Part shown: piece after piece, positions 1-64,000 of the stretch
How the letters are laid out: each line of letters starts with the position of its first letter
How positions within the stretch are numbered: the stretch's first letter is position 1
Assembly (NCBI RefSeq): GCF_004216665.1
Contig: NZ_SGWY01000001.1
Coordinates: 1,178,001-1,242,000, forward strand
Length of the DNA stretch: 64,000 bases
Direction: 5' to 3'
Origin: Agromyces ramosus
Lineage (GTDB): Bacteria; Actinomycetota; Actinomycetes; Actinomycetales; Microbacteriaceae
Program-made: the position numbers and the translations under genes
Notes under the pieces: generated by a model
Databases searched by the model: none
What the model saw: the letters and a program-made list of their open reading frames with translations, nothing else
What the model was told of the DNA's origin: nothing

Positions 1-2314
1 CGAGGTGCTGCTCGAGGTCGATGTACGCGTCGTCGGCCACGTCGAAGACCACCTTCTTGATCTCGCCGCCGGCGTAGTCGAACCGTCCGGAGTAGTCCGC
101 GGCCGACACGCTGTCACCCGAGTCGTAGCCGATGCACAGCCCCTCGCCGCACAGCGCGTAGTGACCGGTCATCGTGCGGATCTCCTCGGATGCGACCGCC
201 CGGTCGTCGATGTAGAGCGTCGCGGTGCCGTATGACTCGCGGTGCTCGCCGGTGCGTTCCTTCCTGAAGTCGATGCCCAGCACGTGCTCGCCCGCCGGCG
301 GCATCGTCGCCGACAGCAACTGTGGCTCGCCGATCCCGAGGAAGTTGTGCACGTAGTGCAGCCGGCCGCCCTTCACGAACAGCGCGTGCCCACCGAACCG
401 AGAGCCTTGCGCGAAGATGACCCCCTGCGTCTGGTCGGTCGTGACCACGTGCCCGAGCACCCGGAACGACACCGCGTGGGTGTTCGCCGCGCTGCGCTCG
501 GGGATCTCGCTGGTTCCCGGGTAGTAGACGTACTGTCCACTCGGGGGCACCGGGATCGAGAACTCCATGGTGAGGAAGGTCTCGAGGTCCTTGCCGACGA
601 CGTTCAGGTCGTTGAGCGGCAGCACGTTGTTCGCCTGCGCCTCCCTGAGCCACAGCGCCTTCAGCTCCTCGACCTTCTCGGGGTGCTGTTCGGCGAGGTC
701 GACGGCCTCGGCGCGATCCTCCTCGGTGTGGAAGAGCTGCCAGCGGTCATTGTCGTAGTCGCCGAGCCCCGAGATCGGTCCGTGCTCGGTGACCGCCTTC
801 CATCCCCGATGCCAGATGCCGCGATTGCCGAACATCTCGTAGTACTGGGTCTCCTTCGCGGTCGGCGCGTCCGCCGAGCCGAAGCTGTACCCCATCGAGA
901 CGCCCGAGAGCGGCGCCTGCTGCACGCCGTCGACATGATCGGGGAACTCGACGCCGCATGCCTCGAGGATCGTGGGCACGATGTCGGTCGAGTGGTGGTA
1001 CTGGCTGCGAATCTCGCCGCGCGCGGCGATGCCCTTGGGCCAGGAGATCACCAGCGGGTCCGCGATGCCGCCCTGGTACACGTACCGCTTGAACATGCGA
1101 TACGGCGTCGAGAACGCCGCTGCCCATCCCGTGGGGTAGTGATTGTAGGTGTCGGGCGATCCGAGCCGGTCGAGGTACTTGAGGTTCTCCTCCATGGTGT
1201 CGGGGAACCCGTTGAAGAACTTCCCCTCGTTGACCGAGCCGTTGGGGCTCCCCTCCCCGGAGGCGCCGTTGTCGGCCGCGTAGATGACGAGGGTGTCGTC
1301 CAACTGGCCGGACTCCTCGAGGTAGTCGATGATGCGCCCCACCTGCGCGTCGGTGTACTCCGAGAACCCGGCGTACACCTCCGCCATGCGGCTGAAGAGC
1401 CGCTTCTCCTCATCGGAGAGGGAGTCCCACGGTCGCACGCGGTCCGCCTCGGAGAACGTGCCGTCGGCCATGGGGTTCAACGGCGTCAGTTCGGTCCCCT
1501 CCGGCAGGATGCCCCGTTCGATCATGCGCGGCAGCACCCACTCGCGGTAGGCCTCGTACCCGTCGTCGAACCGGCCCGCGTACTTGTCGATGTACTCCTG
1601 GGGGGCGTGGTGCGGCGCGTGGTTGGCGCCGGGGCAGAACCAGAGGTACCAGGGCTTGTCGGGGTCGGTCTGCTTCGAGTCCCGAATGAACGCCATCGCC
1701 TTGTCGGCGAGGTCCTTCGAGAGGTGGTACCCCTCCTCGGGCATGTAGGGCTGGTCGATGTAGTGGTTGTCCTCGGCGAGCGACGGATACCACTGGTTCG
1801 TCTCGCCGCCGATGAACCCGTAGAACCGGTCGTAGCCCTGCGCGAGCGGCCAGTCCTTCTTCGAGCCGCCGGCCGTCCAGGCGTCGATCGGCACGTTGTG
1901 GTTCTTGCCCACCCAGTACGTGCTCCACCCGGCATCGCGGAGCACTGCGGCCATGGTGGCGTTCGACTTCGGGATGTGCGAACTGTAGCCGGGGAATCCC
2001 GTCGACGATTCCGAGATCGACGCGAAGCCGTTCAAGTGGTGGTTGCGGCCGGTCAGGAACGTCGACCGCGTGGGCGAGCACAGGGCGGTGGTGTGCCACT
2101 GCGAGTAGGTGAGCCCGTTCGCCGCGAGCCGGTCGAGGGTGGGCATGTCGATGCGCCCGCCATACGGCGACCAGGCCGCCTGTCCGGTGTCGTCGAAGAG
2201 CACCACCAGGACGTTCGGCGCGCCGTCGGGCGCCTTGGCCGGGAGGAAGGCGTCCCAATCCCCGACCGAGTCCCGCACGTCGAACTCGATCTTCCCCCTG
2301 AATGCACGTGCCAC
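1..2314 (-). CDS. Arylsulfatase (type I sulfatase), C-terminus cut by window edge
   Basis: Type I sulfatase that would hydrolyse sulfate esters; the substrate cannot be read from sequence. The signature CSPTR lies in ALCSPTRSTFLTGRNHH, with Cys79 the residue normally converted to formylglycine, and an N-terminal metal-site stretch LFDDTGQ precedes it. The frame stays open to base 1 (about 771 codons) and the last visible residues, DAYIDLEQHL, look like the usual C-terminal strand, so only a few residues are missing. GTG 2314 is preferred because a GGGGGAAG Shine-Dalgarno lies about 9 nt upstream; GTG 2323 is in frame but would abut that site. No signal peptide is visible. No formylglycine-generating enzyme is in the window. 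A FAD oxidoreductase gene lies upstream on the same strand. Confidence 0.93.
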   Translation of the reverse strand, partial: MARAFRGKIEFDVRDSVGDWDAFLPAKAPDGAPNVLVVLFDDTGQAAWSPYGGRIDMPTLDRLAANGLTYSQWHTTALCSPTRSTFLTGRNHHLNGFASISESSTGFPGYSSHIPKSNATMAAVLRDAGWSTYWVGKNHNVPIDAWTAGGSKKDWPLAQGYDRFYGFIGGETNQWYPSLAEDNHYIDQPYMPEEGYHLSKDLADKAMAFIRDSKQTDPDKPWYLWFCPGANHAPHHAPQEYIDKYAGRFDDGYEAYREWVLPRMIERGILPEGTELTPLNPMADGTFSEADRVRPWDSLSDEEKRLFSRMAEVYAGFSEYTDAQVGRIIDYLEESGQLDDTLVIYAADNGASGEGSPNGSVNEGKFFNGFPDTMEENLKYLDRLGSPDTYNHYPTGWAAAFSTPYRMFKRYVYQGGIADPLVISWPKGIAARGEIRSQYHHSTDIVPTILEACGVEFPDHVDGVQQAPLSGVSMGYSFGSADAPTAKETQYYEMFGNRGIWHRGWKAVTEHGPISGLGDYDNDRWQLFHTEEDRAEAVDLAEQHPEKVEELKALWLREAQANNVLPLNDLNVVGKDLETFLTMEFSIPVPPSGQYVYYPGTSEIPERSAANTHAVSFRVLGHVVTTDQTQGVIFAQGSRFGGHALFVKGGRLHYVHNFLGIGEPQLLSATMPPAGEHVLGIDFRKERTGEHRESYGTATLYIDDRAVASEEIRTMTGHYALCGEGLCIGYDSGDSVSAADYSGRFDYAGGEIKKVVFDVADDAYIDLEQHL

Positions 2315-2348
2315 GTGTCGCACCTTCCCCCGAAGCGCCGTCGACCTC

Positions 2349-2391
2349 CGACGGTCCCTGCTCCACGCTGCCACGCGCTCATCGGCCTGAC
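2349..2391 (-). promoter_or_regulatory. Weak match to the shared GTCAA promoter module, sulfatase
   Basis: Reading leftwards, GTCAGGCC begins at 2391 and ACCGTCGGAG begins 36 nt later, 41 nt before the sulfatase start. It resembles the module seen in front of the PRC-barrel gene and others, but the first box has G for A at its fifth base and the -10 is GACCGT rather than TAnnnT. Treated as a possible, degenerate member. Confidence 0.3.
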
Positions 2392-2414
2392 AAGGATCGC
2401 TTCGCGAGGAGGCC

Positions 2415-3962
2415 TCAGTTCGTCTCGCGGATGCGGGGCTCCTGCGGCAGGTCGTGCACGGCGGGTCCCTCGATGCGGATGCCGGATGCATCGAAGCGCG
2501 ATCCGTGCAGCGGGCAGTCCCATGTCGTCTCGGCGTCGTTCCACCGCAGCACGCCGCCGAGGTGGGTGCACACGGCGCGCACGGCGCACGTGCGCCCGTC
2601 GACCGTGGAGATCCCGTACGGCACGCCCCTGCGGGAGACCACCACGCCCTCGCCCTCGCTCGGCGCATGCGCCGGGGCGGGGTGCGCCTCCGCGCCACCC
2701 CAGCCGACGGCGATCGCCCGCGCCACCCGGGCCCCCTCCGCCGCCCCGCGCCCGACGTCGGCGGGCGCCGTCGACCGGGTGCCGAGCACGCGGATCCAAT
2801 CGCGACGATCGCGCCACGGCACGCCGAGGAGCTCCTCGGAGATGCGGATGGCCGCGGCGGCGCCGTTCGTGAGCCCCCACTTGGCGAACCCGGTCGCCAC
2901 CCAGATCCGTCCGAGGCCCCGTGGCATCCGGCCGACGAACGGCACGAGGTTCGCCGATTCGTAATCCTGCGCGGCCCAGCGATGCGTCAGGTCGGCCGCT
3001 GGGAAGTACCGCTTCGTCCACGCCACGAGGTCGCGCACCCGGGCCTCGGTCGACGGGACCCGGCCGACCGGATGCCCGTTGCCGCCCACGATCAGCAGCG
3101 GCGGCGCGTCGGGGTCGCGGTCGGGGGTCGTGCGCACCGATCGCGTCGGGGCGTCGACGGTGATGAAGAGGCCGGGCGGCGGCGGCGCCTCGACCCGGTA
3201 CGACGTGAGATGCGAACGGAGCGGGCGGGTCTTCGCGAAGTACAGTCCGCGCAGCAGCGTCGGCGCGGCCGTCGCGATGACGGCGGCATCCGCCCGGATG
3301 GTGCCGTGCGGAGTGCGGAGCTCGACCGGCCGGCCGGCGTGCACCGCCTCGACGCGCATGCCCTCCAGGAGCACGCCGCCCTCGGCGACGAACGCGCGAG
3401 CCATCGCCACCGCGAGCCGGTAGGGGTCGAGCCCCAGCTGACCGGGCAGCGCGACCGCTCCCACGAACGGGAACGACACGGGCATCCGCTCGACGCGCTC
3501 GACAGGGAGGCCGGCCTCGAAGGCCGCGTCGAGCTCCCGGTCGACGAGGTCGAGCCCGCCGTCGGTCGCGGCGTAGCTGTAGGCGGTCTCCTCGGAGGTG
3601 GGCACGCCGTGGTGCTCGGCGAACTCCGCGATCCAGCGAAGCCCGTCGAGGTTCGCGTCGGCGTAGGCGCGCACCACGCGCGCCGAATGCGATCGACGGA
3701 TGCGCTGCAGCATCGCGCCCTGGAGGACGCTCGCCTTGCCGGTGTTCGCGCCCGTCGCGAGCGCCGCGACCCGCTGGGCCTCGAGCACCACGACGCGGGA
3801 CCCGCCGCGCTGGAGCATGATGGCCGTCGCGAGTCCGGTGATCCCGGCGCCCACCACCGCCACGTCGAAGCGATCGCCCGGCATGACGGCGCCCTCGTAA
3901 CGCGCCGTCGGGGCGGGCTCGGTCTCGTCGGCGGTGGCGAGGTCGGTCCAGAGGGACGTCAT
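2415..3962 (-). CDS. FAD-dependent oxidoreductase with C-terminal Rieske [2Fe-2S] domain
   Basis: Predicted cytoplasmic flavoprotein of the DAO (glycine oxidase-like) fold fused to a Rieske cluster domain. The dinucleotide-binding motif VVGAGITGLATA lies near residues 32-45. The Rieske ligands are complete: Cys465-x-His467 in VCTHLGG and Cys483-x2-His486 in CPLHGSRF. Length is 515 aa from ATG 3962; an upstream in-frame start at 3998 is disfavoured because a TTGACT -10 box at 3974-3969 sits 6 nt before ATG 3962, giving a leaderless start. Members of this architecture are usually annotated only as FAD-dependent oxidoreductase; the substrate is unknown. Same strand as the sulfatase, with a 100-bp gap. 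Confidence 0.9.
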   Translation of the reverse strand: MTSLWTDLATADETEPAPTARYEGAVMPGDRFDVAVVGAGITGLATAIMLQRGGSRVVVLEAQRVAALATGANTGKASVLQGAMLQRIRRSHSARVVRAYADANLDGLRWIAEFAEHHGVPTSEETAYSYAATDGGLDLVDRELDAAFEAGLPVERVERMPVSFPFVGAVALPGQLGLDPYRLAVAMARAFVAEGGVLLEGMRVEAVHAGRPVELRTPHGTIRADAAVIATAAPTLLRGLYFAKTRPLRSHLTSYRVEAPPPPGLFITVDAPTRSVRTTPDRDPDAPPLLIVGGNGHPVGRVPSTEARVRDLVAWTKRYFPAADLTHRWAAQDYESANLVPFVGRMPRGLGRIWVATGFAKWGLTNGAAAAIRISEELLGVPWRDRRDWIRVLGTRSTAPADVGRGAAEGARVARAIAVGWGGAEAHPAPAHAPSEGEGVVVSRRGVPYGISTVDGRTCAVRAVCTHLGGVLRWNDAETTWDCPLHGSRFDASGIRIEGPAVHDLPQEPRIRETN

Positions 3963-3966
3963 GCGC

Positions 3967-4007
3967 ACAGTCAACGCCCGAATGGGCGTGCACGGCAATG
4001 GGTTGAC
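3967..4007 (-). promoter_or_regulatory. Shared GTCAA promoter module, FAD-Rieske gene
   Basis: GTCAACCC begins at 4007 on the minus strand. A TTGACT -10-like hexamer begins 33 nt downstream at 3974, 6 nt before ATG 3962. The spacing matches the other members of the module in this window and predicts a leaderless mRNA. Confidence 0.5.
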
Positions 4008-4017
4008 GCCGGCGCCC

Positions 4018-4287
4018 TCAGCCTGCGAGCAGCGCCGTCTTCAGGCGCACGGGGTCGACGCGCCAGAAGTCGTGCACCTCGCCGTCGACGAGCAGCACCG
4101 GGATCTCCTCGGCGTAGCGCTCGGCGAGGGCCGCGTCGTCGAGGATCGAGCGCTCGTCGAACGCGATGCGCGTCGCGGCATCCGCGGCCCCGACCTCGGC
4201 GATCACGGCCTGCACGACCTCGCGTGCGTCGTCGCAGAGGTGGCAGCCGGGCTTGCCGATGAGGGTCAGGCGGATGTCGCGGGTCAC
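4018..4287 (-). CDS. Glutaredoxin family protein (DUF836-like)
   Basis: Small thioredoxin-fold protein of 89 aa with the dithiol motif C-H-L-C in LIGKPGCHLCDDAREVV close to the N-terminus, as in glutaredoxin-like/DUF836 proteins. The middle section has the expected cis-proline region (EEIPVLLVDGE). It probably acts in cytoplasmic thiol-disulfide exchange; the partner is unknown. GTG 4287 is chosen because the conserved domain begins within three residues of it, and the in-frame extension upstream is low-complexity Arg/Ser sequence that overlaps the bS22 gene antisense or terminator region. The bS22 gene lies just upstream on the same strand, separated by its own terminator. Confidence 0.85.
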   Translation of the reverse strand: MTRDIRLTLIGKPGCHLCDDAREVVQAVIAEVGAADAATRIAFDERSILDDAALAERYAEEIPVLLVDGEVHDFWRVDPVRLKTALLAG

Positions 4288-4318
4288 GCGATCCACCCTA
4301 CGCGGCGGGAGCACAGCG

Positions 4319-4347
4319 AAAAGCGCCAGGCCGTCGGGCCTGACGCT
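4319..4347 (-). terminator. Rho-independent terminator after bS22 gene
   Basis: On the minus strand AGCGTCAGGCC (4347-4337) pairs with GGCCTGGCGCT (4332-4322) around a CGAC loop, 11 bp with one G-U pair, followed directly by TTTT. It lies 23 nt after the bS22 stop codon. Confidence 0.8.
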
Positions 4348-4369
4348 CTGCCGGTCGTGCGAAGGACGA

Positions 4370-4468
4370 CTACTTCTTGTTGCGACGCTGGTGACGCGTC
4401 TTGCGAAGCAGCTTGCGGTGCTTCTTCTTCGCCATGCGCTTGCGGCGCTTCTTGATGACGGAACCCAT
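4370..4468 (-). CDS. Small ribosomal protein bS22 (AURKAIP1/COX24-domain mini-protein)
   Basis: A 32-residue, extremely basic protein: it starts MGSVIKKRRKRMAKKKH and ends RRNKK, which is the near-invariant actinobacterial protein first annotated as AURKAIP1/COX24 domain and later located as bS22 on the mycobacterial 30S subunit. Length and sequence match the family closely. ATG 4468 has a GAGG element upstream. It is followed by a clear terminator, so it is probably monocistronic. It is easily missed by gene finders because of its length. Confidence 0.93.
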   Translation of the reverse strand: MGSVIKKRRKRMAKKKHRKLLRKTRHQRRNKK

Positions 4469-4586
4469 CGAAACCTCACAGAAAAGATCGAGTCGGCCAC
4501 GCGTGCCGCAGCCAGAGGCGGGAAAGCCTCGGGATAGTCTACCGGATTCGGCGGGCACGCCCATCACGATGCGTTACCGTCGAGGA

Positions 4587-5096
4587 ATGCGCTCGCACCA
4601 CCTCGTCATCCGCACCACGACGGAGGACGACTGGGAGGCCGTGCGCACCCTTCGGCTCGAGATGCTGCGCGACACTCCGCTCGCCTACGGCGAGACCCTC
4701 GAGCACGCGCTGCGGGTCGACGAAGCAGCGTGGCGGCTGCGCGGCGCTCGGGGCACGACGCCCGGTCAGACCTCGATCGTGGCGATCGACGGCGACCGCT
4801 GGGTGGGCCACATGGGCGGGTACATCCCGGATGCCGCGACCGGCCCGCTCCTCGTGGGCGTGTACGTGGCTCCCGAGTACCGCGGCGACGCGGCCGGTGT
4901 CTCGCGCCTGCTGCTCGACGCCGTGGAGCGCTGGGCGATGGACTACGCCGACACCCTTCGCCTCGAGGTGCACGAGGACAACCCCCGCGCCCGGCGCTTC
5001 TACGAGAAGCTCGGCTTCACGCTCACCGGGCGGAGCCGCGAGTACGAGCTCGAACCCGGCGGCCTCGAGCTGGAGATGATCAAGCCGCTGCGCTGA
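4587..5096 (+). CDS. GNAT family N-acetyltransferase
   Basis: Predicted acetyl-CoA-dependent N-acetyltransferase, 169 aa. The acetyl-CoA binding strand-loop is visible as VGVYVAPEYRGDAAGVSRLL (motif A, R-G-D-A-A-G), followed by LEVHEDNPRARRFYEKLGF, the usual motif B with the N-x-x-A-x-x-F-Y-x-x-x-G-F pattern. The acceptor substrate cannot be inferred. ATG 4587 is chosen at the start of the conserved domain; ATG 4569 in frame would add six basic residues. It is divergent from bS22. The next gene, a DUF1772 membrane protein, starts 45 bp downstream on the same strand. Confidence 0.88.
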   Translation: MRSHHLVIRTTTEDDWEAVRTLRLEMLRDTPLAYGETLEHALRVDEAAWRLRGARGTTPGQTSIVAIDGDRWVGHMGGYIPDAATGPLLVGVYVAPEYRGDAAGVSRLLLDAVERWAMDYADTLRLEVHEDNPRARRFYEKLGFTLTGRSREYELEPGGLELEMIKPLR

Positions 5097-5141
5097 CGCC
5101 GGGCACGACAGGATGACCCCGGTGCACGGCAGACTGTGCGC

Positions 5142-5630
5142 ATGACCGTGTTCATCGACGTGCTGCTCATCGTGGCGATCCTCGGCACCGGCATCGTCGC
5201 CGGGGTCTTCTCCGCGTTCTCGGGGTTCGTGACGCAGGGCCTCGACCGGCTGCCGCCTGCGGATGCCGCGCGGGCCATGCGCGAGCTCAACGTCACGGCG
5301 GTGCGCCCCCCGCTGATGCTCGCCCTGTTCGGCACGGGCCTGCTCGCGGTGGCGCTCATCGTGTTCGCGCTCGTCGGTGCGCTCGGCGGCGGCACCTGGT
5401 GGGCGGTCGCGGCATCCGTCCTCTACCTCGTCGGCGCGATCGGCGTGACCGGTGGCGCCAACGTCCCCCGCAACAACCGACTCGCGGCGGCGCCGGCAGC
5501 GGATGCCTCGGCGCTCGCGTCGGCATGGACCGAGTTCCGCCCCGGGTGGCAGGCGTGGAATCACGTGCGCACGTTCACGTCCGCGGCGGCATGCGTCGGG
5601 TTCGTGCTCGCGCTGCTCGCAGCCCACTGA
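5142..5630 (+). CDS. DUF1772 (anthrone-oxygenase-like) membrane protein
   Basis: A 162-aa integral membrane protein with four predicted helices: near residues 3-25, 55-80, 83-103 and 140-160. The N-rich segment TGGANVPRNNRL and the following tryptophan-rich FRPGWQAWNHVRTFTS are the conserved marks of the DUF1772/anthrone oxygenase-like family, in which Asn-Val-Pro-x-Asn and Trp-x-x-x-Asn are typical. The cellular role is unknown. ATG 5142 is preferred over an upstream start at 5136; a possible -10 (GACTGT) ends about 6 nt before it, suggesting a leaderless start. Convergent with the ArsR-type gene that follows. Confidence 0.82.
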   Translation: MTVFIDVLLIVAILGTGIVAGVFSAFSGFVTQGLDRLPPADAARAMRELNVTAVRPPLMLALFGTGLLAVALIVFALVGALGGGTWWAVAASVLYLVGAIGVTGGANVPRNNRLAAAPAADASALASAWTEFRPGWQAWNHVRTFTSAAACVGFVLALLAAH

Positions 5631-5667
5631 CCGTGCTGGCTCGGCCGGCCGGGGCGGACGTCGGCGG

Positions 5668-6108
5668 CTAGCGGCGCTTCTTCTGCCCGACGACCGCCGT
5701 GACCTGGTGTGCCGTCTCAGCGAACGCCTTGCCGATGGCGGAGGCGAACGCCAGCTGGTCCTGGTTGAGCGTGAGGTCGTCGGCGGGCGCCGCGCCGGCG
5801 AGCGTCGCAGCATCCGCGGCGGCATCCGATGACACGAACGGAATGAGCCAGTCCTCCAGCACCTCGAGCGGACCGCGGTCGAGGTGGTAGTAGCGGTGCT
5901 GGCCCTCCTCGCGAACGCCGACGAGGCCCGCCTCGCGCAGGACCTTGAGGTGCTTCGAGACGGTCGGCTGGCTGAGGCCGAGGGTCGAGACGATCTCGGA
6001 CACGCTGATCTCGCCGCCGGAACCGGGGGCGGAGGTCTCGCGATCCAGGAGCACGGCGAGGATGTCGCGCCGCGTCGTATCCGCCACCACGTCGAAGATG
6101 TCCGCCAT
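5668..6108 (-). CDS. ArsR-family winged-helix transcriptional regulator
   Basis: A 146-aa DNA-binding protein. Residues 1-80 form the ArsR-type helix-turn-helix: ADIFDVVADTTRRDILAVLL, then SEIVSTLGLSQPTVSKHLKV as the recognition helix pair and EGQHRYYHLD as the wing. There are no cysteine clusters of the metal-sensing kind, so the effector is not obvious. The C-terminal 60 residues are Ala-rich and end in KKRR. A TACCCT box at 6120-6115 lies 6 nt before ATG 6108, consistent with a leaderless transcript. It is divergent from the potassium transporter genes and may or may not control them. Confidence 0.88.
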   Translation of the reverse strand: MADIFDVVADTTRRDILAVLLDRETSAPGSGGEISVSEIVSTLGLSQPTVSKHLKVLREAGLVGVREEGQHRYYHLDRGPLEVLEDWLIPFVSSDAAADAATLAGAAPADDLTLNQDQLAFASAIGKAFAETAHQVTAVVGQKKRR

Positions 6109-6181
6109 GCGTCAAGGGTAGTCACTCCCGGCGAGGAGTACCATGACTCACGCATTCGGTGACGGCGGTTGAGGGGGCTCG

Positions 6182-7627
6182 ATGCACTCGAGGGCGATGG
6201 GCCGCCTCGGTCGATCCGATCGGCGGTCATGGCTCGGTCGAGTGCGCGATGCCGTCGACTCGCTGGTCAGGAAGTCGCCGTCCCGCTTCGCGATCCTCAT
6301 CTTCGCGGGCCTGATCCTGATCTTCACCCTGCTCTTCTCGCTGCCGATCGCGCGAGCCGGCGAGGGTTCGGGCGCGCCACTGCACGATGCGCTGTTCACC
6401 GCGGTGTCGGTGATCTGCGTGACGGGCCTCGCCACCGTCGACATGGCCACCTACTGGACGCCGTTCGGGAATGCCCTCGTGTTCATCGGCGTCAACATCG
6501 GCGGCGTGGGCGTGCTCACGCTGGCATCCATCCTCGGCCTCGTCATCTCGCGCCGGCTCGGACTGCGCGCCAAGCTGCTCGCGGCGAGCGACACCAACCC
6601 GTCGCGCATCCACGTCGGCCCGGTGGCCGAGCGCCAGGCGGTGCGACTCGGCGAGGTCGGCGGGCTGCTCGCCACCGTCGCGATCAGCGCGCTGGTCATC
6701 GAGGTGTCGATCGCGATCGCGATGCTGCCCAGCATGCTCGGCAAGGGATACGACCTGTTCCACTCGGTCTGGTACAGCTTCTACTACTCGGCGATGGCCT
6801 TCACGAACACCGGATTCAGCCCGAACCCCGGCGGCATGGAACCCTTCATCGACGACTACTGGTTCCAGACCATGCTGATGATCGGCGTCTTCCTCGGCAG
6901 CCTCGGCTTCCCCGTGATCTTCGCGCTCGCACGATCCTGGCGCACCCCGCGCCGCTGGAGCGTGCACGTGAAGCTCACGATCACCACCACGGTGATCCTC
7001 TTCGTGCTCGGCGCCGGCGCGTTCCTGCTGCTCGAGTACAACAACCCGCGGACCTATGGGCAGATCGACGCCGGGCCGACGATCTTCCAGTCGCTCTTCA
7101 TGTCGGCCATGACGAGGTCGGGCGGCTTCGCGACGATCAACATGCACGACCTCAACGGCTCGAGCATGCTCGTCTCCGACATGCTCATGTTCATCGGCGG
7201 CGGCTCCGCCTCCACCGCGGGCGGCATCAAGGTGACGACGCTGGCCGTGCTGTTCCTCGCCGCGTTCGCCGAGGCGCGAGGGGCGCCCGCGATGGAGGCG
7301 TTCGGCCGACGCATCCCGCGCGACATGCTCCGCCTCTCGGTGAGCGTCGTGCTCTGGGGAGCGACCATCGTCGCCGTGTCGTCCATCGCGATCCTCCAGA
7401 TCACGAAGGAACCGTTCGACTACGTGCTGTTCGACGTCATCTCCGCGTTCGCCACGTGCGGCCTCTCCACGGGGCTCACCGCGGACCTGCCACCGAGCGG
7501 GGTGTACGTCATGGCCGCCACCATGTTCATGGGGCGGGTTGGTACAGTGACACTCGCTGCGGCACTGGCGGCCAGCCAGCGTCGGCAGTTGTACCGACGT
7601 CCGGAAGAGAGGCCCATCGTTGGTTGA
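6182..7627 (+). CDS. ktrB: Ktr/Trk potassium uptake membrane subunit
   Basis: TrkH/KtrB-type K+ channel-like transporter, 481 aa with 8-10 membrane spans. Selectivity-filter style loops with glycine are visible in VSVICVTGLATVDM, AFTNTGFSPNPGG, SAMTRSGGFATIN and SAFATCGLSTGLTADL, the four repeated pore loops of this superfamily. The length fits KtrB. ATG 6182 follows a strong GAGGGGG site about 4 nt upstream. The ktrA gene overlaps its 3' end by 8 nt, so the pair is one operon and would assemble as membrane pore plus cytoplasmic gating ring. Confidence 0.94.
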   Translation: MHSRAMGRLGRSDRRSWLGRVRDAVDSLVRKSPSRFAILIFAGLILIFTLLFSLPIARAGEGSGAPLHDALFTAVSVICVTGLATVDMATYWTPFGNALVFIGVNIGGVGVLTLASILGLVISRRLGLRAKLLAASDTNPSRIHVGPVAERQAVRLGEVGGLLATVAISALVIEVSIAIAMLPSMLGKGYDLFHSVWYSFYYSAMAFTNTGFSPNPGGMEPFIDDYWFQTMLMIGVFLGSLGFPVIFALARSWRTPRRWSVHVKLTITTTVILFVLGAGAFLLLEYNNPRTYGQIDAGPTIFQSLFMSAMTRSGGFATINMHDLNGSSMLVSDMLMFIGGGSASTAGGIKVTTLAVLFLAAFAEARGAPAMEAFGRRIPRDMLRLSVSVVLWGATIVAVSSIAILQITKEPFDYVLFDVISAFATCGLSTGLTADLPPSGVYVMAATMFMGRVGTVTLAAALAASQRRQLYRRPEERPIVG

Positions 7628-8288
7628 TCGGATCAAACACGACGCGCCGGTGCTCGTGATCGGCCTCGGCCGCTTCGGCGCCGCCACCGCCGGACAGCTC
7701 GACCGGCTCGGGCGCGAGGTGCTCGCCGTCGACGACGACGAGACGCTCGTGCAGAAGTGGGCCGAGCGCGTGACGCACGCGGTGGTGGCCGATGCCCGCA
7801 ACATCGACGCACTGCGCCAGATCGGCGCCCAGGACTTCTCGATCGCCGTGTGCGCCGTGGGCTCCTCCATCGAGGCATCCGTGCTCATCACCGCCAACCT
7901 CGTCGACCTCAGGATCCCGCAGATCTGGTCGAAGGCGATCTCCGCCTCGCACGGCAAGATCCTCCAGCGCATCGGGGCGAACCACGTCATCTATCCCGAA
8001 CGCGAGGCCGGCGAGCGCACCGCGCACCTCGTCAGCGGTCGGATGCTCGACTTCATCGAGTTCGACGACGACTTCGCGCTCGTGAAGATGTACCCGCCGA
8101 AGCCGATCCGCGGCAAGAACCTCACGGAGTCGGGCGTGCGCTCACGGCACAACGTGACGGTGGTCGGCGTGAAGAGCCCGGGCAAGCCGTTCACGTACGC
8201 GACGGAGAAGACCGTGGTGTCGAACCACGACCTCATCATCGTGTCGGGCACCGAGGGCGACATCGAGAAGTTCGCGGCGCTCGAGTAG
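7620..8288 (+). CDS. ktrA: Ktr potassium uptake regulatory subunit (RCK/TrkA family)
   Basis: Cytoplasmic RCK protein of 222 aa that gates KtrB. The N-terminal Rossmann domain has VLVIGLGRFGAATAGQL (G-x-G-x-x-G) and a terminal-acid strand LAVDDDE, followed by the AVCAVGSSIEAS and NHVIYPEREAGERTA segments typical of KtrA. Residues from about 140 to the end form the TrkA-C domain. Translation starts at TTG 7620, inside the end of ktrB (8-nt overlap), implying translational coupling. The ligand (ATP/ADP, NAD(H) or c-di-AMP in the TrkA-C domain) cannot be told from sequence alone. Confidence 0.93.
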   Translation: MVDRIKHDAPVLVIGLGRFGAATAGQLDRLGREVLAVDDDETLVQKWAERVTHAVVADARNIDALRQIGAQDFSIAVCAVGSSIEASVLITANLVDLRIPQIWSKAISASHGKILQRIGANHVIYPEREAGERTAHLVSGRMLDFIEFDDDFALVKMYPPKPIRGKNLTESGVRSRHNVTVVGVKSPGKPFTYATEKTVVSNHDLIIVSGTEGDIEKFAALE

Positions 8289-8633
8289 CGGGCGGATGCC
8301 GCGCGGCCGTCGGTCCTCGTCGGTGGCCGAGCACGGTGGCCTCCGCCAACCCGTCGACCCCGGTCGCCGCGATCAGGATCGCCGTCGCCACGCTCACGAG
8401 GGCGCTGCTCACGAACGGCATGACGTAGTGGATGGGCGGATAACGGGTGCCGCGCTCGCGGCGGACCCCGAGCCAGGCGCACCTCGAGCACGACTTCCGC
8501 GATGCGACGGGTCTCTCTCCCGGCGCCTATGCCCGATCGCTCCGCGAACTCGCAGGGTGACGTCGCGCCGATCACGGTGAAGCTCGCATTCGGAATCTTC
8601 ACAAAGTTGTGAATCCGGCGTAACATCGCGCGC
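8289..8633. other. Gene-poor stretch with decayed coding fragments
   Basis: No intact gene is visible in this 345-bp gap. It contains a 30-codon AraC-like fragment on the plus strand (separate entry). On the minus strand an open stretch from 8421 begins MPFVSSALVSVATAILIAAT, a lone hydrophobic helix followed by Arg/Pro-rich sequence, which looks like the first helix of a lost membrane protein. The last 50 bp before the ABC transporter gene are AT-richer (TTCACAAAGTTGTGAATCC) and probably hold its promoter. Confidence 0.5.
8471..8560 (+). pseudogene. C-terminal fragment of an AraC-family regulator
   Basis: Reading from 8471 the frame gives SQAHLEHDFRDATGLSPGAY followed by ARSLREL and a TGA at 8558-8560. 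This is the second helix-turn-helix and end of an AraC/XylS regulator (family pattern DQAHLxRxFRxxTGxSPxxYR). Nothing homologous precedes it in this frame, so it is a remnant of about 29 codons and not a functional gene. Confidence 0.65.
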
Positions 8634-9566
8634 ATGACCACCGTGATCAGCACCCGAGGGCTCCAGAAGCACTTCGGGCGCACCATCGCCCTCGACGGCC
8701 TCGACTTCTCGGTCGAAGCCGGAGAGATCCACGGCTTCCTGGGTCCGAACGGCGCCGGGAAGTCCACCACCATCCGCATCCTGCTCGGACTCGCGCGCGC
8801 GACCGGGGGTGAGGCGACGCTGTTCGGGCGCGACCCGTGGACCGACGCCGCCGACCTGCACCGGCGCGTCGCCTACGTCCCGGGCGACGTCGCCCTCTGG
8901 CCGAACTTCAGCGGAGGTGAGGCGATCGATCTCCTCACGCGGTTGCGCGGCGGGATGACCGACAAGACGGCGTATCGCGAACGCAAGGAGCGGCTCCTCG
9001 AGGTGTTCCAGCTCGACCCGAAGAAGAAGGGGCGCGCGTATTCGAAGGGCAACCGACAGAAGGTCGCCCTCGTGGCCGCCTTCGCGACCCCGGCGGAACT
9101 GTACGTGCTCGACGAGCCGACGAGCGGGCTCGACCCGCTCATGGAGCAGGTCTTCAACCGCGAGATCGACCGGGTCGCGCGCGACGGCGCGACCGTGCTG
9201 CTGTCGAGCCACATCCTCTCCGAGGTCGAGGAGCTCTGCGAGAGGGTGACCATCATCCGCGCGGGCGAGGTCGTCGAGAGCGGCACGCTCGCCGAGCTCC
9301 GCCACCTCACCCGAACCGAGATCGCGTTCGTCCACGACCCGGCCAAGGAGGCCGCCGTCGCTGCCCTCCCCGGCACGCACGACCTCGTCATCGACGAAGG
9401 GCGGGTGCGCTTCACCGTCGACAGCGACCGGGTCGCCGACTTCCTGCCCGACCTGGGCCGACTGGGCGTGCAGGGTCTCACCGTCGCGCCGCCATCGCTC
9501 GAGGACCTCTTCCTGCGCCACTACGGCGACGAGCTCGCCCCGGTCGAGGAGGAGGCACGGGCATGA
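8634..9566 (+). CDS. ABC transporter ATP-binding protein
   Basis: ATPase subunit of an ABC exporter, 310 aa. The Walker A motif GPNGAGKST lies at residues 37-45 and Walker B LYVLDEPTSGLDP at about 156-168. The signature loop is YSKGNRQKVAL instead of LSGGQ, as in the subfamily linked to polyketide/tetronasin-type exporters. The switch His is present in LLSSHILSEVEEL. Residues after 220 form an accessory C-terminal domain. The stop overlaps the permease start by 4 nt (ATGA), so the two are translated together, and a MarR-type gene follows. The exported substrate is not identifiable. Confidence 0.94.
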   Translation: MTTVISTRGLQKHFGRTIALDGLDFSVEAGEIHGFLGPNGAGKSTTIRILLGLARATGGEATLFGRDPWTDAADLHRRVAYVPGDVALWPNFSGGEAIDLLTRLRGGMTDKTAYRERKERLLEVFQLDPKKKGRAYSKGNRQKVALVAAFATPAELYVLDEPTSGLDPLMEQVFNREIDRVARDGATVLLSSHILSEVEELCERVTIIRAGEVVESGTLAELRHLTRTEIAFVHDPAKEAAVAALPGTHDLVIDEGRVRFTVDSDRVADFLPDLGRLGVQGLTVAPPSLEDLFLRHYGDELAPVEEEARA

Positions 9567-11185
9567 CCCGCCTCCTCGTGCTGCTCCGGCAGCGCATCCG
9601 TCGCGACCGCCTGCAGCTCGCGCTGTGGATCCTCGGCACCGCGCTGCTCGCGTACGCGTCCATCAGCGCCGTGTTCTCCACCTACGGCGAGGAGCAGGAC
9701 CGGCGCGAGATCCTCGGCGTCGCGATCGCGACCCGGACCATCCTCGTGTTCCGCGGCACCCCGAACGGCATCGACGACGGCGCGTTCGCGTTCTTCCTGC
9801 TGTTCGCGTGGCTCGCCCTCATGGGCGGCCTGATGAGCACCTTCCTCGCGGTTCGCCACACCCGCAAGGAAGAGGAGGAGGGCCGCGCCGAGGCCATCGC
9901 CGCGACCCCGGCCGGCCGCATCCTCCCGACCACCGCGACGGTGATCCACGGCGTGCTCGCCAACGTCGCGCTCGGGCTGTTCATCGCGCTCGCGCTCATC
10001 GCCAACGGCCTCGACGCGACCGGTTCGATGGTCTGGGGCGCCGCGATCACGGTCTCCGGCATCGCGTTCGTCGCCTTCGGCCTGTTCACGGCGCAACTGT
10101 TCCGCACGTCGCGTGGGGCGAACAGCCTGTCCGTCACCTTCGTGCTCGCGGCGTACCTGCTGCGCGGCATCGGCGACGCCGCCGGAACGCCCTCGGACGA
10201 CCTGCTGCACGTCACACCGGCATGGCCGAGTTGGCTCTCGCCGATCGGCTACGGGCAGTTCACCGGCGCCTACGTCCAGAACGACCTCACGCCGCTGCTC
10301 ATCCCGCTCGCGTTCGCGGCCGCGCTCATCGGGCTCGTCTTCGCGCTGCAGGCGGTCCGCGACCAGGGCGCGAGCCTGCTCGCCGGTCGGGCCGGCCGAG
10401 CGACGGCCGGGCCCGTGCTGTCGAGCTCATTCGGCCTGGCCTGGCGATTGAACACGCCGATCCTGCTGTCCTGGACGGCGGGCGGCATCGCCACCGGCCT
10501 GCTCGCGACCTCCCTCTCGTCGGTGGTCGACCAGGCCGCGACCGACGCCCCGCAGATCCTCGATACGCTGCGCCGCGCGATCGGCAGCGAGGCATCCATC
10601 GAGGAGGCGTTCGTGGCCGTCTTCTACTCCATCGTCGGGATCCTCGCGGCGTGCTGCGCCGTCCAGGTGGGCATCCGCGCGCGTCAGGAGGAAGCGCACG
10701 GCACCGCCGAGCTCGTGCTCGGCACGCGCGTACCGCGGCTGCGCTGGCTGCTCGAGTACTGGATCGTCGGCGTGATCGTCATCGTCATCGTGCTCGCGGC
10801 CTCGGCACTCGCGGGCATCGCGGGCGCGGGCACCGCAGCCGATCCGGAGTCGCTCATCCCGAACGTGCTCGAGGCTGCGGCCGCCCAGCTGCCGGCATGC
10901 CTCGTGTTCCTCGGGCTCACGCTGCTGGTGTTCGCGTTCGTGCCGCGCGCGACCATCGCCGTCGGCTGGACGGTCGTCGGCGTGGCCGCCATCCTCGGCG
11001 TCTGGGGTCCGATCCTCCAGGCCCCCGAATGGCTCGTCGACCTGAGTCCGTTCGCCCACTCACCGGTGCCGGCCGGTGGGGAGACGGATTGGACCGGCGG
11101 GTTCTGGATGCTCGCCATCGGCCTCGCCGCGGGTGCCGTCGCGGTCTGGTCCATGCGCCGCCGAGAGCTCGCGAGCGGCGGATGA
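9563..11185 (+). CDS. ABC exporter permease (polyketide-antibiotic/tetronasin type)
   Basis: Membrane subunit, 540 aa with about twelve predicted helices arranged as two six-helix halves (roughly 20-270 and 300-530). The start RLLVLLRQRIRRDRLQLALWILGT and the cytoplasmic stretch VRHTRKEEEEGRAEAIAATP followed, in the second half, by IRARQEEAHGTAELVLGTRV are the hallmark E-E-x-G-R-A-E/E-x-H-G-T-A-E repeats of this permease family. It overlaps the ATPase gene by 4 nt and precedes a MarR-type regulator by 12 nt, so the three form an operon probably for drug or toxic metabolite efflux. Confidence 0.92.
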   Translation: MTRLLVLLRQRIRRDRLQLALWILGTALLAYASISAVFSTYGEEQDRREILGVAIATRTILVFRGTPNGIDDGAFAFFLLFAWLALMGGLMSTFLAVRHTRKEEEEGRAEAIAATPAGRILPTTATVIHGVLANVALGLFIALALIANGLDATGSMVWGAAITVSGIAFVAFGLFTAQLFRTSRGANSLSVTFVLAAYLLRGIGDAAGTPSDDLLHVTPAWPSWLSPIGYGQFTGAYVQNDLTPLLIPLAFAAALIGLVFALQAVRDQGASLLAGRAGRATAGPVLSSSFGLAWRLNTPILLSWTAGGIATGLLATSLSSVVDQAATDAPQILDTLRRAIGSEASIEEAFVAVFYSIVGILAACCAVQVGIRARQEEAHGTAELVLGTRVPRLRWLLEYWIVGVIVIVIVLAASALAGIAGAGTAADPESLIPNVLEAAAAQLPACLVFLGLTLLVFAFVPRATIAVGWTVVGVAAILGVWGPILQAPEWLVDLSPFAHSPVPAGGETDWTGGFWMLAIGLAAGAVAVWSMRRRELASGG

Positions 11186-11197
11186 GAGACTGACCGG

Positions 11198-11677
11198 ATG
11201 CCACGCGACGAGCAGGGCCTGAAGGCGGCGGTCGACCAGTCGGCCGCGGTCCTCACCGCGGCCGGCTTCCCTCGGATGCCGGCCCGTGTGCTCATGGCCC
11301 TGCTCGTCGCCGAGCGGGGCGGCCTCACGGCGAGCGAGCTCGGCGACCAGCTCGGCGTGAGCGCCGCGGCGATCTCGGGTGCCGTGCGCTACCTCGAGCA
11401 GATCGGCATCCTCCACCGCGTGCCGCAGCCGGGGAGTCGACGGGACCGGTGGGAGTTCCTCGACGACGCCTGGTACACGGCGCTCATGGCGAAGAGCCCC
11501 GTCTACGGCGTGATCGCCGACCTCGGCGACCGGGCCGCCGACGCGATCGGCGACGAGCACTCGGCGGGCTCGCTGCGCGCCCGGGAGATGGCGCGGTTCT
11601 ACCGCTTCATCAATGCCAGGATGCCCGGCCTCATGCGGGAGTGGGAGGAGCTGCGGATGCAGCAGGAGACCGGTTGA
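11198..11677 (+). CDS. MarR/GbsR-type transcriptional regulator
   Basis: A 159-aa winged-helix regulator. The helix-turn-helix is LTASELGDQLGVSAAAISGA near residues 44-63 and the wing is VPQPGSRRDRWEFL. The C-terminal half is helical and would form the dimer interface. It sits 12 nt after the ABC exporter permease, the usual place for a local repressor of such exporters in Actinobacteria. It is convergent with the next gene, with only 6 bp between stop codons and no obvious terminator. Confidence 0.87.
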   Translation: MPRDEQGLKAAVDQSAAVLTAAGFPRMPARVLMALLVAERGGLTASELGDQLGVSAAAISGAVRYLEQIGILHRVPQPGSRRDRWEFLDDAWYTALMAKSPVYGVIADLGDRAADAIGDEHSAGSLRAREMARFYRFINARMPGLMREWEELRMQQETG

Positions 11678-11683
11678 GGCCGG

Positions 11684-12079
11684 TCAGGCGACGAGCATCA
11701 GCACGAGGTTCACGATCCCGGCGATCGCCGCGATCACGAGCAGCACGATCCCGAGCCACCGGATGATGCGGCGGCCCGCCGGCGGCTCGTGCAGCTGCAG
11801 CCGATCGGGCTCGCGCTTCCGGTAGTACGCGGGCTCCTCCTCGGGATTCTCGACGTGCGCGCGCTCCTCCTCGCTGAGTCGGCGCTGGTGGAACGCGCCC
11901 TCGGCGAACCAGCGAACGGTCGAGCCGTGCTCCTGGTCGAGCACGACCGCCTCCGTGCGGAGCCACCGTCCGTCGGCGAGCCGGATCAGCAGGGCGAGGA
12001 GGAGGCATCCGAGACCGATGCCGAGGGCGATCCAGCCGATCACCTCGGTGACGACCGAGACGACCTCCGACGCTTCCAT
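11684..12079 (-). CDS. Hypothetical two-helix membrane protein
   Basis: A 131-aa protein not assigned to a named family. One helix lies near the N-terminus (VIGWIALGIGLGCLLLALLI) and a second at the C-terminus (WLGIVLLVIAAIAGIVNLVL), with a hydrophilic, acidic central part of about 70 residues containing EEERAHVENPEEEPAYYRK. ATG 12079 is chosen because a TACCGT -10-like box lies a few bases upstream; a GTG two codons earlier is possible. Both ends are probably membrane-embedded with the middle in one compartment. Downstream of proC on the same strand. Confidence 0.7.
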   Translation of the reverse strand: MEASEVVSVVTEVIGWIALGIGLGCLLLALLIRLADGRWLRTEAVVLDQEHGSTVRWFAEGAFHQRRLSEEERAHVENPEEEPAYYRKREPDRLQLHEPPAGRRIIRWLGIVLLVIAAIAGIVNLVLMLVA

Positions 12080-12167
12080 GTGCACACGGTAGCGGACGCG
12101 CGGGCCGCATGTTCACGCGACTCCCGGCCGGTGCCCGACGCGCTTGATGTCCGCAGCAGGTTCTGCG

Positions 12168-13019
12168 TCAGGCCCCCGACGCGAGCTCGCGGGCGCGGGC
12201 GAGCGCGGCATCCGTCGCCCGATCGAACACCTCCGCGAGGTGCGCCTCCTCGAGCACCGCGATCGCGCGCTCGGTGGTGCCCTTCGGGCTCGTCACGCGG
12301 CGGCGCAGCTCGGCGGGCGTGTCGCCGGATGCCGCCAGCAGCTCGCTCGCGCCCCGGAACGTGCCCTGCACCATGAGCGCGGCCTGCTCGGGCGTGAACC
12401 CCTTGTGGATCGCCGTCGCGGTGAGCTGCTCGATGAGGTAGAACACGTAGGCCGGGCCGGAGCCCGAGATCGTGGAAAGGGCATCGATCTGCGACTCGGG
12501 CACCACGATGACGTCGCCCACGGTCTCGAAGAGCCGCACGGCGAGCGCGAGGTCGTCGTCGCTCGAACGCGTGCCGGCCGAGATCCCCGTCACCGCCCGG
12601 CCGACGACCGCGGGGGTGTTCGGCATCGAGCGGATGACCGCGATCGACTCCGGCAGCAGCTCCTCGAACGTCGCGACCGTGACGCCCGCCGCGACCGACA
12701 CCACGATCGTCCCCGGGTCCAGCGCGTCGGCGATCTCGCGGAGCAGGTCGGGCACCATCGACGGCTTCACCGCGACGACCACCAGCTCGGCTCCGGCGAC
12801 CGCCATGCGGTTCGCCGTGGCATCCGTGTCGGTCGCGTACGAGGTCACCCCCGGGAGTCCCTCGAGCTCGGCGGCGCGCTCGGGCGAGCGGTTCGTGGCG
12901 CGGATGCCGCCGGGGATCTCGATGCCGGGTTGCAGGAGGCCGGAGAGGATGGCCCGGGCCATGGACCCGGCTCCGAGGAAGGCGATCGTGGGCAGCGTCA
13001 AGGGCGCATCGGCACTCAT
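12168..13019 (-). CDS. proC: Pyrroline-5-carboxylate reductase
   Basis: Last enzyme of proline synthesis, reducing L-1-pyrroline-5-carboxylate with NAD(P)H in the cytoplasm. The Rossmann motif is IAFLGAGSMARAILSGLL near residues 12-29. The family signature is seen in the C-terminal half as PAELRRRVTSPKGTTERAI, and the catalytic-site segment DALSTISGSGPAYVF is present. Length 283 aa is slightly above the usual 260-280. It is divergent from the CDF transporter gene, with 23 bp between starts. Confidence 0.96.
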   Translation of the reverse strand: MSADAPLTLPTIAFLGAGSMARAILSGLLQPGIEIPGGIRATNRSPERAAELEGLPGVTSYATDTDATANRMAVAGAELVVVAVKPSMVPDLLREIADALDPGTIVVSVAAGVTVATFEELLPESIAVIRSMPNTPAVVGRAVTGISAGTRSSDDDLALAVRLFETVGDVIVVPESQIDALSTISGSGPAYVFYLIEQLTATAIHKGFTPEQAALMVQGTFRGASELLAASGDTPAELRRRVTSPKGTTERAIAVLEEAHLAEVFDRATDAALARARELASGA

Positions 13020-13042
13020 GCGACCATCCTAGGATTGGCACT

Positions 13043-14005
13043 ATGAGCGCATCAGGCGGCACCAAGGCCATCATCGCGGCATTCCTCGCCAACACGGGCA
13101 TCGCCGTGACGAAGTTCATCGCCTGGTTCTTCTCCGGATCCTCATCCATGCTCGCCGAGGGCGTGCACTCGCTCGCCGACGCCGGCAACCAGCTGCTGCT
13201 CATCTTCGGCGGCCGCCAGGCGAAGAAGACCGCCGACAAGGAGCATCCGTTCGGCTACGGCCGCGAGCGCTACGTGTACGCCTTCGTCGTGTCGATCATC
13301 CTGTTCTCGGTCGGCGGCGTCTTCTCGATCTACGAGGGCATCGAGAAGCTGCAGCACCCGCACCCGCTCGACGTGCCGTGGCTGCCGATGCTCGTGCTCA
13401 CGATCGCGATCGTCCTCGAGTCGTTCTCATTGCGCACGGCCGTGGTGGAGTCGAATCACGTGCGCGGCAAGCTGAGCTGGGTGCAGTTCGTGCGCCGCGC
13501 GAAGGCGCCCGAGCTCCCCGTCGTGCTGCTCGAGGACATCGCGGCGCTCATCGGCCTCATCTTCGCGTTCATCGGCGTCGGCCTCACGTGGCTCACGGGC
13601 AACTCGCTCTTCGACGCCATCGGCACGCTGTTCATCGGCACGCTGCTCATCATCGTCGCGATCGTGCTCGGCATCGAAACGAAGAGCCTCCTGGTCGGGG
13701 AGGGCGCGAACGACGACGATCTCGTGAAGATCGAGCAGGCCATCCTCGACGGTCCCGAGGCCGAGCGCATCATCCACATGAAGACCCTCTACCTCGGCCC
13801 CGACGAGCTGCTCGTCGCGGCGAAGGTCGGCTTCCACGCCGACCAGAAGCTCCTCGAGGTGTCGACCGCGGTGAACGTCATCGAGCAGCGCGTGCGTCAT
13901 GCGGTGCCCTCCGCCCGCGTCATCTACATCGAGCCCGACGTCTACTTCGATCCGAACCTCTCGGCGCCGCCCACCGACACCATCGTGATCAAGGGCCTCG
14001 AGTGA
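13043..14005 (+). CDS. Cation diffusion facilitator (CDF) metal exporter
   Basis: CDF-family divalent-metal/proton antiporter, 320 aa. Six membrane helices are predicted, with the CDF signature in helix 2 (SMLAEGVHSLADAGNQLLL, H-S-x-x-D) and the paired site in helix 5 region (LLEDIAALIGLIFAF, with E-D in place of the more usual H-x-x-x-D). The cytoplasmic C-terminal domain (residues ~210-310) is of the ferredoxin-like type. The altered helix-5 pair resembles the CDF subgroup around E. coli FieF-distant homologues, so zinc versus other metals is open. Its stop overlaps the next start by GTGA. Confidence 0.9.
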   Translation: MSASGGTKAIIAAFLANTGIAVTKFIAWFFSGSSSMLAEGVHSLADAGNQLLLIFGGRQAKKTADKEHPFGYGRERYVYAFVVSIILFSVGGVFSIYEGIEKLQHPHPLDVPWLPMLVLTIAIVLESFSLRTAVVESNHVRGKLSWVQFVRRAKAPELPVVLLEDIAALIGLIFAFIGVGLTWLTGNSLFDAIGTLFIGTLLIIVAIVLGIETKSLLVGEGANDDDLVKIEQAILDGPEAERIIHMKTLYLGPDELLVAAKVGFHADQKLLEVSTAVNVIEQRVRHAVPSARVIYIEPDVYFDPNLSAPPTDTIVIKGLE

Positions 14006-14790
14006 CGGATGCCGCGACGGGGGCCGTGCGGCTCGCGGCATCCGCTCGACGCACCGCCCTCGTGCTCCGGCACGACTCCGCGATCGGGCTCGGCAACCTG
14101 CGACCGACCCTCGAGGCGCACGGCTACGAGATCGTCACGGTCGACGCGCCGCATCAGGATGTCGCGGCGCTCGACGCCCTCGCACCCGACCTCGTCGTGG
14201 TGCTCGGCGGCGAGGAGGCGGCGTACGAGACCGACCGATACCCCTACCTGGCCGACGAGATCGCGCTGCTGTCGGCGCGCATCGACGCCGAGGCGCCGAT
14301 CTTCGGCGTGTGCCTCGGCGCGCAGCTGCTGGCGAAGACCCTCGGCGCCGACGTGCGCAAGGGGCCGCGCAAGGAGGTCGGCTGGCTCACCGTCGAGCCG
14401 ACCGAGGCCGGCGCCGCATCGCCCGTGCGCCACTTCGCCGGGGTGCCCACCGTGCAGTGGCACGGCGACACGTTCGACCTGCCCGACGGAGTCGAACGGC
14501 TCGCGACGTCCGGCCAGTACGAGAACCAGGCGTTCGGCAGGGGCGACTGGCTGCTCGCGGTGCAGTTCCATCCCGAGGTCGACGAGGCGATCCACGAGGA
14601 CTGGCTGCGCGAGTGGGGCGACGAGCTGCCCGAGTACGGGCTGACCCGCGAACGGCTGCGCGAGGAGCGCGCGTCGTACGGGCCGCGCGCGCAGGCGGCA
14701 TCCGCTGCGCTGCTCGGCGAGTACCTCGTGGGGCTCGAGGCGCGCGACCGCATTCCGGGCGGGAGTCGGAGCAGCGCTACGGCCGCCTGA
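14002..14790 (+). CDS. Class I glutamine amidotransferase
   Basis: GATase1-fold protein of 262 aa. The nucleophile elbow is FGVCLGAQLLAKTLG and the catalytic His-x-Glu is in LAVQFHPEVDEA, so the Cys-His-Glu triad is complete. Such stand-alone proteins hydrolyse glutamine or gamma-glutamyl compounds; the pathway is not determinable. GTG 14002 overlaps the CDF gene stop (GTGA), indicating translational coupling with the transporter. The 3' end overlaps the tadA gene on the opposite strand by 14 bp. Confidence 0.88.
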   Translation: MTDAATGAVRLAASARRTALVLRHDSAIGLGNLRPTLEAHGYEIVTVDAPHQDVAALDALAPDLVVVLGGEEAAYETDRYPYLADEIALLSARIDAEAPIFGVCLGAQLLAKTLGADVRKGPRKEVGWLTVEPTEAGAASPVRHFAGVPTVQWHGDTFDLPDGVERLATSGQYENQAFGRGDWLLAVQFHPEVDEAIHEDWLREWGDELPEYGLTRERLREERASYGPRAQAASAALLGEYLVGLEARDRIPGGSRSSATAA

Positions 14791-15244
14791 GCGGGTCCTC
14801 GAAGAACTCGAGCAGCAGGCGAGCGGATGCCTCGGCCTCGACGCCGGGGAACACCTCGACCCGGTGGTTGAGCCGGCGATCGCGCAGCACGTCGTAGAGC
14901 GACCCGGCCGCGCCCGCCTTCTCGTCCCACGCGCCGAACACGACGGTGGGCACGCGCGCGGCGAGGATCGCGCCCGCGCACATCACGCACGGCTCGAGCG
15001 TGACCACCAGGGTGCAGTCGGTGAGGCGCCAGTCGCCGATCGACTCGGCCGCGGTGCGCAGGGCCAGCAGTTCGGCGTGGGCCGTGGGATCGCCCAGCAG
15101 CTCCCGTTCGTTGCGCCGTGACGCGATCACGACGCCGTCGCCGTTCACGACGACCGCGCCGACGGGCACGTCCCTCGTGGCGGGCGCCTGCTCCGCCTCG
15201 GCGAGCGCGAGGAGCATCCACTCGCGGTGGCTCGGCAGCTCCAC
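14777..15244 (-). CDS. tadA: tRNA-specific adenosine deaminase
   Basis: Deaminates A34 to inosine in tRNA-Arg(ACG); the matching tRNA gene is present at 37.7 kb. Both zinc-site motifs are intact: H-A-E in DPTAHAELLAL and P-C-x-x-C in LEPCVMCAGAIL. Length 155 aa from GTG 15244, which has a GGGGAGGG ribosome site 7-8 nt upstream; starts further upstream (15250, 15274) would run into the upp promoter region. It is divergent from upp and overlaps the amidotransferase 3' end. Confidence 0.95.
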   Translation of the reverse strand: MELPSHREWMLLALAEAEQAPATRDVPVGAVVVNGDGVVIASRRNERELLGDPTAHAELLALRTAAESIGDWRLTDCTLVVTLEPCVMCAGAILAARVPTVVFGAWDEKAGAAGSLYDVLRDRRLNHRVEVFPGVEAEASARLLLEFFEDPLRRP

Positions 15245-15288
15245 GTGCACTCCCTCCCCGGTGAACCCCCACAACTAGACTCGAGCCT

Positions 15289-15921
15289 ATGCGAGTCCAC
15301 GTTGCCGACCACCCCCTCATCACCCACAAGCTGACGGTGCTCCGCGACGAGAACACGCCGTCGCCGATCTTCCGCGCGCTGGTCGAGGAGCTCATGACGC
15401 TGCTCGCGTACGAGGGCACGCGCGGGGTGCGCGTCGAGCCCGTGGAGATCGTCACCCCGGTCGCCCCGACCACAGGCGTGCGCATCGCCGACCCCAAGCC
15501 GCTCATCGTCCCGATCCTCCGCGCGGGCCTCGGCATGCTCGACGGCATGGTGAAGCTGCTGCCCAGCGCCGAGGTCGGGTTCCTCGGCATGGCGCGCAAC
15601 GAGGAGACGCTCGAACCGACCACCTACGCCGAGCGCCTCCCCGAAGACCTCAGCGACCGGCAGTGCTTCGTGCTCGACCCGATGCTCGCCACCGGCGGTT
15701 CGCTCACGGCGGCGATCGAGTTCCTGCTCGCGCGGGGGGCCACGGATGTCACGGCGATCTGCATCCTCGCCGCGCCCGAGGGTCTCAAGGCCGTCGAGGA
15801 GGCACTGCACGGCCGCGAGGTGACCATCGTCCTCGGCGCCGTCGACGAGCACCTCAACGAGCACGGCTACATCGTGCCGGGGCTGGGCGACGCGGGCGAC
15901 CGCCTCTACGGCACCGTCTAG
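15289..15921 (+). CDS. upp: Uracil phosphoribosyltransferase
   Basis: Salvage enzyme converting uracil and PRPP to UMP. The PRPP-binding loop is [18 protein letters not shown] and the uracil-contact C-terminal segment is [16 protein letters not shown], both canonical. Length 210 aa is exactly the family norm. A TAGACT -10 box at 15276-15281 lies 7 nt before ATG 15289, so translation is probably leaderless. Cytoplasmic. Confidence 0.97.
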
Positions 15922-15962
15922 ACGCTGCGAACCGCGAGCGAGACGCTGCGAACCGCGAGCGG
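15921..15962 (+). repeat. Two tandem 21-bp repeats after upp
   Basis: Starting at the last base of the upp stop codon, the unit GACGCTGCGAACCGCGAGCG plus one base occurs twice in direct succession (15921-15941 and 15942-15962), 20 of 21 bases identical. No hairpin terminator is obvious. From 15963 to 16143 there is nothing recognisable. Confidence 0.8.
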
Positions 15963-16143
15963 GAGTCTGAAGGATCTTCGATCGATGACGCGCTGACGCG
16001 GCATGAAGTGCTGAAGATTTTTCTGCACCGCCATTTCTCGCAGATTCTTGCAAGCACGACACCTCTTCACCCGATCCTCCCGGATGTCGCGTCGCACCGT
16101 GCACCCCCTGCGTCGTCACGCCGCGTCATCCCGCCGTCATGAA

Positions 16144-16172
16144 TTGACACACGCTCGGGTATCGGTTTGACT
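16144..16172 (+). promoter_or_regulatory. Promoter of the Cys-rich leader ORF
   Basis: TTGACA (16144-16149), a 17-bp spacer and TTGACT (16167-16172) lie so that transcription would begin at or next to the ATG of the uORF at 16180. This is the only textbook -35 hexamer with correct spacing in the region, and it predicts a leaderless uORF. Confidence 0.6.
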
Positions 16173-16179
16173 CTCCCCC

Positions 16180-16281
16180 ATGACTGACACCGCACGCACC
16201 CTGATCGCCCCCGAGGCCCTCAGGACGACCGGCATGATGATGCCGGCGCGTGCGCCCATGTGTTGTCGAATGTGCCGCTGA
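16180..16281 (+). CDS. Putative cysteine-responsive leader peptide (CCRMCR tail)
   Basis: A 33-codon ORF that begins MTDTARTLIAPEAL and ends with CCRMCR directly before TGA. Three cysteines among the last six codons, in a leaderless position right at the predicted transcription start, match the pattern of actinobacterial leader peptides whose Cys codons stall ribosomes when charged tRNA-Cys is low. The controlled gene would be the winged-helix regulator whose ATG lies 162 bp downstream. No terminator pair has been established; a short GGCC-GAAC-GGCC hairpin followed by TTTC occurs between them. The function is inferred. Confidence 0.55.
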   Translation: MTDTARTLIAPEALRTTGMMMPARAPMCCRMCR

Positions 16282-16442
16282 CCGCGACCCGACCGCCGAG
16301 TTCCGACGCCGATCCGCATCCCGATCGGCTCCGACTCCACTGAACCCGCTTCCGAGGTTCCCCGGCCGAACGGCCTTTCGCATCGACCCCGCCACCGACC
16401 AGGGGTCCATCGCCGCACCTTCTTCACACAAGGATTCCCGTC

Positions 16443-17228
16443 ATGTCTCTCGCAATCGCTCCCATCCGTACCGCCGCCGTCCGCACCGCCCCGTCGCTGC
16501 CCGACGCCCCGGCCCGCCCCGTCTCGATCGCGCCGCGTGCGGCCGAGACCATCACGACTCCCGTCCAGTCGGCGGCTCCCGCTGCCGCCCGCACGGGCGC
16601 GCCCCGCGTCCGCGCCGTGCCCGAGGGCACCGAGGCCCGCGGTTTCGTGCTCTACGTCGGCATCGACGAGGCGAAGGCCCTCGAGGACGGCACCACGCTG
16701 CACCGCATCGTCGAGGCGCTGCGCGCGCTGACCGCCGAGGTCGCACCGTCGGCCGAGACCTACGCCGCCGTGGCGCTGGCTCCCGAGGGCGCCGGCGGCC
16801 GCGACGTCGACGTGGTGCGACTCGCCCTCCAGGACCCGGCCGCGCTCGCCAAGCAGCGCGAGGGCCAGGGCACGCGCGACGACGCCGACCGGCACCCCAA
16901 CGGCGTGATCATCGACATCTCGCGCAAGCGGGTGCTGCTCGACGGTGAGGCCGCCGGCCTCACGTACAAGGAGTTCGAGCTGCTGCAGTACCTCGTGCTC
17001 CGCGAGGGCCGCACCATCGATCGACACGAGCTCATCGAGAGCCTGTGGGACGCCGACGACGAGGCGCCGAGCGAGCGCACCATCGACGTGCACGTGCGTC
17101 GCCTGCGCTCGAAGCTCGCCCATTACCAGGACATCGTGCGCACGGTGCGCGGCATCGGCTACCGGTTCGACCGGCACGCCGACGTCTCGATCCGCCAGGC
17201 CTCGACGCCCTCGCCCGACCTCTACTGA
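16443..17228 (+). CDS. Winged-helix (OmpR/PhoB-type) transcriptional regulator without receiver domain
   Basis: A 261-aa protein. Residues 1-60 are Ala/Pro-rich and probably disordered; residues ~60-120 form an unassigned domain; residues ~150-245 are a clear OmpR/PhoB winged helix (VIIDISRKRVLLDGEAAGLT, LIESLWDADDEAPSERTIDV, RRLRSKL and RTVRGIGYRFD). There is no response-regulator receiver, so it is not a classical two-component output. A ribosome site AAGGA precedes ATG 16443. The Cys-rich leader ORF upstream suggests it may belong to sulfur or cysteine metabolism, but no sulfur gene adjoins it here. Confidence 0.82.
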   Translation: MSLAIAPIRTAAVRTAPSLPDAPARPVSIAPRAAETITTPVQSAAPAAARTGAPRVRAVPEGTEARGFVLYVGIDEAKALEDGTTLHRIVEALRALTAEVAPSAETYAAVALAPEGAGGRDVDVVRLALQDPAALAKQREGQGTRDDADRHPNGVIIDISRKRVLLDGEAAGLTYKEFELLQYLVLREGRTIDRHELIESLWDADDEAPSERTIDVHVRRLRSKLAHYQDIVRTVRGIGYRFDRHADVSIRQASTPSPDLY

Positions 17229-17432
17229 TCGCTCCGGGCGCCCGACCCTCGCTCGCGCGCGGGCCCGCCCCCGAGTAGCCTCCAAGCGGGGGGCGCGTGG
17301 GGACGGATCCGCGGAGCGCGGGGCGACGCATCCTCCATTGGGGGTCGCGGCGATGCGCTTCTCTTCGGCAGTGGCCGGCGGCATCCCGAGCGTGGTGGTC
17401 GACCGGTTCGTCGGGATGGCGGTCGGCTGATC

Positions 17433-18564
17433 GTGGTACGGCGACGGGGCCGGATCGGCTGGGCGGTGGGCGGTGCGTCGGTCCTCGTGCTGGCCGGCCT
17501 CGCGGTCGCATGGCAGGGCGAGGCGAATCGGAGCTACGACGAGGCGCACTCTGAGCTGGCGTCGTCGGCCGAGCGGGTGCAGTTCCAGCGCGACGAGCTC
17601 ACCGACGCCATCGCCGAGCACGGGGAGGCGCTGGCCACCGCCGACGCGATCGCCGACGCCGCCACCGCCGACGTGGTCGATCCCGTGACGCTCGAGGCCC
17701 TTCGAAGAGGCGGCGCAGGCGGCCGACCACGTGGTCGCCGAGGCGGGCGACACACCCTCCGCCGCCGATGGCGTATCCGACGAGCCCGGCCCTCGACCGT
17801 TCTGGCCGTGGGACGTCCTCGAATCCCGGAGCGACCTGGTTCACGACCGCCGTGCCGCCCTCGACGCTGCGGCGGGTCTGCGCGACCTGCGCGAACGGCT
17901 CCAGGCCGCGATGGCGTCGCTGGACGCCACGGCGCCGGCCCTCTTCGCGTCCACACGAGCGGCGGCCGACCGGATCCAGGCGGAGAACCCTTCGGCGCGC
18001 ACCCTCGACGTGGTCGCGTTCCGGTCGGCGACGGACGCGGTCGCCGCCCGGCAGGACGTATCGCCCGAGTCATCCGGGGCCCTGGTCGCCTACGTCGCCG
18101 CCGCGACGCGACTCCGTGCCTCGAACCAGGCCGAGCTCGAGGAGCGGGCGGGGCCGCTCCTCGACCGACGCCTCGCCGCGGAGGCGTTCGCCAGGTCGCT
18201 CGGGGGCGGCATCCTGCTCGACTTCGACTGGGCGCCGATCGTCAACGGCTTCGGGTCGGGAGGCTCGGTGGGCGGTGCCGCGACGTGGTCGACCGACCAC
18301 GGCGGCTCAGCGACCATCACGCTCTCCGACTCGGTGGCCGAGCAGTGGCCCTCGCCCCTTTCGCAGGCACTCGTCGCCCACGAGGTCGGGCACGCGGTGA
18401 GCGTGCGGTGCTCCGACCGGTTCGACGCGCAGAGCGGTGCCGCGAACGAGGCATGGGCCACCGCGTGGGCGATCAGCCGCGGGTTCACGGGCGATGGCAA
18501 CGGCGTCTCGATCTACGGCCCCCCGCCGCAGGAGCTGATCGACGCCGCGGCGACGTGCGGCTGA
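17433..18564 (+). pseudogene. Putative HEVGH zinc metalloprotease, frameshifted
   Basis: Two frames together encode one protein. The first (GTG 17433) gives a membrane anchor (GWAVGGASVLVLAGLAVAW) and a coiled-coil stretch up to VDPVTLEA near 17697. The second continues without a break in homology-like composition as FEEAAQAADHVVAEAG from 17701 to the TGA at 18562. The join is at GAGGCCCTTC, where one C fewer would restore a single frame of about 377 codons. The C-terminal half carries HEVGH in LVAHEVGHAVSV (18379-18393) and NEAWATAW, the pattern of a gluzincin-type zinc protease with extracytoplasmic catalytic domain. Either a real frameshift mutation or a base-call error. Confidence 0.65.
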
Positions 18565-18653
18565 TCTACCCCGACACGCCCGCGAATCCCGATTCGAGAA
18601 AAATCACGGAACGATAACTAGCGCCCGTTACCTATCCGTTATATATTCATAGA

Positions 18654-18807
18654 GCACCGACTGTTTGCTGTGGCGGTCGGTGCGGAATGTGATTGCAGGA
18701 CACTCTTGGTGCAAGGGAGAGGGTCGGTCGTCAGCCTCTACGACCGGCCCTCACCCGTTCCTGCCGAAGGTTCCCTATCCTTGGATCAGTCCGGTCCTCC
18801 GACCGGA
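18654..18807 (+). other. Highly structured 5' leader of the MarR-type gene
   Basis: Three hairpins occur in a row before GTG 18835: GCACCGAC/GTCGGTGC (18654-18661 with 18676-18683, 8 bp); a 13-bp stem from GAGGGTCGGTCGT at 18719-18731 with 18740-18752, one G-U pair; and TCCGGTC/GACCGGA (18790-18796 with 18801-18807) on a 4-nt loop. The 60 bp before them are unusually AT-rich for this genome (GTTATATATTCATAG) and probably contain the promoter. It does not match a riboswitch class I recognise. Confidence 0.55.
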
Positions 18808-18834
18808 TCTTCAGCACGTCGAGGGGAGCCGAGG

Positions 18835-19320
18835 GTGGCCGATCGCGCGATCACCGTCGCAGCATGGGAGTCGCTCTTCCGTGCTCAGGTCACGATCATG
18901 CGGGCGCTCGCGGCCGAGTTCCCGAGCGAGATCATCTCGCTCAACGAGTACGACGTGCTCTTCAACATCACGCGTGCGCCGGGGCGGCGCCTGCGCCTGA
19001 AGGAGCTCAACCGCGCGGTGCTCATCACGCAGCCCAGCGTGAGCCGGCTGGTCGACCGTCTGGCTGCCCGTGGCCTCGTCGCGAAGACCCACGACCCCGA
19101 AGACGGCCGCGGCACCATCGTCGCGATCACCGAGGAGGGTTTCGCGCTCTTCCGACGGGTGGCGTTCACCCACATGGACGCGATCGACCGCCATGTCGGC
19201 CACGCCCTCGACGAGCGCGAGCTGGGCGATCTCATCGAGCTGTGCGACCGGCTGCGACTCGGCGTCGCCGAGCCGGTGGGCGAGGCACCCGACGACGACG
19301 CACTCCCTGCCGACTCCTGA
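18835..19320 (+). CDS. MarR-family transcriptional regulator
   Basis: A 161-aa winged-helix regulator. The DNA-binding segment is KELNRAVLITQPSVSRLVDR near residues 62-81 and the wing is HDPEDGRGTIVAITEEG, both characteristic of MarR proteins that bind phenolic or oxidative ligands. GTG 18835 is chosen: a GAGGGGA ribosome site lies 8-9 nt upstream, and an upstream extension of the frame would translate the hairpin leader. It precedes the PRC-barrel gene by 136 bp, but that gene has its own promoter, so co-regulation is not implied. Confidence 0.88.
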   Translation: MADRAITVAAWESLFRAQVTIMRALAAEFPSEIISLNEYDVLFNITRAPGRRLRLKELNRAVLITQPSVSRLVDRLAARGLVAKTHDPEDGRGTIVAITEEGFALFRRVAFTHMDAIDRHVGHALDERELGDLIELCDRLRLGVAEPVGEAPDDDALPADS

Positions 19321-19362
19321 CCGCGGCCGACTCCTGATCGTGGCGGGCGCTCGCTCCTCGCT

Positions 19363-19403
19363 GTCAACCCCCTTTGCTCGGGTCGGTCCCCGACTTACCG
19401 TCG
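19363..19403 (+). promoter_or_regulatory. Shared GTCAA promoter module, PRC-barrel gene
   Basis: GTCAACCCC begins at 19363 and TACCGT begins 33 nt later at 19396; the -10-like box continues as TACCGTCG. It lies about 55 nt before the ribosome site and start of the PRC-barrel gene. Confidence 0.6.
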
Positions 19404-19456
19404 CGGCATACACCCACACGATCAGGGCCCTGACGGGTCCTGCGAAGGGAGGAATG

Positions 19457-19819
19457 ATGAGCTCGACATGGGACGCCTGGACGTACCGCACCTCAGCGGC
19501 GCGCACCGCGCAGAGCGCAGACATCGTCGGGTACGAAGTGCACGCCACCGATGGCCACATCGGCAAGGTGGATGACGCGACCTACGACGTCGGCACGAGC
19601 CAGATCGTCGTCGACACGGGCCCGTGGATCTTCGGCCGCAAGGTGCTGCTGCCGGCGGGAACGATCGACCGCGTCGATGACGCCGAGAAGAAGGTGTACG
19701 TGGGCCTGACCAAGGACCAGATCAAGAACTCACCCGAACTCGACGAGGGAACCACGTGGGATGACGCCGCCTACCGGGAGCGGGTCGGCGGCTACTACAG
19801 CGGGTTCTACCGCACCTGA
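19457..19819 (+). CDS. PRC-barrel domain protein
   Basis: A 120-aa soluble protein whose residues ~20-85 form a PRC-barrel: VGYEVHATDGHIGKVDDATY followed by SQIVVDTGPWIFGRKVLLPA. The C-terminal tail ends in GGYYSGFYRT. Stand-alone PRC-barrel proteins of this type are common in soil Actinobacteria and are often stress-induced; the ligand is unknown. ATG 19457 has GGGAGG about 5 nt upstream; ATG 19454 directly before it is too close to that site. Its promoter carries the GTCAA module and it is followed by a terminator, so it is monocistronic. Confidence 0.88.
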   Translation: MSSTWDAWTYRTSAARTAQSADIVGYEVHATDGHIGKVDDATYDVGTSQIVVDTGPWIFGRKVLLPAGTIDRVDDAEKKVYVGLTKDQIKNSPELDEGTTWDDAAYRERVGGYYSGFYRT

Positions 19820-19833
19820 AACTCAACCCATTC

Positions 19834-19868
19834 ACCCGTCGTCCGGAGCAGGTCTCGGGACGACGGGT
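19834..19868 (+). terminator. Hairpin terminator after the PRC-barrel gene
   Basis: ACCCGTCGTCC (19834-19844) pairs perfectly with GGACGACGGGT (19858-19868), 11 bp, 14 bp after the stop codon. The T-run is short (TTCGTC), as is usual in this high-GC group. Confidence 0.7.
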
Positions 19869-19916
19869 TCGTCATGTCCGGAGCAGCGGCGACGGCACGC
19901 GCCGGCGCTCGTGCGG

Positions 19917-19942
19917 CGGGCAGGACGGTGGGGTGGGAACCC
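19917..19942 (+). repeat. attL: left copy of the 26-bp direct repeat
   Basis: The 26 bp begin CGGGCAGGACGG and end GTGGGAACCC. The same bases recur at 34940-34965 in the same orientation. Outside the repeat the flanks differ except for a few bases (CTCGTGCGG versus CTCGTACGC), as expected for attachment cores. Confidence 0.8.
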
Positions 19943-20288
19943 GTTTCATATCGCCGCCGCTGCGCCACCGATCGATGACTTCTGCTAGATTTCGGGTCTG
20001 CCGGCTCACAATTCAGCCGGTTAGAACTCATGGATGCTCGTCGGTTGTGGGCAAATTGTGGGCACGGAGTATCCTCCCCGCTGGCTCGGCGACACGACCC
20101 CGCGCAGGGACGCGCCCAAGCGATCGACTGGCTCGACTCTTCCGGGGGTGCCGGGTGTTCACCCGATCGGGGGCTCCCGCCTCAGCCCGCATCGCGTTAG
20201 CGTTTCGCTAGTCCGTCCCTACACGCACCGGAGACCGAATGCGACGCGAGCAAGTTCCCGAGAACAGATGCTTTCGGGCGGATCTCCG
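19943..20288. other. Left-end noncoding region of the element
   Basis: No gene is supported in these 346 bp. The region contains one pair of TGTGGGCA repeats (separate entry) about 100 bp inside attL. Beyond that there is mixed-composition sequence with CTAGTCCGTCCCTACACG near 20208-20225, which may contain a promoter for the coupled gene pair that follows. Confidence 0.5.
20045..20064 (+). repeat. Paired TTGTGGGCA repeats, candidate integrase arm site (left)
   Basis: TTGTGGGCA occurs at 20045-20053 and again at 20056-20064, 11 bp apart (one helical turn), followed by CGG. The same pair with the same pitch occurs inverted at 33445-33463 and directly at 34851-34869. Confidence 0.6.
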
Positions 20289-20474
20289 ATGATCAGCACG
20301 GTTGCTGCCGGCTGGTTTCCGGACACCAACAGAGCCCACGTACTGAGGTGGTCCGCGGAGGTTCTCGAGGCGCTCGAGGCGCACCAGGTGGAGATCGTTG
20401 GGTGCCGCGTCGAACCCGCGGTCGAAGAGTTCCGCGCCAGCAGCTCAATGCTCCCAGTCGAGGACGCACGATGA
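20289..20474 (+). CDS. Hypothetical small protein, coupled to the next gene
   Basis: A 61-aa protein beginning MISTVAAGWFPDTNRAHVLR that I do not recognise. It contains one Cys and is mildly acidic with a helix-forming middle (WSAEVLEALEAHQVEI). The stop codon overlaps the start of the following coiled-coil membrane protein by 4 nt (ATGA), which supports that it is translated. ATG 20268 upstream is in frame and possible. Composition is lower in G+C than the flanking chromosome. Because it lies in a mobile island, its function may concern the element. Confidence 0.5.
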   Translation: MISTVAAGWFPDTNRAHVLRWSAEVLEALEAHQVEIVGCRVEPAVEEFRASSSMLPVEDAR

Positions 20475-21076
20475 TCCCCACAAACCCCGATCCCGATCCC
20501 GATCGCGATCGCGATCGCGAAAAGAATGACCAACAGCCGCTCCCCTCGCCCAAGACCATCGTCCTCGTCGCTGCGGGTGCTCTTGTCGTCGGCGGGATTA
20601 TCGGAGGCTTGGCGGGAGCAGCGATCGGCAGCGCCGGCCCTTCGCAGGAACTCTCCGAATCCGTCGCTACACTTAACAAACAGGAATCGGAACTCGATAA
20701 CGCTGAACGTCGGGTCGATGAGTTGGAGTCAGAAATTGACGGCCTCGAGGACGAACTGGAAGCTCTCTCGAATCAGGACGCACCAGCGGACGACAACTCG
20801 GTGACACCGCAACCGGCCGTCCCGGCGGGCCGGTTCCCCGAGGGCTACCCCTACATCGTTCCCGTCTCGGAGCTACCAGATCAGGTCAGGAACTGGTATG
20901 AAATGAGTTCACTTACCCAGGCAGTCGCGCTTGCCCCAGGAGTGTGGACCGAGTTGCCGCCCGGGGCGGACATTCAGTCAGCGATCAGCGCGGGGGTCGC
21001 AGATGGATTCTGCGCATCGATCGAGGCCTATGAGCGCGACTACGCCAAACGGGACTTGGCCGGAACCTGTTGGTAG
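20471..21076 (+). CDS. Membrane-anchored coiled-coil protein
   Basis: A 201-aa protein of unknown function. The first 20 residues are an acidic/basic simple repeat (DPDPDRDRDREK) encoded by a GATCSC hexamer run. Residues ~36-60 form one transmembrane helix (TIVLVAAGALVVGGIIGGLA), followed by a heptad-rich coiled coil (residues ~68-105, with LNKQESELDNAERRVDELES). The remaining 90 residues would be outside the membrane and end with two Cys (GFCASIE, GTCW) that could pair. ATGA overlap with the preceding small gene indicates an operon. Confidence 0.68.
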   Translation: MIPTNPDPDPDRDRDREKNDQQPLPSPKTIVLVAAGALVVGGIIGGLAGAAIGSAGPSQELSESVATLNKQESELDNAERRVDELESEIDGLEDELEALSNQDAPADDNSVTPQPAVPAGRFPEGYPYIVPVSELPDQVRNWYEMSSLTQAVALAPGVWTELPPGADIQSAISAGVADGFCASIEAYERDYAKRDLAGTCW

Positions 21077-21368
21077 CGCGCATGACGCCGGCACCGAAGA
21101 AGAGGGGCGAATAAGAAGGCATCTCACCGTGCGTAGCTCTTGCTCGCGTCCGCGGATAGCCGCATAACTGCCGGTGGGATTTGAACCCGAAGCGGAACGC
21201 AACGATGATGCAGCCTTCTGCTCCAATCGCCGGAATTCCGCGTGAGATGAGGCATGCCGGATCACCCCGTTGGGTGAATCGCCACAGGTTGCCATTCTGT
21301 TGCCACGGAAGCGCGCGTTGCCGGGCTGAGAGGTCGCCAAAGCTACGGCTCTGCGTCACCCTCTACTA
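21077..21368 (-). other. Apparent att end and integrase tail of an older element
   Basis: On the minus strand GGGTTCAAATCCCACCGG (21195-21173 region) looks like the T-arm and 3' end of a tRNA but lacks the rest, the usual form of an integration remnant. About 100 bp upstream, GTTGCCA occurs twice at 11-bp pitch (21288-21294 and 21299-21305), like the arm repeats of the resident integrase but with another sequence. The minus-strand frame between (GNARFRGNRMATCGDS) resembles a phage-integrase tail. The IS begins at 21369 and would have cut the rest away. Confidence 0.4.
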
Positions 21369-21945
21369 GGACGTGTTGCTAAAGCCGCTGGTGAGCCAGT
21401 GGAGTGTCGCAGCGAGGCAGAGGCCGGCGTGGTAGTTGCGGGCGAGTTTGTCTGAGCGCATCGCGATTCCGCGCCATTGCTTGAGCTTGTTGAAGCATCG
21501 CTCGACGACATTGCGGTCGCGGTACCGCTCTCGTTGCTGGTCACCGAAGTCGATCGGTCGCCCTCGTCGCTTGCGGCGATGCACGATCTGGTCATCACGC
21601 TCGGGGATCGTCGCTGCGATCCCGTGCCGGCGCAGCCACGCCCGGTTCGCTCTGGAGGGGTAGCCCTTGTCTGCGAGCACCCGATCGGGCCTGGTCCGCG
21701 GACGTCCAGATCCGCCAGGCACGCGGATCTGTTCGAGGGTTGCGGAGAGCATGCTCGTGTCGGCCGCCTGGCCAGGCGTGAGGATGAACGCCAGCGCGCG
21801 GCCCTTCCCGTCGCAAACCAGGTGGTTCTTGGTGGTCAACCCGCCGCGAGAGTGGCCGACCGCATGGTCAGGCGGCTCCAGTCCGAACTTCTTGTAGTTC
21901 GACAGAGCCCCCTGTGGTGCGCGGGAGTGTCGCGCCGTGCTGGTG
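21366..21945 (-). CDS. IS5-family transposase, downstream frame (orfB)
   Basis: Second part of the DDE transposase, read in the other frame from about 21945 to TAG 21366. It contains SRGGLTTKNHLVCDGKGRA, the second catalytic Asp in VLADKGYPSRANRAWL and the glutamate helix RNVVERCFNKLKQWRGIA. No independent start with a ribosome site is visible, as expected if it is expressed only by frameshifting from orfA. All catalytic motifs are intact across the two frames, so the IS may be active. Confidence 0.82.
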
Positions 21946-22310
21946 TACGCGCACGATCGTGGAGTCGATCGAGGCGACCCAGTCGAGGTCCCCGTTCTGC
22001 TGTGCGAGGGACTGGACCTTCTCCAGCACCCGCGCCCAGACCCCTGCTTCAGCCCACCGGTTGAAGTTCTTATAGATCGTGTTCCAGTTCCCGAGCCGCT
22101 CTGGCAGGTCCCGCCACGGCGCACCCGTGCGGAACCGCCACGCCGTCGCCTCGACCACCGTGCGGCGGTCCACCGGCGGCCGACCGGTCGCCTTCACCTT
22201 TGGGAACAACGGCCCGATCACGGCGGTCCACGCCTCATCCGAGATCACATCACGCGACACGCAACAAGACTCGCTCACAAAGCGCCGGAAGTGGTTGTGC
22301 AACACGCCCA
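21369..22310 (-). mobile_element. IS5-family (IS427-like) insertion sequence
   Basis: About 940 bp with imperfect terminal inverted repeats: AGGACGTGTTGCTAAAG at the left end (from 21369) and, read inward from the right end near 22310, TGGGCGTGTTGCACAAC. It contains a two-frame DDE transposase. The target duplication is not clear (IS427 elements duplicate only 2-3 bp). It interrupts the island between the coiled-coil gene and a small membrane protein gene. Confidence 0.75.
21868..22260 (-). CDS. IS5-family transposase, upstream frame (orfA)
   Basis: First part of a DDE transposase. It begins with the IS5 N-terminal domain (SDEAWTAVIGPLFPKVKATG, then WRFRTGAPWRDLPERLGNW) and reaches the first catalytic aspartate in VASIDSTIVRVHQHG before running out of frame at 21868. 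GTG 22260 is chosen because the conserved domain starts five codons later; an earlier ATG would lie in the right terminal repeat. IS427-group elements make the full enzyme by a -1 frameshift into the second frame, and a run of five G lies in the overlap. Confidence 0.82.
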   Translation of the reverse strand: MSRDVISDEAWTAVIGPLFPKVKATGRPPVDRRTVVEATAWRFRTGAPWRDLPERLGNWNTIYKNFNRWAEAGVWARVLEKVQSLAQQNGDLDWVASIDSTIVRVHQHGATLPRTTGGSVELQEVRTGAA

Positions 22311-22390
22311 AGGCGAGAGACGTCACTGAGCTATCCGAGGTGCTCGTAGCGTCACCGCCGAGAGTCGACCGTCGTCGCTATGATCATGCC

Positions 22391-22723
22391 ATGTCTGAGC
22401 CTGCGACGCCGCGGGCGTCAAGGCTCGCTATCGCGGCCCTGGCGCTGGGTATTCTTTCTTTGCTGCTCCAGGTCGCAGGCATTATCTGGTCTTCGGAGGC
22501 GCCGTCGGGCGAAGCAGGCCTGTCTAGGATCTGGATTGCGTCATTCCCGACCGCCCTCATTGGTGTCGCCGGCACCGTGACAGGGATAGTCGCGCTCGCG
22601 CGACGCGCGCGACCCAGGTGGATGGGCGTCGTCGGGCTCGTGTTCAGCGCAATCCCGCTTCTCTATTCCCTTCTCCAACTCGCCGCACTCTTGGCGTTCT
22701 TGGTGCAGCCGACGTTGTACTGA
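22391..22723 (+). CDS. Small membrane protein (DUF4190-like topology)
   Basis: A 110-aa hydrophobic protein with three predicted helices: near residues 11-31 (LAIAALALGILSLLLQVAGI), 50-70 and 78-103. The short cytoplasmic link ALARRARPRW between helices 2 and 3 and the repeated A-L-G-I-L-S pattern resemble DUF4190-like small membrane proteins, but the match is only by topology. ATG 22391 begins the coherent protein. It lies 80 bp after the IS and may have lost its original upstream region to that insertion. Confidence 0.65.
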   Translation: MSEPATPRASRLAIAALALGILSLLLQVAGIIWSSEAPSGEAGLSRIWIASFPTALIGVAGTVTGIVALARRARPRWMGVVGLVFSAIPLLYSLLQLAALLAFLVQPTLY

Positions 22724-22977
22724 CGCGGGCCCCGGAGGCGACGCTGGGCGCACGCGCGACGCTCCATGTGGGAGTACCGGGTGCAGTCCGAGCCCGATCC
22801 GACGGTGTTCGCGAATTTGCAGTTCCTTGCCGGGTACCGGCGCCGGTTCCCAGTTCGTCGACACGGAGGTTGCCGCTGCGGTCGATGAGCTGCAGGCCAA
22901 TCAGACGTTCGGGGAAGCGGTCCGTGCCGTGACTCCGATCGCGGGCGGTCCCCGGTTCGCCCGTTCCCTCGTGCTGC
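22724..22977. other. No intact gene; unassigned open stretch
   Basis: The plus-strand frame from 22827 reads GTGAGSQFVDTEVAAAVDEL and continues to about 22985, where it meets the transposase fragment in another frame. It may be the remains of a protein, but I recognise no family and no credible start. Together with the following fragment this makes a 411-bp stretch of debris. Confidence 0.4.
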
Positions 22978-23138
22978 ATCTACAAGGGCCGAAACGTCGT
23001 CGAGCGCAGCTTCAACAAGCTCAAGAACTGGCGCGGCATCGCCACCCGAAGCGACAAACTCGCCCGCAACTACCACGCCGGCGCCTGCTTCGCCGCGACC
23101 CTGTCTGGCTCAACTCAGGGTTTACCAACGCGCCCTAG
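22978..23138 (+). pseudogene. C-terminal fragment of a second IS5-type transposase
   Basis: Reads IYKGRNVVERSFNKLKNWRG and RSDKLARNYHAG, clearly homologous to the tail of the intact IS5-type transposase nearby (RNVVERCFNKLKQWRG) but not a copy of it. A one-base shift near 23100 moves the last residues (WLNSGFTNAP) into the next frame. Everything upstream of the glutamate helix is missing. It points to an earlier insertion on the opposite strand. Confidence 0.8.
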
Positions 23139-23671
23139 TTCCCGTCACTGCGGCTGCCTTCATCGTGCCCGCAGTACCTGTCTCCGCCTATAGTGACGTG
23201 TCCTGGGTCGAGCCCGCGGTCACGGACGCCATCTAGGACCGTGATCGCGACAGACTTGCTGATGGCGTCAGCATCCGCGTCCACCTGCGTCCCACGCTGC
23301 TCCAGATCGGCTGCGGCCTGGGCGCGGTTCTCTGTAAGCAGGGATTGATCGATCGGCAGATCCTCGAAGTCGATTGCCCGGAGGACCTCGCGCGCCGTTA
23401 CCACCGCATGGTCAGTGTCGGGAACACCCTTGGCATCGATCTTGAAGGCCATTGTGCACCGTTCTCCCCATAGATTCACTCGCTCGACCGTGCGATCGGC
23501 GCTTGCTCCCCACCACCAATACTGGAAGTCAGGCGTGGCCAGAGCAGCAGTCGCCGCGCCGAGCAGCACTACAGACACCGCGGTGCCCAGAATCATCCGT
23601 CGCCACGCGCGACGCCAACGTGGGGTTCGCTCGTCAACCGACTGCCCTGGCTCTTCATCCTCAGACACCAT
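23135..23671 (-). CDS. Hypothetical single-pass membrane protein
   Basis: A 178-aa protein of no recognised family. A basic N-terminus (RTPRWRRAWRR) leads into one helix, MILGTAVSVVLLGAATAALA (residues ~26-45), and the rest would be exported: it contains WWWGASADRTVERV, a Cys pair spread over the sequence (GERCTMAF and DRYCGHD) that could form a disulfide, and no catalytic motif. ATG 23671 is chosen as the codon closest to the anchor; ATG 23707 is possible. Its stop touches the transposase fragment on the other strand. Confidence 0.6.
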   Translation of the reverse strand: MVSEDEEPGQSVDERTPRWRRAWRRMILGTAVSVVLLGAATAALATPDFQYWWWGASADRTVERVNLWGERCTMAFKIDAKGVPDTDHAVVTAREVLRAIDFEDLPIDQSLLTENRAQAAADLEQRGTQVDADADAISKSVAITVLDGVRDRGLDPGHVTIGGDRYCGHDEGSRSDGN

Positions 23672-23707
23672 AGGTGCATCAAACACAACGGTGAGACACC
23701 TGCGCAA

Positions 23708-24062
23708 GACACGCGCGTCGACTGGGCCATGGCCGCCCTACGGTGATCCAGAATCGGTGGATACTCGGGAGGTACTCCTTCTCCCAGTCGCCGCGCCTCG
23801 CTGACGCTCGAGGACGCGATCGACAACGCCCGCACCCACACCAACGCGACCATCCCTCCCATCCACGACGCGATCCTCAGCGACCCGGCAAGCAACTCGT
23901 CAACGGCGTGCTGACCGCCATCTCACCCCGACCGTGTACAAGCGACCCACCGCCGGAGAGCGGTCACCATGTGAGGCCGCCGCGCAGGGCAATTCGGCGT
24001 CCGACCGATTGCCGGTAGCCGGTCCCTCAGTGAAGATGGCGCGTGACGATGCCGGGTTAGGG
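23708..24062. other. No supported gene
   Basis: About 355 bp without a convincing gene. A short plus-strand run reads LTLEDAIDNARTHTNATIPP around 23797-23860 and stops at 23913; it may be the remnant of a coding sequence but cannot be assigned. No hairpin terminator or clear promoter was seen. Confidence 0.4.
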
Positions 24063-24539
24063 TCAGCCTCGCCCAACTCGCTCGGTGAACTCCTCAGCGC
24101 TCAACTCCGGAGGCAGCGCCAGCAGGAAGTGCTCGCCTTCAAGCGGTTCGGCAACGGCCACCGCAGAAAGCACCTCGCCCCCGACTTTGATCACCAACCG
24201 AGAGTCGTCGCCCGCCTGCGCGGCTTCGGCAGCGGCGGACTCGACGACTGCCGCACCCTCGCTCGTGAGCGTGACATCGACAGCGTTGCCCACCTCATCG
24301 CCGGCGACCGCAATGGACTCGACTCCAGCCAGCGAGAAACCTGCATCGGGCACCATCACGTATTCCCCATTCACGTCGACGCACTCCGGCGCGGAGTCTG
24401 CAGCGCAGGTCTCCGAGACGGCAAGCTCGATGGCTCCCGCCGTCGCACCCGGATCTACCGCTCCCGCCCCGCTCGCGCATCCGCTGAGAAAGAGCAGCGC
24501 TACTCCGACACCGCTGACCTTGCCGACAACAGAACTCAC
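24063..24539 (-). CDS. Lipoprotein with SecD P1-head-like domain
   Basis: A 158-aa exported lipoprotein. The signal sequence ends in the lipobox LSGC (VALLFLSGCASGAG). The mature part includes VDVTLTSEGAAVVES and RLVIKVGGEVLSAVAVAEPL, which follows the pattern of the periplasmic P1 head of SecD (F-T-x-x-G-A, then R-L-A-I-V-L-D-G-x-V-x-S-A-P). GTG 24539 is chosen because GAGGAGG lies 8 nt upstream and it begins the signal peptide; the longer frame upstream is hydrophilic. Stand-alone proteins of this kind are found in Actinobacteria without known function. It is divergent from a secreted-protein gene. Confidence 0.72.
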   Translation of the reverse strand: MSSVVGKVSGVGVALLFLSGCASGAGAVDPGATAGAIELAVSETCAADSAPECVDVNGEYVMVPDAGFSLAGVESIAVAGDEVGNAVDVTLTSEGAAVVESAAAEAAQAGDDSRLVIKVGGEVLSAVAVAEPLEGEHFLLALPPELSAEEFTERVGRG

Positions 24540-24959
24540 GGACGACGCCTCCTCATTGAGCACCTGTGCGAGCGCACAAGCGCGCGAACCCAGCACGCTA
24601 CCGGTCGAAGGCTCGAGACGGAGGCACGACGGCGATGCATGTGAGGAACTTGGCATGCTTTCCCGCCCGATAGACGGTCCGTCGGCGGGCGTCCGCACGA
24701 GGATTGTCATACGGGCGCAGGTCAGGCACCGATCGCATACCCCCATTCTGGGGATATGAGGTTTGCTCAGTACCGATTCCCGGCACCTCATGCCCGGGTG
24801 TAACGTGCGGAGTGGCGTGAGAGACCCCTACGGCGCGATGCACGTCCTGCGACGACCTACCCACGTCGCTGGACCACGACGGTGACCCGATCCCGCCTTG
24901 TCGCCCCGCGGAGGACGTCCGGCCGCCCGACCGGACGCAACTGCGACCCGGAGGCGAAG
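24540..24959. other. Divergent intergenic region
   Basis: 420 bp between the lipoprotein gene (leftward) and the secreted-protein gene (rightward). Only the ribosome sites at each end are recognisable (GAGGAGG for the lipoprotein, GGAGG for the secreted protein). Promoters for both genes must lie here. TGAGGTTTGCTCAGTACCG near 24754-24772 is AT-richer than its surroundings. Confidence 0.45.
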
Positions 24960-25376
24960 ATGCCCCAAACCAAGAAACGCTTCTTTGCACGTGCCCTGAT
25001 TGTCGTGGCCGCGACTGTTGGCCTCGTGTTCGCTCAGGCCGCACCAGCATCGGCCACCGTGCACGAGATCGTGGGTCAGTGGTGCTCCGGCCAGGAAGAG
25101 CTCGCCCCGCCAGGGATCACCGGCGGAAGTCAGGCGGACAATTTCGCGAAGCCGCTCCTCGCGTCCGGCTTCGTCACAGGGAACCTCGTCCCGTTCACCG
25201 GAAGTGAGGGACCCGGGTTGCTCGTCGAGTTCAATTACGACCTTCCGAACGTGAAGGTGGTCGGAACCGGCGTGTTCATCGTCATCGACCCCAGTGTCCC
25301 GCTCTACCTCGAACTGATTGAGCCCGACCCCAACTTCCCGGCGTTCAAGGCCTGCCCGAAGTTGGCGACTGGCTAA
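24960..25376 (+). CDS. Secreted protein of unknown function
   Basis: A 138-aa protein with a Sec signal peptide: KTKKRFF-type basic start (MPQTKKRFFARALIVVAATV), hydrophobic core, and cleavage after ASA in AAPASATVHEIV. The mature part is about 103 residues with two Cys (WCSGQ near the start, KACPK near the end) that probably form a disulfide joining the termini. No family is recognised. ATG 24960 has GGAGG about 5 nt upstream, ahead of any alternative upstream start. The two-cysteine design is common in actinobacterial surface or immunity-like proteins, but that is only suggestive. Confidence 0.68.
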   Translation: MPQTKKRFFARALIVVAATVGLVFAQAAPASATVHEIVGQWCSGQEELAPPGITGGSQADNFAKPLLASGFVTGNLVPFTGSEGPGLLVEFNYDLPNVKVVGTGVFIVIDPSVPLYLELIEPDPNFPAFKACPKLATG

Positions 25377-25603
25377 CTGCTCAGCGCCACACCACACGGT
25401 CGTCAAGCGGACACCCTCCAGTGTCGTGCGGCCGGCCCTCAATGCTGAGGCCGACGGCGTGCGAACGGGAGGCGCCTCGGGCGCGCCTGTTGGAGGATCT
25501 GGCGCCGGCGACGGCAAACGAGCTCGATCCACGAAGCATGTGACACTGAGGCAATCCTGGCGAGGCCCTTCTCGGTGGCCTCACCCCGAGCGGAGTCGAG
25601 AAG

Positions 25604-25939
25604 ATGACGGCGATACCCCCGGAGCACGACCCGCCAGAGCCGAACGTCGATAGGCCTACGCCTCCGCCCGAGGCGCTCCCTGATCCGCCTGTGCCCCCGA
25701 GGCCCAACATCCACGTAAGCGCGCTGATCATATGGCTCACGATCTTCCCGCTCGTCGCCATCTTCAGCACATTGCTCGGACCGATGATGCCGGACTGGCA
25801 TCCCGTGGTCAGGGCGTTCGTCCTCACGCTCATCGTCGTTCCGATCGCGGCGTACTGGCTGATGCCTCAGATGTTCCGGTGGTATGCGACGTTCGCGCGG
25901 TACCGGGCCGCGCGACGCGCAGGCAGGGGCGTGCGGTAG
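25604..25939 (+). CDS. Small two-helix membrane protein with proline-rich N-terminus
   Basis: A 111-aa protein. Residues 1-35 are Pro-rich (PPEPNVDRPTPPPEALPDPP), followed by two helices near residues 39-60 (ALIIWLTIFPLVAIFSTLL) and 70-90 (AFVLTLIVVPIAAYWLMPQM) and a basic tail (RYRAARRAGRG). The helix pair with V-P-x-x-x-Y-W-x-M-P resembles the C-terminal two-helix unit attached to some antibiotic-biosynthesis-monooxygenase proteins; that domain itself is absent. Function unknown. ATG 25604 has a GGAG upstream. Confidence 0.62.
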   Translation: MTAIPPEHDPPEPNVDRPTPPPEALPDPPVPPRPNIHVSALIIWLTIFPLVAIFSTLLGPMMPDWHPVVRAFVLTLIVVPIAAYWLMPQMFRWYATFARYRAARRAGRGVR

Positions 25940-26486
25940 CGCGGCCTCGGGCGCGTCAAGTGGGCCGGGCATCCCCCTATGCGTGCGCGCGGATGAATGC
26001 CGCCACGCGCGGCGCGAGCGTCACCCCGATGACATGTCGGAGGATGTCGTGCCTTCCGCGGGCGCGTTGCGGGCCCCCGCGCGGTCAAGACAGATCGCTA
26101 TTGATCACCGGGCGGGGGCCCATGCACGGACGCCCGCAGACGGATCCGCTTCCGGACGTCCTCTCACGGACCGGTGTTCGGGCACAGCGGCATACTCAAC
26201 CAACGGCGCTGCGCATGTGCACCGAGTTGCGGACTTGAGCGACGTCATGCTCGGATTCGCTGCTCCGTCAGTGCCGCGCTTTGGGCCTTCCTGCCCGTTG
26301 GTAGCGGCCTCGTGCGGTCGAAGCCGGGACACCCTGGAGATGGCCATCGGATCGCGACTTGCTCGGTCGCGTCAGGGCCGTTGCTGGGGATGGAGTCTCG
26401 GAGCAGCGCGCGCCGCACGCGAACAAGGGCCGGCCTCATTGGCCCCCCTTAATGGCGATCCGGCACTGCCAATTCCCGGCGAGATC
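25940..26486. other. Long noncoding stretch before the CHAT operon
   Basis: Nearly 550 bp in which no frame on either strand looks like a real protein (short, Arg/Ser/Pro-rich, no starts with ribosome sites). It contains GGACGTCC near 26154, a core shared with the 22-bp palindrome at 32608-32629. It may be a regulatory region or decayed sequence. Confidence 0.45.
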
Positions 26487-26519
26487 ACCCGAGTGCCTCG
26501 CGAATGTTCTCACTCGGGT
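26487..26519 (+). promoter_or_regulatory. Inverted repeat overlapping the presumed CHAT-operon promoter
   Basis: ACCCGAGTG (26487-26495) and CACTCGGGT (26511-26519) form a perfect 9-bp inverted repeat centred 66 bp before the Trypco1 start. A TAGCTT box at 26539-26544 follows, so the right arm would cover the -35 position. A second small hairpin, TCCGGG-ctgt-CCCGGA (26554-26569), includes the A of the start codon. Candidate operator plus start-codon occlusion; unproven. Confidence 0.45.
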
Positions 26520-26568
26520 CTCGAAGGTGCCCCGCGGCTAGCTTCCGCGCGATTCCGGGCTGTCCCGG

Positions 26569-26967
26569 ATGGCGAAAGACCGGCGGTTGGAGGAGTATTT
26601 GCGGTACAGGCTCCGAGACTCGCGCCGGGGGGACCGCATCGTGGGGGATGTACTTGAGTTCAAGACGGGCGACGGCGTCGTGCTCGTCGAGACGATTGAC
26701 GTGTCGGATGGGCCCATCACGCGCGGAGGAGGCCCTCGATCGACCGTGATCGAGGCCAGCCAGAGCCTCGAGCAGGTCGTCGGGCGGGTCGGCCCGATCG
26801 TGAAGGGCATCGTGTCCGAGATCCGTCAGTCCGCGGAGTGGCCAGACGAGGTTGAGGTTGAGTTCGCGGTGAAGATCTCGGCGGACTCGAACCTCGTGAT
26901 CGCGCGCGCCGGTGGTGCAGCGAACTTCCGCATCGCACTGAGATGGGGCGGGCCGAGGCCACGCTGA
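26569..26967 (+). CDS. Trypco1-domain protein (CU044_2847 type)
   Basis: A 132-aa protein whose residues ~25-128 match the trypsin-co-occurring domain 1: VLEFKTGDGVVLVETIDV, then SLEQVVGRVGPIVKGIVSEI, then WPDEVEVEFAVKISADSNLV and NFRIALRW, in the family's order. Known members sit beside trypsin-like or caspase-like peptidases in actinobacterial conflict systems and are thought to be an accessory or regulatory partner. Its stop codon overlaps the CHAT protease start (TGATG), so both are made together. No ribosome site is evident; translation may be leaderless or limited by the hairpin at the start codon. Confidence 0.8.
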   Translation: MAKDRRLEEYLRYRLRDSRRGDRIVGDVLEFKTGDGVVLVETIDVSDGPITRGGGPRSTVIEASQSLEQVVGRVGPIVKGIVSEIRQSAEWPDEVEVEFAVKISADSNLVIARAGGAANFRIALRWGGPRPR

Positions 26968-29900
26968 TGGCCGTCCGCGAGTACGACGACCTCCAGTTGC
27001 GCATCGACCGCGATGCGGACGGGTCCTACAGGGTGCTGGCTATGGCGCCAGACGGACGCACCGCCCGCGGCTCGTTTACGCCTCCGGTGACCGAGGGTGA
27101 GCTTGACGAGTTCGTGCAGCGGGTTGGGCTGGCGCGCCGGCGAAGCGGCTCGCCTGACGCGCGGATGCTCGCGATCAAGGACCTCGGCTCGACGCTGTAC
27201 GACGCGCTCATCAAGGACGACATCGGTACAGTGTTCTACTCCGCGCGGAGCGCCGCAGCGGAGCGCGACCGAGGGCTGCGGATCACCCTGCGGCTCTCCG
27301 GCTCGCCCGAGTTGATGCGGTTGCCGTGGGAGTTCCTGTACAAACGGCCGCGGTTCATCGCCCAGTCGACCCAGACACCGGTCGTACGCGCGCTCGACGT
27401 GGACTCCGCGATGCGGCCGCAGCAACTGCGGCTACCGCTTCGGATTCTCGCCATGGTCAGCAGCCCGTCGGGGTATCCCGAGCTCGACGCCGACGCCGAG
27501 CGACGCAATCTTGAGCGAGCGCTCGAGGGACCGCGCCGGGCCGGACTCGTGGAGCTCACCTGGCTCGAACGCGCGACCCTCGGGGAGCTCGGACGCCGCA
27601 TCTCCGAACCCGACGAGGTCCATGTCTTGCATTACATCGGCCACGGTGCCTACGACGAGGCTACCGAGTCGGGCGTGCTAGTGCTGGAGACGCCACAGGG
27701 TCGCGCCCATGACGTCTCAGGAGAGGACATCGGCGCGATGCTCCAGGACGAGACAAGCCTGCGCCTCGTCGTGCTCAACGCCTGCGAGGGCGCCCGTACC
27801 TCGCATGTCGACCCGTTCTCCGGCGTCGCCACGAGCCTCGTGAACTTCGACATCCCAGCCGTCATCGGGATGCAGTTCGAGATCACCGATGACGCCGCGA
27901 TCGCGTTCAGCGAGAGCCTGTACACCGGCCTCGCCCGGGGCCTTGCGATCGACGCGGCGCTGGCGCCTGCCCGTCGGGCGATCATCGGCGCGATGATGGC
28001 GAACGAATTCGGGACGCCGGTGCTCTTCCTCCGCGACGGCGATGCGCGGCTGTTCGACATCGCGGATGCGAAGGCGACTAGCTTAGTCGACGAGGTGCCG
28101 ACGTCGGCGGACCTCCCACAGGCGTCCCATTCGGAGTCGGAGGTCCTCGTCGACGACGTGCCGACGGGCATCGTAGACGAAGTACTGACTCCGGCGGACC
28201 TCACTCAGGTCTCCGATTCGGAGTCGGGGGTTCTGGTCGACGACGTGCCGACGGGCAATGCCTCCGAAGCTGTTCTGGTCGAGATCGATTCAGGCGACGA
28301 CGTGGCGGTCGAAGACGCCGGCGCTGAGGTGGCGATCGCGCCGCGGCATTCGGCCTCCGACAACCCGCAACCGGCGCCCGATCCGGACTCGCGCAATCCT
28401 CACGGGAGTGAAAGGCCACCTGCGGGCCATCCGACGAGGCGGCCAACCGGGGCCGATGCGGTGCCCGTCCCGCCGAGCGCCGATACGGTGTCTGACGACC
28501 CGCCAGCGACATCGCTCGGCGGAGGGGCGTGGCCGCCACTACGTACGCGTCTCGTCACAGCGCGCGGTTCGGTTGTGATGTTCGCGATCGTGGTGGCGTC
28601 GGCCTGGATCGCTGTGGCAATGCTTGCCCTTACGGCCAGCGGGGTGTCCGTCCCCGGGTTGGGCAGTCTTGAATCGGACCGCGTCTGGCTGATCACGCAG
28701 ACGGTTGCTGTCGCGGTGTTGGCGGTTCACCACCTCGCTCGCCTGGGCCGGGACGCCGCCATCGCCGCCTCTGGATATTTACTCGGCGTCGGCATCAATC
28801 TCTACGCGTTGGTCGCGCTGACCACCTCCCGTTACGAGGACGTCAAATGGGCACTGATCTTGTTCGGCCTCCTGTTGGGCGCTGTCGGAGCCTGGTTGCT
28901 CATCGCGGGCAGGAAACGCGCCACACCGTTCGCAAGCAGTTCTCGCCTCCCTGGTCCGTTCGTCATCGCGAGTGGGGTGACCTACGTGCTATTCGGGGTG
29001 ATCTTGGTAACCGACTCATACGACTGGATGTCGCTCGCTGTGTGGATACTGTCGTTGGCAACCGTCGGGATGGGGGTCGGCTACGCGATCTCTGCCGCGC
29101 TCATTGTGAGAGAGGGCCGGCCCCGGTTTTCAGATGACCGCCCCGCCCAGCTCATCGAACCCGGCGAGGAGGTGCGAGGGCGGCCCTTGGTCGACCCCGC
29201 GGAACCGCTCCGCCCGCAGATTATTCGCGCGCCCGACGGGCCAACCCCGCACGTCACACTGCCGATCACGACCGCGTGGATCGCTGCTGGTCTGCTCGCC
29301 GTCCTCGCGTGGTTCACACTCATGTGGGAACCCTCGAGCTGGAACCTCGGCGCGGGCCAGCTCGTGCAGGTACTTGCCCTCGCAGTCCTTGCGATCCACC
29401 ACTTCACCCGCCCTCATCGCGACAGCGCGGTCGCAGCCAGCGGATACGCCCTCGCCGTCGGAGCGAGTCTCGTCTCGCTTGCGAATTCTCTCGCCAGTCG
29501 GGGAGGCGCGACATCGATCAACGGGCAACCGATACCGATGGCTGGGGCGACCTCTACCGATGGATGGGGCTACTTCGCCTTTGGACTCATCCTGATAGTG
29601 GTAGGAGGATGGCTCCTTGTGGCCGGAAAGAAAGTAGGCCTACCGTACGACGCGAGTCTCCGGGTCCCAGGCCCATTCGTGATCGCCGCCGGGGCGGTGT
29701 TCTGCTTCGTCTCCGTCGTCTGGTTGACGGAGACCTGGGAGCTCCTCGAGCTGATCGGCTGGTTGTGGCCGCTCGCCCCGCTCGCAATGGCCGGCGGCTA
29801 CGCATGGTCCGCCGTTCTGCTGGCACGGGCGGCGAAGTCCACAAAGGGTAATCCCGCTGCGGGTCCAGCGAATGCGACTCCTGACCTGTTGTCGGCCGCA

Positions 29901-30047
29901 AGCGCCCCATCTGCGATCGCGGCAGGCTCGGTTGAACTCAGGACGGAGACCACGGGTCGGCCGTCAGAGCCGAGTCCAGCTGCGTCATCCGGGTCGAACG
30001 AGCAGCCTAGGTCCGACGGCCGCGCAGAACCAGACAGCGACGAATGA
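26967..30047 (+). CDS. CHAT-domain (caspase-like) protease fused to a duplicated membrane domain
   Basis: A 1026-aa protein. Residues ~60-365 are a CHAT peptidase domain with both catalytic residues: His226 in LHYIGHGAYDE and Cys273 in LVVLNACEGARTS. Residues 373-430 hold two 29-residue tandem repeats (each ending VLVDDVPTG), then a Pro/Asp-rich linker to ~530. The C-terminal half has about twelve helices in two homologous blocks (~535-712 and ~768-950): VLAVHHLARLGRDAAIAASG versus VLAIHHFTRPHRDSAVAASG, and LPGPFVIASG versus VPGPFVIAAG. The protease would be cytoplasmic and the pore-like part in the membrane. ATG 26967 overlaps the Trypco1 stop. Confidence 0.85.
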   Translation: MAVREYDDLQLRIDRDADGSYRVLAMAPDGRTARGSFTPPVTEGELDEFVQRVGLARRRSGSPDARMLAIKDLGSTLYDALIKDDIGTVFYSARSAAAERDRGLRITLRLSGSPELMRLPWEFLYKRPRFIAQSTQTPVVRALDVDSAMRPQQLRLPLRILAMVSSPSGYPELDADAERRNLERALEGPRRAGLVELTWLERATLGELGRRISEPDEVHVLHYIGHGAYDEATESGVLVLETPQGRAHDVSGEDIGAMLQDETSLRLVVLNACEGARTSHVDPFSGVATSLVNFDIPAVIGMQFEITDDAAIAFSESLYTGLARGLAIDAALAPARRAIIGAMMANEFGTPVLFLRDGDARLFDIADAKATSLVDEVPTSADLPQASHSESEVLVDDVPTGIVDEVLTPADLTQVSDSESGVLVDDVPTGNASEAVLVEIDSGDDVAVEDAGAEVAIAPRHSASDNPQPAPDPDSRNPHGSERPPAGHPTRRPTGADAVPVPPSADTVSDDPPATSLGGGAWPPLRTRLVTARGSVVMFAIVVASAWIAVAMLALTASGVSVPGLGSLESDRVWLITQTVAVAVLAVHHLARLGRDAAIAASGYLLGVGINLYALVALTTSRYEDVKWALILFGLLLGAVGAWLLIAGRKRATPFASSSRLPGPFVIASGVTYVLFGVILVTDSYDWMSLAVWILSLATVGMGVGYAISAALIVREGRPRFSDDRPAQLIEPGEEVRGRPLVDPAEPLRPQIIRAPDGPTPHVTLPITTAWIAAGLLAVLAWFTLMWEPSSWNLGAGQLVQVLALAVLAIHHFTRPHRDSAVAASGYALAVGASLVSLANSLASRGGATSINGQPIPMAGATSTDGWGYFAFGLILIVVGGWLLVAGKKVGLPYDASLRVPGPFVIAAGAVFCFVSVVWLTETWELLELIGWLWPLAPLAMAGGYAWSAVLLARAAKSTKGNPAAGPANATPDLLSAASAPSAIAAGSVELRTETTGRPSEPSPAASSGSNEQPRSDGRAEPDSDE
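28083..28256 (+). repeat. Two tandem 87-bp repeats encoding the CHAT linker
   Basis: Codons 373-401 and 402-430 of the CHAT-membrane protein encode 29-residue units that share 22 residues: VDEV-x-T-x-ADL, SES and the end VLVDDVPTG. Similarity is also seen at DNA level (GTCGACGACGTGCCGACGGG in both). This kind of tandem linker can change copy number. Confidence 0.75.
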
Positions 30048-30192
30048 ATGAGCAGACAGTTTGCCTCAATATTCAGATTCCATACTTCGCGGCGAACGGC
30101 GCCGGCCCTTCCGCTTAACCCGGAACGCTAGGGCTGGCCCGGAGACGTCGGGATTCCCTCGGCGCTAGCATGACGCAAAGGGGGAAGCGATA

Positions 30193-31956
30193 GTGCATGT
30201 CCTTGAAGTCGGGGTCAGCCGCGGAGGCGGGCGGGGCGAGTACGTCGTGCAGGTCGTGCGATCGCCCGCGGGTGAGGCATCTGCGACGTTCACCCTCGAT
30301 AGCGACCGGCTGCTTGATGAGCGTCCGAACCTGCAGAACGCGCTCCTGTTGTCGTCGGTGAGCAGCCGGCGCGCAGCGGTCTCGGGTAATGAGGGTCTGG
30401 TGCAGACAGTTGGTCGGGAACTGTTCAATGCAGTATTTGGCCCCAAGGCAATCGCCGGTCTCTACGCCGCGAACCGTGCGCTGGCGGATGCCACCCAGGA
30501 AGAGCTCCGGATCGTGCTTAGGACGGAGTGCCCCGAGCTCGCGGCGCTGCCGTGGGAGGTCATGTACGACTCCGACGCAGATGCCTATGTGTGCCAGCGT
30601 GAACCGCTTGTCCGCCACGTGCCCGTGGCCACGGCGCCGCCACCCCTGCGCGTCCGCGGCGCCGTGCGCATTCTGGGCGTCGTCTCGTCGCCGCGCGGGC
30701 TGGCCATGCTCGACGTCGATAAGGAGAAGGAGAACCTGATCTCCGCGCTCGCGGGTCCGGCCAAGCGAGGGCTCGTTGACCTGCAGTGGGCGCCTGACGC
30801 GACCTGGAGCACCCTGCAGGAACTGCTCCTCAGTGAGGAATGGCACGTCATCCACTTCATCGGGCACGGCGACTTCGACTTCGAACGCGAAGAGGGCATC
30901 CTCGCGCTGGTCGGCAAGGACGGCCGGACCCACCGCGTCGAGGGCAGCCGGTTCGTCGTCCTACTGCGGCAGGCCCGGCCCATGCCGCGGCTCGTGGTGC
31001 TCAACTCATGCTCCTCGGCCACTTCGAGCTCTCAGGACCTGTTCTCGGGGACGGCGGCGGCGCTCGTGCGCGGCGGCGTCAGCGCGGTCGCGGCCATGCA
31101 GTTCGAGATCACCGACAGCGCGGCGATCGAGTTCTGCAGGGGCTTCTACAACGCCGTCGCGCACGGGCGCGGTGTCGACGAGGCGGTCGGCAGCGGACGC
31201 GTGGCGATCCTCGGGTCCAGCGGCGACACGCTGGAGTGGCTCACGCCGGTGCTCTACCTCCGCGGGCTGGACTCGCAGTTGTTCGCCGTCGAGCGCGCCG
31301 GTGCGGACGGCGCCCCGCCGCCGCCGAGTGCCGAGGAGCGCGTGGCGCAGGCGCAGGAGGCGCTCGACGAGCACGACGCCGCGACCGCGATCCCCGTCCT
31401 CGACACGGTGCTCGCCGACGATCCGGAGAACGCGCCGGCGCAGGAACTGCGCGGGGCCACCGTCGAGGACGTCGGGAGCGTGTCACGTAATGCGGCTGCG
31501 ATCAGTGTGCTCGAGGGTCGAATCATAGAGATGCGAGACTTAGAACGAGACATTCGCGCACGCTTGCGCTCCATCTTTTCCAGTGCTTTCCAGAGACTTG
31601 GTTCTTCGGATGATTTCGTCCTTCAGGCATTTGCGCGAGAGCATGGACAGCAACTGGATCGGTTCCTTGAGGAGATGAGCCGAAAACTGATCGGGCTGTC
31701 TATTGTCAACGACGATCAGTCCAATGAGGGGGATCAGTTGTTCGTAGACCCGGAAGCCGTCAGGATACGTGAGCTCATCGAGTTCGCATCCCAATATCGG
31801 ATGCGTCTTGAAACATGGCTGCTGACCATTCGGGGCGATCTGGCTCACCTCGCAACGCGAACCGACTTCTATGGTCAACCGGCGGAAAGCCTCCGAGCCG
31901 AATTGGGAAGGTACTTCCAAGCGCAATTGGAGCGCTTGGGCCCCTCTGCGGCATGA
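30193..31956 (+). CDS. Second CHAT-domain protease with unrecognised C-terminal domain
   Basis: A 587-aa soluble protein. Residues ~60-380 are a CHAT domain with His225 in IHFIGHGDFD and Cys273 in LVVLNSCSSATS, close paralogue in layout to the upstream CHAT protein. Residues ~390-425 resemble one TPR-like helical pair (VAQAQEALDEHDAATAIPVL). From ~432 to the end, about 155 residues of helical, charged sequence (starting SRNAAAISVLEGRI) have no family I know, and their DNA is distinctly lower in G+C than the protease part. GTG 30193 has GGGGGAAG upstream. It follows the CHAT-membrane gene by 145 bp on the same strand. Confidence 0.83.
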   Translation: MHVLEVGVSRGGGRGEYVVQVVRSPAGEASATFTLDSDRLLDERPNLQNALLLSSVSSRRAAVSGNEGLVQTVGRELFNAVFGPKAIAGLYAANRALADATQEELRIVLRTECPELAALPWEVMYDSDADAYVCQREPLVRHVPVATAPPPLRVRGAVRILGVVSSPRGLAMLDVDKEKENLISALAGPAKRGLVDLQWAPDATWSTLQELLLSEEWHVIHFIGHGDFDFEREEGILALVGKDGRTHRVEGSRFVVLLRQARPMPRLVVLNSCSSATSSSQDLFSGTAAALVRGGVSAVAAMQFEITDSAAIEFCRGFYNAVAHGRGVDEAVGSGRVAILGSSGDTLEWLTPVLYLRGLDSQLFAVERAGADGAPPPPSAEERVAQAQEALDEHDAATAIPVLDTVLADDPENAPAQELRGATVEDVGSVSRNAAAISVLEGRIIEMRDLERDIRARLRSIFSSAFQRLGSSDDFVLQAFAREHGQQLDRFLEEMSRKLIGLSIVNDDQSNEGDQLFVDPEAVRIRELIEFASQYRMRLETWLLTIRGDLAHLATRTDFYGQPAESLRAELGRYFQAQLERLGPSAA

Positions 31957-31969
31957 CTAACCCCGTCTC

Positions 31970-32024
31970 GTGGCATCGGTGCCTCGAAGATTCGCTGCGC
32001 CCGATGCCACATCCCGTGTGGCAT
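31970..32024 (+). terminator. Overlapping alternative hairpins after the CHAT genes
   Basis: GTGGCATCGG (31970-31979) pairs with CCGATGCCAC (32001-32010), and the latter segment can instead form ATGCCACA-tcccg-TGTGGCAT (32004-32024). The two stems exclude each other. Located 14 bp after the second CHAT gene stop; no T-run follows. Probably terminates or stabilises the operon transcript. Confidence 0.5.
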
Positions 32025-32130
32025 GTCGCCGCTGACGGGCGGTGGCCAACCGACCTGCCCGACAGGCGGTCCGTCCGCGGACGTCCTGAACGGGATCCGT
32101 CATTGGCCTCCTGCGTATTGTCAGGAGCGC

Positions 32131-32490
32131 TCACGCAGGGGGCGGCTCGCGGTGGCCGTCCTGAAGTTCCTCCGAGACCGCGCGGAACACGGATTTCGCG
32201 GCTTGGCGGTTCGCGGTGCTCTGCAAGAGCCCTCCAGACATACCCCTTGGCTCCACGGTCAGCTGAAGCACTGAGCCCACGCCCGACGGAACGACTTGGA
32301 TGCGTATCCGCTCTCCAAATCCAGACAGGCTCGCCGCTGTTGTCAGAAGCTCGACGGTCAGCATGAAATCGTCCGAGGCCTTCAGCTTGAACTGCTTCTC
32401 GGCAACCGAACGCAGCGTCGCGTATGCCACTGCCGGCGACACGGGCACGTACCGGTCGTCGCACTGAGGCTTGTATCCAAATAGGGCCAT
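32131..32490 (-). CDS. Hypothetical protein (DUF1499/SRPBCC-like layout)
   Basis: A 119-aa soluble protein. The pattern of an amphipathic start (AYATLRSVAEKQFKLKASDD), alternating strands (LTVELLTTAASLSGFGERIR, IQVVPSGVGSVLQLTVEPRG) and a final helix (SVFRAVSEELQDG) looks like small actinobacterial proteins of the DUF1499 or SRPBCC-like kind, but the match is by pattern only. One Cys in YKPQCDDRYV. ATG 32490 is the natural start. It is convergent with the CHAT operon and has lower G+C than chromosomal neighbours, like the rest of the island. Confidence 0.6.
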   Translation of the reverse strand: MALFGYKPQCDDRYVPVSPAVAYATLRSVAEKQFKLKASDDFMLTVELLTTAASLSGFGERIRIQVVPSGVGSVLQLTVEPRGMSGGLLQSTANRQAAKSVFRAVSEELQDGHREPPPA

Positions 32491-32698
32491 GGCGCGATAT
32501 TAGCCATGTTGATAACTCGATCGAGACTGCTATTCGGAGGGATCACGGCGGATTTCGCCCTTCGCGTTGGCGCGCCAAAGTCGTGCCCCGCGGTTATTCC
32601 GCGCATCCGCTTGCGGACGTCCGCAAGCGAACCCAAGGATCGTCTTGCGTGCGCTAATCGTCTGCTCTCTGCTCGGGCCCGCCTCTACTGTTGCTTCC
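32491..32698. other. Intergenic region holding a long palindrome
   Basis: About 200 bp with no gene, containing the 22-bp perfect palindrome at 32608-32629 and presumably the promoter for the gene on each side. Confidence 0.5.
32608..32629. repeat. 22-bp perfect palindrome
   Basis: CGCTTGCGGAC is followed directly by its reverse complement GTCCGCAAGCG with no spacer, giving a perfect 22-bp dyad. The GCGGACGTCC core recurs in the island near 32075. A spacer-less dyad suits a symmetric DNA-binding dimer better than an RNA hairpin. Confidence 0.7.
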
Positions 32699-33241
32699 GT
32701 GAATCGGCAGCGCGAACCCGACTTCGAAGACAACTGGCGGGTTTTCGATGAGGTCGTCGCGTAGACTCGCGACCTGGTCGGTTCCGACGGCACTGAGGAC
32801 CTCGGCTACGTCCACAGCGGCCGAATCGGCGTCTACGATGTCGAACCGCTCAACCCCCGCGCGCGACGTATCAACATCATTGCCGAGCAGTTCTTCATCG
32901 TGACTGTCGGCGATGACGGCGGGCGCTGGGAATTGAGCTACACGGATGAGGACATCGCCCTCGCACGGCGCATCATCGCCGCCGCCGTGGCAGGCAGAAT
33001 CGAGGAGCGCAAGGCGTTCGGACGCTCCCGCGTGGTCGTCACGTTTGAGGACGGCGAGACCATCGGCGAGACCGGCTACTCCGGATGCGCGTCGCTGGTG
33101 GTGCCGCAGCCGGGATGGACTCGATGGGGCGAAGGGATCCGCTACGAGCCATTCGGTCGTCATAGTCCGACGAGGGCAAGCACCAACGGCACGATCTTCG
33201 ATGCTCGGAGATCTGTTGTTGCGGTAACTCCAGTCTGCTAG
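32699..33241 (+). pseudogene. Hypothetical gene interrupted by an in-frame TAG
   Basis: From GTG 32699 the frame reads VNRQREPDFEDNWRVFDEVV, meets TAG at 32762-32764, and then continues in the same frame as a coherent protein: TRDLVGSDGTEDLGYVHSGR, AEQFFIVTVGDDGG, RWELSYTDEDIALARRII and VVVTFEDGETIGETGYSG up to 33241. Together these would be about 180 residues. No start codon with a ribosome site occurs soon after the TAG; the first GTG is at 32900. No family is recognised. Either a nonsense mutation or a short downstream ORF from 32900. Confidence 0.5.
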
Positions 33242-33768
33242 GCCGTAGTTCGCGCGGTGTCCGATCAGGGTCCTCGTGCGTCCATGGTCCGCGCCGAGCC
33301 GAACGTTCGCTTGTGCGCGAATGATGCGATGCCCGCATACCTCGCCCGGTGAAGATGCCCGCTCAGGTACGCCAACCGCAACAGGGATGTCCGTCTGGAA
33401 GGTCGACTCACGGGACAGGGTCGCCCGAGGCCTCTCGAGAGCCGTGCCCACATTTTGCCCACGACTGACCACCACTGATCGGGACACACGGTGATCACGT
33501 TGCCGCCGAATGCCCCGGATTCATTGGGCAGACAATCCCGACCCCCGAGACTAGGCGGCATCCGAGCCGACTGAAAATCGGAAGGTCACCGACTAGAGCG
33601 GTGAGAGCATTCGGGGGAAATCGACCTCGGGTCGGTATGGGTCGCGCACCAATGCGGCGATCACCCAGTGACTCATCCGTCAATAATCCGACGCCTGCTT
33701 CGTCTGAATCTAGCGACTGCAGACCCGGCCAGGGGAGGTTGGTTGGACCGAATCAGGAAGGACCGCAG
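33242..33768. other. Regulatory region upstream of the integrase
   Basis: More than 500 bp without a credible gene. It holds the inverted pair of TGTGGGCA repeats (33445-33463), two hairpins at 33567-33581 and 33587-33603, and ends with GGAAGGA just before the integrase start. No excisionase-like protein is visible. Confidence 0.5.
33445..33463 (-). repeat. Paired TGTGGGCA repeats, candidate integrase arm site (upstream of int)
   Basis: TGCCCACA (33445-33452) and TGCCCACG (33456-33463), i.e. TGTGGGCA-type units on the minus strand at 11-bp pitch. Over 24 bp the site matches the left-end copy at 22 positions, in inverted orientation. Confidence 0.6.
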
Positions 33769-34899
33769 TTGGCGACGATCAGCGCGTACGAAACGGCGAA
33801 TGGCCGACGGTACCGAGTCCGCTACCGGAAGCCAGATCGCACTCAGACCGATAAGCGGGGCTTCAAGACCAAGCGGGAAGCGGAGCTCTTTGCGTCATCC
33901 GTCGAAGTCGCGAAGGCCCGCGGAGAGTTCATCGACGCTACCGCAGCTCGGGCAACCATTGGAGTTCTCGGCGCTGAATGGCTCGCCACGCAGACGCATT
34001 TGAAACCGTCGACCGCACGATCGATCGAGAGCGCATGGCGTGTTCACGTCGAGCCCGTCTGGGGTGGACGGGCGGTCGCAGACGTACGGCACAGCGAGGT
34101 CCAAACATGGGTGACGAGACTCGCCAGGACCAAGAGCGCTACGACGGCAAAGCGGGCGCATGGAATCCTTTCGTCGATCCTTCAACGAGCGGAGAAGGAC
34201 CGTCGAGTCGCAACCAATGCTGCACGTGGGGTGAATCTTCCCCGCAAGAAGGCACGGAAGCACATCTACCTCTCCCATAATCAGGTGGACGCGTTGGCGA
34301 GCAACGCAGGCGAGCAGGCGACGCTCGTGAGATTCCTCGCATACACGGGCCTGCGCTGGGGTGAGGCCACGGCGCTCAGAGTTCGCGATCTCGATCTACT
34401 CCGGCTGAGGGCGAGCGTCGTCGAGAATGCTGTGCGGGTCGGCGGTCGGATAGTCGTAGGAACGCCCAAGTCGCATCGGAGTCGGTCAGTTCCGATCCCT
34501 CAGTTCCTCGCAGAATCAGTGAGTCGTCTTTGCGAGGGCAAATCTCGAGACGCGCTGCTTTTCGGCGACGGTGGCTACTACGTGCGGCCGCCCAGCTCCC
34601 AGTCGGGCTGGTTCGAGAGAGCCGTGCGCGCGACGATGGCTGCGGACGTCTCCTTCGAGCGTGTCACGCCCCACGACCTACGGCACACAACGGCCAGCCT
34701 GGCGATTAGCGCAGGCGCCAACGTCAAAGCGGTGCAACGAATGCTGGGTCATGCCTCTGCGGCGATGACGCTGGACATCTACGCTGACCTCTTCGACGAC
34801 GACCTCGATGCGGTTGGAGCAGCCTTGAATCATGCGGCTGGAGCGGCAACTGTGGGCAGAATGTGGGCAAACGGTCGCGAGTCAACTGCCGTGAGCTAG
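33769..34899 (+). CDS. Tyrosine-type site-specific integrase
   Basis: Integrase of the element, 376 aa from TTG 33769. An N-terminal AP2-like/arm-binding region (ISAYETANGRRYRVRYRKPD and KTKREAELFASSVEVAKARG) is followed by the SAM-like core-binding domain and the catalytic domain. The active residues are present: Arg196 in TGLRWGE, His302-x-x-Arg305 in HDLRHT, His328 in LGHAS and Tyr338 in LDIYADLF. GGAAGG lies 6 nt before TTG 33769; an ATG/GTG-initiated extension to 33601 is low-complexity and less likely. The stop lies 41 bp from attR. It would integrate and excise the 15-kb element. Confidence 0.93.
   Translation: MATISAYETANGRRYRVRYRKPDRTQTDKRGFKTKREAELFASSVEVAKARGEFIDATAARATIGVLGAEWLATQTHLKPSTARSIESAWRVHVEPVWGGRAVADVRHSEVQTWVTRLARTKSATTAKRAHGILSSILQRAEKDRRVATNAARGVNLPRKKARKHIYLSHNQVDALASNAGEQATLVRFLAYTGLRWGEATALRVRDLDLLRLRASVVENAVRVGGRIVVGTPKSHRSRSVPIPQFLAESVSRLCEGKSRDALLFGDGGYYVRPPSSQSGWFERAVRATMAADVSFERVTPHDLRHTTASLAISAGANVKAVQRMLGHASAAMTLDIYADLFDDDLDAVGAALNHAAGAATVGRMWANGRESTAVS
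34851..34869 (+). repeat. Paired TGTGGGCA repeats, candidate integrase arm site (end of int)
   Basis: TGTGGGCA at 34851-34858 and 34862-34869, 11 bp apart, inside the last codons of the integrase gene (encoding VGRMWAN) and about 70 bp from attR. Confidence 0.6.
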
Positions 34900-34939
34900 A
34901 GACTTCCGCAGAGTTACAGGCCACACGGCACTCGTACGC

Positions 34940-34965
34940 CGGGCAGGACGGTGGGGTGGGAACCC
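34940..34965 (+). repeat. attR: right copy of the 26-bp direct repeat
   Basis: Identical over 26 bp to 19917-19942 and in the same orientation. Unlike the left copy, it continues rightward into sequence that completes a 13-bp hairpin, so the chromosomal target before integration was probably this hairpin. Confidence 0.8.
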
Positions 34966-34982
34966 TACCTCCCACCCCACCG
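34949..34982. terminator. Strong GC hairpin overlapping attR
   Basis: CGGTGGGGTGGGA (34949-34961) pairs with TCCCACCCCACCG (34970-34982) across an 8-nt loop. It looks like a bidirectional terminator of the old chromosome. From 34983 to 35208 there is nothing else I can identify. Confidence 0.55.
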
Positions 34983-35208
34983 CGGCCTCCCAGGGAGGCC
35001 TCTCCCGCCGAGCGACCCGAACTGAGCTCGGCGAGCACGACCCGAGGGATCGACCGAAATCGGGCCCAGGTCGTCGACGCACGACGAACCAGTCGGGTTC
35101 GGGCCGACTCGGGTTTGGTCGAATCGTAACTGCGGCACCGGCCGCGCGCATCGCCCCGAATGAGGGTCAAAGCGTTCGTGCAGGGTTCACGCGACGCCGT
35201 TGCCGGGG

Positions 35209-35502
35209 CTAGGCCGGCCAGTCGACGGATGCCTCGTAGCCGCCGTGCTCCCGCAGGTAGGCGGCGATGAACGGGCACTTCGGCACGATCCGCTCGCCGC
35301 GCGCGACGGCGTCGTCGAGCACGAACCTGGCGAGGCGCGTGCCGAGACCCTGGCCCTCGTACTCGGGGCGGACGATGGTGTGGGTGAACGTGATGCGTCC
35401 CGGCTCGGCGCGGAACTCCGCGTAACCGGCGAGTTCGCCATCGACGGTCAGCTCGTAGCGCCGCGTGTCCTCGTTGCGCTCGATGGCGATGGTGTCGTTC
35501 AT
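35209..35502 (-). CDS. GNAT-type N-acetyltransferase, YidJ/YjdJ-like
   Basis: A 97-aa minimal acetyltransferase of the Gcn5-related YjdJ class. It contains the acetyl-CoA loop RPEYEGQGLGTRLARFVLDD (Q/R-x-x-G-x-G/A) and the short C-terminal motif IVPKCPFIAAYLREH, whose P-x-C-P-F-x-x-x-(Y/W) is the mark of this group. Length matches the family (about 90-100 aa). The substrate is unknown. ATG 35502; the right boundary of the integrated element lies 244 bp beyond its stop codon. Confidence 0.87.
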   Translation of the reverse strand: MNDTIAIERNEDTRRYELTVDGELAGYAEFRAEPGRITFTHTIVRPEYEGQGLGTRLARFVLDDAVARGERIVPKCPFIAAYLREHGGYEASVDWPA

Positions 35503-35617
35503 GCACTCCTCCGACGTCGGACGGCCCCGGGCGGGATCCCGGGCTCCCCTCCATCACAACACGTTCGGGCCCCGTCGGCATTCCGCGCTGCGAGGTGGTG
35601 GACGGAGGCTCGCGCGG

Positions 35618-36874
35618 TCAGGCGGTCGCCGCGGCGTCGGGCGGATCGTCGGCTCCGTCCCTCCGCAACGCGCGGCGGACGTCGTGGGACGCGGCGGTGC
35701 GGGTCGTCGGACGCGGAACGCGTGAGGGGATCCGTCCGGGCGGAGTCCGCCGAGTCGTCGCCCGCGCCGCCGGGTGCTCGGCCGCTCCGGCGACCGGGTG
35801 CCGTGCGCCGGCTCGGGCGGGGACGAGATGCCGACCGGTCGCGGCATCCGTCGTCGCGGGGGTCGAGTGCGTGATCGCCACCAGCGCGATGAGCCACGCG
35901 AACACGAGCGTGAACGCGACGATCTCGAACACGGTGAGGTTGAACACGCCGATGCCGTCGTAGGCGATCATCGCGACCACCTCGATCGCGATCGACAGGT
36001 AGGAGCCGGCCACGAGCGAGCGCGGCATTCGCCGGGCCCACAGCTGCACGCCGAGGCAGAGCGCGGCGAACGACGCGGCGGCGGTCGCCGCGGCGGCGTT
36101 GTGCAGGTCGGTCGCACCGTCGATCGGCACGAGGCCGACCCCCACGAGGCTGACGCCGATCAGCACGATGAGTGCACGCATCGCCACGAGCCCGCCTCGG
36201 CGCGCCTCGAACCTGGGCTCGGCCACCGCCCGGGTGAGGCCGGCGGACATCGCGGCGATGCCCGCGCCCGAGACCACGATCGCGATGTTGAAGCACGCGG
36301 CGGCGATGTCGTCGGACGTGCCGAGCGTGCTGAAGTTGTGCGTCCACCATTCGCCGGTGGGCGTGATGCTCATGCTCGCGAGGCTCCCGACGGCGAGGAG
36401 CATCGCGATGAGGTTGAACGTGCGATAGGCCTCGTGCTCGATGGCGTGCCGGTGCAGGCGGAAGGTTCCGAGACCCAGTCCGGCGCCCAGCAGGATCGCC
36501 GCGAGCGAGTGGCCGCCCGGGAACACGTCGAACGCCTCGCCCGTGAAGTGCACGCCGAGCACGGCGATGGCACCCCAGGTGAGCCCGTTCGCGCGTGCGC
36601 GTGCGTCCCGGCCGAGGCCCGGCAGCCCGAGGTGCGCGAGCGTGGCGATGCCGGCACGGGATGCCGAGGCCACCACGAGCGCCGCACCGACGGCGGCGCC
36701 GGCCGTGATCGCCGGCAACGCCCAGACGAGGTCGGCGGCGTGCATCGCGACGCCCGGGGCCGCGTCCATGCCCCCGCCGCCGTGCGCACGCCCGGCAGCG
36801 AAGGCCGAGGTGAACTCGTGGAACACGACGATCGCCACGGCCATCGCGATGAGCAGGGCGGAGCCACGCCGCAT
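35618..36874 (-). CDS. Polytopic membrane protein (DUF998-like)
   Basis: About 418 aa with ten or more hydrophobic helices between residues 7 and ~345 and a 70-residue Arg/Pro/Thr-rich tail. The segments GEWWTHNFSTLGTSDDIAAACF and GATDLHNAAAATAAASF place His-Asn after an acidic residue twice, as in DUF998-type proteins, which usually carry one such half. The role is unknown. ATG 36874 starts just before helix 1; the frame continues upstream to 37036 with disordered sequence, so a longer form is possible. It is followed by the YjdJ-like gene on the same strand, 115 bp away. Confidence 0.7.
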   Translation of the reverse strand: MRRGSALLIAMAVAIVVFHEFTSAFAAGRAHGGGGMDAAPGVAMHAADLVWALPAITAGAAVGAALVVASASRAGIATLAHLGLPGLGRDARARANGLTWGAIAVLGVHFTGEAFDVFPGGHSLAAILLGAGLGLGTFRLHRHAIEHEAYRTFNLIAMLLAVGSLASMSITPTGEWWTHNFSTLGTSDDIAAACFNIAIVVSGAGIAAMSAGLTRAVAEPRFEARRGGLVAMRALIVLIGVSLVGVGLVPIDGATDLHNAAAATAAASFAALCLGVQLWARRMPRSLVAGSYLSIAIEVVAMIAYDGIGVFNLTVFEIVAFTLVFAWLIALVAITHSTPATTDAATGRHLVPARAGARHPVAGAAEHPAARATTRRTPPGRIPSRVPRPTTRTAASHDVRRALRRDGADDPPDAAATA

Positions 36875-37036
36875 CGCGGCTCCGCCGCGAACCAGGCGCT
36901 CGGCGGGCGATGCGGGTTCACCGATCGGCCGACCGTGCCCCCCACGGTCGGCGCTGCCGGAGCGGACCGCACCTCGTCGCTGCCGTTCACCCCGGTTCGA
37001 CGACACCGGGAGACCCCCGGCACGCGCACCCCTCAT

Positions 37037-37243
37037 TATCCGAACTCTCGATCACGGGACCCAGATGTGTGCCGAGCATAGCCGGGGCGCGCGGCGCGTG
37101 GCACGGGCGGTCGGCGGCGCACCCGCCGATGTTCGGCGGATTCCCAGCCTCCGACGCACGAATCCCTGATGAAACGGCTCATCTGGCCCCCGAGCGGGGG
37201 TGGCACGGCTTCCGGGTGGTGGCTCAGCCGACGCGTGCGGGCG
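37037..37243. other. Intergenic region
   Basis: About 200 bp between two leftward genes. No hairpin terminator or promoter stands out apart from CATTATCC near 37033-37040, which on the minus strand reads GGATAATG and could be the -10 of the DUF998-like gene in its longer form. Confidence 0.35.
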
Positions 37244-37435
37244 TCAGCGCGGGAAGCGGTCGAGCTGACGTTGCCCGGTCGGTTCGCGAGTGGTCATGCT
37301 CTCCGTGATGCTCAGCGGCACGGTCGCCAACGCGAGCACGATGACCACCGCCGCCACGAAGGCCAGCAGCAGCTGCACGGCCCGTCGATCACTCAGCGGG
37401 TCGGGGGTGCGTTGCGCCGATGTCAATTCGTTCAC
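37244..37435 (-). CDS. Small single-pass membrane protein
   Basis: A 63-aa protein with one helix (VQLLLAFVAAVVIVLALATV) preceded by a short polar segment (TSAQRTPDPLSDRRA) and followed by a basic/polar tail (TTREPTGQRQLDRFPR). It is not assigned to a family. GTG 37435 is chosen because GGAG lies about 8 nt upstream; ATG 37468 is in frame. It is a typical small membrane-bound peptide of Actinobacteria; no function can be given. Confidence 0.55.
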   Translation of the reverse strand: MNELTSAQRTPDPLSDRRAVQLLLAFVAAVVIVLALATVPLSITESMTTREPTGQRQLDRFPR

Positions 37436-37681
37436 TCGGTCGTCTCCGTTTCGCGTCGGGGTTCGCACACGGCGGATCGCCGGGGACGGTGGCTCGTGGG
37501 ACGGCGACGGGCTTCGCGGCCGAGATCACACAGACTGACCGGGACCTCGAGAAGCCCGAGACCGGCCAGCCTGCCATCGGGCTGGTTCCCCACGACCCGA
37601 TGTCTCATGTCTATCGGGCGGGCAGCCGAGAAGCGAGCCCTTGACTCCGCCGGAGATGCGTGCCCGCGCACCCGACGACAA

Positions 37682-37717
37682 AGGCCCCGGGTCACGCGAT
37701 CGCGTGACCCGGGGCCT
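37682..37717 (-). terminator. Perfect palindromic terminator after tRNA-Arg
   Basis: A 36-bp perfect palindrome with half-site AGGCCCCGGGTCACGCGA, ending on the minus strand in GGCCTTTGT. It begins 19 bp after the 3' end of the tRNA. Confidence 0.85.
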
Positions 37718-37735
37718 GTACTGTCTCAACCAGTG

Positions 37736-37808
37736 TGCGCCCGGAGGGATTCGAACCCCCAACCTTCTGATCCGTAGTCAGATGCTCTATCCGTTGAGCT
37801 ACGGGCGC
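37736..37808 (-). tRNA. tRNA-Arg (anticodon ACG)
   Basis: A 73-nt cloverleaf on the minus strand. Acceptor GCGCCCG/CGGGCGC closes the ends, the D arm contains AGCTCAACGGATAGAGC, the anticodon arm is TCTGA-CTACGGA-TCAGA (anticodon ACG) and the T arm is GGGGG-TTCGAAT-CCCTC, with one G-U or mismatch at most. No CCA is encoded. The ACG anticodon is the substrate for inosine formation by TadA, whose gene lies at about 15 kb. Confidence 0.97.
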
Positions 37809-37929
37809 ATGGGATGTCGCCCTCGCATCCGTGCGATCAGGCAACCACGCCACTCTATCCCACGCGGTTCGATCTCGCCAATCGAGCGGCGGGGTACCAG
37901 GGGGCCGGGGCGCTCCCCTCGAGGCGCAG

Positions 37930-37963
37930 GGAACGCCCCGCCCATTCGCGAGCGGGGCGTTCC
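37930..37963 (-). terminator. Hairpin terminator after the secreted-protein gene
   Basis: GGAACGCCCCGC (37930-37941) pairs perfectly with GCGGGGCGTTCC (37952-37963), 12 bp with a 10-nt loop, 21 bp after the stop of the gene ending at 37984. Confidence 0.75.
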
Positions 37964-37983
37964 GAGCGCTGCGTTCGACCGAC

Positions 37984-38415
37984 TCAGAATTCGACGCCGC
38001 ACGCGGCGTAGCTGCCGAAGATCTGCTCGCCGTAGGCGGCGAAGGCGTGATCGATGCCCTTGCCGTCGGTGGAGTGCGAGAGGTTCGGGTTGTGCGCGGC
38101 GATGACGCCGTCCTGGCCGACGGCGCCCTTCACCATCACGGTGAACGAGGCGGGCGCGCCGGTTCCAGCGTAGGCCGCCTTGATGCAGTCGGCCTGCTGC
38201 TGGGTGAGCACGCCGCCGGTCACGTCGCCCTGGATCGCGTCGGAGACGACGAGCGTGAACCAGGCCTGCGAGTTGGCGCCGGCCTTGGCGTCGCCCTTGT
38301 CGGAGCGGCTGGGGTTGTAGCACTCGTGCGCGTAGGCGGCGGCTCCGGTGCCGAGCGCCAGCGCCGCGGCGAGCGCGACCCCCGCGCCCACGTTGGTCAG
38401 TGTCCTGGAGAACAT
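37984..38415 (-). CDS. Secreted protein of unknown function
   Basis: A 143-aa protein with a Sec signal peptide (MFSRTLTNVGAGVALAAALA, cleavage probably after AYA before HECYN). The mature domain starts HECYNPSRSDKGDAKAG and contains three Cys (HECYN, QQADCIK, AACGVEF) plus repeated A-F/F-A patterns around GDVTGGVLTQQQADCIKAAY. I do not recognise a family. The N-terminal HEC-type mature end could bind a metal if exposed, but this is speculation. ATG 38415 has AAGGA upstream; a clear terminator follows. Transcribed alone. Confidence 0.75.
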   Translation of the reverse strand: MFSRTLTNVGAGVALAAALALGTGAAAYAHECYNPSRSDKGDAKAGANSQAWFTLVVSDAIQGDVTGGVLTQQQADCIKAAYAGTGAPASFTVMVKGAVGQDGVIAAHNPNLSHSTDGKGIDHAFAAYGEQIFGSYAACGVEF

Positions 38416-38557
38416 GGTGTCCTTTCGGGTGGCGAATGGCGCGACGGAATATCGCGTCATCCTCCACCGTGGCCCTGCGGCATGTGCCATGTCACCGTGC
38501 TGGCCCCGATTCCGCCGCCCCAATCCGGGGGGCACGCTCCGCTTTGCGGATGGCGGT

Positions 38558-38956
38558 TCACGCGTCGGCGTGGTCGGGCCGCAGCGCGTCGAGGGCCGCC
38601 AGCTGCCGGCGGTTCGCGACCTGCCGGTACGACGTCTCGATCACCTCGGCGAGCAGGTTCCAGTCGGTGTCGGGCGCATCGAGGTCGACGCCGAGCCAGC
38701 GGTTCCGGTCGTAGTACGGCGCTCCGTAGAAGCGGCCGTCTTGGACGAGCGCGAGGTGCTCCTGGGGGTCGGTCTTCACGATGATCGAGAGCGGGTTGTC
38801 GGCGATCGCGGCCACGTGCACGAAGATCGGCTTGGCGGCACGGAAGGTGGGCCGGCCCCACGCCTCGACCTCGACGACCTCGGGCAGCGCGAAGCAGATC
38901 CGGCGCACGCGTTCGACGAGCGGATGCTCCGGATCGACCACTCGCGGATGCTCCAC
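38558..38956 (-). CDS. MmcQ/YjbR family protein
   Basis: A 132-aa cytoplasmic protein of the MmcQ/YjbR fold (double-stranded-DNA-binding CyaY-like). It has the family's features: a first helix with the conserved ICFALPEVVEVEAWGRPTFR, a strand pair IFVHVAAIADNPLSIIVKTD, and the late motif HLALVQDGRFYGAPYYDRNR followed by WLGVDLD. The biological role is unknown in most bacteria. ATG 38956. It follows the sugar ABC permease gene on the same strand by 52 bp, which could be chance rather than an operon. Confidence 0.85.
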   Translation of the reverse strand: MEHPRVVDPEHPLVERVRRICFALPEVVEVEAWGRPTFRAAKPIFVHVAAIADNPLSIIVKTDPQEHLALVQDGRFYGAPYYDRNRWLGVDLDAPDTDWNLLAEVIETSYRQVANRRQLAALDALRPDHADA

Positions 38957-39008
38957 GGGCGCCAGCCTACGCCGACGCCCGCGGCATCCGTCGTGCCCGC
39001 GGCATCCG

Positions 39009-39998
39009 TCAGCCCTTGACCGCGCCGCCCAGGCCGGCGGATCGCAGGAACACGCCCTGGAACACGAGGAACAGCACCACCGGGATGAGCGTCGAGATCG
39101 CGAGCGCGGCGAGGAACACGTCGAGCTCGATCGACTGCTGCACCGCCGGGAGCCGCACCGACAGCGGCTGCACCGCCGGGTCGGGGAGGACGAGCATCGG
39201 CCAGAGGAAGTCCTTCCACGCGGCGATGATCGCGAACACCGAGACGACGCCGAGGATCGGCTTCGACATCGGCAGCACGATCGACCAGAACAGGCGGAAC
39301 GGGCCGGCCCCGTCGGTCTTCGCCGCCTCGAACACCTCGCGCGGCAGGGCGTCGAAGAAGCGCTTCACGAGCAGGATGTTGAACGCGTTCGCCGCGGCCG
39401 GCAGCCACACCGCGAGGTAGTTGTTGAGCAGCGACACGTCGCCGAGCAGCGGCGGGTTCACGATCGTGAGGTACAACGGCACGAGCAGCACGACGGCGGG
39501 GATGAACAGCGTCGCGAGGATCGCGCCGTTGAGGATCGGGGCGTACCTCGGCCGCAGCACCGACAGCGCGTAGCCCGCCGTCGTCGCGACCAGCAGCTGG
39601 AAGAACCAGGAACCCGCGGCGATCACGATCGTGTTCCAGAAGAACTGGTCGATGTGCACGTCGTTCCACGCCTGCGGGAGGTTCGCCCAGTCGATCCCGT
39701 TCGGCCAGAGCGCGAGCGGCTGGCGCAGCGTGTCCTGCGTCGGCGTGACGGCGGACTTCGCGAGCCAGAGCAGTGGGCCGAGTCCGGCGATCACGAGGCC
39801 GACGAAGAGCACGAAGTGCACGCCGCCCATCCCGACCTTGACGCCGCGGTTCTTGCGGTCGTGGTCCGACACGATGCCGCGGTCGCCCGTCTCGTCGGGA
39901 CGACGAGCCGCTCGCCGACGGCCGATGACGCCGCGCAGGCCGCTCGCCGCATGCGGGGCGTCGACCCCTTCGAAGACGGGTGGCTGGGTCGTCGTCAT
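39009..39998 (-). CDS. Carbohydrate ABC transporter permease (MalG-type)
   Basis: Second membrane subunit of a CUT1 sugar importer, 329 aa with six helices after a 60-residue Arg-rich start. The EAA loop that docks to the ATPase is EAAKTDGAGPFRLFWSIVLP. ATG 39998 overlaps the stop of the preceding permease gene (ATGA). With the substrate-binding protein, first permease and GH13 enzyme it forms a leftward operon under a LacI-type repressor. No ATP-binding subunit is in the cluster; CUT1 importers often share an MsiK-type ATPase encoded elsewhere. Confidence 0.93.
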   Translation of the reverse strand: MTTTQPPVFEGVDAPHAASGLRGVIGRRRAARRPDETGDRGIVSDHDRKNRGVKVGMGGVHFVLFVGLVIAGLGPLLWLAKSAVTPTQDTLRQPLALWPNGIDWANLPQAWNDVHIDQFFWNTIVIAAGSWFFQLLVATTAGYALSVLRPRYAPILNGAILATLFIPAVVLLVPLYLTIVNPPLLGDVSLLNNYLAVWLPAAANAFNILLVKRFFDALPREVFEAAKTDGAGPFRLFWSIVLPMSKPILGVVSVFAIIAAWKDFLWPMLVLPDPAVQPLSVRLPAVQQSIELDVFLAALAISTLIPVVLFLVFQGVFLRSAGLGGAVKG

Positions 39999-40993
39999 GA
40001 GGTGCTCCAGCGTTCGGTGAGCTTGAAGTACAGCCAGCTGAGCAGCGCGAGCACGATGGCGAGCATGACGCTGAGCGCGGTCGCCTCGCCGTAGTCGCCG
40101 CCGAGGCTGTTCTGGAAGGCGTAACGGTAGATGAGTAGCAGGATGGTGACCGTCGCGTTGTTCGGACCGCCGCCCGTGAACAGGAACGGCTCGAGGAAGA
40201 CCTGCGCCGTCGCGATGACCTGCAGGATCAGCATGATGAAGAGGATGCCGCGCAACTGCGGCAGCGTGACGTGCCAGATCTTGTTCCAGATCGAGGCGCC
40301 GTCGACCTCGGCGGCGTCGTAGAGCTCGGGCGGCACGCTGAGCAGCGCGGCGAGGTAGATGATGATCGAGCCGCCGGCCGCCGCCCACGTCGCCTCGAGC
40401 ACGAGCGACGGCATCGCGGTCGCCGACGACTGCAGCCACGGCTGCGGCGGGATGCCCACCCAGCCGAGGATCGTGTTGAAGAGGCCGGTGGGGCTCGCGT
40501 CGTAGAAGACCTTCCAGAGCAGCACCGCCACGACCGGGGGGACGACGACGGGCAGGTAGGCGAGCGCCGAGTAGAACCCCTTCGCTCGCCGCACCTCGCT
40601 CATCAGCACCGCGACGACGATCGGCAGCGGGAACCCGAAGAGCAGCGCGAGCAGCGCGAAGTACAGCGTGTTGAGGATCGCCGTGCCGAGCAGCGGGTCG
40701 TTCAGCACGTGCACGAAGTTGTCGAGCCCCACCCAGGTGGGCGCGTCGAGGAGGTTCGTCTCCTGCAGGCTCATGATCACCGACTGCACGATCGGCGACC
40801 AGCTGAAGACCGTGAAGACGATGAGCATCGGCGCGAGGAAGACGAGCGTCGAGAGGCCGCCGCCGCGTACCCAGGTGCGGAGGTTGCGGGTTCTGGGTCG
40901 CCGAGCCGGCGGCGCGGGAACCATCGGCCCGGAGGCGGGGCGGGGCACGGGATCGCCCTCGGTCGGCGCCTGGTGCTTGGTGCTGAGGGTCAT
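39995..40993 (-). CDS. Carbohydrate ABC transporter permease (MalF-type)
   Basis: First membrane subunit of the sugar importer, 332 aa, six helices from about residue 48. The EAA loop is DAAEVDGASIWNKIWHVTLP. ATG 40993 begins a 45-residue Pro/Arg-rich cytoplasmic start. It overlaps the next permease start by 4 nt and follows the substrate-binding protein gene by 116 bp. Transport of maltodextrin- or glucoside-like sugars is suggested by the adjacent GH13 enzyme. Confidence 0.92.
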   Translation of the reverse strand: MTLSTKHQAPTEGDPVPRPASGPMVPAPPARRPRTRNLRTWVRGGGLSTLVFLAPMLIVFTVFSWSPIVQSVIMSLQETNLLDAPTWVGLDNFVHVLNDPLLGTAILNTLYFALLALLFGFPLPIVVAVLMSEVRRAKGFYSALAYLPVVVPPVVAVLLWKVFYDASPTGLFNTILGWVGIPPQPWLQSSATAMPSLVLEATWAAAGGSIIIYLAALLSVPPELYDAAEVDGASIWNKIWHVTLPQLRGILFIMLILQVIATAQVFLEPFLFTGGGPNNATVTILLLIYRYAFQNSLGGDYGEATALSVMLAIVLALLSWLYFKLTERWSTS

Positions 40994-41109
40994 CCGGGAA
41001 TCCTTCGGTGGGTGTTCCGGCCCGCTGGGGGCCGGCCGGAACGGAACGGGTCGACGGATGCCGCGAGCCGCTCGGGGAGGAGGTCCGGCTCGCGGCATCC
41101 GCCCGTCTC

Positions 41110-42468
41110 CTACTCGTCGAGCAGGGCCTGGGCGTCGACGTCCGCCGCCTCGAGAAGGGCGTCGATGTCGGCGTTCTGGTCGGTGAGCACCGCCTGCACC
41201 ACCGTGTCGAGCAGGGCGTAGATCTCCTGGGTCTTGCCCTTCGGCTCGCCCACCGGCGTCTGCTCCCAGATGCCGTCGGTGAACGGCGTCATCTGGTCGC
41301 GCGGCACGTTGATGTACGGCTCGATCCACGTCAGCGACTCCTCGTAGGTCTCGCGATCGAGGACGGGGAGGAGCGGGGTGCCGATCGCCTGGCCGCTCTC
41401 GGTGAGGGTCTTGGCGTCCAGCACCGCTGCGTCCTCGTCGAGGAGCTTCTGCATGTAGAACCAGTCGATCCACGTCACGGCCGCGGCCTTCGTGGCGTCG
41501 TCGACCGTCGGGCTCACGACCGCGATGTCGCCGCCGCCGAGGGTGCCGCCGCCGTTCTCGACGGGCACGACGGTGAGGCCATAGTCGTCGGGGTTCAGCG
41601 AGAAGTCGCGAACGAGCGCCGTGTAGACGTCGGATCCCGACGAATACATGCCGATGTTGCCGGCGGCGAACTCCTGGTTGATCGTGCCCCAGTCGAGCAG
41701 GAAGTTCGAGCCGAGCGAGTTGTCCTCCCAGCGCAGGTCGTGCAGGAACTCCAGCGCCGCCTTGGTGGCGTCGTTCGCGATGGTCGACGTGTAGGTCCCG
41801 TCGCCGTTGTCCTCCTGGATGCTGCCGCCACGCGCAGCGGATGCCGCCACCAGCTGCCAGCCGCCGGTGTTGTTCTGCGTCATCTCCATGAAGCCCGCCT
41901 TGCCGGTCTTCTCCGAGATGGTCTTGGCGGCCTTGCGGATCTCGTCCCACGTGGTCGGCGGGCTGTCGGGGTCGAGGCCCGCCTGCTCGAACAGCGTGCG
42001 GTTGTAGTGCAGGCCCATCGCGTAGGCCTGGCGGGGGAACCCGTAGATGCGGTCGCCGTCCTTCACGGCGTCGAGGATGATCGGGTTGAACTTGTCGGCG
42101 TAGCCGAGCTCCTCGACCTCGTCGGTCACGTCCATGAGCTGGCCGTTCTCGAGCAGGGTCTTGGAATCGGTGAACGGCACGGTGAACACGTCGGGGAGGC
42201 TGCCGCCGGCGAGCTGCACGGCGAAGGTGGGGCCCTCCCACTCGTACTCGACCCCGATGATGTCGATGTCGGGGTTGGCCTTCTCGAACTGCGCCTCCTG
42301 CTCGGCGAACGCGTCGTAGGCGGCGGCGTCGGCGCCGGGCGGGAAGGTCGCGACGCGGAGCTCCGTCTTGCCGCTGTCGTCTCCGCCTCCCGCGCTGCAG
42401 GCGGCGAGCGCGCCCACCATCGCGAATGCGGCGAGGCCGGCGATCGCGACTGTTCTCGGTGACTTCAT
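41110..42468 (-). CDS. Extracellular sugar-binding lipoprotein of ABC importer
   Basis: Solute-binding protein of the CUT1 importer, 452 aa. A lipoprotein signal peptide ends in LAAC (FAMVGALAACSAGGGDDSG). The mature protein has the two-lobe family 1 pattern, with KTELRVATFPPGADAAAYDA at the start, ANPDIDIIGVEYEWEG and GGSLPDVFTVPF in the first lobe. It would be anchored to the outer face of the membrane and hand sugar to the two permeases encoded next. The exact ligand is unknown; the GH13 neighbour suggests an alpha-glucoside. Confidence 0.92.
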   Translation of the reverse strand: MKSPRTVAIAGLAAFAMVGALAACSAGGGDDSGKTELRVATFPPGADAAAYDAFAEQEAQFEKANPDIDIIGVEYEWEGPTFAVQLAGGSLPDVFTVPFTDSKTLLENGQLMDVTDEVEELGYADKFNPIILDAVKDGDRIYGFPRQAYAMGLHYNRTLFEQAGLDPDSPPTTWDEIRKAAKTISEKTGKAGFMEMTQNNTGGWQLVAASAARGGSIQEDNGDGTYTSTIANDATKAALEFLHDLRWEDNSLGSNFLLDWGTINQEFAAGNIGMYSSGSDVYTALVRDFSLNPDDYGLTVVPVENGGGTLGGGDIAVVSPTVDDATKAAAVTWIDWFYMQKLLDEDAAVLDAKTLTESGQAIGTPLLPVLDRETYEESLTWIEPYINVPRDQMTPFTDGIWEQTPVGEPKGKTQEIYALLDTVVQAVLTDQNADIDALLEAADVDAQALLDE

Positions 42469-42550
42469 TGTCCAGTCCTTTCGGTGCTGTGTGGTGCGGG
42501 GTGTGGTGAGGGTGACTGCCGCGGCGTGGTGCGAGCTGCGGCCTCGACGG

Positions 42551-44236
42551 TCAGGCGGGTCGGTGAAGCCAGGCCGTGGAGTCGGGAGGCAGCATTCCGC
42601 CGACGAGCGGGGTGCTGGAGAGGAGGATGCGGTCGTGGTCGGGCAGGGCCATGGGCGCCGTGCCGAGGTTGGTGACGTTCACGACGTCGTCACCGCGCTG
42701 GAACACCAGCGCGGTGGGGTCGCTCGGAAGCCACGTGAGCGTGCCGTCGCCGAGCGAGCCCTCGCGCCTTCGGATGCGGAGGGCCTGGCGGTACAGCCAG
42801 AGCATCGAGGCCGGGTCGGACTCCTGCGCCTGCACGGTCAGGGCGGCCCATTCCGCGGGCTGCGGCAACCACGGGGCGGCGACGGTGCCGTCACCGCCCG
42901 GCACCTCCGGGCTGAACCCGAAGGGCGCGGCGACCCCGCGCCATGGCAACGGCACGCGGCATCCGTCGCGGCCCGGGTCGACCCCGCCCGAGCGGAAGTG
43001 CATCGGATCCTCGAGCACCTCCCGCGGCAGCTCGACCTCGGGCAGGCCGAGCTCGTCGCCCTGGTACAGGTAGAGGGAGCCGGGCAGTGCCGCGGTGAGC
43101 AGCGCGGCGGCGCGGGCGCGGCGGCGGCCGAGGTCGAGATCGGTGGGGGTTCCGAAGCGCTTCCTGGCGAAGGCGAAGCTCGAGTCCTCACGGCCGTACC
43201 GGGTGACGGGCCGGGTGACGTCGTGGTTCGAGAGCACCCACGTGCTCGGCGCCCCGACCGGCGCGTGCGCGGCGAGCATCAGGTCGATCGAGGCGCGGAG
43301 CTCCGCGGCATCCCACGGGCGCGACATGAAGTCGAAGTTGAACGCCGTGTGCATCTCGTCGGGCCGCAGGTAGGCCGCGAAGCGCTGGGCATCGGGCACC
43401 CACACCTCGCCCACGAGCACGCGCGTCCCCTCGTACGAGTCGGCGATGCGCCGCCACGAGCGGTAGACGTCGTGCACCTCGTCGCGGTCCTCGGTGGGAT
43501 GCCCGCCGGGGGGCACCTCCGCGGGGACCTCGGGCAGCGCCGGGTCCTTGATGAGCAGGCCGGCGGAGTCGATGCGAACGCCGGCGACGCCGCGGTCGAA
43601 CCAGAAGCGCAAGATGTCCTCGTGCTCGCGCCGCACGTCGGGGTGGTTCCAGTTGAGGTCGGGCTGCTCGGGGGTGAAGAGGTGCAGGTACCACTCCCCC
43701 GGCGTGCCGTCGGGGTTCACGGTGCGCGTCCAGGTGTCGCCCTGGAAGTTCGAGATCCAGCTCGTGGGCATCTCGTCGCCGTTCGGTCCCTTTCCGGGGT
43801 GGAACCAGAAGCGTCCCCGCTCGGGCGATCCCGGGCCGGCGGCGAGTGCCGCCCGGAACCACGGATGCTCGCTCGAGAGGTGGTTCGGGACGATGTCGAT
43901 GATCGTGCGGATGCCGAGCTCGAGGGCCTCGGTGATGAGCAGCTCGGCGTCCTCGAGCGTGCCGAAGGTCGGGTGGATGTCCCGGTAGTCCGAGACGTCG
44001 TAGCCGCCGTCGGCGAGGGGCGACGGATACCACGGGTTGAACCAGAGCGCGTCGACGCCGAGTTCCTTGAGGTACCCGAGTCGACTGCGCACGCCGCGGA
44101 GGTCGCCCGTGCCGTCGCCGTCCGAGTCCGCGAAGCTGCGGACGTAGACCTGGTAGATCACCGCGCTGCGCCACCACAGCGGATCCTTCACGAGGGTCGG
44201 GGGCACCGTGCCGGGTTCCGTGAGTGGCATGGTCAC
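42551..44236 (-). CDS. GH13 alpha-glucosidase / oligo-1,6-glucosidase-like
   Basis: Cytoplasmic glycoside hydrolase family 13 enzyme, 561 aa. The (beta/alpha)8 barrel signatures are clear: LGVDALWFNPWYPSPLADGG (region I part), DIVPNHLSSEHPWF, the nucleophile Asp223 in GVRIDSAG, the acid/base Glu277 in VGEVWV and the stabiliser Asp339 in SNHDVTRP. No signal peptide, so it acts on imported oligosaccharides. GTG 44236 has GGAGGAG 8-9 nt upstream; the alternative ATG 44230 is two codons later. It heads the sugar-transport operon, with the importer genes following and a LacI gene upstream. Confidence 0.93.
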   Translation of the reverse strand: MTMPLTEPGTVPPTLVKDPLWWRSAVIYQVYVRSFADSDGDGTGDLRGVRSRLGYLKELGVDALWFNPWYPSPLADGGYDVSDYRDIHPTFGTLEDAELLITEALELGIRTIIDIVPNHLSSEHPWFRAALAAGPGSPERGRFWFHPGKGPNGDEMPTSWISNFQGDTWTRTVNPDGTPGEWYLHLFTPEQPDLNWNHPDVRREHEDILRFWFDRGVAGVRIDSAGLLIKDPALPEVPAEVPPGGHPTEDRDEVHDVYRSWRRIADSYEGTRVLVGEVWVPDAQRFAAYLRPDEMHTAFNFDFMSRPWDAAELRASIDLMLAAHAPVGAPSTWVLSNHDVTRPVTRYGREDSSFAFARKRFGTPTDLDLGRRRARAAALLTAALPGSLYLYQGDELGLPEVELPREVLEDPMHFRSGGVDPGRDGCRVPLPWRGVAAPFGFSPEVPGGDGTVAAPWLPQPAEWAALTVQAQESDPASMLWLYRQALRIRRREGSLGDGTLTWLPSDPTALVFQRGDDVVNVTNLGTAPMALPDHDRILLSSTPLVGGMLPPDSTAWLHRPA

Positions 44237-44546
44237 GCTGTGGTTCTCCTCCGTGGACGGGCGGCGCGCCGCGTCCTTCGGAGACCGCGGCGTCGATACT
44301 CCGAAACGTAATGAGAGCAACAGATTGATGCAACTTTTCAACAATCAGGCATTCGCTTGCGTTCAGTTTCGTGAACTTGCGAGAGCGGTTTGCTGATGTT
44401 CTGCGCATCTTCGCTGGCCCGGGTGGTCGAGCGGATGCCGCGGAGGGTCCAGGACCATCCAACGCAGGATATTCGTCACGGTGCGCCCTTCACGTGGAGC
44501 GCAGCGACGATTCTCCTGCGTTGCGGGTTCGAAGGGGCCCGGGGCC
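44237..44546. other. Intergenic region between lacI-type and glucosidase genes
   Basis: 310 bp without a gene. It contains the promoter and operator entry at 44305-44346 and a second small inverted repeat, GTTCA (44361-44365) with TGAAC (44372-44376), that may be another half-operator. The remaining sequence up to the repressor gene stop is unremarkable. Confidence 0.5.
44305..44346 (-). promoter_or_regulatory. Promoter with LacI-type operator for the sugar operon
   Basis: On the minus strand TTGCAT (44333-44328), 17 bp, TACGTT (44310-44305) forms a good promoter 70 bp before the glucosidase start. A dyad with arms GATTG (44323-44327) and CAATC (44342-44346), containing TTGAAAAGTTGCATCAA, covers the -35. 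This arrangement fits repression by the adjacent LacI-family protein. Confidence 0.6.
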
Positions 44547-45554
44547 TCAGCGCGGAGCAGGGGCGGTGGACGACCGCACCACGAGCTCGGGCGCGAAGAA
44601 CACCTCGTCGCCGATCGGCGCCTCGCTCGACATCTGCCGCATGAGCAGCTCGATCACCATGCGACCCATCGCCTCGATGGGCTGGCGCACCGTGGTGAGC
44701 GGCGGCTCGGTGCAGTTCATGAGCGCGGAGTCGTCGTAGCCGATCACCGACACGTCCTCGGGCACGCGGAGGCCGGCCCGCCGCACGGCGCGGATCGCTC
44801 CGAGCGCCATCGGATCGCTCGCGCACACGATGCCCGTGACGCCGGCGGCGAGGAGCTTCGTCGCGGCGGTCTGGCCGGACTCCAGGGAGTACAGCGAGTG
44901 CACGATGCGGTCGTCGCCCAGCTCGAGGCCGAGGCGCGCCGCCATCCGCACCGCGGCGGCGTGCTTGCGGCGGGAGGGCATGTGGTCGCGGGGCCCGAGC
45001 AGGATCCCGATGCGCTCGTGCCCGAGCTGCACGAGGTGCCCGAACGCCTGCTCCATCGACGTGGCGTCGTCGCACGAGACGGTGGCGAATCCCAGGTCGT
45101 CGATCGGCGCGTTGACCAGCACGGTGGGCAGCTTCAGCTCGACGAGCCGCGCGTAGTGGTCGTGGTTCACGTCCGCCTGCGCGTACGCGCCGCCCGCGAA
45201 GATGACCCCCGACACCTGCTGGTGCAGGAGAAGCTCGACGTAATCGGACTCCGAGATGCCGCCCGCCGTCTGGATGCACAGCACGGGCGTGTACCCGTTC
45301 TGGGCCAGCCCACCGCCGATCGCCTCGGCGAGCGCGGGGAAGATCGGGTTCTGCAGCTCGGGCATCACGAGGCCCACGAGCCTGGCGCGTTCGCCGCGGA
45401 GCTTCGTCGGCCGCTCGTAGCCGAGCACGTCGAGTGCGGTGAGCACGGCGTCGCGCGTGGACGCAGAGACGCCGGGCTTGCCGTTGAGCACGCGGCTCAC
45501 CGTCGCCTCGCTCACCCCGACCTTGCGCGCGACATCCGCGAGTCTTCTCGACAT
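44547..45554 (-). CDS. LacI-family transcriptional repressor
   Basis: A 335-aa repressor with the LacI helix-turn-helix at residues 3-25 (RLADVARKVGVSEATVSRVL, hinge helix NGKPGVSASTR) and a periplasmic-binding-protein-like sugar domain (residues ~60-330) that includes LVGLVMPELQNPIFPALAEA and PEDVSVIGYDDSALMNCTEP. The effector is presumably the sugar handled by the downstream glucosidase and importer. ATG 45554 starts immediately before the HTH. It reads in the same direction as the operon it probably controls, separated by the operator region. Confidence 0.93.
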   Translation of the reverse strand: MSRRLADVARKVGVSEATVSRVLNGKPGVSASTRDAVLTALDVLGYERPTKLRGERARLVGLVMPELQNPIFPALAEAIGGGLAQNGYTPVLCIQTAGGISESDYVELLLHQQVSGVIFAGGAYAQADVNHDHYARLVELKLPTVLVNAPIDDLGFATVSCDDATSMEQAFGHLVQLGHERIGILLGPRDHMPSRRKHAAAVRMAARLGLELGDDRIVHSLYSLESGQTAATKLLAAGVTGIVCASDPMALGAIRAVRRAGLRVPEDVSVIGYDDSALMNCTEPPLTTVRQPIEAMGRMVIELLMRQMSSEAPIGDEVFFAPELVVRSSTAPAPR

Positions 45555-45616
45555 GCGGCCATGGTACGGCAGCGTGCGCAAGAACTCGACAACGGAGCGG
45601 CGGCGGCGAACCGCCT

Positions 45617-45656
45617 GTCAAGGGCTTGCCCGGGCCGCGGCGCGGGAGCACCATCG
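45617..45656 (+). promoter_or_regulatory. Shared GTCAA promoter module, DUF6766/NRAMP operon
   Basis: GTCAAGGGC begins at 45617 and CACCAT begins 32 nt later at 45649, continuing as CATCGGAG. It precedes the operon start by about 25 nt. Confidence 0.5.
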
Positions 45657-45679
45657 GAGCCAGAGCACCGGGAGGGACC

Positions 45680-46390
45680 ATGACCGCGACGAAGGACGCA
45701 CGCAGCACCCCGACGACCCGATCCTCGGCGGGTCGTTGGCTGCACGACCACGCACTGCTGATCGTCTCCCTCGCGATCTTCCTCGCATGCCTCGGCGGGA
45801 TGATCGCGAGTGGGCTCCAGGTCTACAACGACGACCAGCTCGCCCACGGATCGGCGGCGGTCCCGCTCGGCGAGTATCTCCGATCGGGCGACTTCATCGA
45901 GGCGATGTTCGAGAACTGGGAGTCGGAGTTCCTGCAGATGGGCGCCTACGTCGTGCTCACGATCTTCCTGTTCCAGAAGGGCTCGTCCGAGTCCAAGCCG
46001 ATCGGCCAGCGCATTCCGCAGGACGAGGACCCGCGCTCGGCGAAGGACGACCCCGACGCCCCGTGGCCGGTGCGCCGCGGCGGCCTCGCCCTGGTGCTGT
46101 ACGAGAACTCCCTCGCCATCTTCTTCTTCCTGCTGTTCGGCCTCTCGCTCTGGCTGCACGCCGTCGGCGGCGCCGAGGCGTACTCGGCAGAGCAGGCGGA
46201 GCACGGACTGCCGGGCGTGACCACGCTCGAGTACCTCGGCACCGCGCAGTTCTGGTTCGAGTCGATGCAGAACTGGCAGAGCGAGTTCCTCGCGGTCGCC
46301 GCCATCGTCGGCGCCTCGGTGTACCTCCGCCAGCGGGGCTCGCCCGAGTCCAAGCCCGTCGCGACCCCGCACCATGAGACCGGCGACTGA
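45680..46390 (+). CDS. DUF6766 family membrane protein
   Basis: A 236-aa membrane protein of the DUF6766 type. Two related halves each contain a helix (LLIVSLAIFLACLGGMIASG and SLAIFFFLLFGLSLWLHAVG), an F-x-x-x-x-N-W-x-S-E-F motif (FENWESEFLQMGAYV and MQNWQSEFLAVAA) and a final R-Q-R/Q-K-G-S-x-E-S-K-P element (QKGSSESKPIG and QRGSPESKPVA), so the protein is an internal repeat. The molecular role is unknown; homologues cluster with stress and metal genes. ATG 45680 follows GGGAGG. It starts a five-gene operon and overlaps the next gene by 17 bp. Confidence 0.87.
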   Translation: MTATKDARSTPTTRSSAGRWLHDHALLIVSLAIFLACLGGMIASGLQVYNDDQLAHGSAAVPLGEYLRSGDFIEAMFENWESEFLQMGAYVVLTIFLFQKGSSESKPIGQRIPQDEDPRSAKDDPDAPWPVRRGGLALVLYENSLAIFFFLLFGLSLWLHAVGGAEAYSAEQAEHGLPGVTTLEYLGTAQFWFESMQNWQSEFLAVAAIVGASVYLRQRGSPESKPVATPHHETGD

Positions 46391-46913
46391 GCGGCGGCGC
46401 CGAACCGTGGCCCGGGTCGCGACATCCGTCGCGGTCGTCGCGGTCGTCGCGCTCGCGGCCGCGCTCACCGGCTGCGCGAGTGCCGCCTCGACGCTGAACG
46501 ACGCCACCGGTCAGGGCCTCGCCGCCGTGCAGACGGCCGCACTGGTCGTCGAGCAGGAGCTCGACGACCGCACGTTCCCCACGACGGCCACCGCCACGCT
46601 CGGCGACGCCCGGCGCGAGCTCGTGGCCGCCTCGACCGCGGCCTCCGAGACGGATGTCACGGCCTCATCCGATGCCGAGCTCCGCGAGGCCGTGCTCGAG
46701 GCGCTCGACGAGGGGCTGCGCGCGGTGAACGACGCCCGCGACGCGATGGCGGGCCTCGGCTCCCTCGAGGCGACGCTGCCGTCGCTCGAGCAGGCCGCCG
46801 AGCAGCTCGAGGATCTCGAGGCGCAGGCGTCGACGGCAGCGCAGACGGCAGCGGCGTCGACGGCGGGGGCGGGGGCGGAGCCGTCGGCGGGGGCGGAGGT
46901 CGGCCGGGCATGA
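46374..46913 (+). CDS. Lipoprotein rich in alanine
   Basis: A 179-aa exported lipoprotein with lipobox LTGC (VVALAAALTGCASAAS). The mature part is almost entirely helical, Ala/Glu-rich, with a coiled-coil-like stretch (LPSLEQAAEQLEDLEAQAST) and no catalytic residues. It overlaps the DUF6766 gene by 17 bp and the NRAMP-like gene by 4 nt, so it belongs to the same operon and may serve as an envelope partner of that transporter. No named family was recognised. Confidence 0.75.
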   Translation: MRPATERRRRTVARVATSVAVVAVVALAAALTGCASAASTLNDATGQGLAAVQTAALVVEQELDDRTFPTTATATLGDARRELVAASTAASETDVTASSDAELREAVLEALDEGLRAVNDARDAMAGLGSLEATLPSLEQAAEQLEDLEAQASTAAQTAAASTAGAGAEPSAGAEVGRA

Positions 46914-48139
46914 AGAAGCTCTTCGCGGTCGCCCTCGGCATCCTCACCGCCATCGGCGGATTCGTCGACATCGGCGACCTCGTGACGAACGCCGTCGTGG
47001 GGTCCCGGTTCGGGCTGGGGCTCGCCTGGGTGGTGCTCGTCGGCGTGGTCGGCATCTGCGTGTACGCCCAGATGTCGGGCCGGGTCGCCGCCGTGAGCGG
47101 CCGCGCGACGTTCGAGATCATCCGCGAGCGGCTCGGACCGCGCGCTGGCCTCGCGAACCTCGCGGCCTCGTTCCTGATCAACCTGCTCACGGTGACCGCG
47201 GAGATCGGCGGCGTCGCGCTCGCGCTGCAGCTCGCCACCAGCGTCGACCCGATGTGGTGGATCCCCGTCGCGGCGTTCGGCGTGTGGATCGTCATCTGGC
47301 GGGCGCGCTTCGACCTGCTGGAGAACGTGACCGGGCTGCTCGGCCTCACCCTCATCGTGTTCGCCGTGGCACTCTTCATGCTCTCGCCCGACTGGGGATC
47401 GCTCGCGGACCAGGCCCTCCGGCCGGGGCCGCCCGCGGACGAGCCCGTCGCCACGTACTGGTTCTACGCGATCGCGCTGTTCGGTGCGGCGATGACCCCG
47501 TACGAGGTGTTCTTCTTCTCCTCGGGCGCCATCGAGGAGAAGTGGACGGAGAAGGACCTCGCCAAGTCCCGCCTGAACGTGCTCGTCGGCTTCCCGCTCG
47601 GCGGCCTGCTCTCGATCGCGATCGCCGGATGCGCCGCCGTCGTGCTGCTCCCAGCCTCGATCGACGTCACCAGCCTGAGCCAGGTCGTGCTGCCCGTCGC
47701 CGAGGCCGGCGGCAAGGTGGCGCTCTCGTTCGCGATCGTCGGCATCCTCGCGGCGACCTTCGGCGCCGCCCTCGAGACCACGCTGTCGAGCGGGTACACG
47801 CTGGCGCAGTACTTCGGCTGGTCGTGGGGCAAGTTCCGTCGGCCGGCGAGGGCGGCGCGCTTCCACCTCGCGATGATCGTGTGCATCCTCGTCGCCGTCG
47901 CCATCCTCGCCACCGGCGTCGACCCCATCCTCGTGACCGAGTACTCGGTGGTGTTCTCCGCGGTGGCGCTGCCGCTCACGTACCTGCCGATCCTCATCAT
48001 CGCGAACGACCGCGAGTACATGGGCGACAAGGTCAACGGCCGCGGCATGAACCTCGTCGGCACGATCTACCTCGTGATCATCCTCGTCGCCGCGACCGCG
48101 GCGATCCCCCTGCTCATCGTGACGGGAGCCGGAGCATGA
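46910..48139 (+). CDS. NRAMP-related metal transporter with non-canonical metal site
   Basis: A 409-aa transporter with eleven predicted helices of the NRAMP (LeuT-fold) family. Helix 1 reads GGFVDIGDLVTNAVVGSRFG, where the canonical D-P-G-N is D-I-G-D, and helix 6 reads LFGAAMTPYEVFFFSS, where the canonical M-P-H-N becomes T-P-Y-E. Other NRAMP features, such as GGVALALQLATSV in helix 3 region and the cytoplasmic KWTEKDLAKSR loop, are retained. The change of all side-chain ligands suggests a substrate other than the usual Mn2+/Fe2+. ATG 46910 overlaps the lipoprotein stop. Confidence 0.85.
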   Translation: MKKLFAVALGILTAIGGFVDIGDLVTNAVVGSRFGLGLAWVVLVGVVGICVYAQMSGRVAAVSGRATFEIIRERLGPRAGLANLAASFLINLLTVTAEIGGVALALQLATSVDPMWWIPVAAFGVWIVIWRARFDLLENVTGLLGLTLIVFAVALFMLSPDWGSLADQALRPGPPADEPVATYWFYAIALFGAAMTPYEVFFFSSGAIEEKWTEKDLAKSRLNVLVGFPLGGLLSIAIAGCAAVVLLPASIDVTSLSQVVLPVAEAGGKVALSFAIVGILAATFGAALETTLSSGYTLAQYFGWSWGKFRRPARAARFHLAMIVCILVAVAILATGVDPILVTEYSVVFSAVALPLTYLPILIIANDREYMGDKVNGRGMNLVGTIYLVIILVAATAAIPLLIVTGAGA

Positions 48140-48555
48140 ACGACGAATCAGCCCAGCGGATGCCCCGACCCGATCCCCGGGCGCCGAGAGGGCGCGTGCT
48201 CGACGCGCACCTGCACCTCCTCGACCGTCAGGTGCTCGACCGCGACGGCACGCCCGTCACGACGATCGACGACCTCGAGCTGGACGGCATCGAACTCGGC
48301 GCGCGCATCGAGCCCGGCTCGCCCGCGCCCAGCGTGGCGGCGATCCTCACCGGACCGCAACTGCTGATGCGGATCTTCGGCGGGCACGCCCCCGCCGCGC
48401 GACGCATCTCGATCCCCTGGAAGCTGGTCGCCTCGGTCGGCACGACCGTGCGACTCGGCGTCGGCGCCGATTCGCTCGACGCCTCGTGGGTCGAGCGATG
48501 GGTGAGCCGGCACATCATCGGCCGCATCCCCGGAGGTCGCCATGATCCTGAGTGA
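48136..48555 (+). CDS. PRC-barrel-like accessory protein (first of two)
   Basis: A 139-aa soluble protein. Residues ~20-60 (RVLDAHLHLLDRQVLDRDGT then TTIDDLELDGIELG) and the C-terminal segment (IPWKLVASVGTTVRLGVGAD) resemble a PRC-barrel or MgtE-type regulatory strand set. It overlaps the NRAMP-like gene by 4 nt (ATGA) and the next gene by 14 nt. Such proteins are found beside transporters and may gate them from the cytoplasm. ATG 48136. The family assignment is by pattern only. Confidence 0.65.
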   Translation: MNDESAQRMPRPDPRAPRGRVLDAHLHLLDRQVLDRDGTPVTTIDDLELDGIELGARIEPGSPAPSVAAILTGPQLLMRIFGGHAPAARRISIPWKLVASVGTTVRLGVGADSLDASWVERWVSRHIIGRIPGGRHDPE

Positions 48556-48889
48556 CCTGCTCGGCTCCGACGCGCTCGAAGCCGACGGACGCCGGGTCGG
48601 CGGCGTCGTCGACGTGCGGCTCGAGATTTCGGGCGCCCCGGCGCAGCTCCTCGCCGAGACCGTGGTGACGGGCGTGCTCGTGAGCCCGCGCAGCCGGGTC
48701 TCGACGTGGGGCTACGAGCGCCGGGGCGAGAACGGCCCCGTCGTCATCGCCCGTCTGCAGCGATGGCTGCACCGCGGCTCGTTCCTGGTGTCGTGGGACG
48801 ACGTCGAGCTCGTCGACGAGGGTCGGGTCGTGTTCCGCGACGGCTACGAACGCCACGACCCGATGCTCCCTCCGGCGCCGAAGACGTGA
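48542..48889 (+). CDS. PRC-barrel-like accessory protein (second of two)
   Basis: A 115-aa protein with a clearer PRC-type pattern: SDLLGSDALEADGRRVGGVV, then ETVVTGVLVSPRSRVSTWGY, and LVSWDDVELVDEGRVVFRDG at the end. It shares the V-x-D-V-E-L and D-G-x-x-V-G-x-V-x-D-V elements with PRC-barrels. It overlaps the preceding gene by 14 nt and is the last gene of the operon. It probably works with its neighbour on the NRAMP-like transporter; this is inferred from position. ATG 48542. Confidence 0.7.
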   Translation: MILSDLLGSDALEADGRRVGGVVDVRLEISGAPAQLLAETVVTGVLVSPRSRVSTWGYERRGENGPVVIARLQRWLHRGSFLVSWDDVELVDEGRVVFRDGYERHDPMLPPAPKT

Positions 48890-48920
48890 TCTCCCGCCAG
48901 TAACCTGCTCGATCGGTGTC

Positions 48921-48960
48921 GTCAAGGCCTCGCCGTCGGCCGCGCGGCGGCGTACCGTCG
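48921..48960 (+). promoter_or_regulatory. Shared GTCAA promoter module, small acidic protein gene
   Basis: GTCAAGGCC begins at 48921 and TACCGT begins 32 nt later at 48953, continuing TACCGTCGGAG. It lies about 50 bp before the ATG at 49010. Confidence 0.6.
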
Positions 48961-49009
48961 GAGATACCGGATGCCCGGTGCATCCGTGTGCACTGGAAGG
49001 AGCATCACC

Positions 49010-49285
49010 ATGGAACAGTCGATCGGTCGGGATACCGAACCGACGACGGAGGCGGGCGTACCCGACGCCCGCGAGATCGATTCACCCGAGCTCGTCGCCC
49101 CTGATTTCCACACACCCGAAGTCGACGCCGACGTGCGTCGGCGCCTGCGTGACCTCCCGCCGTCGATGGTGCGAGAGGACACCGGCATCATCGACCTGGA
49201 CGAGGTGCAGCGCGCGATCGACCCGCTCGATCCCCGTCGCCCCGGCAGGCCGACGAACGACCCGCTGGATCCGACCGGCAGGTGA
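49010..49285 (+). CDS. Small acidic protein of unknown function
   Basis: A 91-aa hydrophilic, Asp/Pro-rich protein with no clear fold: FHTPEVDADVRRRLRDLPPS is the most regular part, followed by TGIIDLDEVQRAIDPLDP and Pro/Arg-rich ends. It resembles the small disordered proteins that are strongly induced under stress in Actinobacteria, two more of which (62768 and 63072) occur in this window. ATG 49010 has GGAAGGAG 8 nt upstream. It has its own GTCAA-type promoter and a strong bidirectional terminator after it. Confidence 0.6.
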   Translation: MEQSIGRDTEPTTEAGVPDAREIDSPELVAPDFHTPEVDADVRRRLRDLPPSMVREDTGIIDLDEVQRAIDPLDPRRPGRPTNDPLDPTGR

Positions 49286-49314
49286 TCCGACGTCCGCGGC
49301 ATCCGACCGCGGCA

Positions 49315-49352
49315 GCGTCGGCCGAACCGGGACGAACCGGTTCGGCCGACGC
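49315..49352. terminator. Bidirectional terminator between convergent genes
   Basis: GCGTCGGCCGAACCGG (49315-49330) pairs perfectly with CCGGTTCGGCCGACGC (49337-49352), 16 bp, 6-nt loop. It lies between the stop codons at 49285 and 49357 and serves both directions. Confidence 0.85.
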
Positions 49353-49356
49353 CTGA

Positions 49357-50322
49357 TCAGCCCTTCAGGCCCGACGACGCGACACCGTCGATGATCTGGC
49401 GCTGAGCGACGAAGAACACGATGATCATCGGGATGGTCGTGATGACGCTCGCGGTGATGATGATCTCCCAGTGCCACTCGCCGCCGAAGCCGAACGCGTC
49501 GACGAGCGACTTGAGACCGCGGGGCACCGTGAAGGTGTCGGAGTCGCGCAGGTAGATGAGCGCACGCATGAGGTCGGTCCAGACCGCCTGCACCTCGAAG
49601 ACGAGCACCACTGCGAGCGCGGGCTTGCAGAGCGGGAGGGCGATGCGCCAGAAGACCCCGAACTGCGAGGCGCCGTCGATGCGCGCGGCCTCGAAGAGGT
49701 CCCGCGGCAGGCCGAGGAAGAACTGACGCAGCAGGAAGATGTAGAACGCGCTGCCGAAGAGGTTGCCGGCCCAGAGGGGGGTGAGCGTGCCCACCTGCCC
49801 CAGTCCGTTCCAGATGAGGAACGTCGGGATCATGGTGACCGCACCCGGCAGCATCATGGTGCCGAGCACCAGGGCGAAGAGCGCGCCCCGCCCGCGGAAG
49901 CGGAAGTACGAGAACCCCCACGCGACCATGGCGCTCGAGAACGTCACCGTCACCGCCGCGAGCACCGTCACGATGACCGTGTTCATCAGCCAGAGTCCGA
50001 GCGGCGCCTCCTGCCAGACCGACACGTAGTTGTCGAGCGTGAAGGTCTCGGGGATGAGTCGGTTGTCGAACACCTCGGTGCGCGGCTTGAACGACGCGCT
50101 GACGAGCCACACGAACGGGTACACGAACACGATGCCGAGGAGCGCGAGCGCGACCCAGGCGAACACCCGGCTCGCCCTGGTGCGCTTGCGGCGGCCTTCG
50201 CCGCGCAGCGCAGCCGCGTCGGTGGGCGGAACGGTGGTGGCCGCGGCCGGCACTGCCGCGTCGCGCCGCGGTGCGGGCCCGGCGGGGCCTCCGACGGGCA
50301 GTTCGACGTCGACGCCGGTCAT
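49357..50322 (-). CDS. Carbohydrate ABC transporter permease (MalG-type), second system
   Basis: Membrane subunit of a second CUT1 sugar importer, 321 aa with six helices after a Pro/Arg-rich start. The docking loop is EAARIDGASQFGVFWRIALP. ATG 50322 overlaps the stop of its partner permease (ATGA). It is the last gene of the leftward three-gene operon. Again no ATPase is encoded nearby, consistent with a shared MsiK-type ATPase. Confidence 0.92.
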   Translation of the reverse strand: MTGVDVELPVGGPAGPAPRRDAAVPAAATTVPPTDAAALRGEGRRKRTRASRVFAWVALALLGIVFVYPFVWLVSASFKPRTEVFDNRLIPETFTLDNYVSVWQEAPLGLWLMNTVIVTVLAAVTVTFSSAMVAWGFSYFRFRGRGALFALVLGTMMLPGAVTMIPTFLIWNGLGQVGTLTPLWAGNLFGSAFYIFLLRQFFLGLPRDLFEAARIDGASQFGVFWRIALPLCKPALAVVLVFEVQAVWTDLMRALIYLRDSDTFTVPRGLKSLVDAFGFGGEWHWEIIITASVITTIPMIIVFFVAQRQIIDGVASSGLKG

Positions 50323-51296
50323 CGATCCCCCTCGTAGTAGACGAAGCGGCGCGAGACGATGAGCTGGATGGCCGTCACGATCATGATGACCACGAACAGC
50401 CCCCACGCCATCGCCGACGCATAGCCCATGTTCAGGAACTCGAACGCCTGCTGGAACAGGTAGATCACGTAGAACAGGGCCGCGTCGTTGCTGTAGGTCG
50501 TGTTGCCGGCGCCGAAGAAGGCGGTGTACGCCTCGTCGAAGGTCTGCAGTCCCGCGATCGTGTTCACGATGATGACGAAGAACAGGGCGGGGCTGATCAT
50601 CGGCAGGGTGATGCTGAACGACGTGCGCCAGAACCCGGCGCCATCGAGCTTGGCCGACTCGTACAGCTCGTTCGGCACGTTGCGCAGGGCGGCGAGCAGG
50701 ATGATGACGGATGCCCCGACGGTCCAGAGCGACATCAGGATGAGTCCCGGCTTGACCCAGGCCGGGTCGGTGGTCCACGCAGGACCGTCGATGCCGAACC
50801 AGCCCAGCACCGTGTTCAGGAGTCCGTTCTGGCCGTTGAACAACAGGAGGAAGAGCACGCCCACGGCGACCGGCGGCGTCATCTTGGGGAGGAAGAACAC
50901 GGTGCGGAAGAACCCCGACGCGCGACCCGCGCGATCGAGCAGCAGCGCGAGGGCGAGCGAGACGACCACGTAGAGCGGCACCTGCACGAGGGTGAAGAAC
51001 GCCGTGTTGCCGAGTGCGAGGAGCACCTTCGGGTCCGTCGCCATCTGCGCGTAGTTCTCGAGCCCGACGAAGTTCGGGTCGTTGATGACGTCGTAGTCGG
51101 TGAGCGACAGGTAGGCGCTGTAGATCATCGGCCACGCCGTGAAGACCAGGAAGCCGACGATCCACGGGCTGAGGAACAGCATCGCCGACCAGACGTTGCG
51201 CCGGCTCGCGCGACGACGGTTGCGTTCGCGCTCCTCCGGGGTGGCGGTGTGCCGATCGGCGACACCGCCACCCGTGCGGATGGCCGTCGAGGTCAT
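50319..51296 (-). CDS. Carbohydrate ABC transporter permease (MalF-type), second system
   Basis: Membrane subunit, 325 aa, six helices from about residue 36. The docking loop is ESAKLDGAGFWRTSFSITLP. ATG 51296 overlaps the stop of the sugar-binding protein gene (ATGA), so the three genes are translationally coupled. The periplasmic segment between helices 4 and 5 (PAWTTDPAWVKPG) is of usual length. The sugar is not known. Confidence 0.92.
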   Translation of the reverse strand: MTSTAIRTGGGVADRHTATPEERERNRRRASRRNVWSAMLFLSPWIVGFLVFTAWPMIYSAYLSLTDYDVINDPNFVGLENYAQMATDPKVLLALGNTAFFTLVQVPLYVVVSLALALLLDRAGRASGFFRTVFFLPKMTPPVAVGVLFLLLFNGQNGLLNTVLGWFGIDGPAWTTDPAWVKPGLILMSLWTVGASVIILLAALRNVPNELYESAKLDGAGFWRTSFSITLPMISPALFFVIIVNTIAGLQTFDEAYTAFFGAGNTTYSNDAALFYVIYLFQQAFEFLNMGYASAMAWGLFVVIMIVTAIQLIVSRRFVYYEGDR

Positions 51297-52687
51297 TCGC
51301 TCGCGCGCTCCTCGAGCGTCTGCCAGCCCTCGTCGAGCGCCTTCTGCGCCGACTCCTGCGCCTCGGCGAGGGCCTCCTCGGGCGTGGCCTCGCCGTTCAG
51401 GACGCTGTTCACGGCATCCTGCATGGCCTGCTCGAACTCGGCGTCGGCCGGGTTGGCCGGCAGCGACACCGTGTGGTCGTTCGCCTCGTACATCGCCTCG
51501 ATGCCGGAGTCCCACGGCTCACCGCCGGAGGTCACCATGCCGCGGATCTCCTCGTCGGCCACCGAGTTGCCGGTGAGGATGCCGGTGAAGGGCTTGCCCT
51601 CCTCCTCCCGAACCGCGAGCCGGGCCTCGGCCGCTGCCCGCCACGCGTCCACGGAGGTCATCGCCTTCGCCCAACGGCATGCGGCGGCGGCGTTCTCGGT
51701 GCCCGAGGGGATCGCCCACGCCGATCCGCCGGCGAAGGCGATGGGCTCTCCGGAGGTCGTGCGCACCGTATCGAACGCCATGGGCGCGTCGGGCGACACT
51801 TCGTTGAGCACGTTGATGTACCACTGCTCCATCGGCATGGCGCCGAGCACGTTCGTGGCGAACTGGTTGCCCTCGCCGAAGAAATCGGCGGAGTCGCGGA
51901 ACGCCTTGACCTGGCTGAACCCGCCCTGGTCGTCGTAGATGCCGACCGCCCACGTGAGCGCGTCGATCGCCTCCTGCGAATCGAGGCTCGCGGTCTTCCC
52001 GTCGTCCGAGAGCAACGACCCGCCCGCGGCGGCCACCCACAGCGGGAGGAACTCGGGGAGCTTCGAATCGACGCCGATGACCGAGAGCGATCCGCCGTCG
52101 GACTTCGTGAGCGCCTTGTTCGCCTCGGTCATCGCCGCACGGTCGGACCCGTTGACGTCCTCGATCGTCACGCCGGCCGCCGACAGCAGGTCGGCGTTCG
52201 CCATGGTCACCTGCACCTGGTTGAACTCCGGGATGCCGTAGACCTCGCCGTCGAGGGTCACCTGCTCGACCGCCGACTCGCGGAACTGGTCCATCTCGAT
52301 CCCCTCGCCGTCGATGCAGCGCTCGAGCGGGATGATGGCGCCGCGAGCGGCGAGCGATCCGATCTGGTCGCGGTCGGCGTAGAGCAGCTCGGGCGGCTCA
52401 CCGGATGCCACGGCCGAGAGGAACTGCTGGATGTCGAGGTCGCCCTCGATCAGCTCGACCTCGACGTCGCCGAGCTCGGCCTCCGCGTACTCCACCCGGG
52501 ACGTCGCCACCTCGTCGACCCCCGAGAAGCCCATCACCGAGAGCTCGCCGCTCAGGTCGGCGTCGGGATCGTAGTCGGCGTCGTCGCCGCCGGCGGCACC
52601 GCCGGTTCCGACGGCGCATCCGCTCAGGACGAGGGCGATGGCTGCGGCGCCGGCCACGCAGCCGGCGGTGAATCGATATCGGGTCAT
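51293..52687 (-). CDS. Extracellular sugar-binding lipoprotein, second system
   Basis: Solute-binding protein, 464 aa, with a lipoprotein signal ending in LSGC (AIALVLSGCAVGTG). The mature protein begins with Gly/Asp-rich DDADYDPDADLSGELSVMG and has the family 1 lobe pattern (SGEPPELLYADRDQIGSLAA). It is anchored to the membrane and feeds the two permeases downstream. Its gene carries a GTCAA-type promoter, unlike the other sugar operon, which has a LacI-type operator. No regulator gene adjoins. Confidence 0.92.
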   Translation of the reverse strand: MTRYRFTAGCVAGAAAIALVLSGCAVGTGGAAGGDDADYDPDADLSGELSVMGFSGVDEVATSRVEYAEAELGDVEVELIEGDLDIQQFLSAVASGEPPELLYADRDQIGSLAARGAIIPLERCIDGEGIEMDQFRESAVEQVTLDGEVYGIPEFNQVQVTMANADLLSAAGVTIEDVNGSDRAAMTEANKALTKSDGGSLSVIGVDSKLPEFLPLWVAAAGGSLLSDDGKTASLDSQEAIDALTWAVGIYDDQGGFSQVKAFRDSADFFGEGNQFATNVLGAMPMEQWYINVLNEVSPDAPMAFDTVRTTSGEPIAFAGGSAWAIPSGTENAAAACRWAKAMTSVDAWRAAAEARLAVREEEGKPFTGILTGNSVADEEIRGMVTSGGEPWDSGIEAMYEANDHTVSLPANPADAEFEQAMQDAVNSVLNGEATPEEALAEAQESAQKALDEGWQTLEERASE

Positions 52688-52733
52688 GTCGGTGCCTCTC
52701 CTCGCGCCGCGGCTCGTGACCTCGGCGATGGCC

Positions 52734-52775
52734 TCACGCTAGGTCGCCGCCGTAGCCGCGTTGAAGGGGCTTGAC
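52734..52775 (-). promoter_or_regulatory. Shared GTCAA promoter module, sugar-binding protein gene
   Basis: GTCAAGCCCC begins at 52775 and TAGCGT begins 34 nt later at 52741 on the minus strand. It lies about 50 bp before the start codon at 52687. Confidence 0.55.
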
Positions 52776-52805
52776 AGAAGCGGTTCTCGGGACCGGGCGA
52801 TCGGG

Positions 52806-53981
52806 TCAGGGCTTCAGCACGACCTTGATGCAGCCGTCCTCCTTGTTGCGGAACTTCTCGTACATCTCGGGCGCCTGCTCGAGCGGGACCCGGTGCGTGG
52901 CGAGGTCCTCGAGCCCGAGCGGATCCGCCGAGCCCTCGGCCAGCGGAAGCAGCTCCGGAAGCCACTGGTGCACGTTGCACTGGCCGAATCGCATCGTCAG
53001 CTGCTTGTCGAAGATCGTCATCATGGGCATCGGGTCGAGGCTGCCGGCGTAGACGCCGCTCACCGACACGGCTCCCCCGCGTCGCACCAGTTCGATCGCG
53101 AAGTGCAGCGCGGCGAGCCGGTCGACCCCGGCCTTCGTCATGATCGGCTTCGCGAGGCTATCGGGGAGCACGCCCACCGCCGACTGCGCGAACGCCGTGC
53201 CGGGGTTGCCGTGCGCCTCGAGGCCGACGGCGTCGACGACGGCGTCGGGTCCGCGGCCCTCGGTCGCATCGCGGATCGCCTCGGCAGCCTCGCCGCCCAG
53301 ATCGTGCACGGTCGCGCCGTACCGCTCGGCCATGAGGCGCCGCTCGGGCACCGGGTCCACGGCGTGCACGTGCACGTCGTGATGGCGCGCGATGCGGGTG
53401 ACGAGCTGGCCGACCGGCCCGAGGCCCAGGACGGCGAGCGTGCCTCCCGGTGGGACGCCCGCGTACCTGAAGCCCTGCCAGGCCGTCGGCAGGATGTCGC
53501 TCAGGAACAGGTACCGCTCATCGGGAAGGTCGTGACCGACCACCTGCGCGTTCGCGTCGGCCCGGCGCACCCGCAGGTACTCGGCCTGCCCGCCAGGGAT
53601 CTCCCCGTAGAGCTCGGTGTAGCCGTACAGTTCGGCGCCGGTGCCGTGCGCGCGATTCTGCGTCGTCTCGCACTGCGTGGTGAGGCCTCGCGCGCACATG
53701 AAGCAGTGCCCGCACGAGATCACGAAGGGAATCACCACGCGGTCGCCGACCGAGATGCGCCGGACGTCGGCACCCACCTCCTCGACGACGCCCATCGTCT
53801 CGTGCCCCAGGATGTCTCCGCGATGCAGGAACGGCCCGAGCACGTCGTACAGGTGCAGGTCCGACCCGCAGATCGCCGCGGCGGTGACGCGGATGACCAC
53901 GTCGGTCGGATCGACGATGGCCGGATCGGGAACCTCGACGACTCTGACGTCTTTCGCGGCGTGCCAGGTGAGCGCTTTCAT
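52806..53981 (-). CDS. Zinc-dependent alcohol dehydrogenase (formaldehyde-dehydrogenase-like MDR)
   Basis: A 391-aa MDR oxidoreductase. It has catalytic-zinc residues in AAICGSDLHLYD and LGHETMGVVEEVGADV, the structural-zinc motif SCGHCFMCARGLTTQC, and the NAD-binding Rossmann motif VLGLGPVGQLVTRI. The N-terminal pattern (ALTWHAAKDVRVVEVPDP) matches proteins usually annotated as glutathione-dependent formaldehyde dehydrogenase or threonine dehydrogenase-like. The true substrate is uncertain. A TAGGAA box 7 nt before ATG 53981 and a GTCAA box predict a leaderless transcript of the stress-type group. Confidence 0.9.
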   Translation of the reverse strand: MKALTWHAAKDVRVVEVPDPAIVDPTDVVIRVTAAAICGSDLHLYDVLGPFLHRGDILGHETMGVVEEVGADVRRISVGDRVVIPFVISCGHCFMCARGLTTQCETTQNRAHGTGAELYGYTELYGEIPGGQAEYLRVRRADANAQVVGHDLPDERYLFLSDILPTAWQGFRYAGVPPGGTLAVLGLGPVGQLVTRIARHHDVHVHAVDPVPERRLMAERYGATVHDLGGEAAEAIRDATEGRGPDAVVDAVGLEAHGNPGTAFAQSAVGVLPDSLAKPIMTKAGVDRLAALHFAIELVRRGGAVSVSGVYAGSLDPMPMMTIFDKQLTMRFGQCNVHQWLPELLPLAEGSADPLGLEDLATHRVPLEQAPEMYEKFRNKEDGCIKVVLKP

Positions 53982-53986
53982 GCCCT

Positions 53987-54027
53987 CGTTCCTAGGCGGT
54001 GAGGCCAGCCGCGGGCAGGGGGTTGAC
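53987..54027 (-). promoter_or_regulatory. Shared GTCAA promoter module, alcohol dehydrogenase gene
   Basis: GTCAACCCCC begins at 54027 and TAGGAA begins 33 nt later at 53994 on the minus strand, 7 nt before the ATG. Confidence 0.55.
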
Positions 54028-54102
54028 CGGCTCGCGGGTCCCGTTACCCGAACGTTCTCGTCGGCGGTGTCGAGGCTCCGCCGGGGCGACTAGAGTCTGG
54101 CC

Positions 54103-54426
54103 ATGGGCAAGTTCATCTACAACTCCTCCGTGCGCGAGATCGAGATCGAGGATCGCACCCTGGCCCACCTGCGCGTCGCGATCCTCAACAAGCTGCGGCG
54201 TTCGGAGAGCTTCGCGATGACCTGGGAGCACGGCGTGGAGAACGGCAGCGGCCGCACCACGATCTGGCTGCACGAGTCGATCCCCCTGCAGTTCGTCTTC
54301 AGCGGCAACCGGCCGCCGAAGCTCAACCGCCTGTGGATCGAGCAGATGCTGCTCTCGGCCAACAGCACCGCCGGCCTGCAGTTCGTGCCGGAGCCCGCGG
54401 AGAACGACCCGATCGACGCCGAGTAG
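54103..54426 (+). CDS. DUF7882 family protein (paralogue 1)
   Basis: A 107-aa soluble protein. The conserved parts are MGKFIYNSSVREIEIEDRTL, KLRRSESFAMTWEH, TTIWLHESIPLQFVFSGNRP and MLLSANSTAGLQFVPE. Two related proteins are encoded at 54754 and 58020. The family, often found beside NHEJ ligase genes in Microbacteriaceae and sometimes mis-annotated as DNA ligase, has no known activity. A TAGAGT box 6 nt before ATG 54103 suggests a leaderless start. It is the most diverged of the three copies, with a different start and the opposite orientation. Confidence 0.82.
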   Translation: MGKFIYNSSVREIEIEDRTLAHLRVAILNKLRRSESFAMTWEHGVENGSGRTTIWLHESIPLQFVFSGNRPPKLNRLWIEQMLLSANSTAGLQFVPEPAENDPIDAE

Positions 54427-54483
54427 CGCGCACCGGGGCGTCGACCCTCGATCGAAGCGTAGCCGGTCGGGCCGGGGCGACCC

Positions 54484-54705
54484 TCAGTCGACCGCCTCGA
54501 TCTGCGTGATGACGAACCGCTGCTCGGCGGGTGTCAGCCGATCGGGCGCCGCGCCGCCGGTGATCGACTCGATCTCGGCCACGGTCTCGGCGTCGAGGTC
54601 GGCATCGAGCTCGGCGAGCAGTCGATGCTTCGCCTCGATCGAGAGGTGCGGCCACCAGCGTTCGATCTCCACACGGCCCGCAGCCGTGTCCTCCGTCATG
54701 CCCAT
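54484..54705 (-). CDS. Small hypothetical protein
   Basis: A 73-aa acidic, helical protein: VEIERWWPHLSIEAKHRLLA, ELDADLDAETVAEIESIT and DRLTPAEQRFVITQIEAVD. The repeated W-W-P and amphipathic helices suggest a compact helical bundle. No family recognised; similar small proteins adjoin DUF7882 genes in related species as far as I recall. ATG 54705 (or 54699) follows GGAGGAGGAG. It lies downstream of the second DUF7882 gene on the same strand, 48 bp away, and is likely co-transcribed. Confidence 0.6.
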   Translation of the reverse strand: MGMTEDTAAGRVEIERWWPHLSIEAKHRLLAELDADLDAETVAEIESITGGAAPDRLTPAEQRFVITQIEAVD

Positions 54706-54753
54706 GTGCTCCTCCTCCGACGACGTCCCCCGTTGGTCGAGCGGCATGCTCGG

Positions 54754-55146
54754 TCAGGCGGGCTGGGACTCGGTGTCGACCTCGATCTCCTGCACGTCGG
54801 CGCCGACGTGCACCGGCTGGTCGGGCATCGTCGCGATCGGGTCGGTGTCGAGGTGCTCGGGAACGAGGCGGATGCCGCCCGTGCTGTTGGCGGAGCGCAT
54901 CAGCTCCTCGATCCAGGTGCGGCTGAGTTCGGGTGTCTCGGGCTCGTCGAAGACGAACCGGAGTGGGATCGACGGGTGCAGCCAGAGGGTGCTGCGCCCC
55001 CGCGGCTGCTCGTCGGTGTGCTGCCACGACAGGGTGAAGCTCTCGCCGCGGCGCAGCTTCGTCGTGATCGCGACCTTGAGGTGCGCGAGCGCTCGGTCCT
55101 CGATGCCGATCGGGGTTCCCGAGTCTCCGTAGTACAACGTTCCCAC
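54754..55146 (-). CDS. DUF7882 family protein (paralogue 2)
   Basis: A 130-aa protein closely related to the copy at 58020: both start VGTLYYGDSGTPIGIEDRAL and share TTKLRRGESFTLSW, PRGRST-x-W-x-HP and IPLRFVFDEPE. It has a longer acidic C-terminal tail (VHVGADVQEIEVDTESQPA). GTG 55146 is chosen because the sequence before it is unrelated to the family and a TATGCT box lies just upstream. A small acidic gene follows on the same strand. Activity unknown. Confidence 0.82.
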   Translation of the reverse strand: MGTLYYGDSGTPIGIEDRALAHLKVAITTKLRRGESFTLSWQHTDEQPRGRSTLWLHPSIPLRFVFDEPETPELSRTWIEELMRSANSTGGIRLVPEHLDTDPIATMPDQPVHVGADVQEIEVDTESQPA

Positions 55147-55207
55147 GGGATCAGCATAGGCCGACGCGGGCCCCGTCGCGCCACCAATCTCACGACCACG
55201 TCGAAGG

Positions 55208-55237
55208 AGCGGGCGGCCCGAAGGCCGCCCGCTCCCT
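55208..55237 (-). terminator. Hairpin terminator after the 54-residue membrane protein
   Basis: GGAGCGGGCGGCC (55208-55220) pairs perfectly with GGCCGCCCGCTCC (55225-55237) around CGAA, 13 bp, with TTC after it on the minus strand; 20 bp after the stop codon. Confidence 0.8.
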
Positions 55238-55256
55238 GACGTTGCGTTGCGATGGA

Positions 55257-55421
55257 TCAGACCGTGCGGTTTCCGCTCAGGTAGCGCACGAGGAACACGA
55301 TGGCCGCGATGACCAGCAGCACGATGCCGACCCACAGCAGGAAGTTCAGCGTGGGGACCACACCGCCGGTGATGAGCAGGATGATCGCTGCGATGGCGAG
55401 GATGGCGACGAGGATGTTCAT
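55257..55421 (-). CDS. Small double-helix membrane protein (54 aa)
   Basis: A 54-aa, almost wholly hydrophobic protein with two helices: MNILVAILAIAAIILLITGG and FLLWVGIVLLVIAAIVFLVR, and a short basic end (SGNRTV). It resembles the small DUF6131-like membrane peptides found near stress genes in Actinobacteria. ATG 55421 has GAAGGAG 7 nt upstream; the longer frame upstream is Arg/Pro-rich and not credible. It has a GTCAA-type promoter about 100 bp upstream and a terminator of its own. Too short for most gene finders' defaults. Confidence 0.7.
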   Translation of the reverse strand: MNILVAILAIAAIILLITGGVVPTLNFLLWVGIVLLVIAAIVFLVRYLSGNRTV

Positions 55422-55519
55422 GATCTCTCCTTCACGAGATCCGCACCCGTGGTGACGGGAGCGGATGACGGCTCCGCCGGTGCTTGGCGGAACCTGGGAC
55501 GAGGGTACGTCCGTGTCTC

Positions 55520-55560
55520 CGACGGTATTGGCGCGCCGGCCGGGGCGGCTAGGGGTTGAC
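55520..55560 (-). promoter_or_regulatory. Shared GTCAA promoter module, 54-aa membrane protein gene
   Basis: GTCAACCCC begins at 55560 and TACCGT begins 33 nt later at 55527 on the minus strand, continuing TACCGTCGGAG. Confidence 0.6.
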
Positions 55561-55730
55561 CCCCGTTCGCGGGGCGTGCTAGCGGGTGAACGGCCCCGGA
55601 TCCGCGAGTTCATGCGGATCGCGGCATCCGTCGGTCGATCAGCGGGTTCACGTGAGGGCGCCTTGGGGGTCTTCGCCGGGTCCCGCGAGGCCGCTCGACG
55701 GCCGCCGGATCACGCGCCCCGCTCGGCCTT

Positions 55731-55770
55731 GTCAACCCCCTGCGGCGGTCGGGAGCGCCGCGTAGCGTGG
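55731..55770 (+). promoter_or_regulatory. Shared GTCAA promoter module, SDR gene
   Basis: GTCAACCCCC begins at 55731 and TAGCGT begins 32 nt later at 55763. It lies about 25 bp before the start codon at 55793. Confidence 0.6.
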
Positions 55771-55792
55771 CTGGCGATCGAAGGGGGGCCTT

Positions 55793-56677
55793 GTGATCAA
55801 CGATCAGCTCATCGATCCGACCACGAAGCACACGACCGACCCGTTCCCGCGACAGGAGCAGGCGCCACCCGGACTCACCGAGCGCATGGCGCCCCAGCCC
55901 GACCACGGCGAGCAGAGCTATCGCGGCAATCGCCGCCTCGAGGGGCGGCGCGCCCTGATCACCGGCGGCGACTCCGGGATCGGCCGGGCGGTCGCGATCG
56001 CGTTCGCCCGCGAGGGCGCCAACGTCGCGATCGCCTACCTGCCGAGCGAGCAGGTGGATGCCGAGGAGACCGCGCAGTGGATCTCCGATGCCGGCACCGA
56101 CCCGTTGCTGCTGCCGGGCGACCTGCGCAGCGAGCAGCACTGCAAGGACCTGGTGGCGCATACCGAGCAGGCGTTCGGCGGGCTCGACCTGCTCGTGCTG
56201 AACGCGGCGCACCAGCGCAACCGCGGCGGGATCGACGAGATCCCGACCGACGACTTCGAGCACGTCGTGCGGGTGAACCTGTTCGCGCCGGTGTTCCTCG
56301 CCCGGGCGGCGGTGCCGCTCATGGAGGCGGGCTCGAGCATCATCACCACGACGTCGATCCAGGGGTTCGACCCGTCGAACGAACTGGTCGACTACGCGAT
56401 GACGAAGGCGGCGCTGGTCGCGTTCACGAAGGCGCTGGCCGAGGAGCTCGGACCCCGCGGCATCCGCGTGAACGCCGTCGCACCCGGGCCGATCTGGACG
56501 CCGCTCATCCCGGCGACCGGCTGGCCCGACCACCTGCCCGAGTTCGGGCGCAACACCCCGCTCGGCCGCGCCGGGCAGCCCGCCGAGCTGGCCGGCGCCT
56601 ACGTGTACCTCGCGTCGGACGACGCGTCGTACGTGTCGGGGGCCGTGCTGCCGGTGACCGGCGGCCGCGGGCTCTGA
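55793..56677 (+). CDS. SDR-family oxidoreductase (YhdG/YghA type)
   Basis: A 294-aa short-chain dehydrogenase. It has the NAD(P)-binding motif ALITGGDSGIGRAVAIAF, the Ser-Tyr-Lys active site in TTTSIQGFDPSNELVDYAMT (Ser, Tyr, with Lys four residues on in KAALVAF), and the ending GAVLPVTGGRGL. The long N-terminal tail (TKHTTDPFPRQEQAPPGLTE, with P-x-Q-x-P-P-G) is the mark of the YghA/YhdG-type general-stress SDRs. Start at GTG 55793; GGGGGG lies a few bases upstream. The substrate is unknown. Its promoter is of the GTCAA group. Confidence 0.9.
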   Translation: MINDQLIDPTTKHTTDPFPRQEQAPPGLTERMAPQPDHGEQSYRGNRRLEGRRALITGGDSGIGRAVAIAFAREGANVAIAYLPSEQVDAEETAQWISDAGTDPLLLPGDLRSEQHCKDLVAHTEQAFGGLDLLVLNAAHQRNRGGIDEIPTDDFEHVVRVNLFAPVFLARAAVPLMEAGSSIITTTSIQGFDPSNELVDYAMTKAALVAFTKALAEELGPRGIRVNAVAPGPIWTPLIPATGWPDHLPEFGRNTPLGRAGQPAELAGAYVYLASDDASYVSGAVLPVTGGRGL

Positions 56678-56713
56678 CACCGCAGCAACGACGCAAGGAG
56701 AGGAGAACCCACC

Positions 56714-56980
56714 ATGCCGGGACGCAAGAACGCATCGCTCAAGGACCCCGAACTCTACGGGGAGCTCCGCGAGGACGGCGCGTCGAAGGAGAAGGCGGCG
56801 CGGATCTCGAACGCGGCGGCGGCCCAGGGTCGCAGCGCGGTCGGCCGCAAGGGCGGCAAGCACGGCGACTACGAGGACTGGACCGTCGAGCAGCTGCGCA
56901 AGCGCGCGAAGGAGATCGGCATCACCGGGTACAGCGGCAAGCGCAAGGCCGAGCTCATCTCGGCGCTGCGCAACCACTGA
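56714..56980 (+). CDS. DUF7218/Rho-N-like small protein
   Basis: An 88-aa basic protein. The first half (KDPELYGELREDGASKEKAA followed by RISNAAAAQGRSAVGRKGGK) is the repeat typical of DUF7218-like proteins, and residues ~52-85 form a Rho-N/SAP-like helical pair (WTVEQLRKRAKEIGITGYSG then KRKAELISAL). The latter usually contacts nucleic acid. It lies 10 bp before the topoisomerase IB gene on the same strand, and 36 bp after the SDR. Function inferred as nucleic-acid related. ATG 56714 follows GGAGAGGAG. Confidence 0.82.
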   Translation: MPGRKNASLKDPELYGELREDGASKEKAARISNAAAAQGRSAVGRKGGKHGDYEDWTVEQLRKRAKEIGITGYSGKRKAELISALRNH

Positions 56981-56989
56981 GCCAGCCGG

Positions 56990-57970
56990 ATGCCGCGCCT
57001 CAGGCGGGTCGAGCCCTACGTCTCGCCCGGGTTCACCAGGGTTCGCCGGGGGCGCGGCTTCGGCTACGTGCACACCGACGGCGGCACCGCCGGGCGGGCT
57101 GAGCGGGCACGCATCGCCGAGCTCGCCGTGCCGCCCGCCTGGGAGGACGTGTGGATCGCGGATGCCCCGAACGCGCACATCCTCGCGGTCGGCGTCGACG
57201 CCGCGGGGCGCCGACAGTACCTCTACCACCCGGTGTGGCGCGAGAAGCAGGACGCGGAGAAGTTCCTGCGCATGACCGCGCTGGCCGAGGTGCTGCCCGC
57301 GGCGAGGCGTACGGTGCAGCGCGACCTCGCCCTCGAGGCGCTCCCTCGCGAGCGGGTGCTCGCCGCCGCGTTCCGCACGCTCGACCTCGGGGCCATCCGG
57401 ATCGGCTCCGAGGAGTCGCTGGCGGGCTTCCGCAGCCGCGGCCTCACGACCCTGCTGGTGCGCAACGCCAGGCTCGATCCCCCCGAGACGGTGCGGTTCC
57501 GCTTCCGCGCGAAGGGCGGCATCGCCCAGGACGTGCAGGTGACGGATGCCGCGCTCGCGACGTTCGTCGAGCACAACGCGGAGCGGTCGGCCGCGGCACG
57601 GCTCTACGCCTGGTCGGAGGGCCGGCGGATGCGCGCGGCGATCGCCGCCGACGTGAACGACGACATCCGCGCCCGCACCGGCGGGGACTTCACGGCGAAG
57701 GACTTCCGCACGCTGCGCGGCACGATCGCGGCGGCCGATCGGCTCGCCCAGCTCGGCGTCGAGCGCACCGCACGGGCGCGCGGCCGGGCCATCCGCGACG
57801 CCATCGAGCATGCGAGCCAGGTGCTCGGCAACACGCCGACGATCGCGAAGGCGAGCTACGTCGACCCTCGCGTGGTCGTCGCGTACGAGCGCGGGCGCAC
57901 GATCAGCCTGCGCGGCGGCAGGGAGACTGCGCTGCTCGGCCTGCTCGTCGACGATGCCGGCGAGGCCTGA
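56990..57970 (+). CDS. DNA topoisomerase IB
   Basis: A 326-aa type IB topoisomerase that relaxes DNA by a 3'-phosphotyrosine intermediate. The active-site Tyr290 is in KASYVDPRVV, and the Arg/Lys catalytic residues are in AKDFRTLRGT and IRIGSEES. The N-terminal domain contains FGYVHTDGGT and AWEDVWIADAPNAHILAVGV, as in bacterial TopIB. Length is within the family's norm (about 310-350 aa). It lies just 9 bp after the Rho-N-like gene, in the NHEJ neighbourhood, suggesting a DNA-repair island. Confidence 0.93.
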   Translation: MPRLRRVEPYVSPGFTRVRRGRGFGYVHTDGGTAGRAERARIAELAVPPAWEDVWIADAPNAHILAVGVDAAGRRQYLYHPVWREKQDAEKFLRMTALAEVLPAARRTVQRDLALEALPRERVLAAAFRTLDLGAIRIGSEESLAGFRSRGLTTLLVRNARLDPPETVRFRFRAKGGIAQDVQVTDAALATFVEHNAERSAAARLYAWSEGRRMRAAIAADVNDDIRARTGGDFTAKDFRTLRGTIAAADRLAQLGVERTARARGRAIRDAIEHASQVLGNTPTIAKASYVDPRVVVAYERGRTISLRGGRETALLGLLVDDAGEA

Positions 57971-58019
57971 GGCTGCCGGCGAGGCCCGACGCTGCCGGCG
58001 AGCCCCGAGGCGGCGGCGG

Positions 58020-58364
58020 TCAGGCCGCGATCACCGGCTGGGTGTCGGACCGGGGCTCCTCGGTGTCGATGTGCTCGACGACGAGCAGGATGCCGCCGGT
58101 GCTGTTCGCCGACCGCAGGAGGTCCTCGATCCACTCGCGGTTCAGCTCGGGGGCCTCGGGCTCGTCGAACACGAACCTCAGCGGGATGGTCGGATGCACC
58201 CAGATGGTGCTCCGGCCGCGCGGCTGATCATCGGGGTGCATCCACGACAGGGTGAAGCTCTCCCCTCGGCGGAGCTTCGTCGTGATCGCGAACTTGACGT
58301 GCGCCAGCGCACGGTCCTCGATTCCGATGGGGGTGCCGGAATCGCCGTAGTAGAGGGTGCCCAC
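58020..58364 (-). CDS. DUF7882 family protein (paralogue 3)
   Basis: A 114-aa member, nearly identical in its first 70 residues to the copy at 54754 (VGTLYYGDSGTPIGIEDRAL, IPLRFVFDEPEAPELNREWI) but with a shorter C-terminal tail. GTG 58364 has a TACTCT box a few bases upstream. It lies 22 bp after the LigD stop on the same strand and may be transcribed with ligD, or from its own promoter. The close similarity with the second copy suggests a recent duplication. Activity unknown. Confidence 0.85.
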   Translation of the reverse strand: MGTLYYGDSGTPIGIEDRALAHVKFAITTKLRRGESFTLSWMHPDDQPRGRSTIWVHPTIPLRFVFDEPEAPELNREWIEDLLRSANSTGGILLVVEHIDTEEPRSDTQPVIAA

Positions 58365-58386
58365 GCACGAAGAGTACCGGGCGGGA

Positions 58387-60978
58387 TCACGATTCGCGTA
58401 CCACCTCACCGGGCGGCTTGTCGGGTCGCAGTCCACGCCACCGCGGATGCCGCGCGACGCCCGTTCGGGTCCATTCGCCGAACTCGATCTCGCCCACCAG
58501 CTCGGGTCGCAGCCACACCGCGTCCAACGCGTCGGGGGCGGGCACGTCGAGGAACGGTGAAGCCGCCTGCTCGAGGTCTCCGAGGCGCCGGAGGAGGCGA
58601 TCGAGCTCGACCTCGCGGAAGCCGCTGCCGACGCGACCGGCGTACTCGAGGCCGTGTTCGCCAGGGATCCCGACGAGCAGGGATCGGATGCGACCGGTGC
58701 GCGTGCCGCTCCCCTTGCGGTAGCCGCCGATGACGACCTCCTGGGTGCGCGTGAGCTTGAGCTTCACCCAGTCCTCCGACCGCGCGCCGGGACGGTAGGG
58801 CGAGTCGGGGCGCTTCGCGACGAGCCCCTCGAGCCCGAGCCGACGGCTCTCCTCGAACGCCTCCTCGGGCGTTCCGGATGCCGCGGCGGGCAGCTCGACC
58901 GGGATGCCGCGTCGCGGGCGCACGAGTCGCTCGAGCAGCTCGCGCCGCCGCGCGTAGGGCTCGGACATCACCGAGGAGCCCGCGATCTCGAGCACGTCGA
59001 AGAGCAGCAGCCGCACGGGCACGGCGGGGAGGACGCGCTCGATCTCACGCGGGCGAGCGAGGTTCATCCGCTGCTGGATCCGCTCGAAGCTCGGCCGGCC
59101 CAGCTCGTCGAGCGCGACGATCTCGCCGTCGACGAGCGCGTCCCCGCGGAGCACGTGAGGCAGACCGGCCAGCTCGGGGTAGGTGGCGGTCACGTCGTTG
59201 CCCCTGCGACTCAGCAGGCGGATGCCGCCGCCGTCGGCGCGGGCGAGCACGCGGATGCCGTCCCACTTCCACTCGAGGGCCCACTCGCCCCGCGAGACGA
59301 TGCCGAGCGTGCCCGACGTCGCGAGCATCGGTCGCACGAGGATCGGCTCGACCTCGTGGGGTCCGTCGGGGTCGTCGTCCTCCGCGTCGGATGCCCCGTC
59401 CGCATCGGGTGCGGCGGCGGTGGCGTCGGCGTCGGCGTCGGCGTCGGCACGGGGCTCGGCGTCGGCATCGGCGTCGGCATCGGCATCGGCATCGGCATCG
59501 GCATCGGCGGCATCCGTGACCCGTGCGGCGCCGCCCGCGGCATCCGCTGCCGTCTCGCTCGAGTGCCGCGCCTTCGACGACGGGCTCCAGTGACCCGGCC
59601 GCTGGTCCTTCATGCGGTGCAGGAGCCAGCTGCTCTTCTCGCCCGACCCGTCGGTGCGGATGAGCGCGAGGCGCACGCGGCCGCCGAGCGGACCGCCGGG
59701 CTGTCCGTCGAGGTCGATGATGACCTCCTCGTCGCGCCACTTCTCGGTTTCGTAGGTGCCCGCGTCCCAGATGGTCATCGAGCCCGCACCGTACTCCCCC
59801 GCCGGGATGGTGCCCTCGAAGGTCGCGTACTCCATCGGGTGGTCCTCGGTCTGCACGGCGAGGTGGTTCACGCCCGAGCTCTCGGGAACGCCCTTCGGCA
59901 CCGCCCAGCTCTTCAGCACGCCATCGCGCTCGAGCCGCAGGTCGAAGTGCAGGCGGCGCGCGTGGTGCTCCTGGATCACGAAGCGGGGATCGCCGCCCGA
60001 CGGCTGACCCCAGCTCGACGAGGGCATCGGTTCGGGTGTGACCCCGGTCGTGCGCATCGACAGGTACTCCGCGAGCGGGCCGTCGTGTGACGCCGCCGTG
60101 ATCACCGCGAGCGGGTCGTCACCGGATGCCACGCGCTCGAGCACCTCGTGCGCCTCGAGGTGGCGCAGGTCGGGGTCCTCGAGCTCCTCCCACGTGCGCG
60201 GGGCCGCCACCGTCGGACGGAACCGGCCGCGCAGGGAGTACGGGGCGATCGTCGTCTTCTTGCCGTTGTTCTGGCTCCAGTCGATGAGCACGCGGCCCTC
60301 GCGGAGGGTCTTGCGCATGCTCGACACGATGAGCTCGGGGTGGTCGGCCTCGAGGGCCTTCGCGAGCTCGCGAGCCACGGCGGAGGCCTGGTCGGACGTC
60401 TGCCGGCCGTCGAGCGCCGCGTAGAGGTGGATGCCCTTGCTGCCGCTGGTCACGGGCATGGCGTCGAGGCCCATGCCGGCCAGGAGGTCCCGCACGAGCC
60501 GGGCGGCCTCGGCGCACTCGGGCAGGCCCATGCCGGGCCCGGGGTCGAGGTCGAACACGATCCGGTCGGGGTTCGCGGGCCGGCCCTGCGCGTCGAAGCG
60601 CCACTGCGGCACGTGCAGCTCGAGCGCGGCCTGCTGGGCGAGCCAGACGAGCGTGGCCCGATCGCCCGCGATCGGGTAGTCCTTGTCGCCGTCGGAGTGG
60701 TGGATCACGCCCCGCCGGATCCAGTCGGGCGCGTGCGACTCGAGGTTCTTCTCGAAGAACGCCGACTGCGGGGCATCCGGGGTGCCGACGCCGTGCACCC
60801 AGCGCTTGCGCGTGACCGGACGGCCCGCGACGAGCGGCACCATGACCGGGGCGACCTCCGCGTAGTAGGAGATCACCTCGCCCTTGGTCATGCCCGTCTC
60901 GGGATACATGACCTTGTCGAGGTTCGTCAGCCGGAGTCTCCGGCCGTCGACCTCCACGAGCTGGCGTGCCTCGGCCAT
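58387..60978 (-). CDS. ligD: ATP-dependent DNA ligase LigD (POL-PE-LIG)
   Basis: Three-domain NHEJ ligase, 863 aa, in the mycobacterial order. Residues ~5-290 are the PrimPol-type polymerase (NLDKVMYPETGMTKGEVISY, catalytic acids in FDLDPGPGMG). Residues ~325-470 are the 3'-phosphoesterase (RFVIQEHHARRLHFDLRLER). Residues ~490-525 are an Asp-Ala low-complexity linker, encoded by a hexamer repeat. Residues ~545-860 are the ligase, with the AMP-accepting Lys571 in EWKWDGIRV. It should trim, fill and seal double-strand breaks with Ku, whose gene is divergent 148 bp away. ATG 60978. Confidence 0.95.
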   Translation of the reverse strand: MAEARQLVEVDGRRLRLTNLDKVMYPETGMTKGEVISYYAEVAPVMVPLVAGRPVTRKRWVHGVGTPDAPQSAFFEKNLESHAPDWIRRGVIHHSDGDKDYPIAGDRATLVWLAQQAALELHVPQWRFDAQGRPANPDRIVFDLDPGPGMGLPECAEAARLVRDLLAGMGLDAMPVTSGSKGIHLYAALDGRQTSDQASAVARELAKALEADHPELIVSSMRKTLREGRVLIDWSQNNGKKTTIAPYSLRGRFRPTVAAPRTWEELEDPDLRHLEAHEVLERVASGDDPLAVITAASHDGPLAEYLSMRTTGVTPEPMPSSSWGQPSGGDPRFVIQEHHARRLHFDLRLERDGVLKSWAVPKGVPESSGVNHLAVQTEDHPMEYATFEGTIPAGEYGAGSMTIWDAGTYETEKWRDEEVIIDLDGQPGGPLGGRVRLALIRTDGSGEKSSWLLHRMKDQRPGHWSPSSKARHSSETAADAAGGAARVTDAADADADADADADADADAEPRADADADADATAAAPDADGASDAEDDDPDGPHEVEPILVRPMLATSGTLGIVSRGEWALEWKWDGIRVLARADGGGIRLLSRRGNDVTATYPELAGLPHVLRGDALVDGEIVALDELGRPSFERIQQRMNLARPREIERVLPAVPVRLLLFDVLEIAGSSVMSEPYARRRELLERLVRPRRGIPVELPAAASGTPEEAFEESRRLGLEGLVAKRPDSPYRPGARSEDWVKLKLTRTQEVVIGGYRKGSGTRTGRIRSLLVGIPGEHGLEYAGRVGSGFREVELDRLLRRLGDLEQAASPFLDVPAPDALDAVWLRPELVGEIEFGEWTRTGVARHPRWRGLRPDKPPGEVVRES
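59421..59510 (-). repeat. GCRTCG hexanucleotide repeat within ligD
   Basis: About 15 consecutive or nearly consecutive six-base units (GCATCG or GCGTCG on the plus strand) that encode an Asp-Ala run of the LigD linker. The last five units are identical, so slippage would change linker length in steps of two residues without shifting the frame. Confidence 0.85.
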
Positions 60979-61008
60979 GCCCCAATCATGCCCGGCTCAC
61001 CTTGTGAA

Positions 61009-61057
61009 GTGACGCGAATCGTCCATCCGAGCACGAGGAAGGAACGATTCGCGTCAC
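61009..61057. promoter_or_regulatory. 14-bp inverted repeat between ligD and ku
   Basis: GTGACGCGAATCGT (61009-61022) and its exact complement ACGATTCGCGTCAC (61044-61057) flank a 21-bp spacer in the 148-bp divergent promoter region. The arms are 31 bp from the ligD start and 70 bp from the ku start. The length and perfection suggest a paired operator or a large hairpin; the regulator is unknown. Confidence 0.6.
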
Positions 61058-61126
61058 CTCGCAATCCGAGCGCGGATGCCGCGAGGGGCTACCGCGCGGC
61101 ATCCGCCGGGGTGTGTACTGGTAGGC

Positions 61127-62098
61127 ATGCGAGCCGTCTGGAAGGGGGCGGTCACATTCGGCCTGGTCAATGTGCCCGTCAAGTTGTACAGCGCCACCGA
61201 GGACCACGACGTGTCACTGCACCAGGTGCACGACGAGGACGGCGGACGCATCCGCTATCAACGCGTCTGCGAGATCGACGGCAAGGTCGTCGACTACAAG
61301 AACATCGACAAGGCCTACGACGACGGTGAACGCACGGTGATCATCACCGACGAGGACCTGAAGTCGCTGCCCGCCGAGCGCAGCCGCGAGATCGAGGTCG
61401 TCGAGTTCGTGCCGACCGAGCAGATCGATCCGATCATGTTCGACAAGAGCTACTACCTCGAGCCCGACTCCGCGTCGAACAAGGCCTACGTGCTGCTGCG
61501 CCGCACGCTGGAGTCGACCGACAAGACCGCGATCGTGCAGATGGCGCTGCGCCAGAAGACGCGGCTCGCGGCGCTCCGCGTGTACGGCGACGTGCTCATG
61601 GTGCAGACGCTCCTGTGGAGCGACGAGGTGCGAGCGGCGAACTTCCCCTCGCTCGACGAGCCCGTCAAGATCTCGTCGAAGGAGCTCGACCTGTCGAAGC
61701 AGCTCGTCGAGAGCCTCGTGTCGGACTTCGAGCCCGAGCAATTCGTCGACGAGTACCAGAAGGAACTGCGCACCCTCATCACGGCGAAGCTCGAGCAGGG
61801 CGACGCCGTCGATACGGCCGCCACGTTCGGCGAGCAGCCCGAGCAGGAGGAGGGCGGCGAGGTCATCGACCTCATGGAGGCGCTGCGCCAGTCGATCGCG
61901 TCGAAGCGCGGCGGGTCGGATGCCGCGAAGGGCGGCACGAAGGCCGCGTCGGGCGGGTCGAAGTCGGCGTCGGCGAGCTCGACGCGATCGGCGAGCGGGT
62001 CGAAGTCGGGCGCCTCGGGCGGGTCGAAGTCCGCGTCGGGCTCTGGCGACGGCGCGAAGAAGAAGGCGCCGGCGGCGAAGAAGAAGGCCGCATCATGA
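61127..62098 (+). CDS. ku: NHEJ end-binding protein Ku
   Basis: Homodimeric DNA-end-binding protein, 323 aa. The core is canonical: MRAVWKGAVTFGLVNVPVKL at the start, IRYQRVCEIDGKVVDYKNID, ERSREIEVVEFVP, and LVESLVSDFEPEQFVDEYQK near residue 210. The last ~60 residues are a Ser/Ala/Gly/Lys low-complexity tail (SKSGASGGSKSASGSG then KKKAPAAKKKAAS), the basic extension that adds DNA affinity in soil actinobacteria. ATG 61127 begins the conserved core. Partner of the divergent LigD. Confidence 0.95.
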   Translation: MRAVWKGAVTFGLVNVPVKLYSATEDHDVSLHQVHDEDGGRIRYQRVCEIDGKVVDYKNIDKAYDDGERTVIITDEDLKSLPAERSREIEVVEFVPTEQIDPIMFDKSYYLEPDSASNKAYVLLRRTLESTDKTAIVQMALRQKTRLAALRVYGDVLMVQTLLWSDEVRAANFPSLDEPVKISSKELDLSKQLVESLVSDFEPEQFVDEYQKELRTLITAKLEQGDAVDTAATFGEQPEQEEGGEVIDLMEALRQSIASKRGGSDAAKGGTKAASGGSKSASASSTRSASGSKSGASGGSKSASGSGDGAKKKAPAAKKKAAS

Positions 62099-62161
62099 CG
62101 ACGGCGCGCGACATCCGCTGATCGGATGCCGCGCGCCGCTCACGCGCGGTCACGCCCATCG

Positions 62162-62581
62162 CTACTCCGCCGAGCAGGCCTCGCTCGCCGACGTCGCTGC
62201 GTCCTGGATCGCCGTCTGGTGCTCGGCGACCGCCTCGGAGTCGACCTCGGCCTCGGGGTCGCTCGGCAGGGTCGCCGCGAACTCGGCCGCGTCGTCGAGC
62301 GCACCCGTGAGGGCCTCGAGCTCGGTGCTCACCTCGTCGCTGGTCGTCTCGCCGAGCTCGGTGACGCGGACGCTGTAGTCCTCCAGCGTCGACTGCACCT
62401 CGGAGGGGTCGCCCCCGGCGGCGAGCGCGTTCTGCGCGCCGTTCGAGATATCGCGCACCTCGCTCTGCACCGTCTCGCACGGGTCGGCGCTCGGCGAGGA
62501 GCCGCCGCCTCCCGCCGTGCAGCCCGAGAGCAGCAGAGCACCCGCGAAGACGAGCGCGGTGGACGTCATGATTCGTTGCAT
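62162..62581 (-). CDS. Lipoprotein of unknown function
   Basis: A 139-aa exported lipoprotein with lipobox LLSGC (ALVFAGALLLSGCTAGGG). The mature domain is acidic and helical with two Cys (ADPCETVQSE near the start and SEACSAE at the end) that probably form a disulfide, and no catalytic motif: TLEDYSVRVTELGETTSDEV. It resembles the family of small actinobacterial Cys-closed helical lipoproteins. ATG 62581 follows a GGGGGA ribosome site. Convergent with ku. Confidence 0.72.
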   Translation of the reverse strand: MQRIMTSTALVFAGALLLSGCTAGGGGSSPSADPCETVQSEVRDISNGAQNALAAGGDPSEVQSTLEDYSVRVTELGETTSDEVSTELEALTGALDDAAEFAATLPSDPEAEVDSEAVAEHQTAIQDAATSASEACSAE

Positions 62582-62722
62582 GGCATATCCCCCTGGATCG
62601 TGTTGGGATCCAGCCTAGCGACGACCCACCGACACGCGCTCGGGAACGGCGGCGGAGGCGCCGGTGACGGTGCCCGCCAGCGCGAACACCGGGCTGCGGC
62701 ACGCGGCATCCGCTCATCCGCT
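62582..62722. other. Divergent promoter region
   Basis: A TAGGCT -10-like box near 62619-62614 (minus strand) serves the lipoprotein gene; the rest is unremarkable apart from the GTCAA module that follows for the acidic protein gene. Confidence 0.4.
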
Positions 62723-62763
62723 GTCAAGGCCCTGCCGGCCGCCGGATCGCCGACCTACGCTCG
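62723..62763 (+). promoter_or_regulatory. Shared GTCAA promoter module, acidic protein gene
   Basis: GTCAAGGCCC begins at 62723 and TACGCT begins 33 nt later at 62756; the start codon ATG follows 6 nt after, so the transcript is leaderless. Confidence 0.6.
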
Positions 62764-62767
62764 CGAT

Positions 62768-63034
62768 ATGAGCACGCCAGACGAGACCGCCGCGCGACGC
62801 AACCCCGACGCCGGTGCCGATGACCCGGCCCCCCTCACGGATGCCGAGCAGGCGCGCAAGGACGTGAGCTACAGCCCGGGCAGCGAGGACGAGACCGCGG
62901 CGAAGCAGCGCGACCCGCTCCCCGACGGCCTGGACGAGGACATCGACGCCTCGCGGGTCCGTGCGGTGCCGGGCACCGGCGGGCCGGACGACGCGGGCGA
63001 CGTCGACCTCGACCCCGACGAGGTCAGGCAGTGA
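62768..63034 (+). CDS. Small acidic disordered protein
   Basis: An 88-aa protein that is almost entirely Asp/Glu/Pro/Ala: DPAPLTDAEQARKDVSYSPG, TAAKQRDPLPDGLDEDIDAS and GDVDLDPDEVRQ. No folded domain is expected. It is strongly acidic and resembles small stress-induced proteins of Actinobacteria. Its leaderless promoter carries the GTCAA module. The following gene encodes a second such protein on the same strand, 37 bp away. Confidence 0.68.
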   Translation: MSTPDETAARRNPDAGADDPAPLTDAEQARKDVSYSPGSEDETAAKQRDPLPDGLDEDIDASRVRAVPGTGGPDDAGDVDLDPDEVRQ

Positions 63035-63071
63035 GCCGCGGTCCCGCGGCCGTGAGGAGAGGAACACGACC

Positions 63072-63272
63072 ATGACCGATTTCGTCGACCCGCTGGAGGA
63101 GCCGCTCGACGTCGACCGCGACCCGCGCCAGCCCCTGGACCCCGACGTGGACGAGGCGCTCGTCGACTCGGCGGAGGCCGACCGGCAGGCGGCCGAGGAG
63201 GGCACGAAGGTCACCAGCGCGAGCGAGGGCGACCCGATGGACGAGACGACGCCCGTCGACAACCTCGAGTAG
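63072..63272 (+). CDS. Second small acidic disordered protein
   Basis: A 66-aa acidic protein: DFVDPLEEPLDVDRDPRQPL then DPDVDEALVDSAEADRQAAE and EGDPMDETTPVDNLE. No recognised family; composition as in the preceding gene, with which it is probably co-transcribed (37-bp gap). GAGAGGAACACGACC gives a GAGG site 9-10 nt before ATG 63072. Role unknown. Confidence 0.65.
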   Translation: MTDFVDPLEEPLDVDRDPRQPLDPDVDEALVDSAEADRQAAEEGTKVTSASEGDPMDETTPVDNLE

Positions 63273-63408
63273 CGCTCGCCCCCAGTTCGGGTCAATATCC
63301 GGATTTTCGACCGCCCTGCCCTTTCTCGTGCGTTCCGCTGCACGTAGCGTCGGTCCAATGGCTGCCCGAAACGGGTCTCGCCGCACCGACCCGAAGGTGG
63401 AACAACCC

Positions 63409-64000
63409 ATGGAACGCATGCTCAAGCGGGCGGGGATGGCCGCGTCCGTCGCCCTCCTCACCATCGCAGGGGTGCTCGGCAGTACCCTCGTCGCACAGGC
63501 CGACACCCTGCAGGACACGATCGGCGACACCGTGGCCGACGCACTGGTCCTGGAGGCCGGAAGCCAGGCGACGGCGAGCGCGGGGATCCGCGTCATTGGC
63601 AACGCTGCACAGCAGGACCCCGACCCCGGCTGCAACATCGATGCGGGTGAGAGCGCCCTGGTGCTCGACGTGATCACGCCGACGGGCATCACCGCCACGC
63701 CCGACCCGCTCTCGATCACGGCCTGCGGGACGGACTTCCCGGTCGTCTTCAAGGCCGGCGCGAACGCGGTGAGCGGCACCGTCACGGTGGTAGTGACCTC
63801 GAGCCCCGCGGGTGGGGGCACGTACGTCAACCACGTGAGCATCCCCATCACGGTCACCCAGCCGCCGCCCGCCAACACCAAGCCGACGGTCTCGGTGCAG
63901 GGCGTCATCGCGGGGACCTACGAGATCGGATCCGTTCCCGCGGCGACCTGCGCCGTCTCCGACACCGAGGACGGCCCCAGCTCCTTCCCCGCCGCCATCA
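63409..64000 (+). CDS. Secreted Ig-like repeat protein, C-terminus outside the window
   Basis: About 197 codons are visible and the frame is open at the window end. A signal peptide is clear: MERMLKRAGMAASVALLTIA, ending with VAQA before DTLQDT. The following ~90 residues end in an Ig-like strand set (SGTVTVVVTSSPAGGGTYVN), then a Pro/Thr-rich linker (VTQPPPANTKPTVSVQGVIA) and the beginning of another beta domain with Cys (AATCAVSDTEDGPSSFPAAI). Such proteins are usually large surface proteins with repeats. ATG 63409 has GAAGGTGG upstream; ATG 63358 is in frame but lacks a ribosome site. Confidence 0.8.
   Translation, partial: MERMLKRAGMAASVALLTIAGVLGSTLVAQADTLQDTIGDTVADALVLEAGSQATASAGIRVIGNAAQQDPDPGCNIDAGESALVLDVITPTGITATPDPLSITACGTDFPVVFKAGANAVSGTVTVVVTSSPAGGGTYVNHVSIPITVTQPPPANTKPTVSVQGVIAGTYEIGSVPAATCAVSDTEDGPSSFPAAI

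What the first reader, a model, noticed from the sequence alone, without database searches (positions are those of the whole stretch)
26569..31956. Trypco1 - CHAT protease - second CHAT protease operon on a mobile island: candidate defence or cell-suicide system
Three collinear genes: a Trypco1 protein, a CHAT protease whose start overlaps the Trypco1 stop (TGATG), and a second CHAT protease 145 bp on. Both CHAT domains keep the His/Cys dyad (His226/Cys273; His225/Cys273). Trypco1 domains are known from NTP-dependent conflict systems, usually next to one peptidase; the two-protease, membrane-linked form on a 15-kb integrative element looks different from the described sets. Inference: one partner senses infection or stress and activates proteolysis and membrane damage.
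Basis: partly seen in the sequence, partly recalled or inferred. Interest (0 to 1): 0.9.

Follow-up and report, generated by a model that had tools for sequence, protein, structure and literature searches.

The report
Mobile twin caspase-like guard proteases
On a 15-kb inserted element, an actinobacterium (probably an Agromyces) carries a small Trypco1 gene followed by two genes of the caspase-like CHAT family from two different lineages, whose tails differ: one is predicted to sit in the membrane and the other resembles part of the cell's own polar-growth scaffold Wag31, so the pair would likely act as a suicide switch that trips when a phage attacks those parts.

Summary
Observation confirmed: Trypco1 (about 26641-26967), CHAT1 (26967-30047) and CHAT2 (30193-31956), His/Cys dyads intact, inside a 15.0-kb element (19903-34965) with integrase and 40-bp end repeats; the flanks adjoin in 5 of 8 relatives examined. 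(2) The CHATs belong to a constant-head, swapped-tail family: 233 tails form 42 groups on one CHAT module, and 399 protein pairs have heads at least 80% identical but tails with no detectable kinship. (3) CHAT2's tail has two stretches resembling the C-terminal motif of the host's own Wag31/DivIVA, and relatives of CHAT2 carry the DivIVA N-terminal motif. CHAT1 and CHAT2 come from two deep lineages, not a recent duplication. I read it as a two-headed guard: sensor or bait tails (membrane; polar scaffold) that would switch on caspase-like proteolysis, with Trypco1 as likely brake or folding partner. Sensing, substrate, Trypco1's role and phage defence are inferred, not tested.

The parts
19903..34965 (.). 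15.0-kb integrated element, end repeat to end repeat
   Evidence: 40-bp direct repeats 93% alike; flanks adjoin in 5 of 8 relatives
19903..19942 (+). left end repeat (att-like)
34926..34965 (+). right end repeat (att-like), inside a hairpin that lies behind the MarR gene in relatives
33601..34899 (+). tyrosine integrase, 432 aa
   Evidence: PF00589 2.1e-21; phrog_1 2.3e-69
26641..26967 (+). Trypco1 protein, 108 aa (frame opens at 26569)
   Evidence: PF19493 5.1e-20; start by homologue alignment
26967..30047 (+). CHAT1, 1026 aa: CHAT head, low-confidence linker, two six-helix bundles predicted to be membrane
   Evidence: PF12770 1.9e-25; model; hydropathy
27180..27992 (+). CHAT domain of CHAT1 (aa 72-342; His226 at 27642-27644, Cys273 at 27783-27785)
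28560..29117 (+). first helix bundle of CHAT1 (aa 532-717)
29247..29846 (+). second helix bundle of CHAT1 (aa 761-960)
30193..31956 (+). CHAT2, 587 aa, GTG start: CHAT head, weak TPR-like stretch, helical tail
   Evidence: PF12770 1.1e-29
30406..31227 (+). CHAT domain of CHAT2 (aa 72-345; His225 at 30865-30867, Cys273 at 31009-31011)
31510..31608 (+). Wag31-like stretch 1 of the CHAT2 tail (aa 440-472)
   Evidence: score 56, 0 of 5000 shuffles; NF050102 3.8e-6 on the tail
31762..31857 (+). Wag31-like stretch 2 of the CHAT2 tail (aa 524-555), weaker and chosen by eye
   Evidence: score 45, 1 of 5000 shuffles

Best explanation
This is a mobile three-gene operon of the CHAT family that likely works as a two-headed guard: each predicted caspase-like protease would be held off until its own tail, a predicted membrane bundle in CHAT1 and a Wag31-like helical stretch in CHAT2, is disturbed by a phage or by damage, and would then cleave cell proteins and stop the cell. 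Shown: gene order, element ends and empty site, dyad residues, two CHAT lineages, swapped tails across the family, and Trypco1 beside CHAT instead of trypsin. Inferred: Trypco1 binds the CHAT protein as brake or folding partner; the tails sense or anchor; CHAT2's tail joins the Wag31 scaffold or is bait for what attacks it; the output is growth arrest or death that stops phage.
For: Dyads kept; CHAT fold of the CHAT1 model closest to an activated SAVED-CHAT filament (8tl0, 9.6e-7). Trypco1 adjoins CHAT in 15 of 68 Trypco1 loci, none of which has a trypsin-like frame in the stretch held, and no CHAT was found in the other 53; stop and start overlap in the window, L017 and L019. Heads kept, tails swapped: 1 head cluster, 42 tail clusters, 399 pairs with heads at least 80% identical and no tail kinship. 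Tails seen include DnaN clamp, L7/L12, thioredoxin, DivIVA, kinase. CHAT2 tail: Wag31 model 3.8e-6, score 56 to host Wag31 against a next best of 42 in 3597 frames; P0245, P0246 and P0287 carry the DivIVA N-terminal motif. A phage protein that binds and disables Wag31 is known in mycobacteria (passages of PMC7474061), and an immune protein that senses phage-bound FtsZ is known (abstract of PMC13423816). Patchy distribution: Trypco1 in 10 of 60 genomes of the genus.
Against: No activity, trigger or substrate is shown. No effector other than the two CHATs was matched in the island frames scanned. No other defence gene was matched on the island (PADLOC on 7 proteins found only partial SAVED_CHAT and BovA matches to the CHAT heads). 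The host-genome search with the CHAT2 tail (E up to 0.1) did not return Wag31; the two Wag31-like stretches do not resemble each other (1293 of 5000 shuffles as good), the second was chosen by eye, and shuffling breaks helix periodicity, which flatters the match. CHAT1's tail has no relative in the host genome beyond itself. In most Trypco1-CHAT loci only one CHAT of the window's Trypco1 clade is present; a second CHAT of the other lineage follows only here and in L021.
Confidence: 0.4

Rival explanations
1. A regulatory protease pair for growth or division, not defence: CHAT2 sits at the pole through its Wag31-like tail and trims growth proteins, as HetF, a CHAT-containing protein, takes part in cyanobacterial division.
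For: Both heads match the HetF model in part (2.9e-18 and 1.5e-15, far below its cut-off of 1200 bits); Wag31-like and DivIVA tails. HetF's divisome role was seen only as title and start of abstract (PMC8406250).
Against: Patchy occurrence (CHAT in 19 of 60, Trypco1 in 10 of 60 genomes), place on an inserted element, and tails too varied for one housekeeping role.
Confidence: 0.2
2. An addiction or element-keeping set: Trypco1 is the antidote and the CHATs are toxins that kill cells losing the element.
For: Small gene overlapping the upstream end of a larger one and an integrated element.
Against: The same pair sits off this element: in L013 with other genes, in 8 further loci of the genus and on an Arthrobacter plasmid; the island integrase has no tblastn match in L013, L014 and L017-L082; swapped tails do not fit a plain toxin.
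Confidence: 0.15
3. The Wag31 resemblance is a common coiled-coil pattern; the CHAT2 tail is an oligomer-forming helix with no tie to Wag31.
For: The stretches do not resemble each other, shuffles break helix periodicity, and the host search missed Wag31.
Against: Score 56 against a next best of 42 in 3597 frames and 34 in unrelated CHAT tails; relatives of CHAT2 carry the other end of DivIVA.
Confidence: 0.4

Closest known systems
Trypco1 with trypsin-like peptidase in VMAP / vWA-MoxR ternary conflict systems (PMC7159879, passages read)
   Same: Trypco1 next to a peptidase gene
   Different: here the peptidases are CHAT, not trypsin; no trypsin-like frame in the window and no ATPase matched in the island frames scanned
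DGR-diversified conflict loci with adapter Trypco1/Trypco2 and trypsin- or caspase-like peptidases (PMC10907252, passages read)
   Same: Trypco domains near caspase-like or CHAT peptidases had been noticed
   Different: no account in the passages of a one-to-one Trypco1-CHAT pair or of CHAT heads with swapped tails
canu caspase-nuclease defence (PMC12799240, passages read)
   Same: caspase-family protease in an operon, proven against phage T4 there
   Different: no nuclease matched beside the window's CHATs; canu's caspase is described as paracaspase-like with an Ig-like fold, not CHAT
SAVED-CHAT and TPR-CHAT (Craspase) proteases (PDB title; papers seen as listings)
   Same: CHAT head, His/Cys dyad; switched on by a partner or signal (recalled)
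   Different: no SAVED domain matched; no Cas protein matched in the 7 proteins scanned with PADLOC
Prokaryotic metacaspases with varied added domains (PMC3501461, passages read)
   Same: caspase-fold protease with many added domains, some with membrane helices
   Different: Peptidase C14, not CHAT; the passages do not describe near-identical heads with swapped tails

Membership tests
CHAT family (PF12770) | profile match above the curated cut-off | tested here: met
   90.3 and 104.3 bits, cut-off 24
CHAT family (PF12770) | His/Cys dyad | tested here: met
CHAT family (PF12770) | proteolytic activity | not testable with these tools
   needs an assay
Trypco1 (PF19493) | profile match above the curated cut-off | tested here: met
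   72.3 bits, cut-off 24.6; also NF041216 56.2, cut-off 23
Trypco1-trypsin / VMAP ternary system | trypsin-like peptidase neighbour | tested here: not met
   no trypsin-like frame in the window by a profile built here
Trypco1-trypsin / VMAP ternary system | MoxR ATPase and vWA proteins | tested here: not met
   none among the island frames scanned with Pfam
SAVED-CHAT | SAVED domain | tested here: not met
   no SAVED match in Pfam; PADLOC model matched over 156 and 126 of 498 positions only
canu | partner pro-nuclease | tested here: not met
   none matched among the island frames scanned; the only DNA-acting matches are integrase and an IS transposase
EACC1-associated caspase (NF047832) | model score over cut-off | tested here: not met
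   15.2 and 14 bits, cut-off 140
HetF (NF045509) | model score over cut-off | tested here: not met
   65.6 and 56.6 bits, cut-off 1200
DivIVA/Wag31 (NF050102) | whole-length match over cut-off | tested here: not met
   CHAT2 tail 27 bits over 36 of 256 positions, cut-off 260; a resemblance, not membership. The host's own Wag31 also stays below that cut-off
anti-phage defence system | protection against phage | not testable with these tools
   needs phage challenge

The most novel reading that the evidence does not exclude
CHAT proteases of actinobacteria are bacterial counterparts of plant guard and integrated-decoy immune receptors: a constant caspase-like head onto which parts of host machines that phages attack (Wag31/DivIVA, DnaN clamp, L7/L12, thioredoxin) or surface lectins are grafted as bait, with Trypco1 as an interchangeable protease companion shared with trypsins; the window holds a mobile two-headed version that watches the membrane and the growing pole.
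Probability: 0.28. Interest if true: 0.93.

Novelty: new variant of a known kind. Interest (0 to 1): 0.74.

Why it matters
Integrated decoys are, as I recall, best known from plant immune receptors; a bacterial protease family whose tails are parts of host machines would make that idea testable with phages and single-residue mutants. The second partner of Trypco1, so far named for trypsin, makes its role (brake, folding aid or adaptor) directly testable. On print: full-text searches (open-licence library only) listed two papers with the word Trypco1 and no title or abstract start on CHAT heads with swapped tails; most subscription papers are not held.

Tried and rejected

Limits: the Trypco1 loci are 60 places picked by hand from those listed, spread over families; 3 of them (L031-L033) had no Trypco1 by my profile and are not in either partner class (no CHAT in any; a trypsin-like frame in L031 and L032). 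My CHAT, Trypco1 and trypsin profiles were built here from search hits; the trypsin one began with three proteins. Protein searches list the best 120 by score with words from the first 500 residues, so they favour kept heads; the claim rests on pairs with near-identical heads, not on the ranking. Only 1 of 2 lectin-like tails given to Pfam alone matched PA-IL, and below cut-off.

Full report
What is there. Three genes on the + strand: Trypco1, CHAT1 and CHAT2, with Pfam matches above cut-off. The Trypco1 frame opens at 26569, but homologues start near the GTG at 26641. Its TGA shares an A with the ATG of CHAT1 at 26967. The same overlap is seen in L017 and L019; in L018, L024 and L029 the two genes are close but do not overlap that way. 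CHAT2 starts at a GTG behind a GGGGG stretch.

The element. Direct repeats of 40 bp (93%) at 19903-19942 and 34926-34965 enclose 15.0 kb; the right one begins 27 bases after the end of the integrase gene. Of 8 relatives fetched, in 5 (L087, L088, L090, L091, L092) the left flank (to window 19256-19275) and the right flank (from window 34943-34948) lie 24 to 84 bases apart; 2 (L085, L089) have other genes there (gaps of 5.9 and 2.3 kb), and 1 (L086) has no left-flank match in the stretch held. The right junction falls in a hairpin-forming sequence that follows the MarR gene in the relatives (MarR PF12802 6e-16). A PRC-barrel gene (PF05239 2.1e-4) lies between MarR and the left repeat here but not in those 5 relatives, so the left side may have a second history. 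Apart from the operon and integrase, the island frames scanned gave an IS4/5-type transposase in two overlapping frames and otherwise weak or no matches.

Anatomy. The CHAT1 model is of middling quality overall (mean pLDDT 66.4, pTM 0.41). Its CHAT part is closest to an activated SAVED-CHAT filament (8tl0, 9.6e-7); caspases follow from rank 9 at E 0.058 and worse, among unrelated membrane proteins. After a low-confidence stretch (about aa 368-534) come two bundles of six helices, agreeing with hydropathy. CHAT2 has no hydrophobic segment, a weak TPR-like stretch below cut-off and a helical-looking tail.

Second partner for Trypco1. I examined 68 loci (window, L013, L017-L082). In 15 (window, L013, L017-L021, L023-L030) a CHAT frame lies on the same strand within 622 bp and no trypsin-like frame is found. 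In 50 others no CHAT is found; 43 of the 50 hold a trypsin-like frame in the stretch, 26 within 105 bp on the same strand, one on the other strand; 7 have neither by my profiles. Three (L031-L033) lack Trypco1 by my profile. Annotated examples of the trypsin type are L094, L095 and L096. In a Trypco1 tree of 66 rows (few columns for so many rows) the CHAT label needs 2 changes against 14.6 in shuffles (0 of 500 as low): one clade of 8 holds the window with G316, G079, Microbacterium, two Demequina and two Solirubrobacterales loci (99/99), the other, of 8, the genus's lectin-type loci with an Arthrobacter megaplasmid (91/76). One origin is not ruled out.

In the genus (60 genomes) Trypco1 is in 10 and CHAT (E up to 1e-10) in 19; the 10 lie within the 19 (Fisher p 1.2e-6, relatedness not corrected). 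Of 11 Trypco1 places 10 adjoin a CHAT; the exception is G339. In a family-wide draw Trypco1 is in 4 of 299 genomes. That the genus is Agromyces is inference: a same-genus genome (G079, contig 3,800,100) fits a named Agromyces intestinalis record with a Trypco1 protein (contig 3,800,200).

Constant head, swapped tail. Against CHAT1, 119 listed relatives align over residues 101-350 at 66-81% mean identity per 50-residue bin; past residue 400 only 3 to 39 of 119 align per bin. For CHAT2, 1 of 119 aligns in 451-500 and none past 500. Of 240 CHAT proteins 233 have a tail of 60 or more residues (7 dropped); heads form 1 cluster, tails 42, and 399 pairs have heads at least 80% identical with no tail hit at E 1e-5. 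Tails include WD40 and kelch propellers (precomputed domains), and by direct scan of 10 proteins a DnaN clamp (P0174), tandem L7/L12 with WD40 (P0172), thioredoxin (P0250; P0322 has it in front of CHAT), an ABC-2 exporter (P0181), an Mrr nuclease domain (P0298), a kinase (P0317), DivIVA (P0246, P0287) and a mycobacterial 19-kDa antigen domain (P0180). Of 10 further relatives, most tails gave no Pfam match. P0155, a close relative of CHAT1, ends in a lectin-like stretch by eye.

CHAT2 and Wag31. NCBIfam's Wag31 model matches the tail at 3.8e-6 over 36 of 256 positions, far below its cut-off. The host Wag31 lies at C2:1006837-1007424. Against its C-terminal motif the tail scores 56 at aa 440-472 (0 of 5000 shuffles as high) and 45 at aa 524-555 (1 of 5000). 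In 1149 tiles of 238 CHAT tails (CHAT2's own copy among them) the three best are CHAT2's own; the next is 34. In 3597 frames of the loci held, the next best after CHAT2 is 42. Against it: the two stretches are not alike, the second was chosen by eye, shuffling destroys helix periodicity, and the own-genome search did not return Wag31. P0245 and P0246 (75% identical heads) and the more distant P0287 carry the DivIVA N-terminal motif (TIGR03544 at 8.1e-13 and 1.7e-17 for the first two; PF05103 6.5e-13 for P0287; scores 117-175 to the host motif). So parts of this scaffold seem to have reached this CHAT lineage more than once.

Two heads. CHAT1 and CHAT2 lie on opposite sides of a long branch (the tree warns of long branches for L020 and L021). 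One other locus, L021 (a Solirubrobacterales MAG), shows Trypco1, a broken CHAT head, and a CHAT that the tree puts with CHAT2's side.

Other sets in the same genome. It has 10 CHAT and 2 Trypco1 matches. L013 holds CHAT-CHAT-Trypco1-CHAT-CHAT and an NYN/OST-HTH gene; the NYN gene lies in 6 loci of this type. These CHATs have one hydrophobic segment and a tail like the lectin LecA: PF07828 at 5.8e-4 for 1 of 2 tails tried, below cut-off; as a profile of 8 tails, PllA at 1.2e-4 and LecA at 0.014 in the PDB; two cysteines invariant in those 8. Protease inside and lectin outside is the layout of a receptor; that topology is inferred.

Mechanism. As I recall, CHAT proteases are switched on by binding partners or signals (TPR-CHAT, SAVED-CHAT; seen here only as listings and titles). 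For phages, Fruitloop gp52 binds and disables Wag31 (passages of PMC7474061), and an immune protein can sense phage-bound FtsZ (abstract of PMC13423816). From these and the anatomy I infer that tails are sensors or bait and heads the executioners, with Trypco1 as brake or folding partner.

Verdict.

Noticed in passing
L013:6627-15786 (own genome C1): CHAT-CHAT-Trypco1-CHAT-CHAT array, each CHAT with one hydrophobic segment and a LecA-like tail, followed by an NYN/OST-HTH gene that also lies in L023, L025, L026, L027 and L030.
   Followed up: partly
L014:6796-11448 (own genome C3): Two more CHAT genes in tandem with doubled lectin-like tails and no Trypco1 match nearby.
   Followed up: no
L016:7753-10032 (own genome C2): A CHAT protein of another build: DUF7363 (PF24063) in front and CHAT at the end.
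   Followed up: no
P0174, P0172, P0250, P0322: CHAT proteins fused to DnaN clamp, tandem L7/L12 with WD40, and thioredoxin: candidates for host-part bait.
   Followed up: partly
P0241, P0267, P0281, P0220: CHAT heads that lack the catalytic Cys in the alignment used, the first two in proteins with two CHAT stretches: possible dead regulatory heads.
   Followed up: no
window 21366-22326: IS4/5-type transposase in two overlapping frames on the - strand inside the island.
   Followed up: partly
L085, L089: In two relatives the interval behind MarR holds other genes (5.9 and 2.3 kb), so the site may be an insertion hot spot.
   Followed up: partly
L093 (Arthrobacter sp. StoSoilB13 megaplasmid): CHAT followed by Trypco1 in overlapping frames, the reverse order to the window.
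   Followed up: partly
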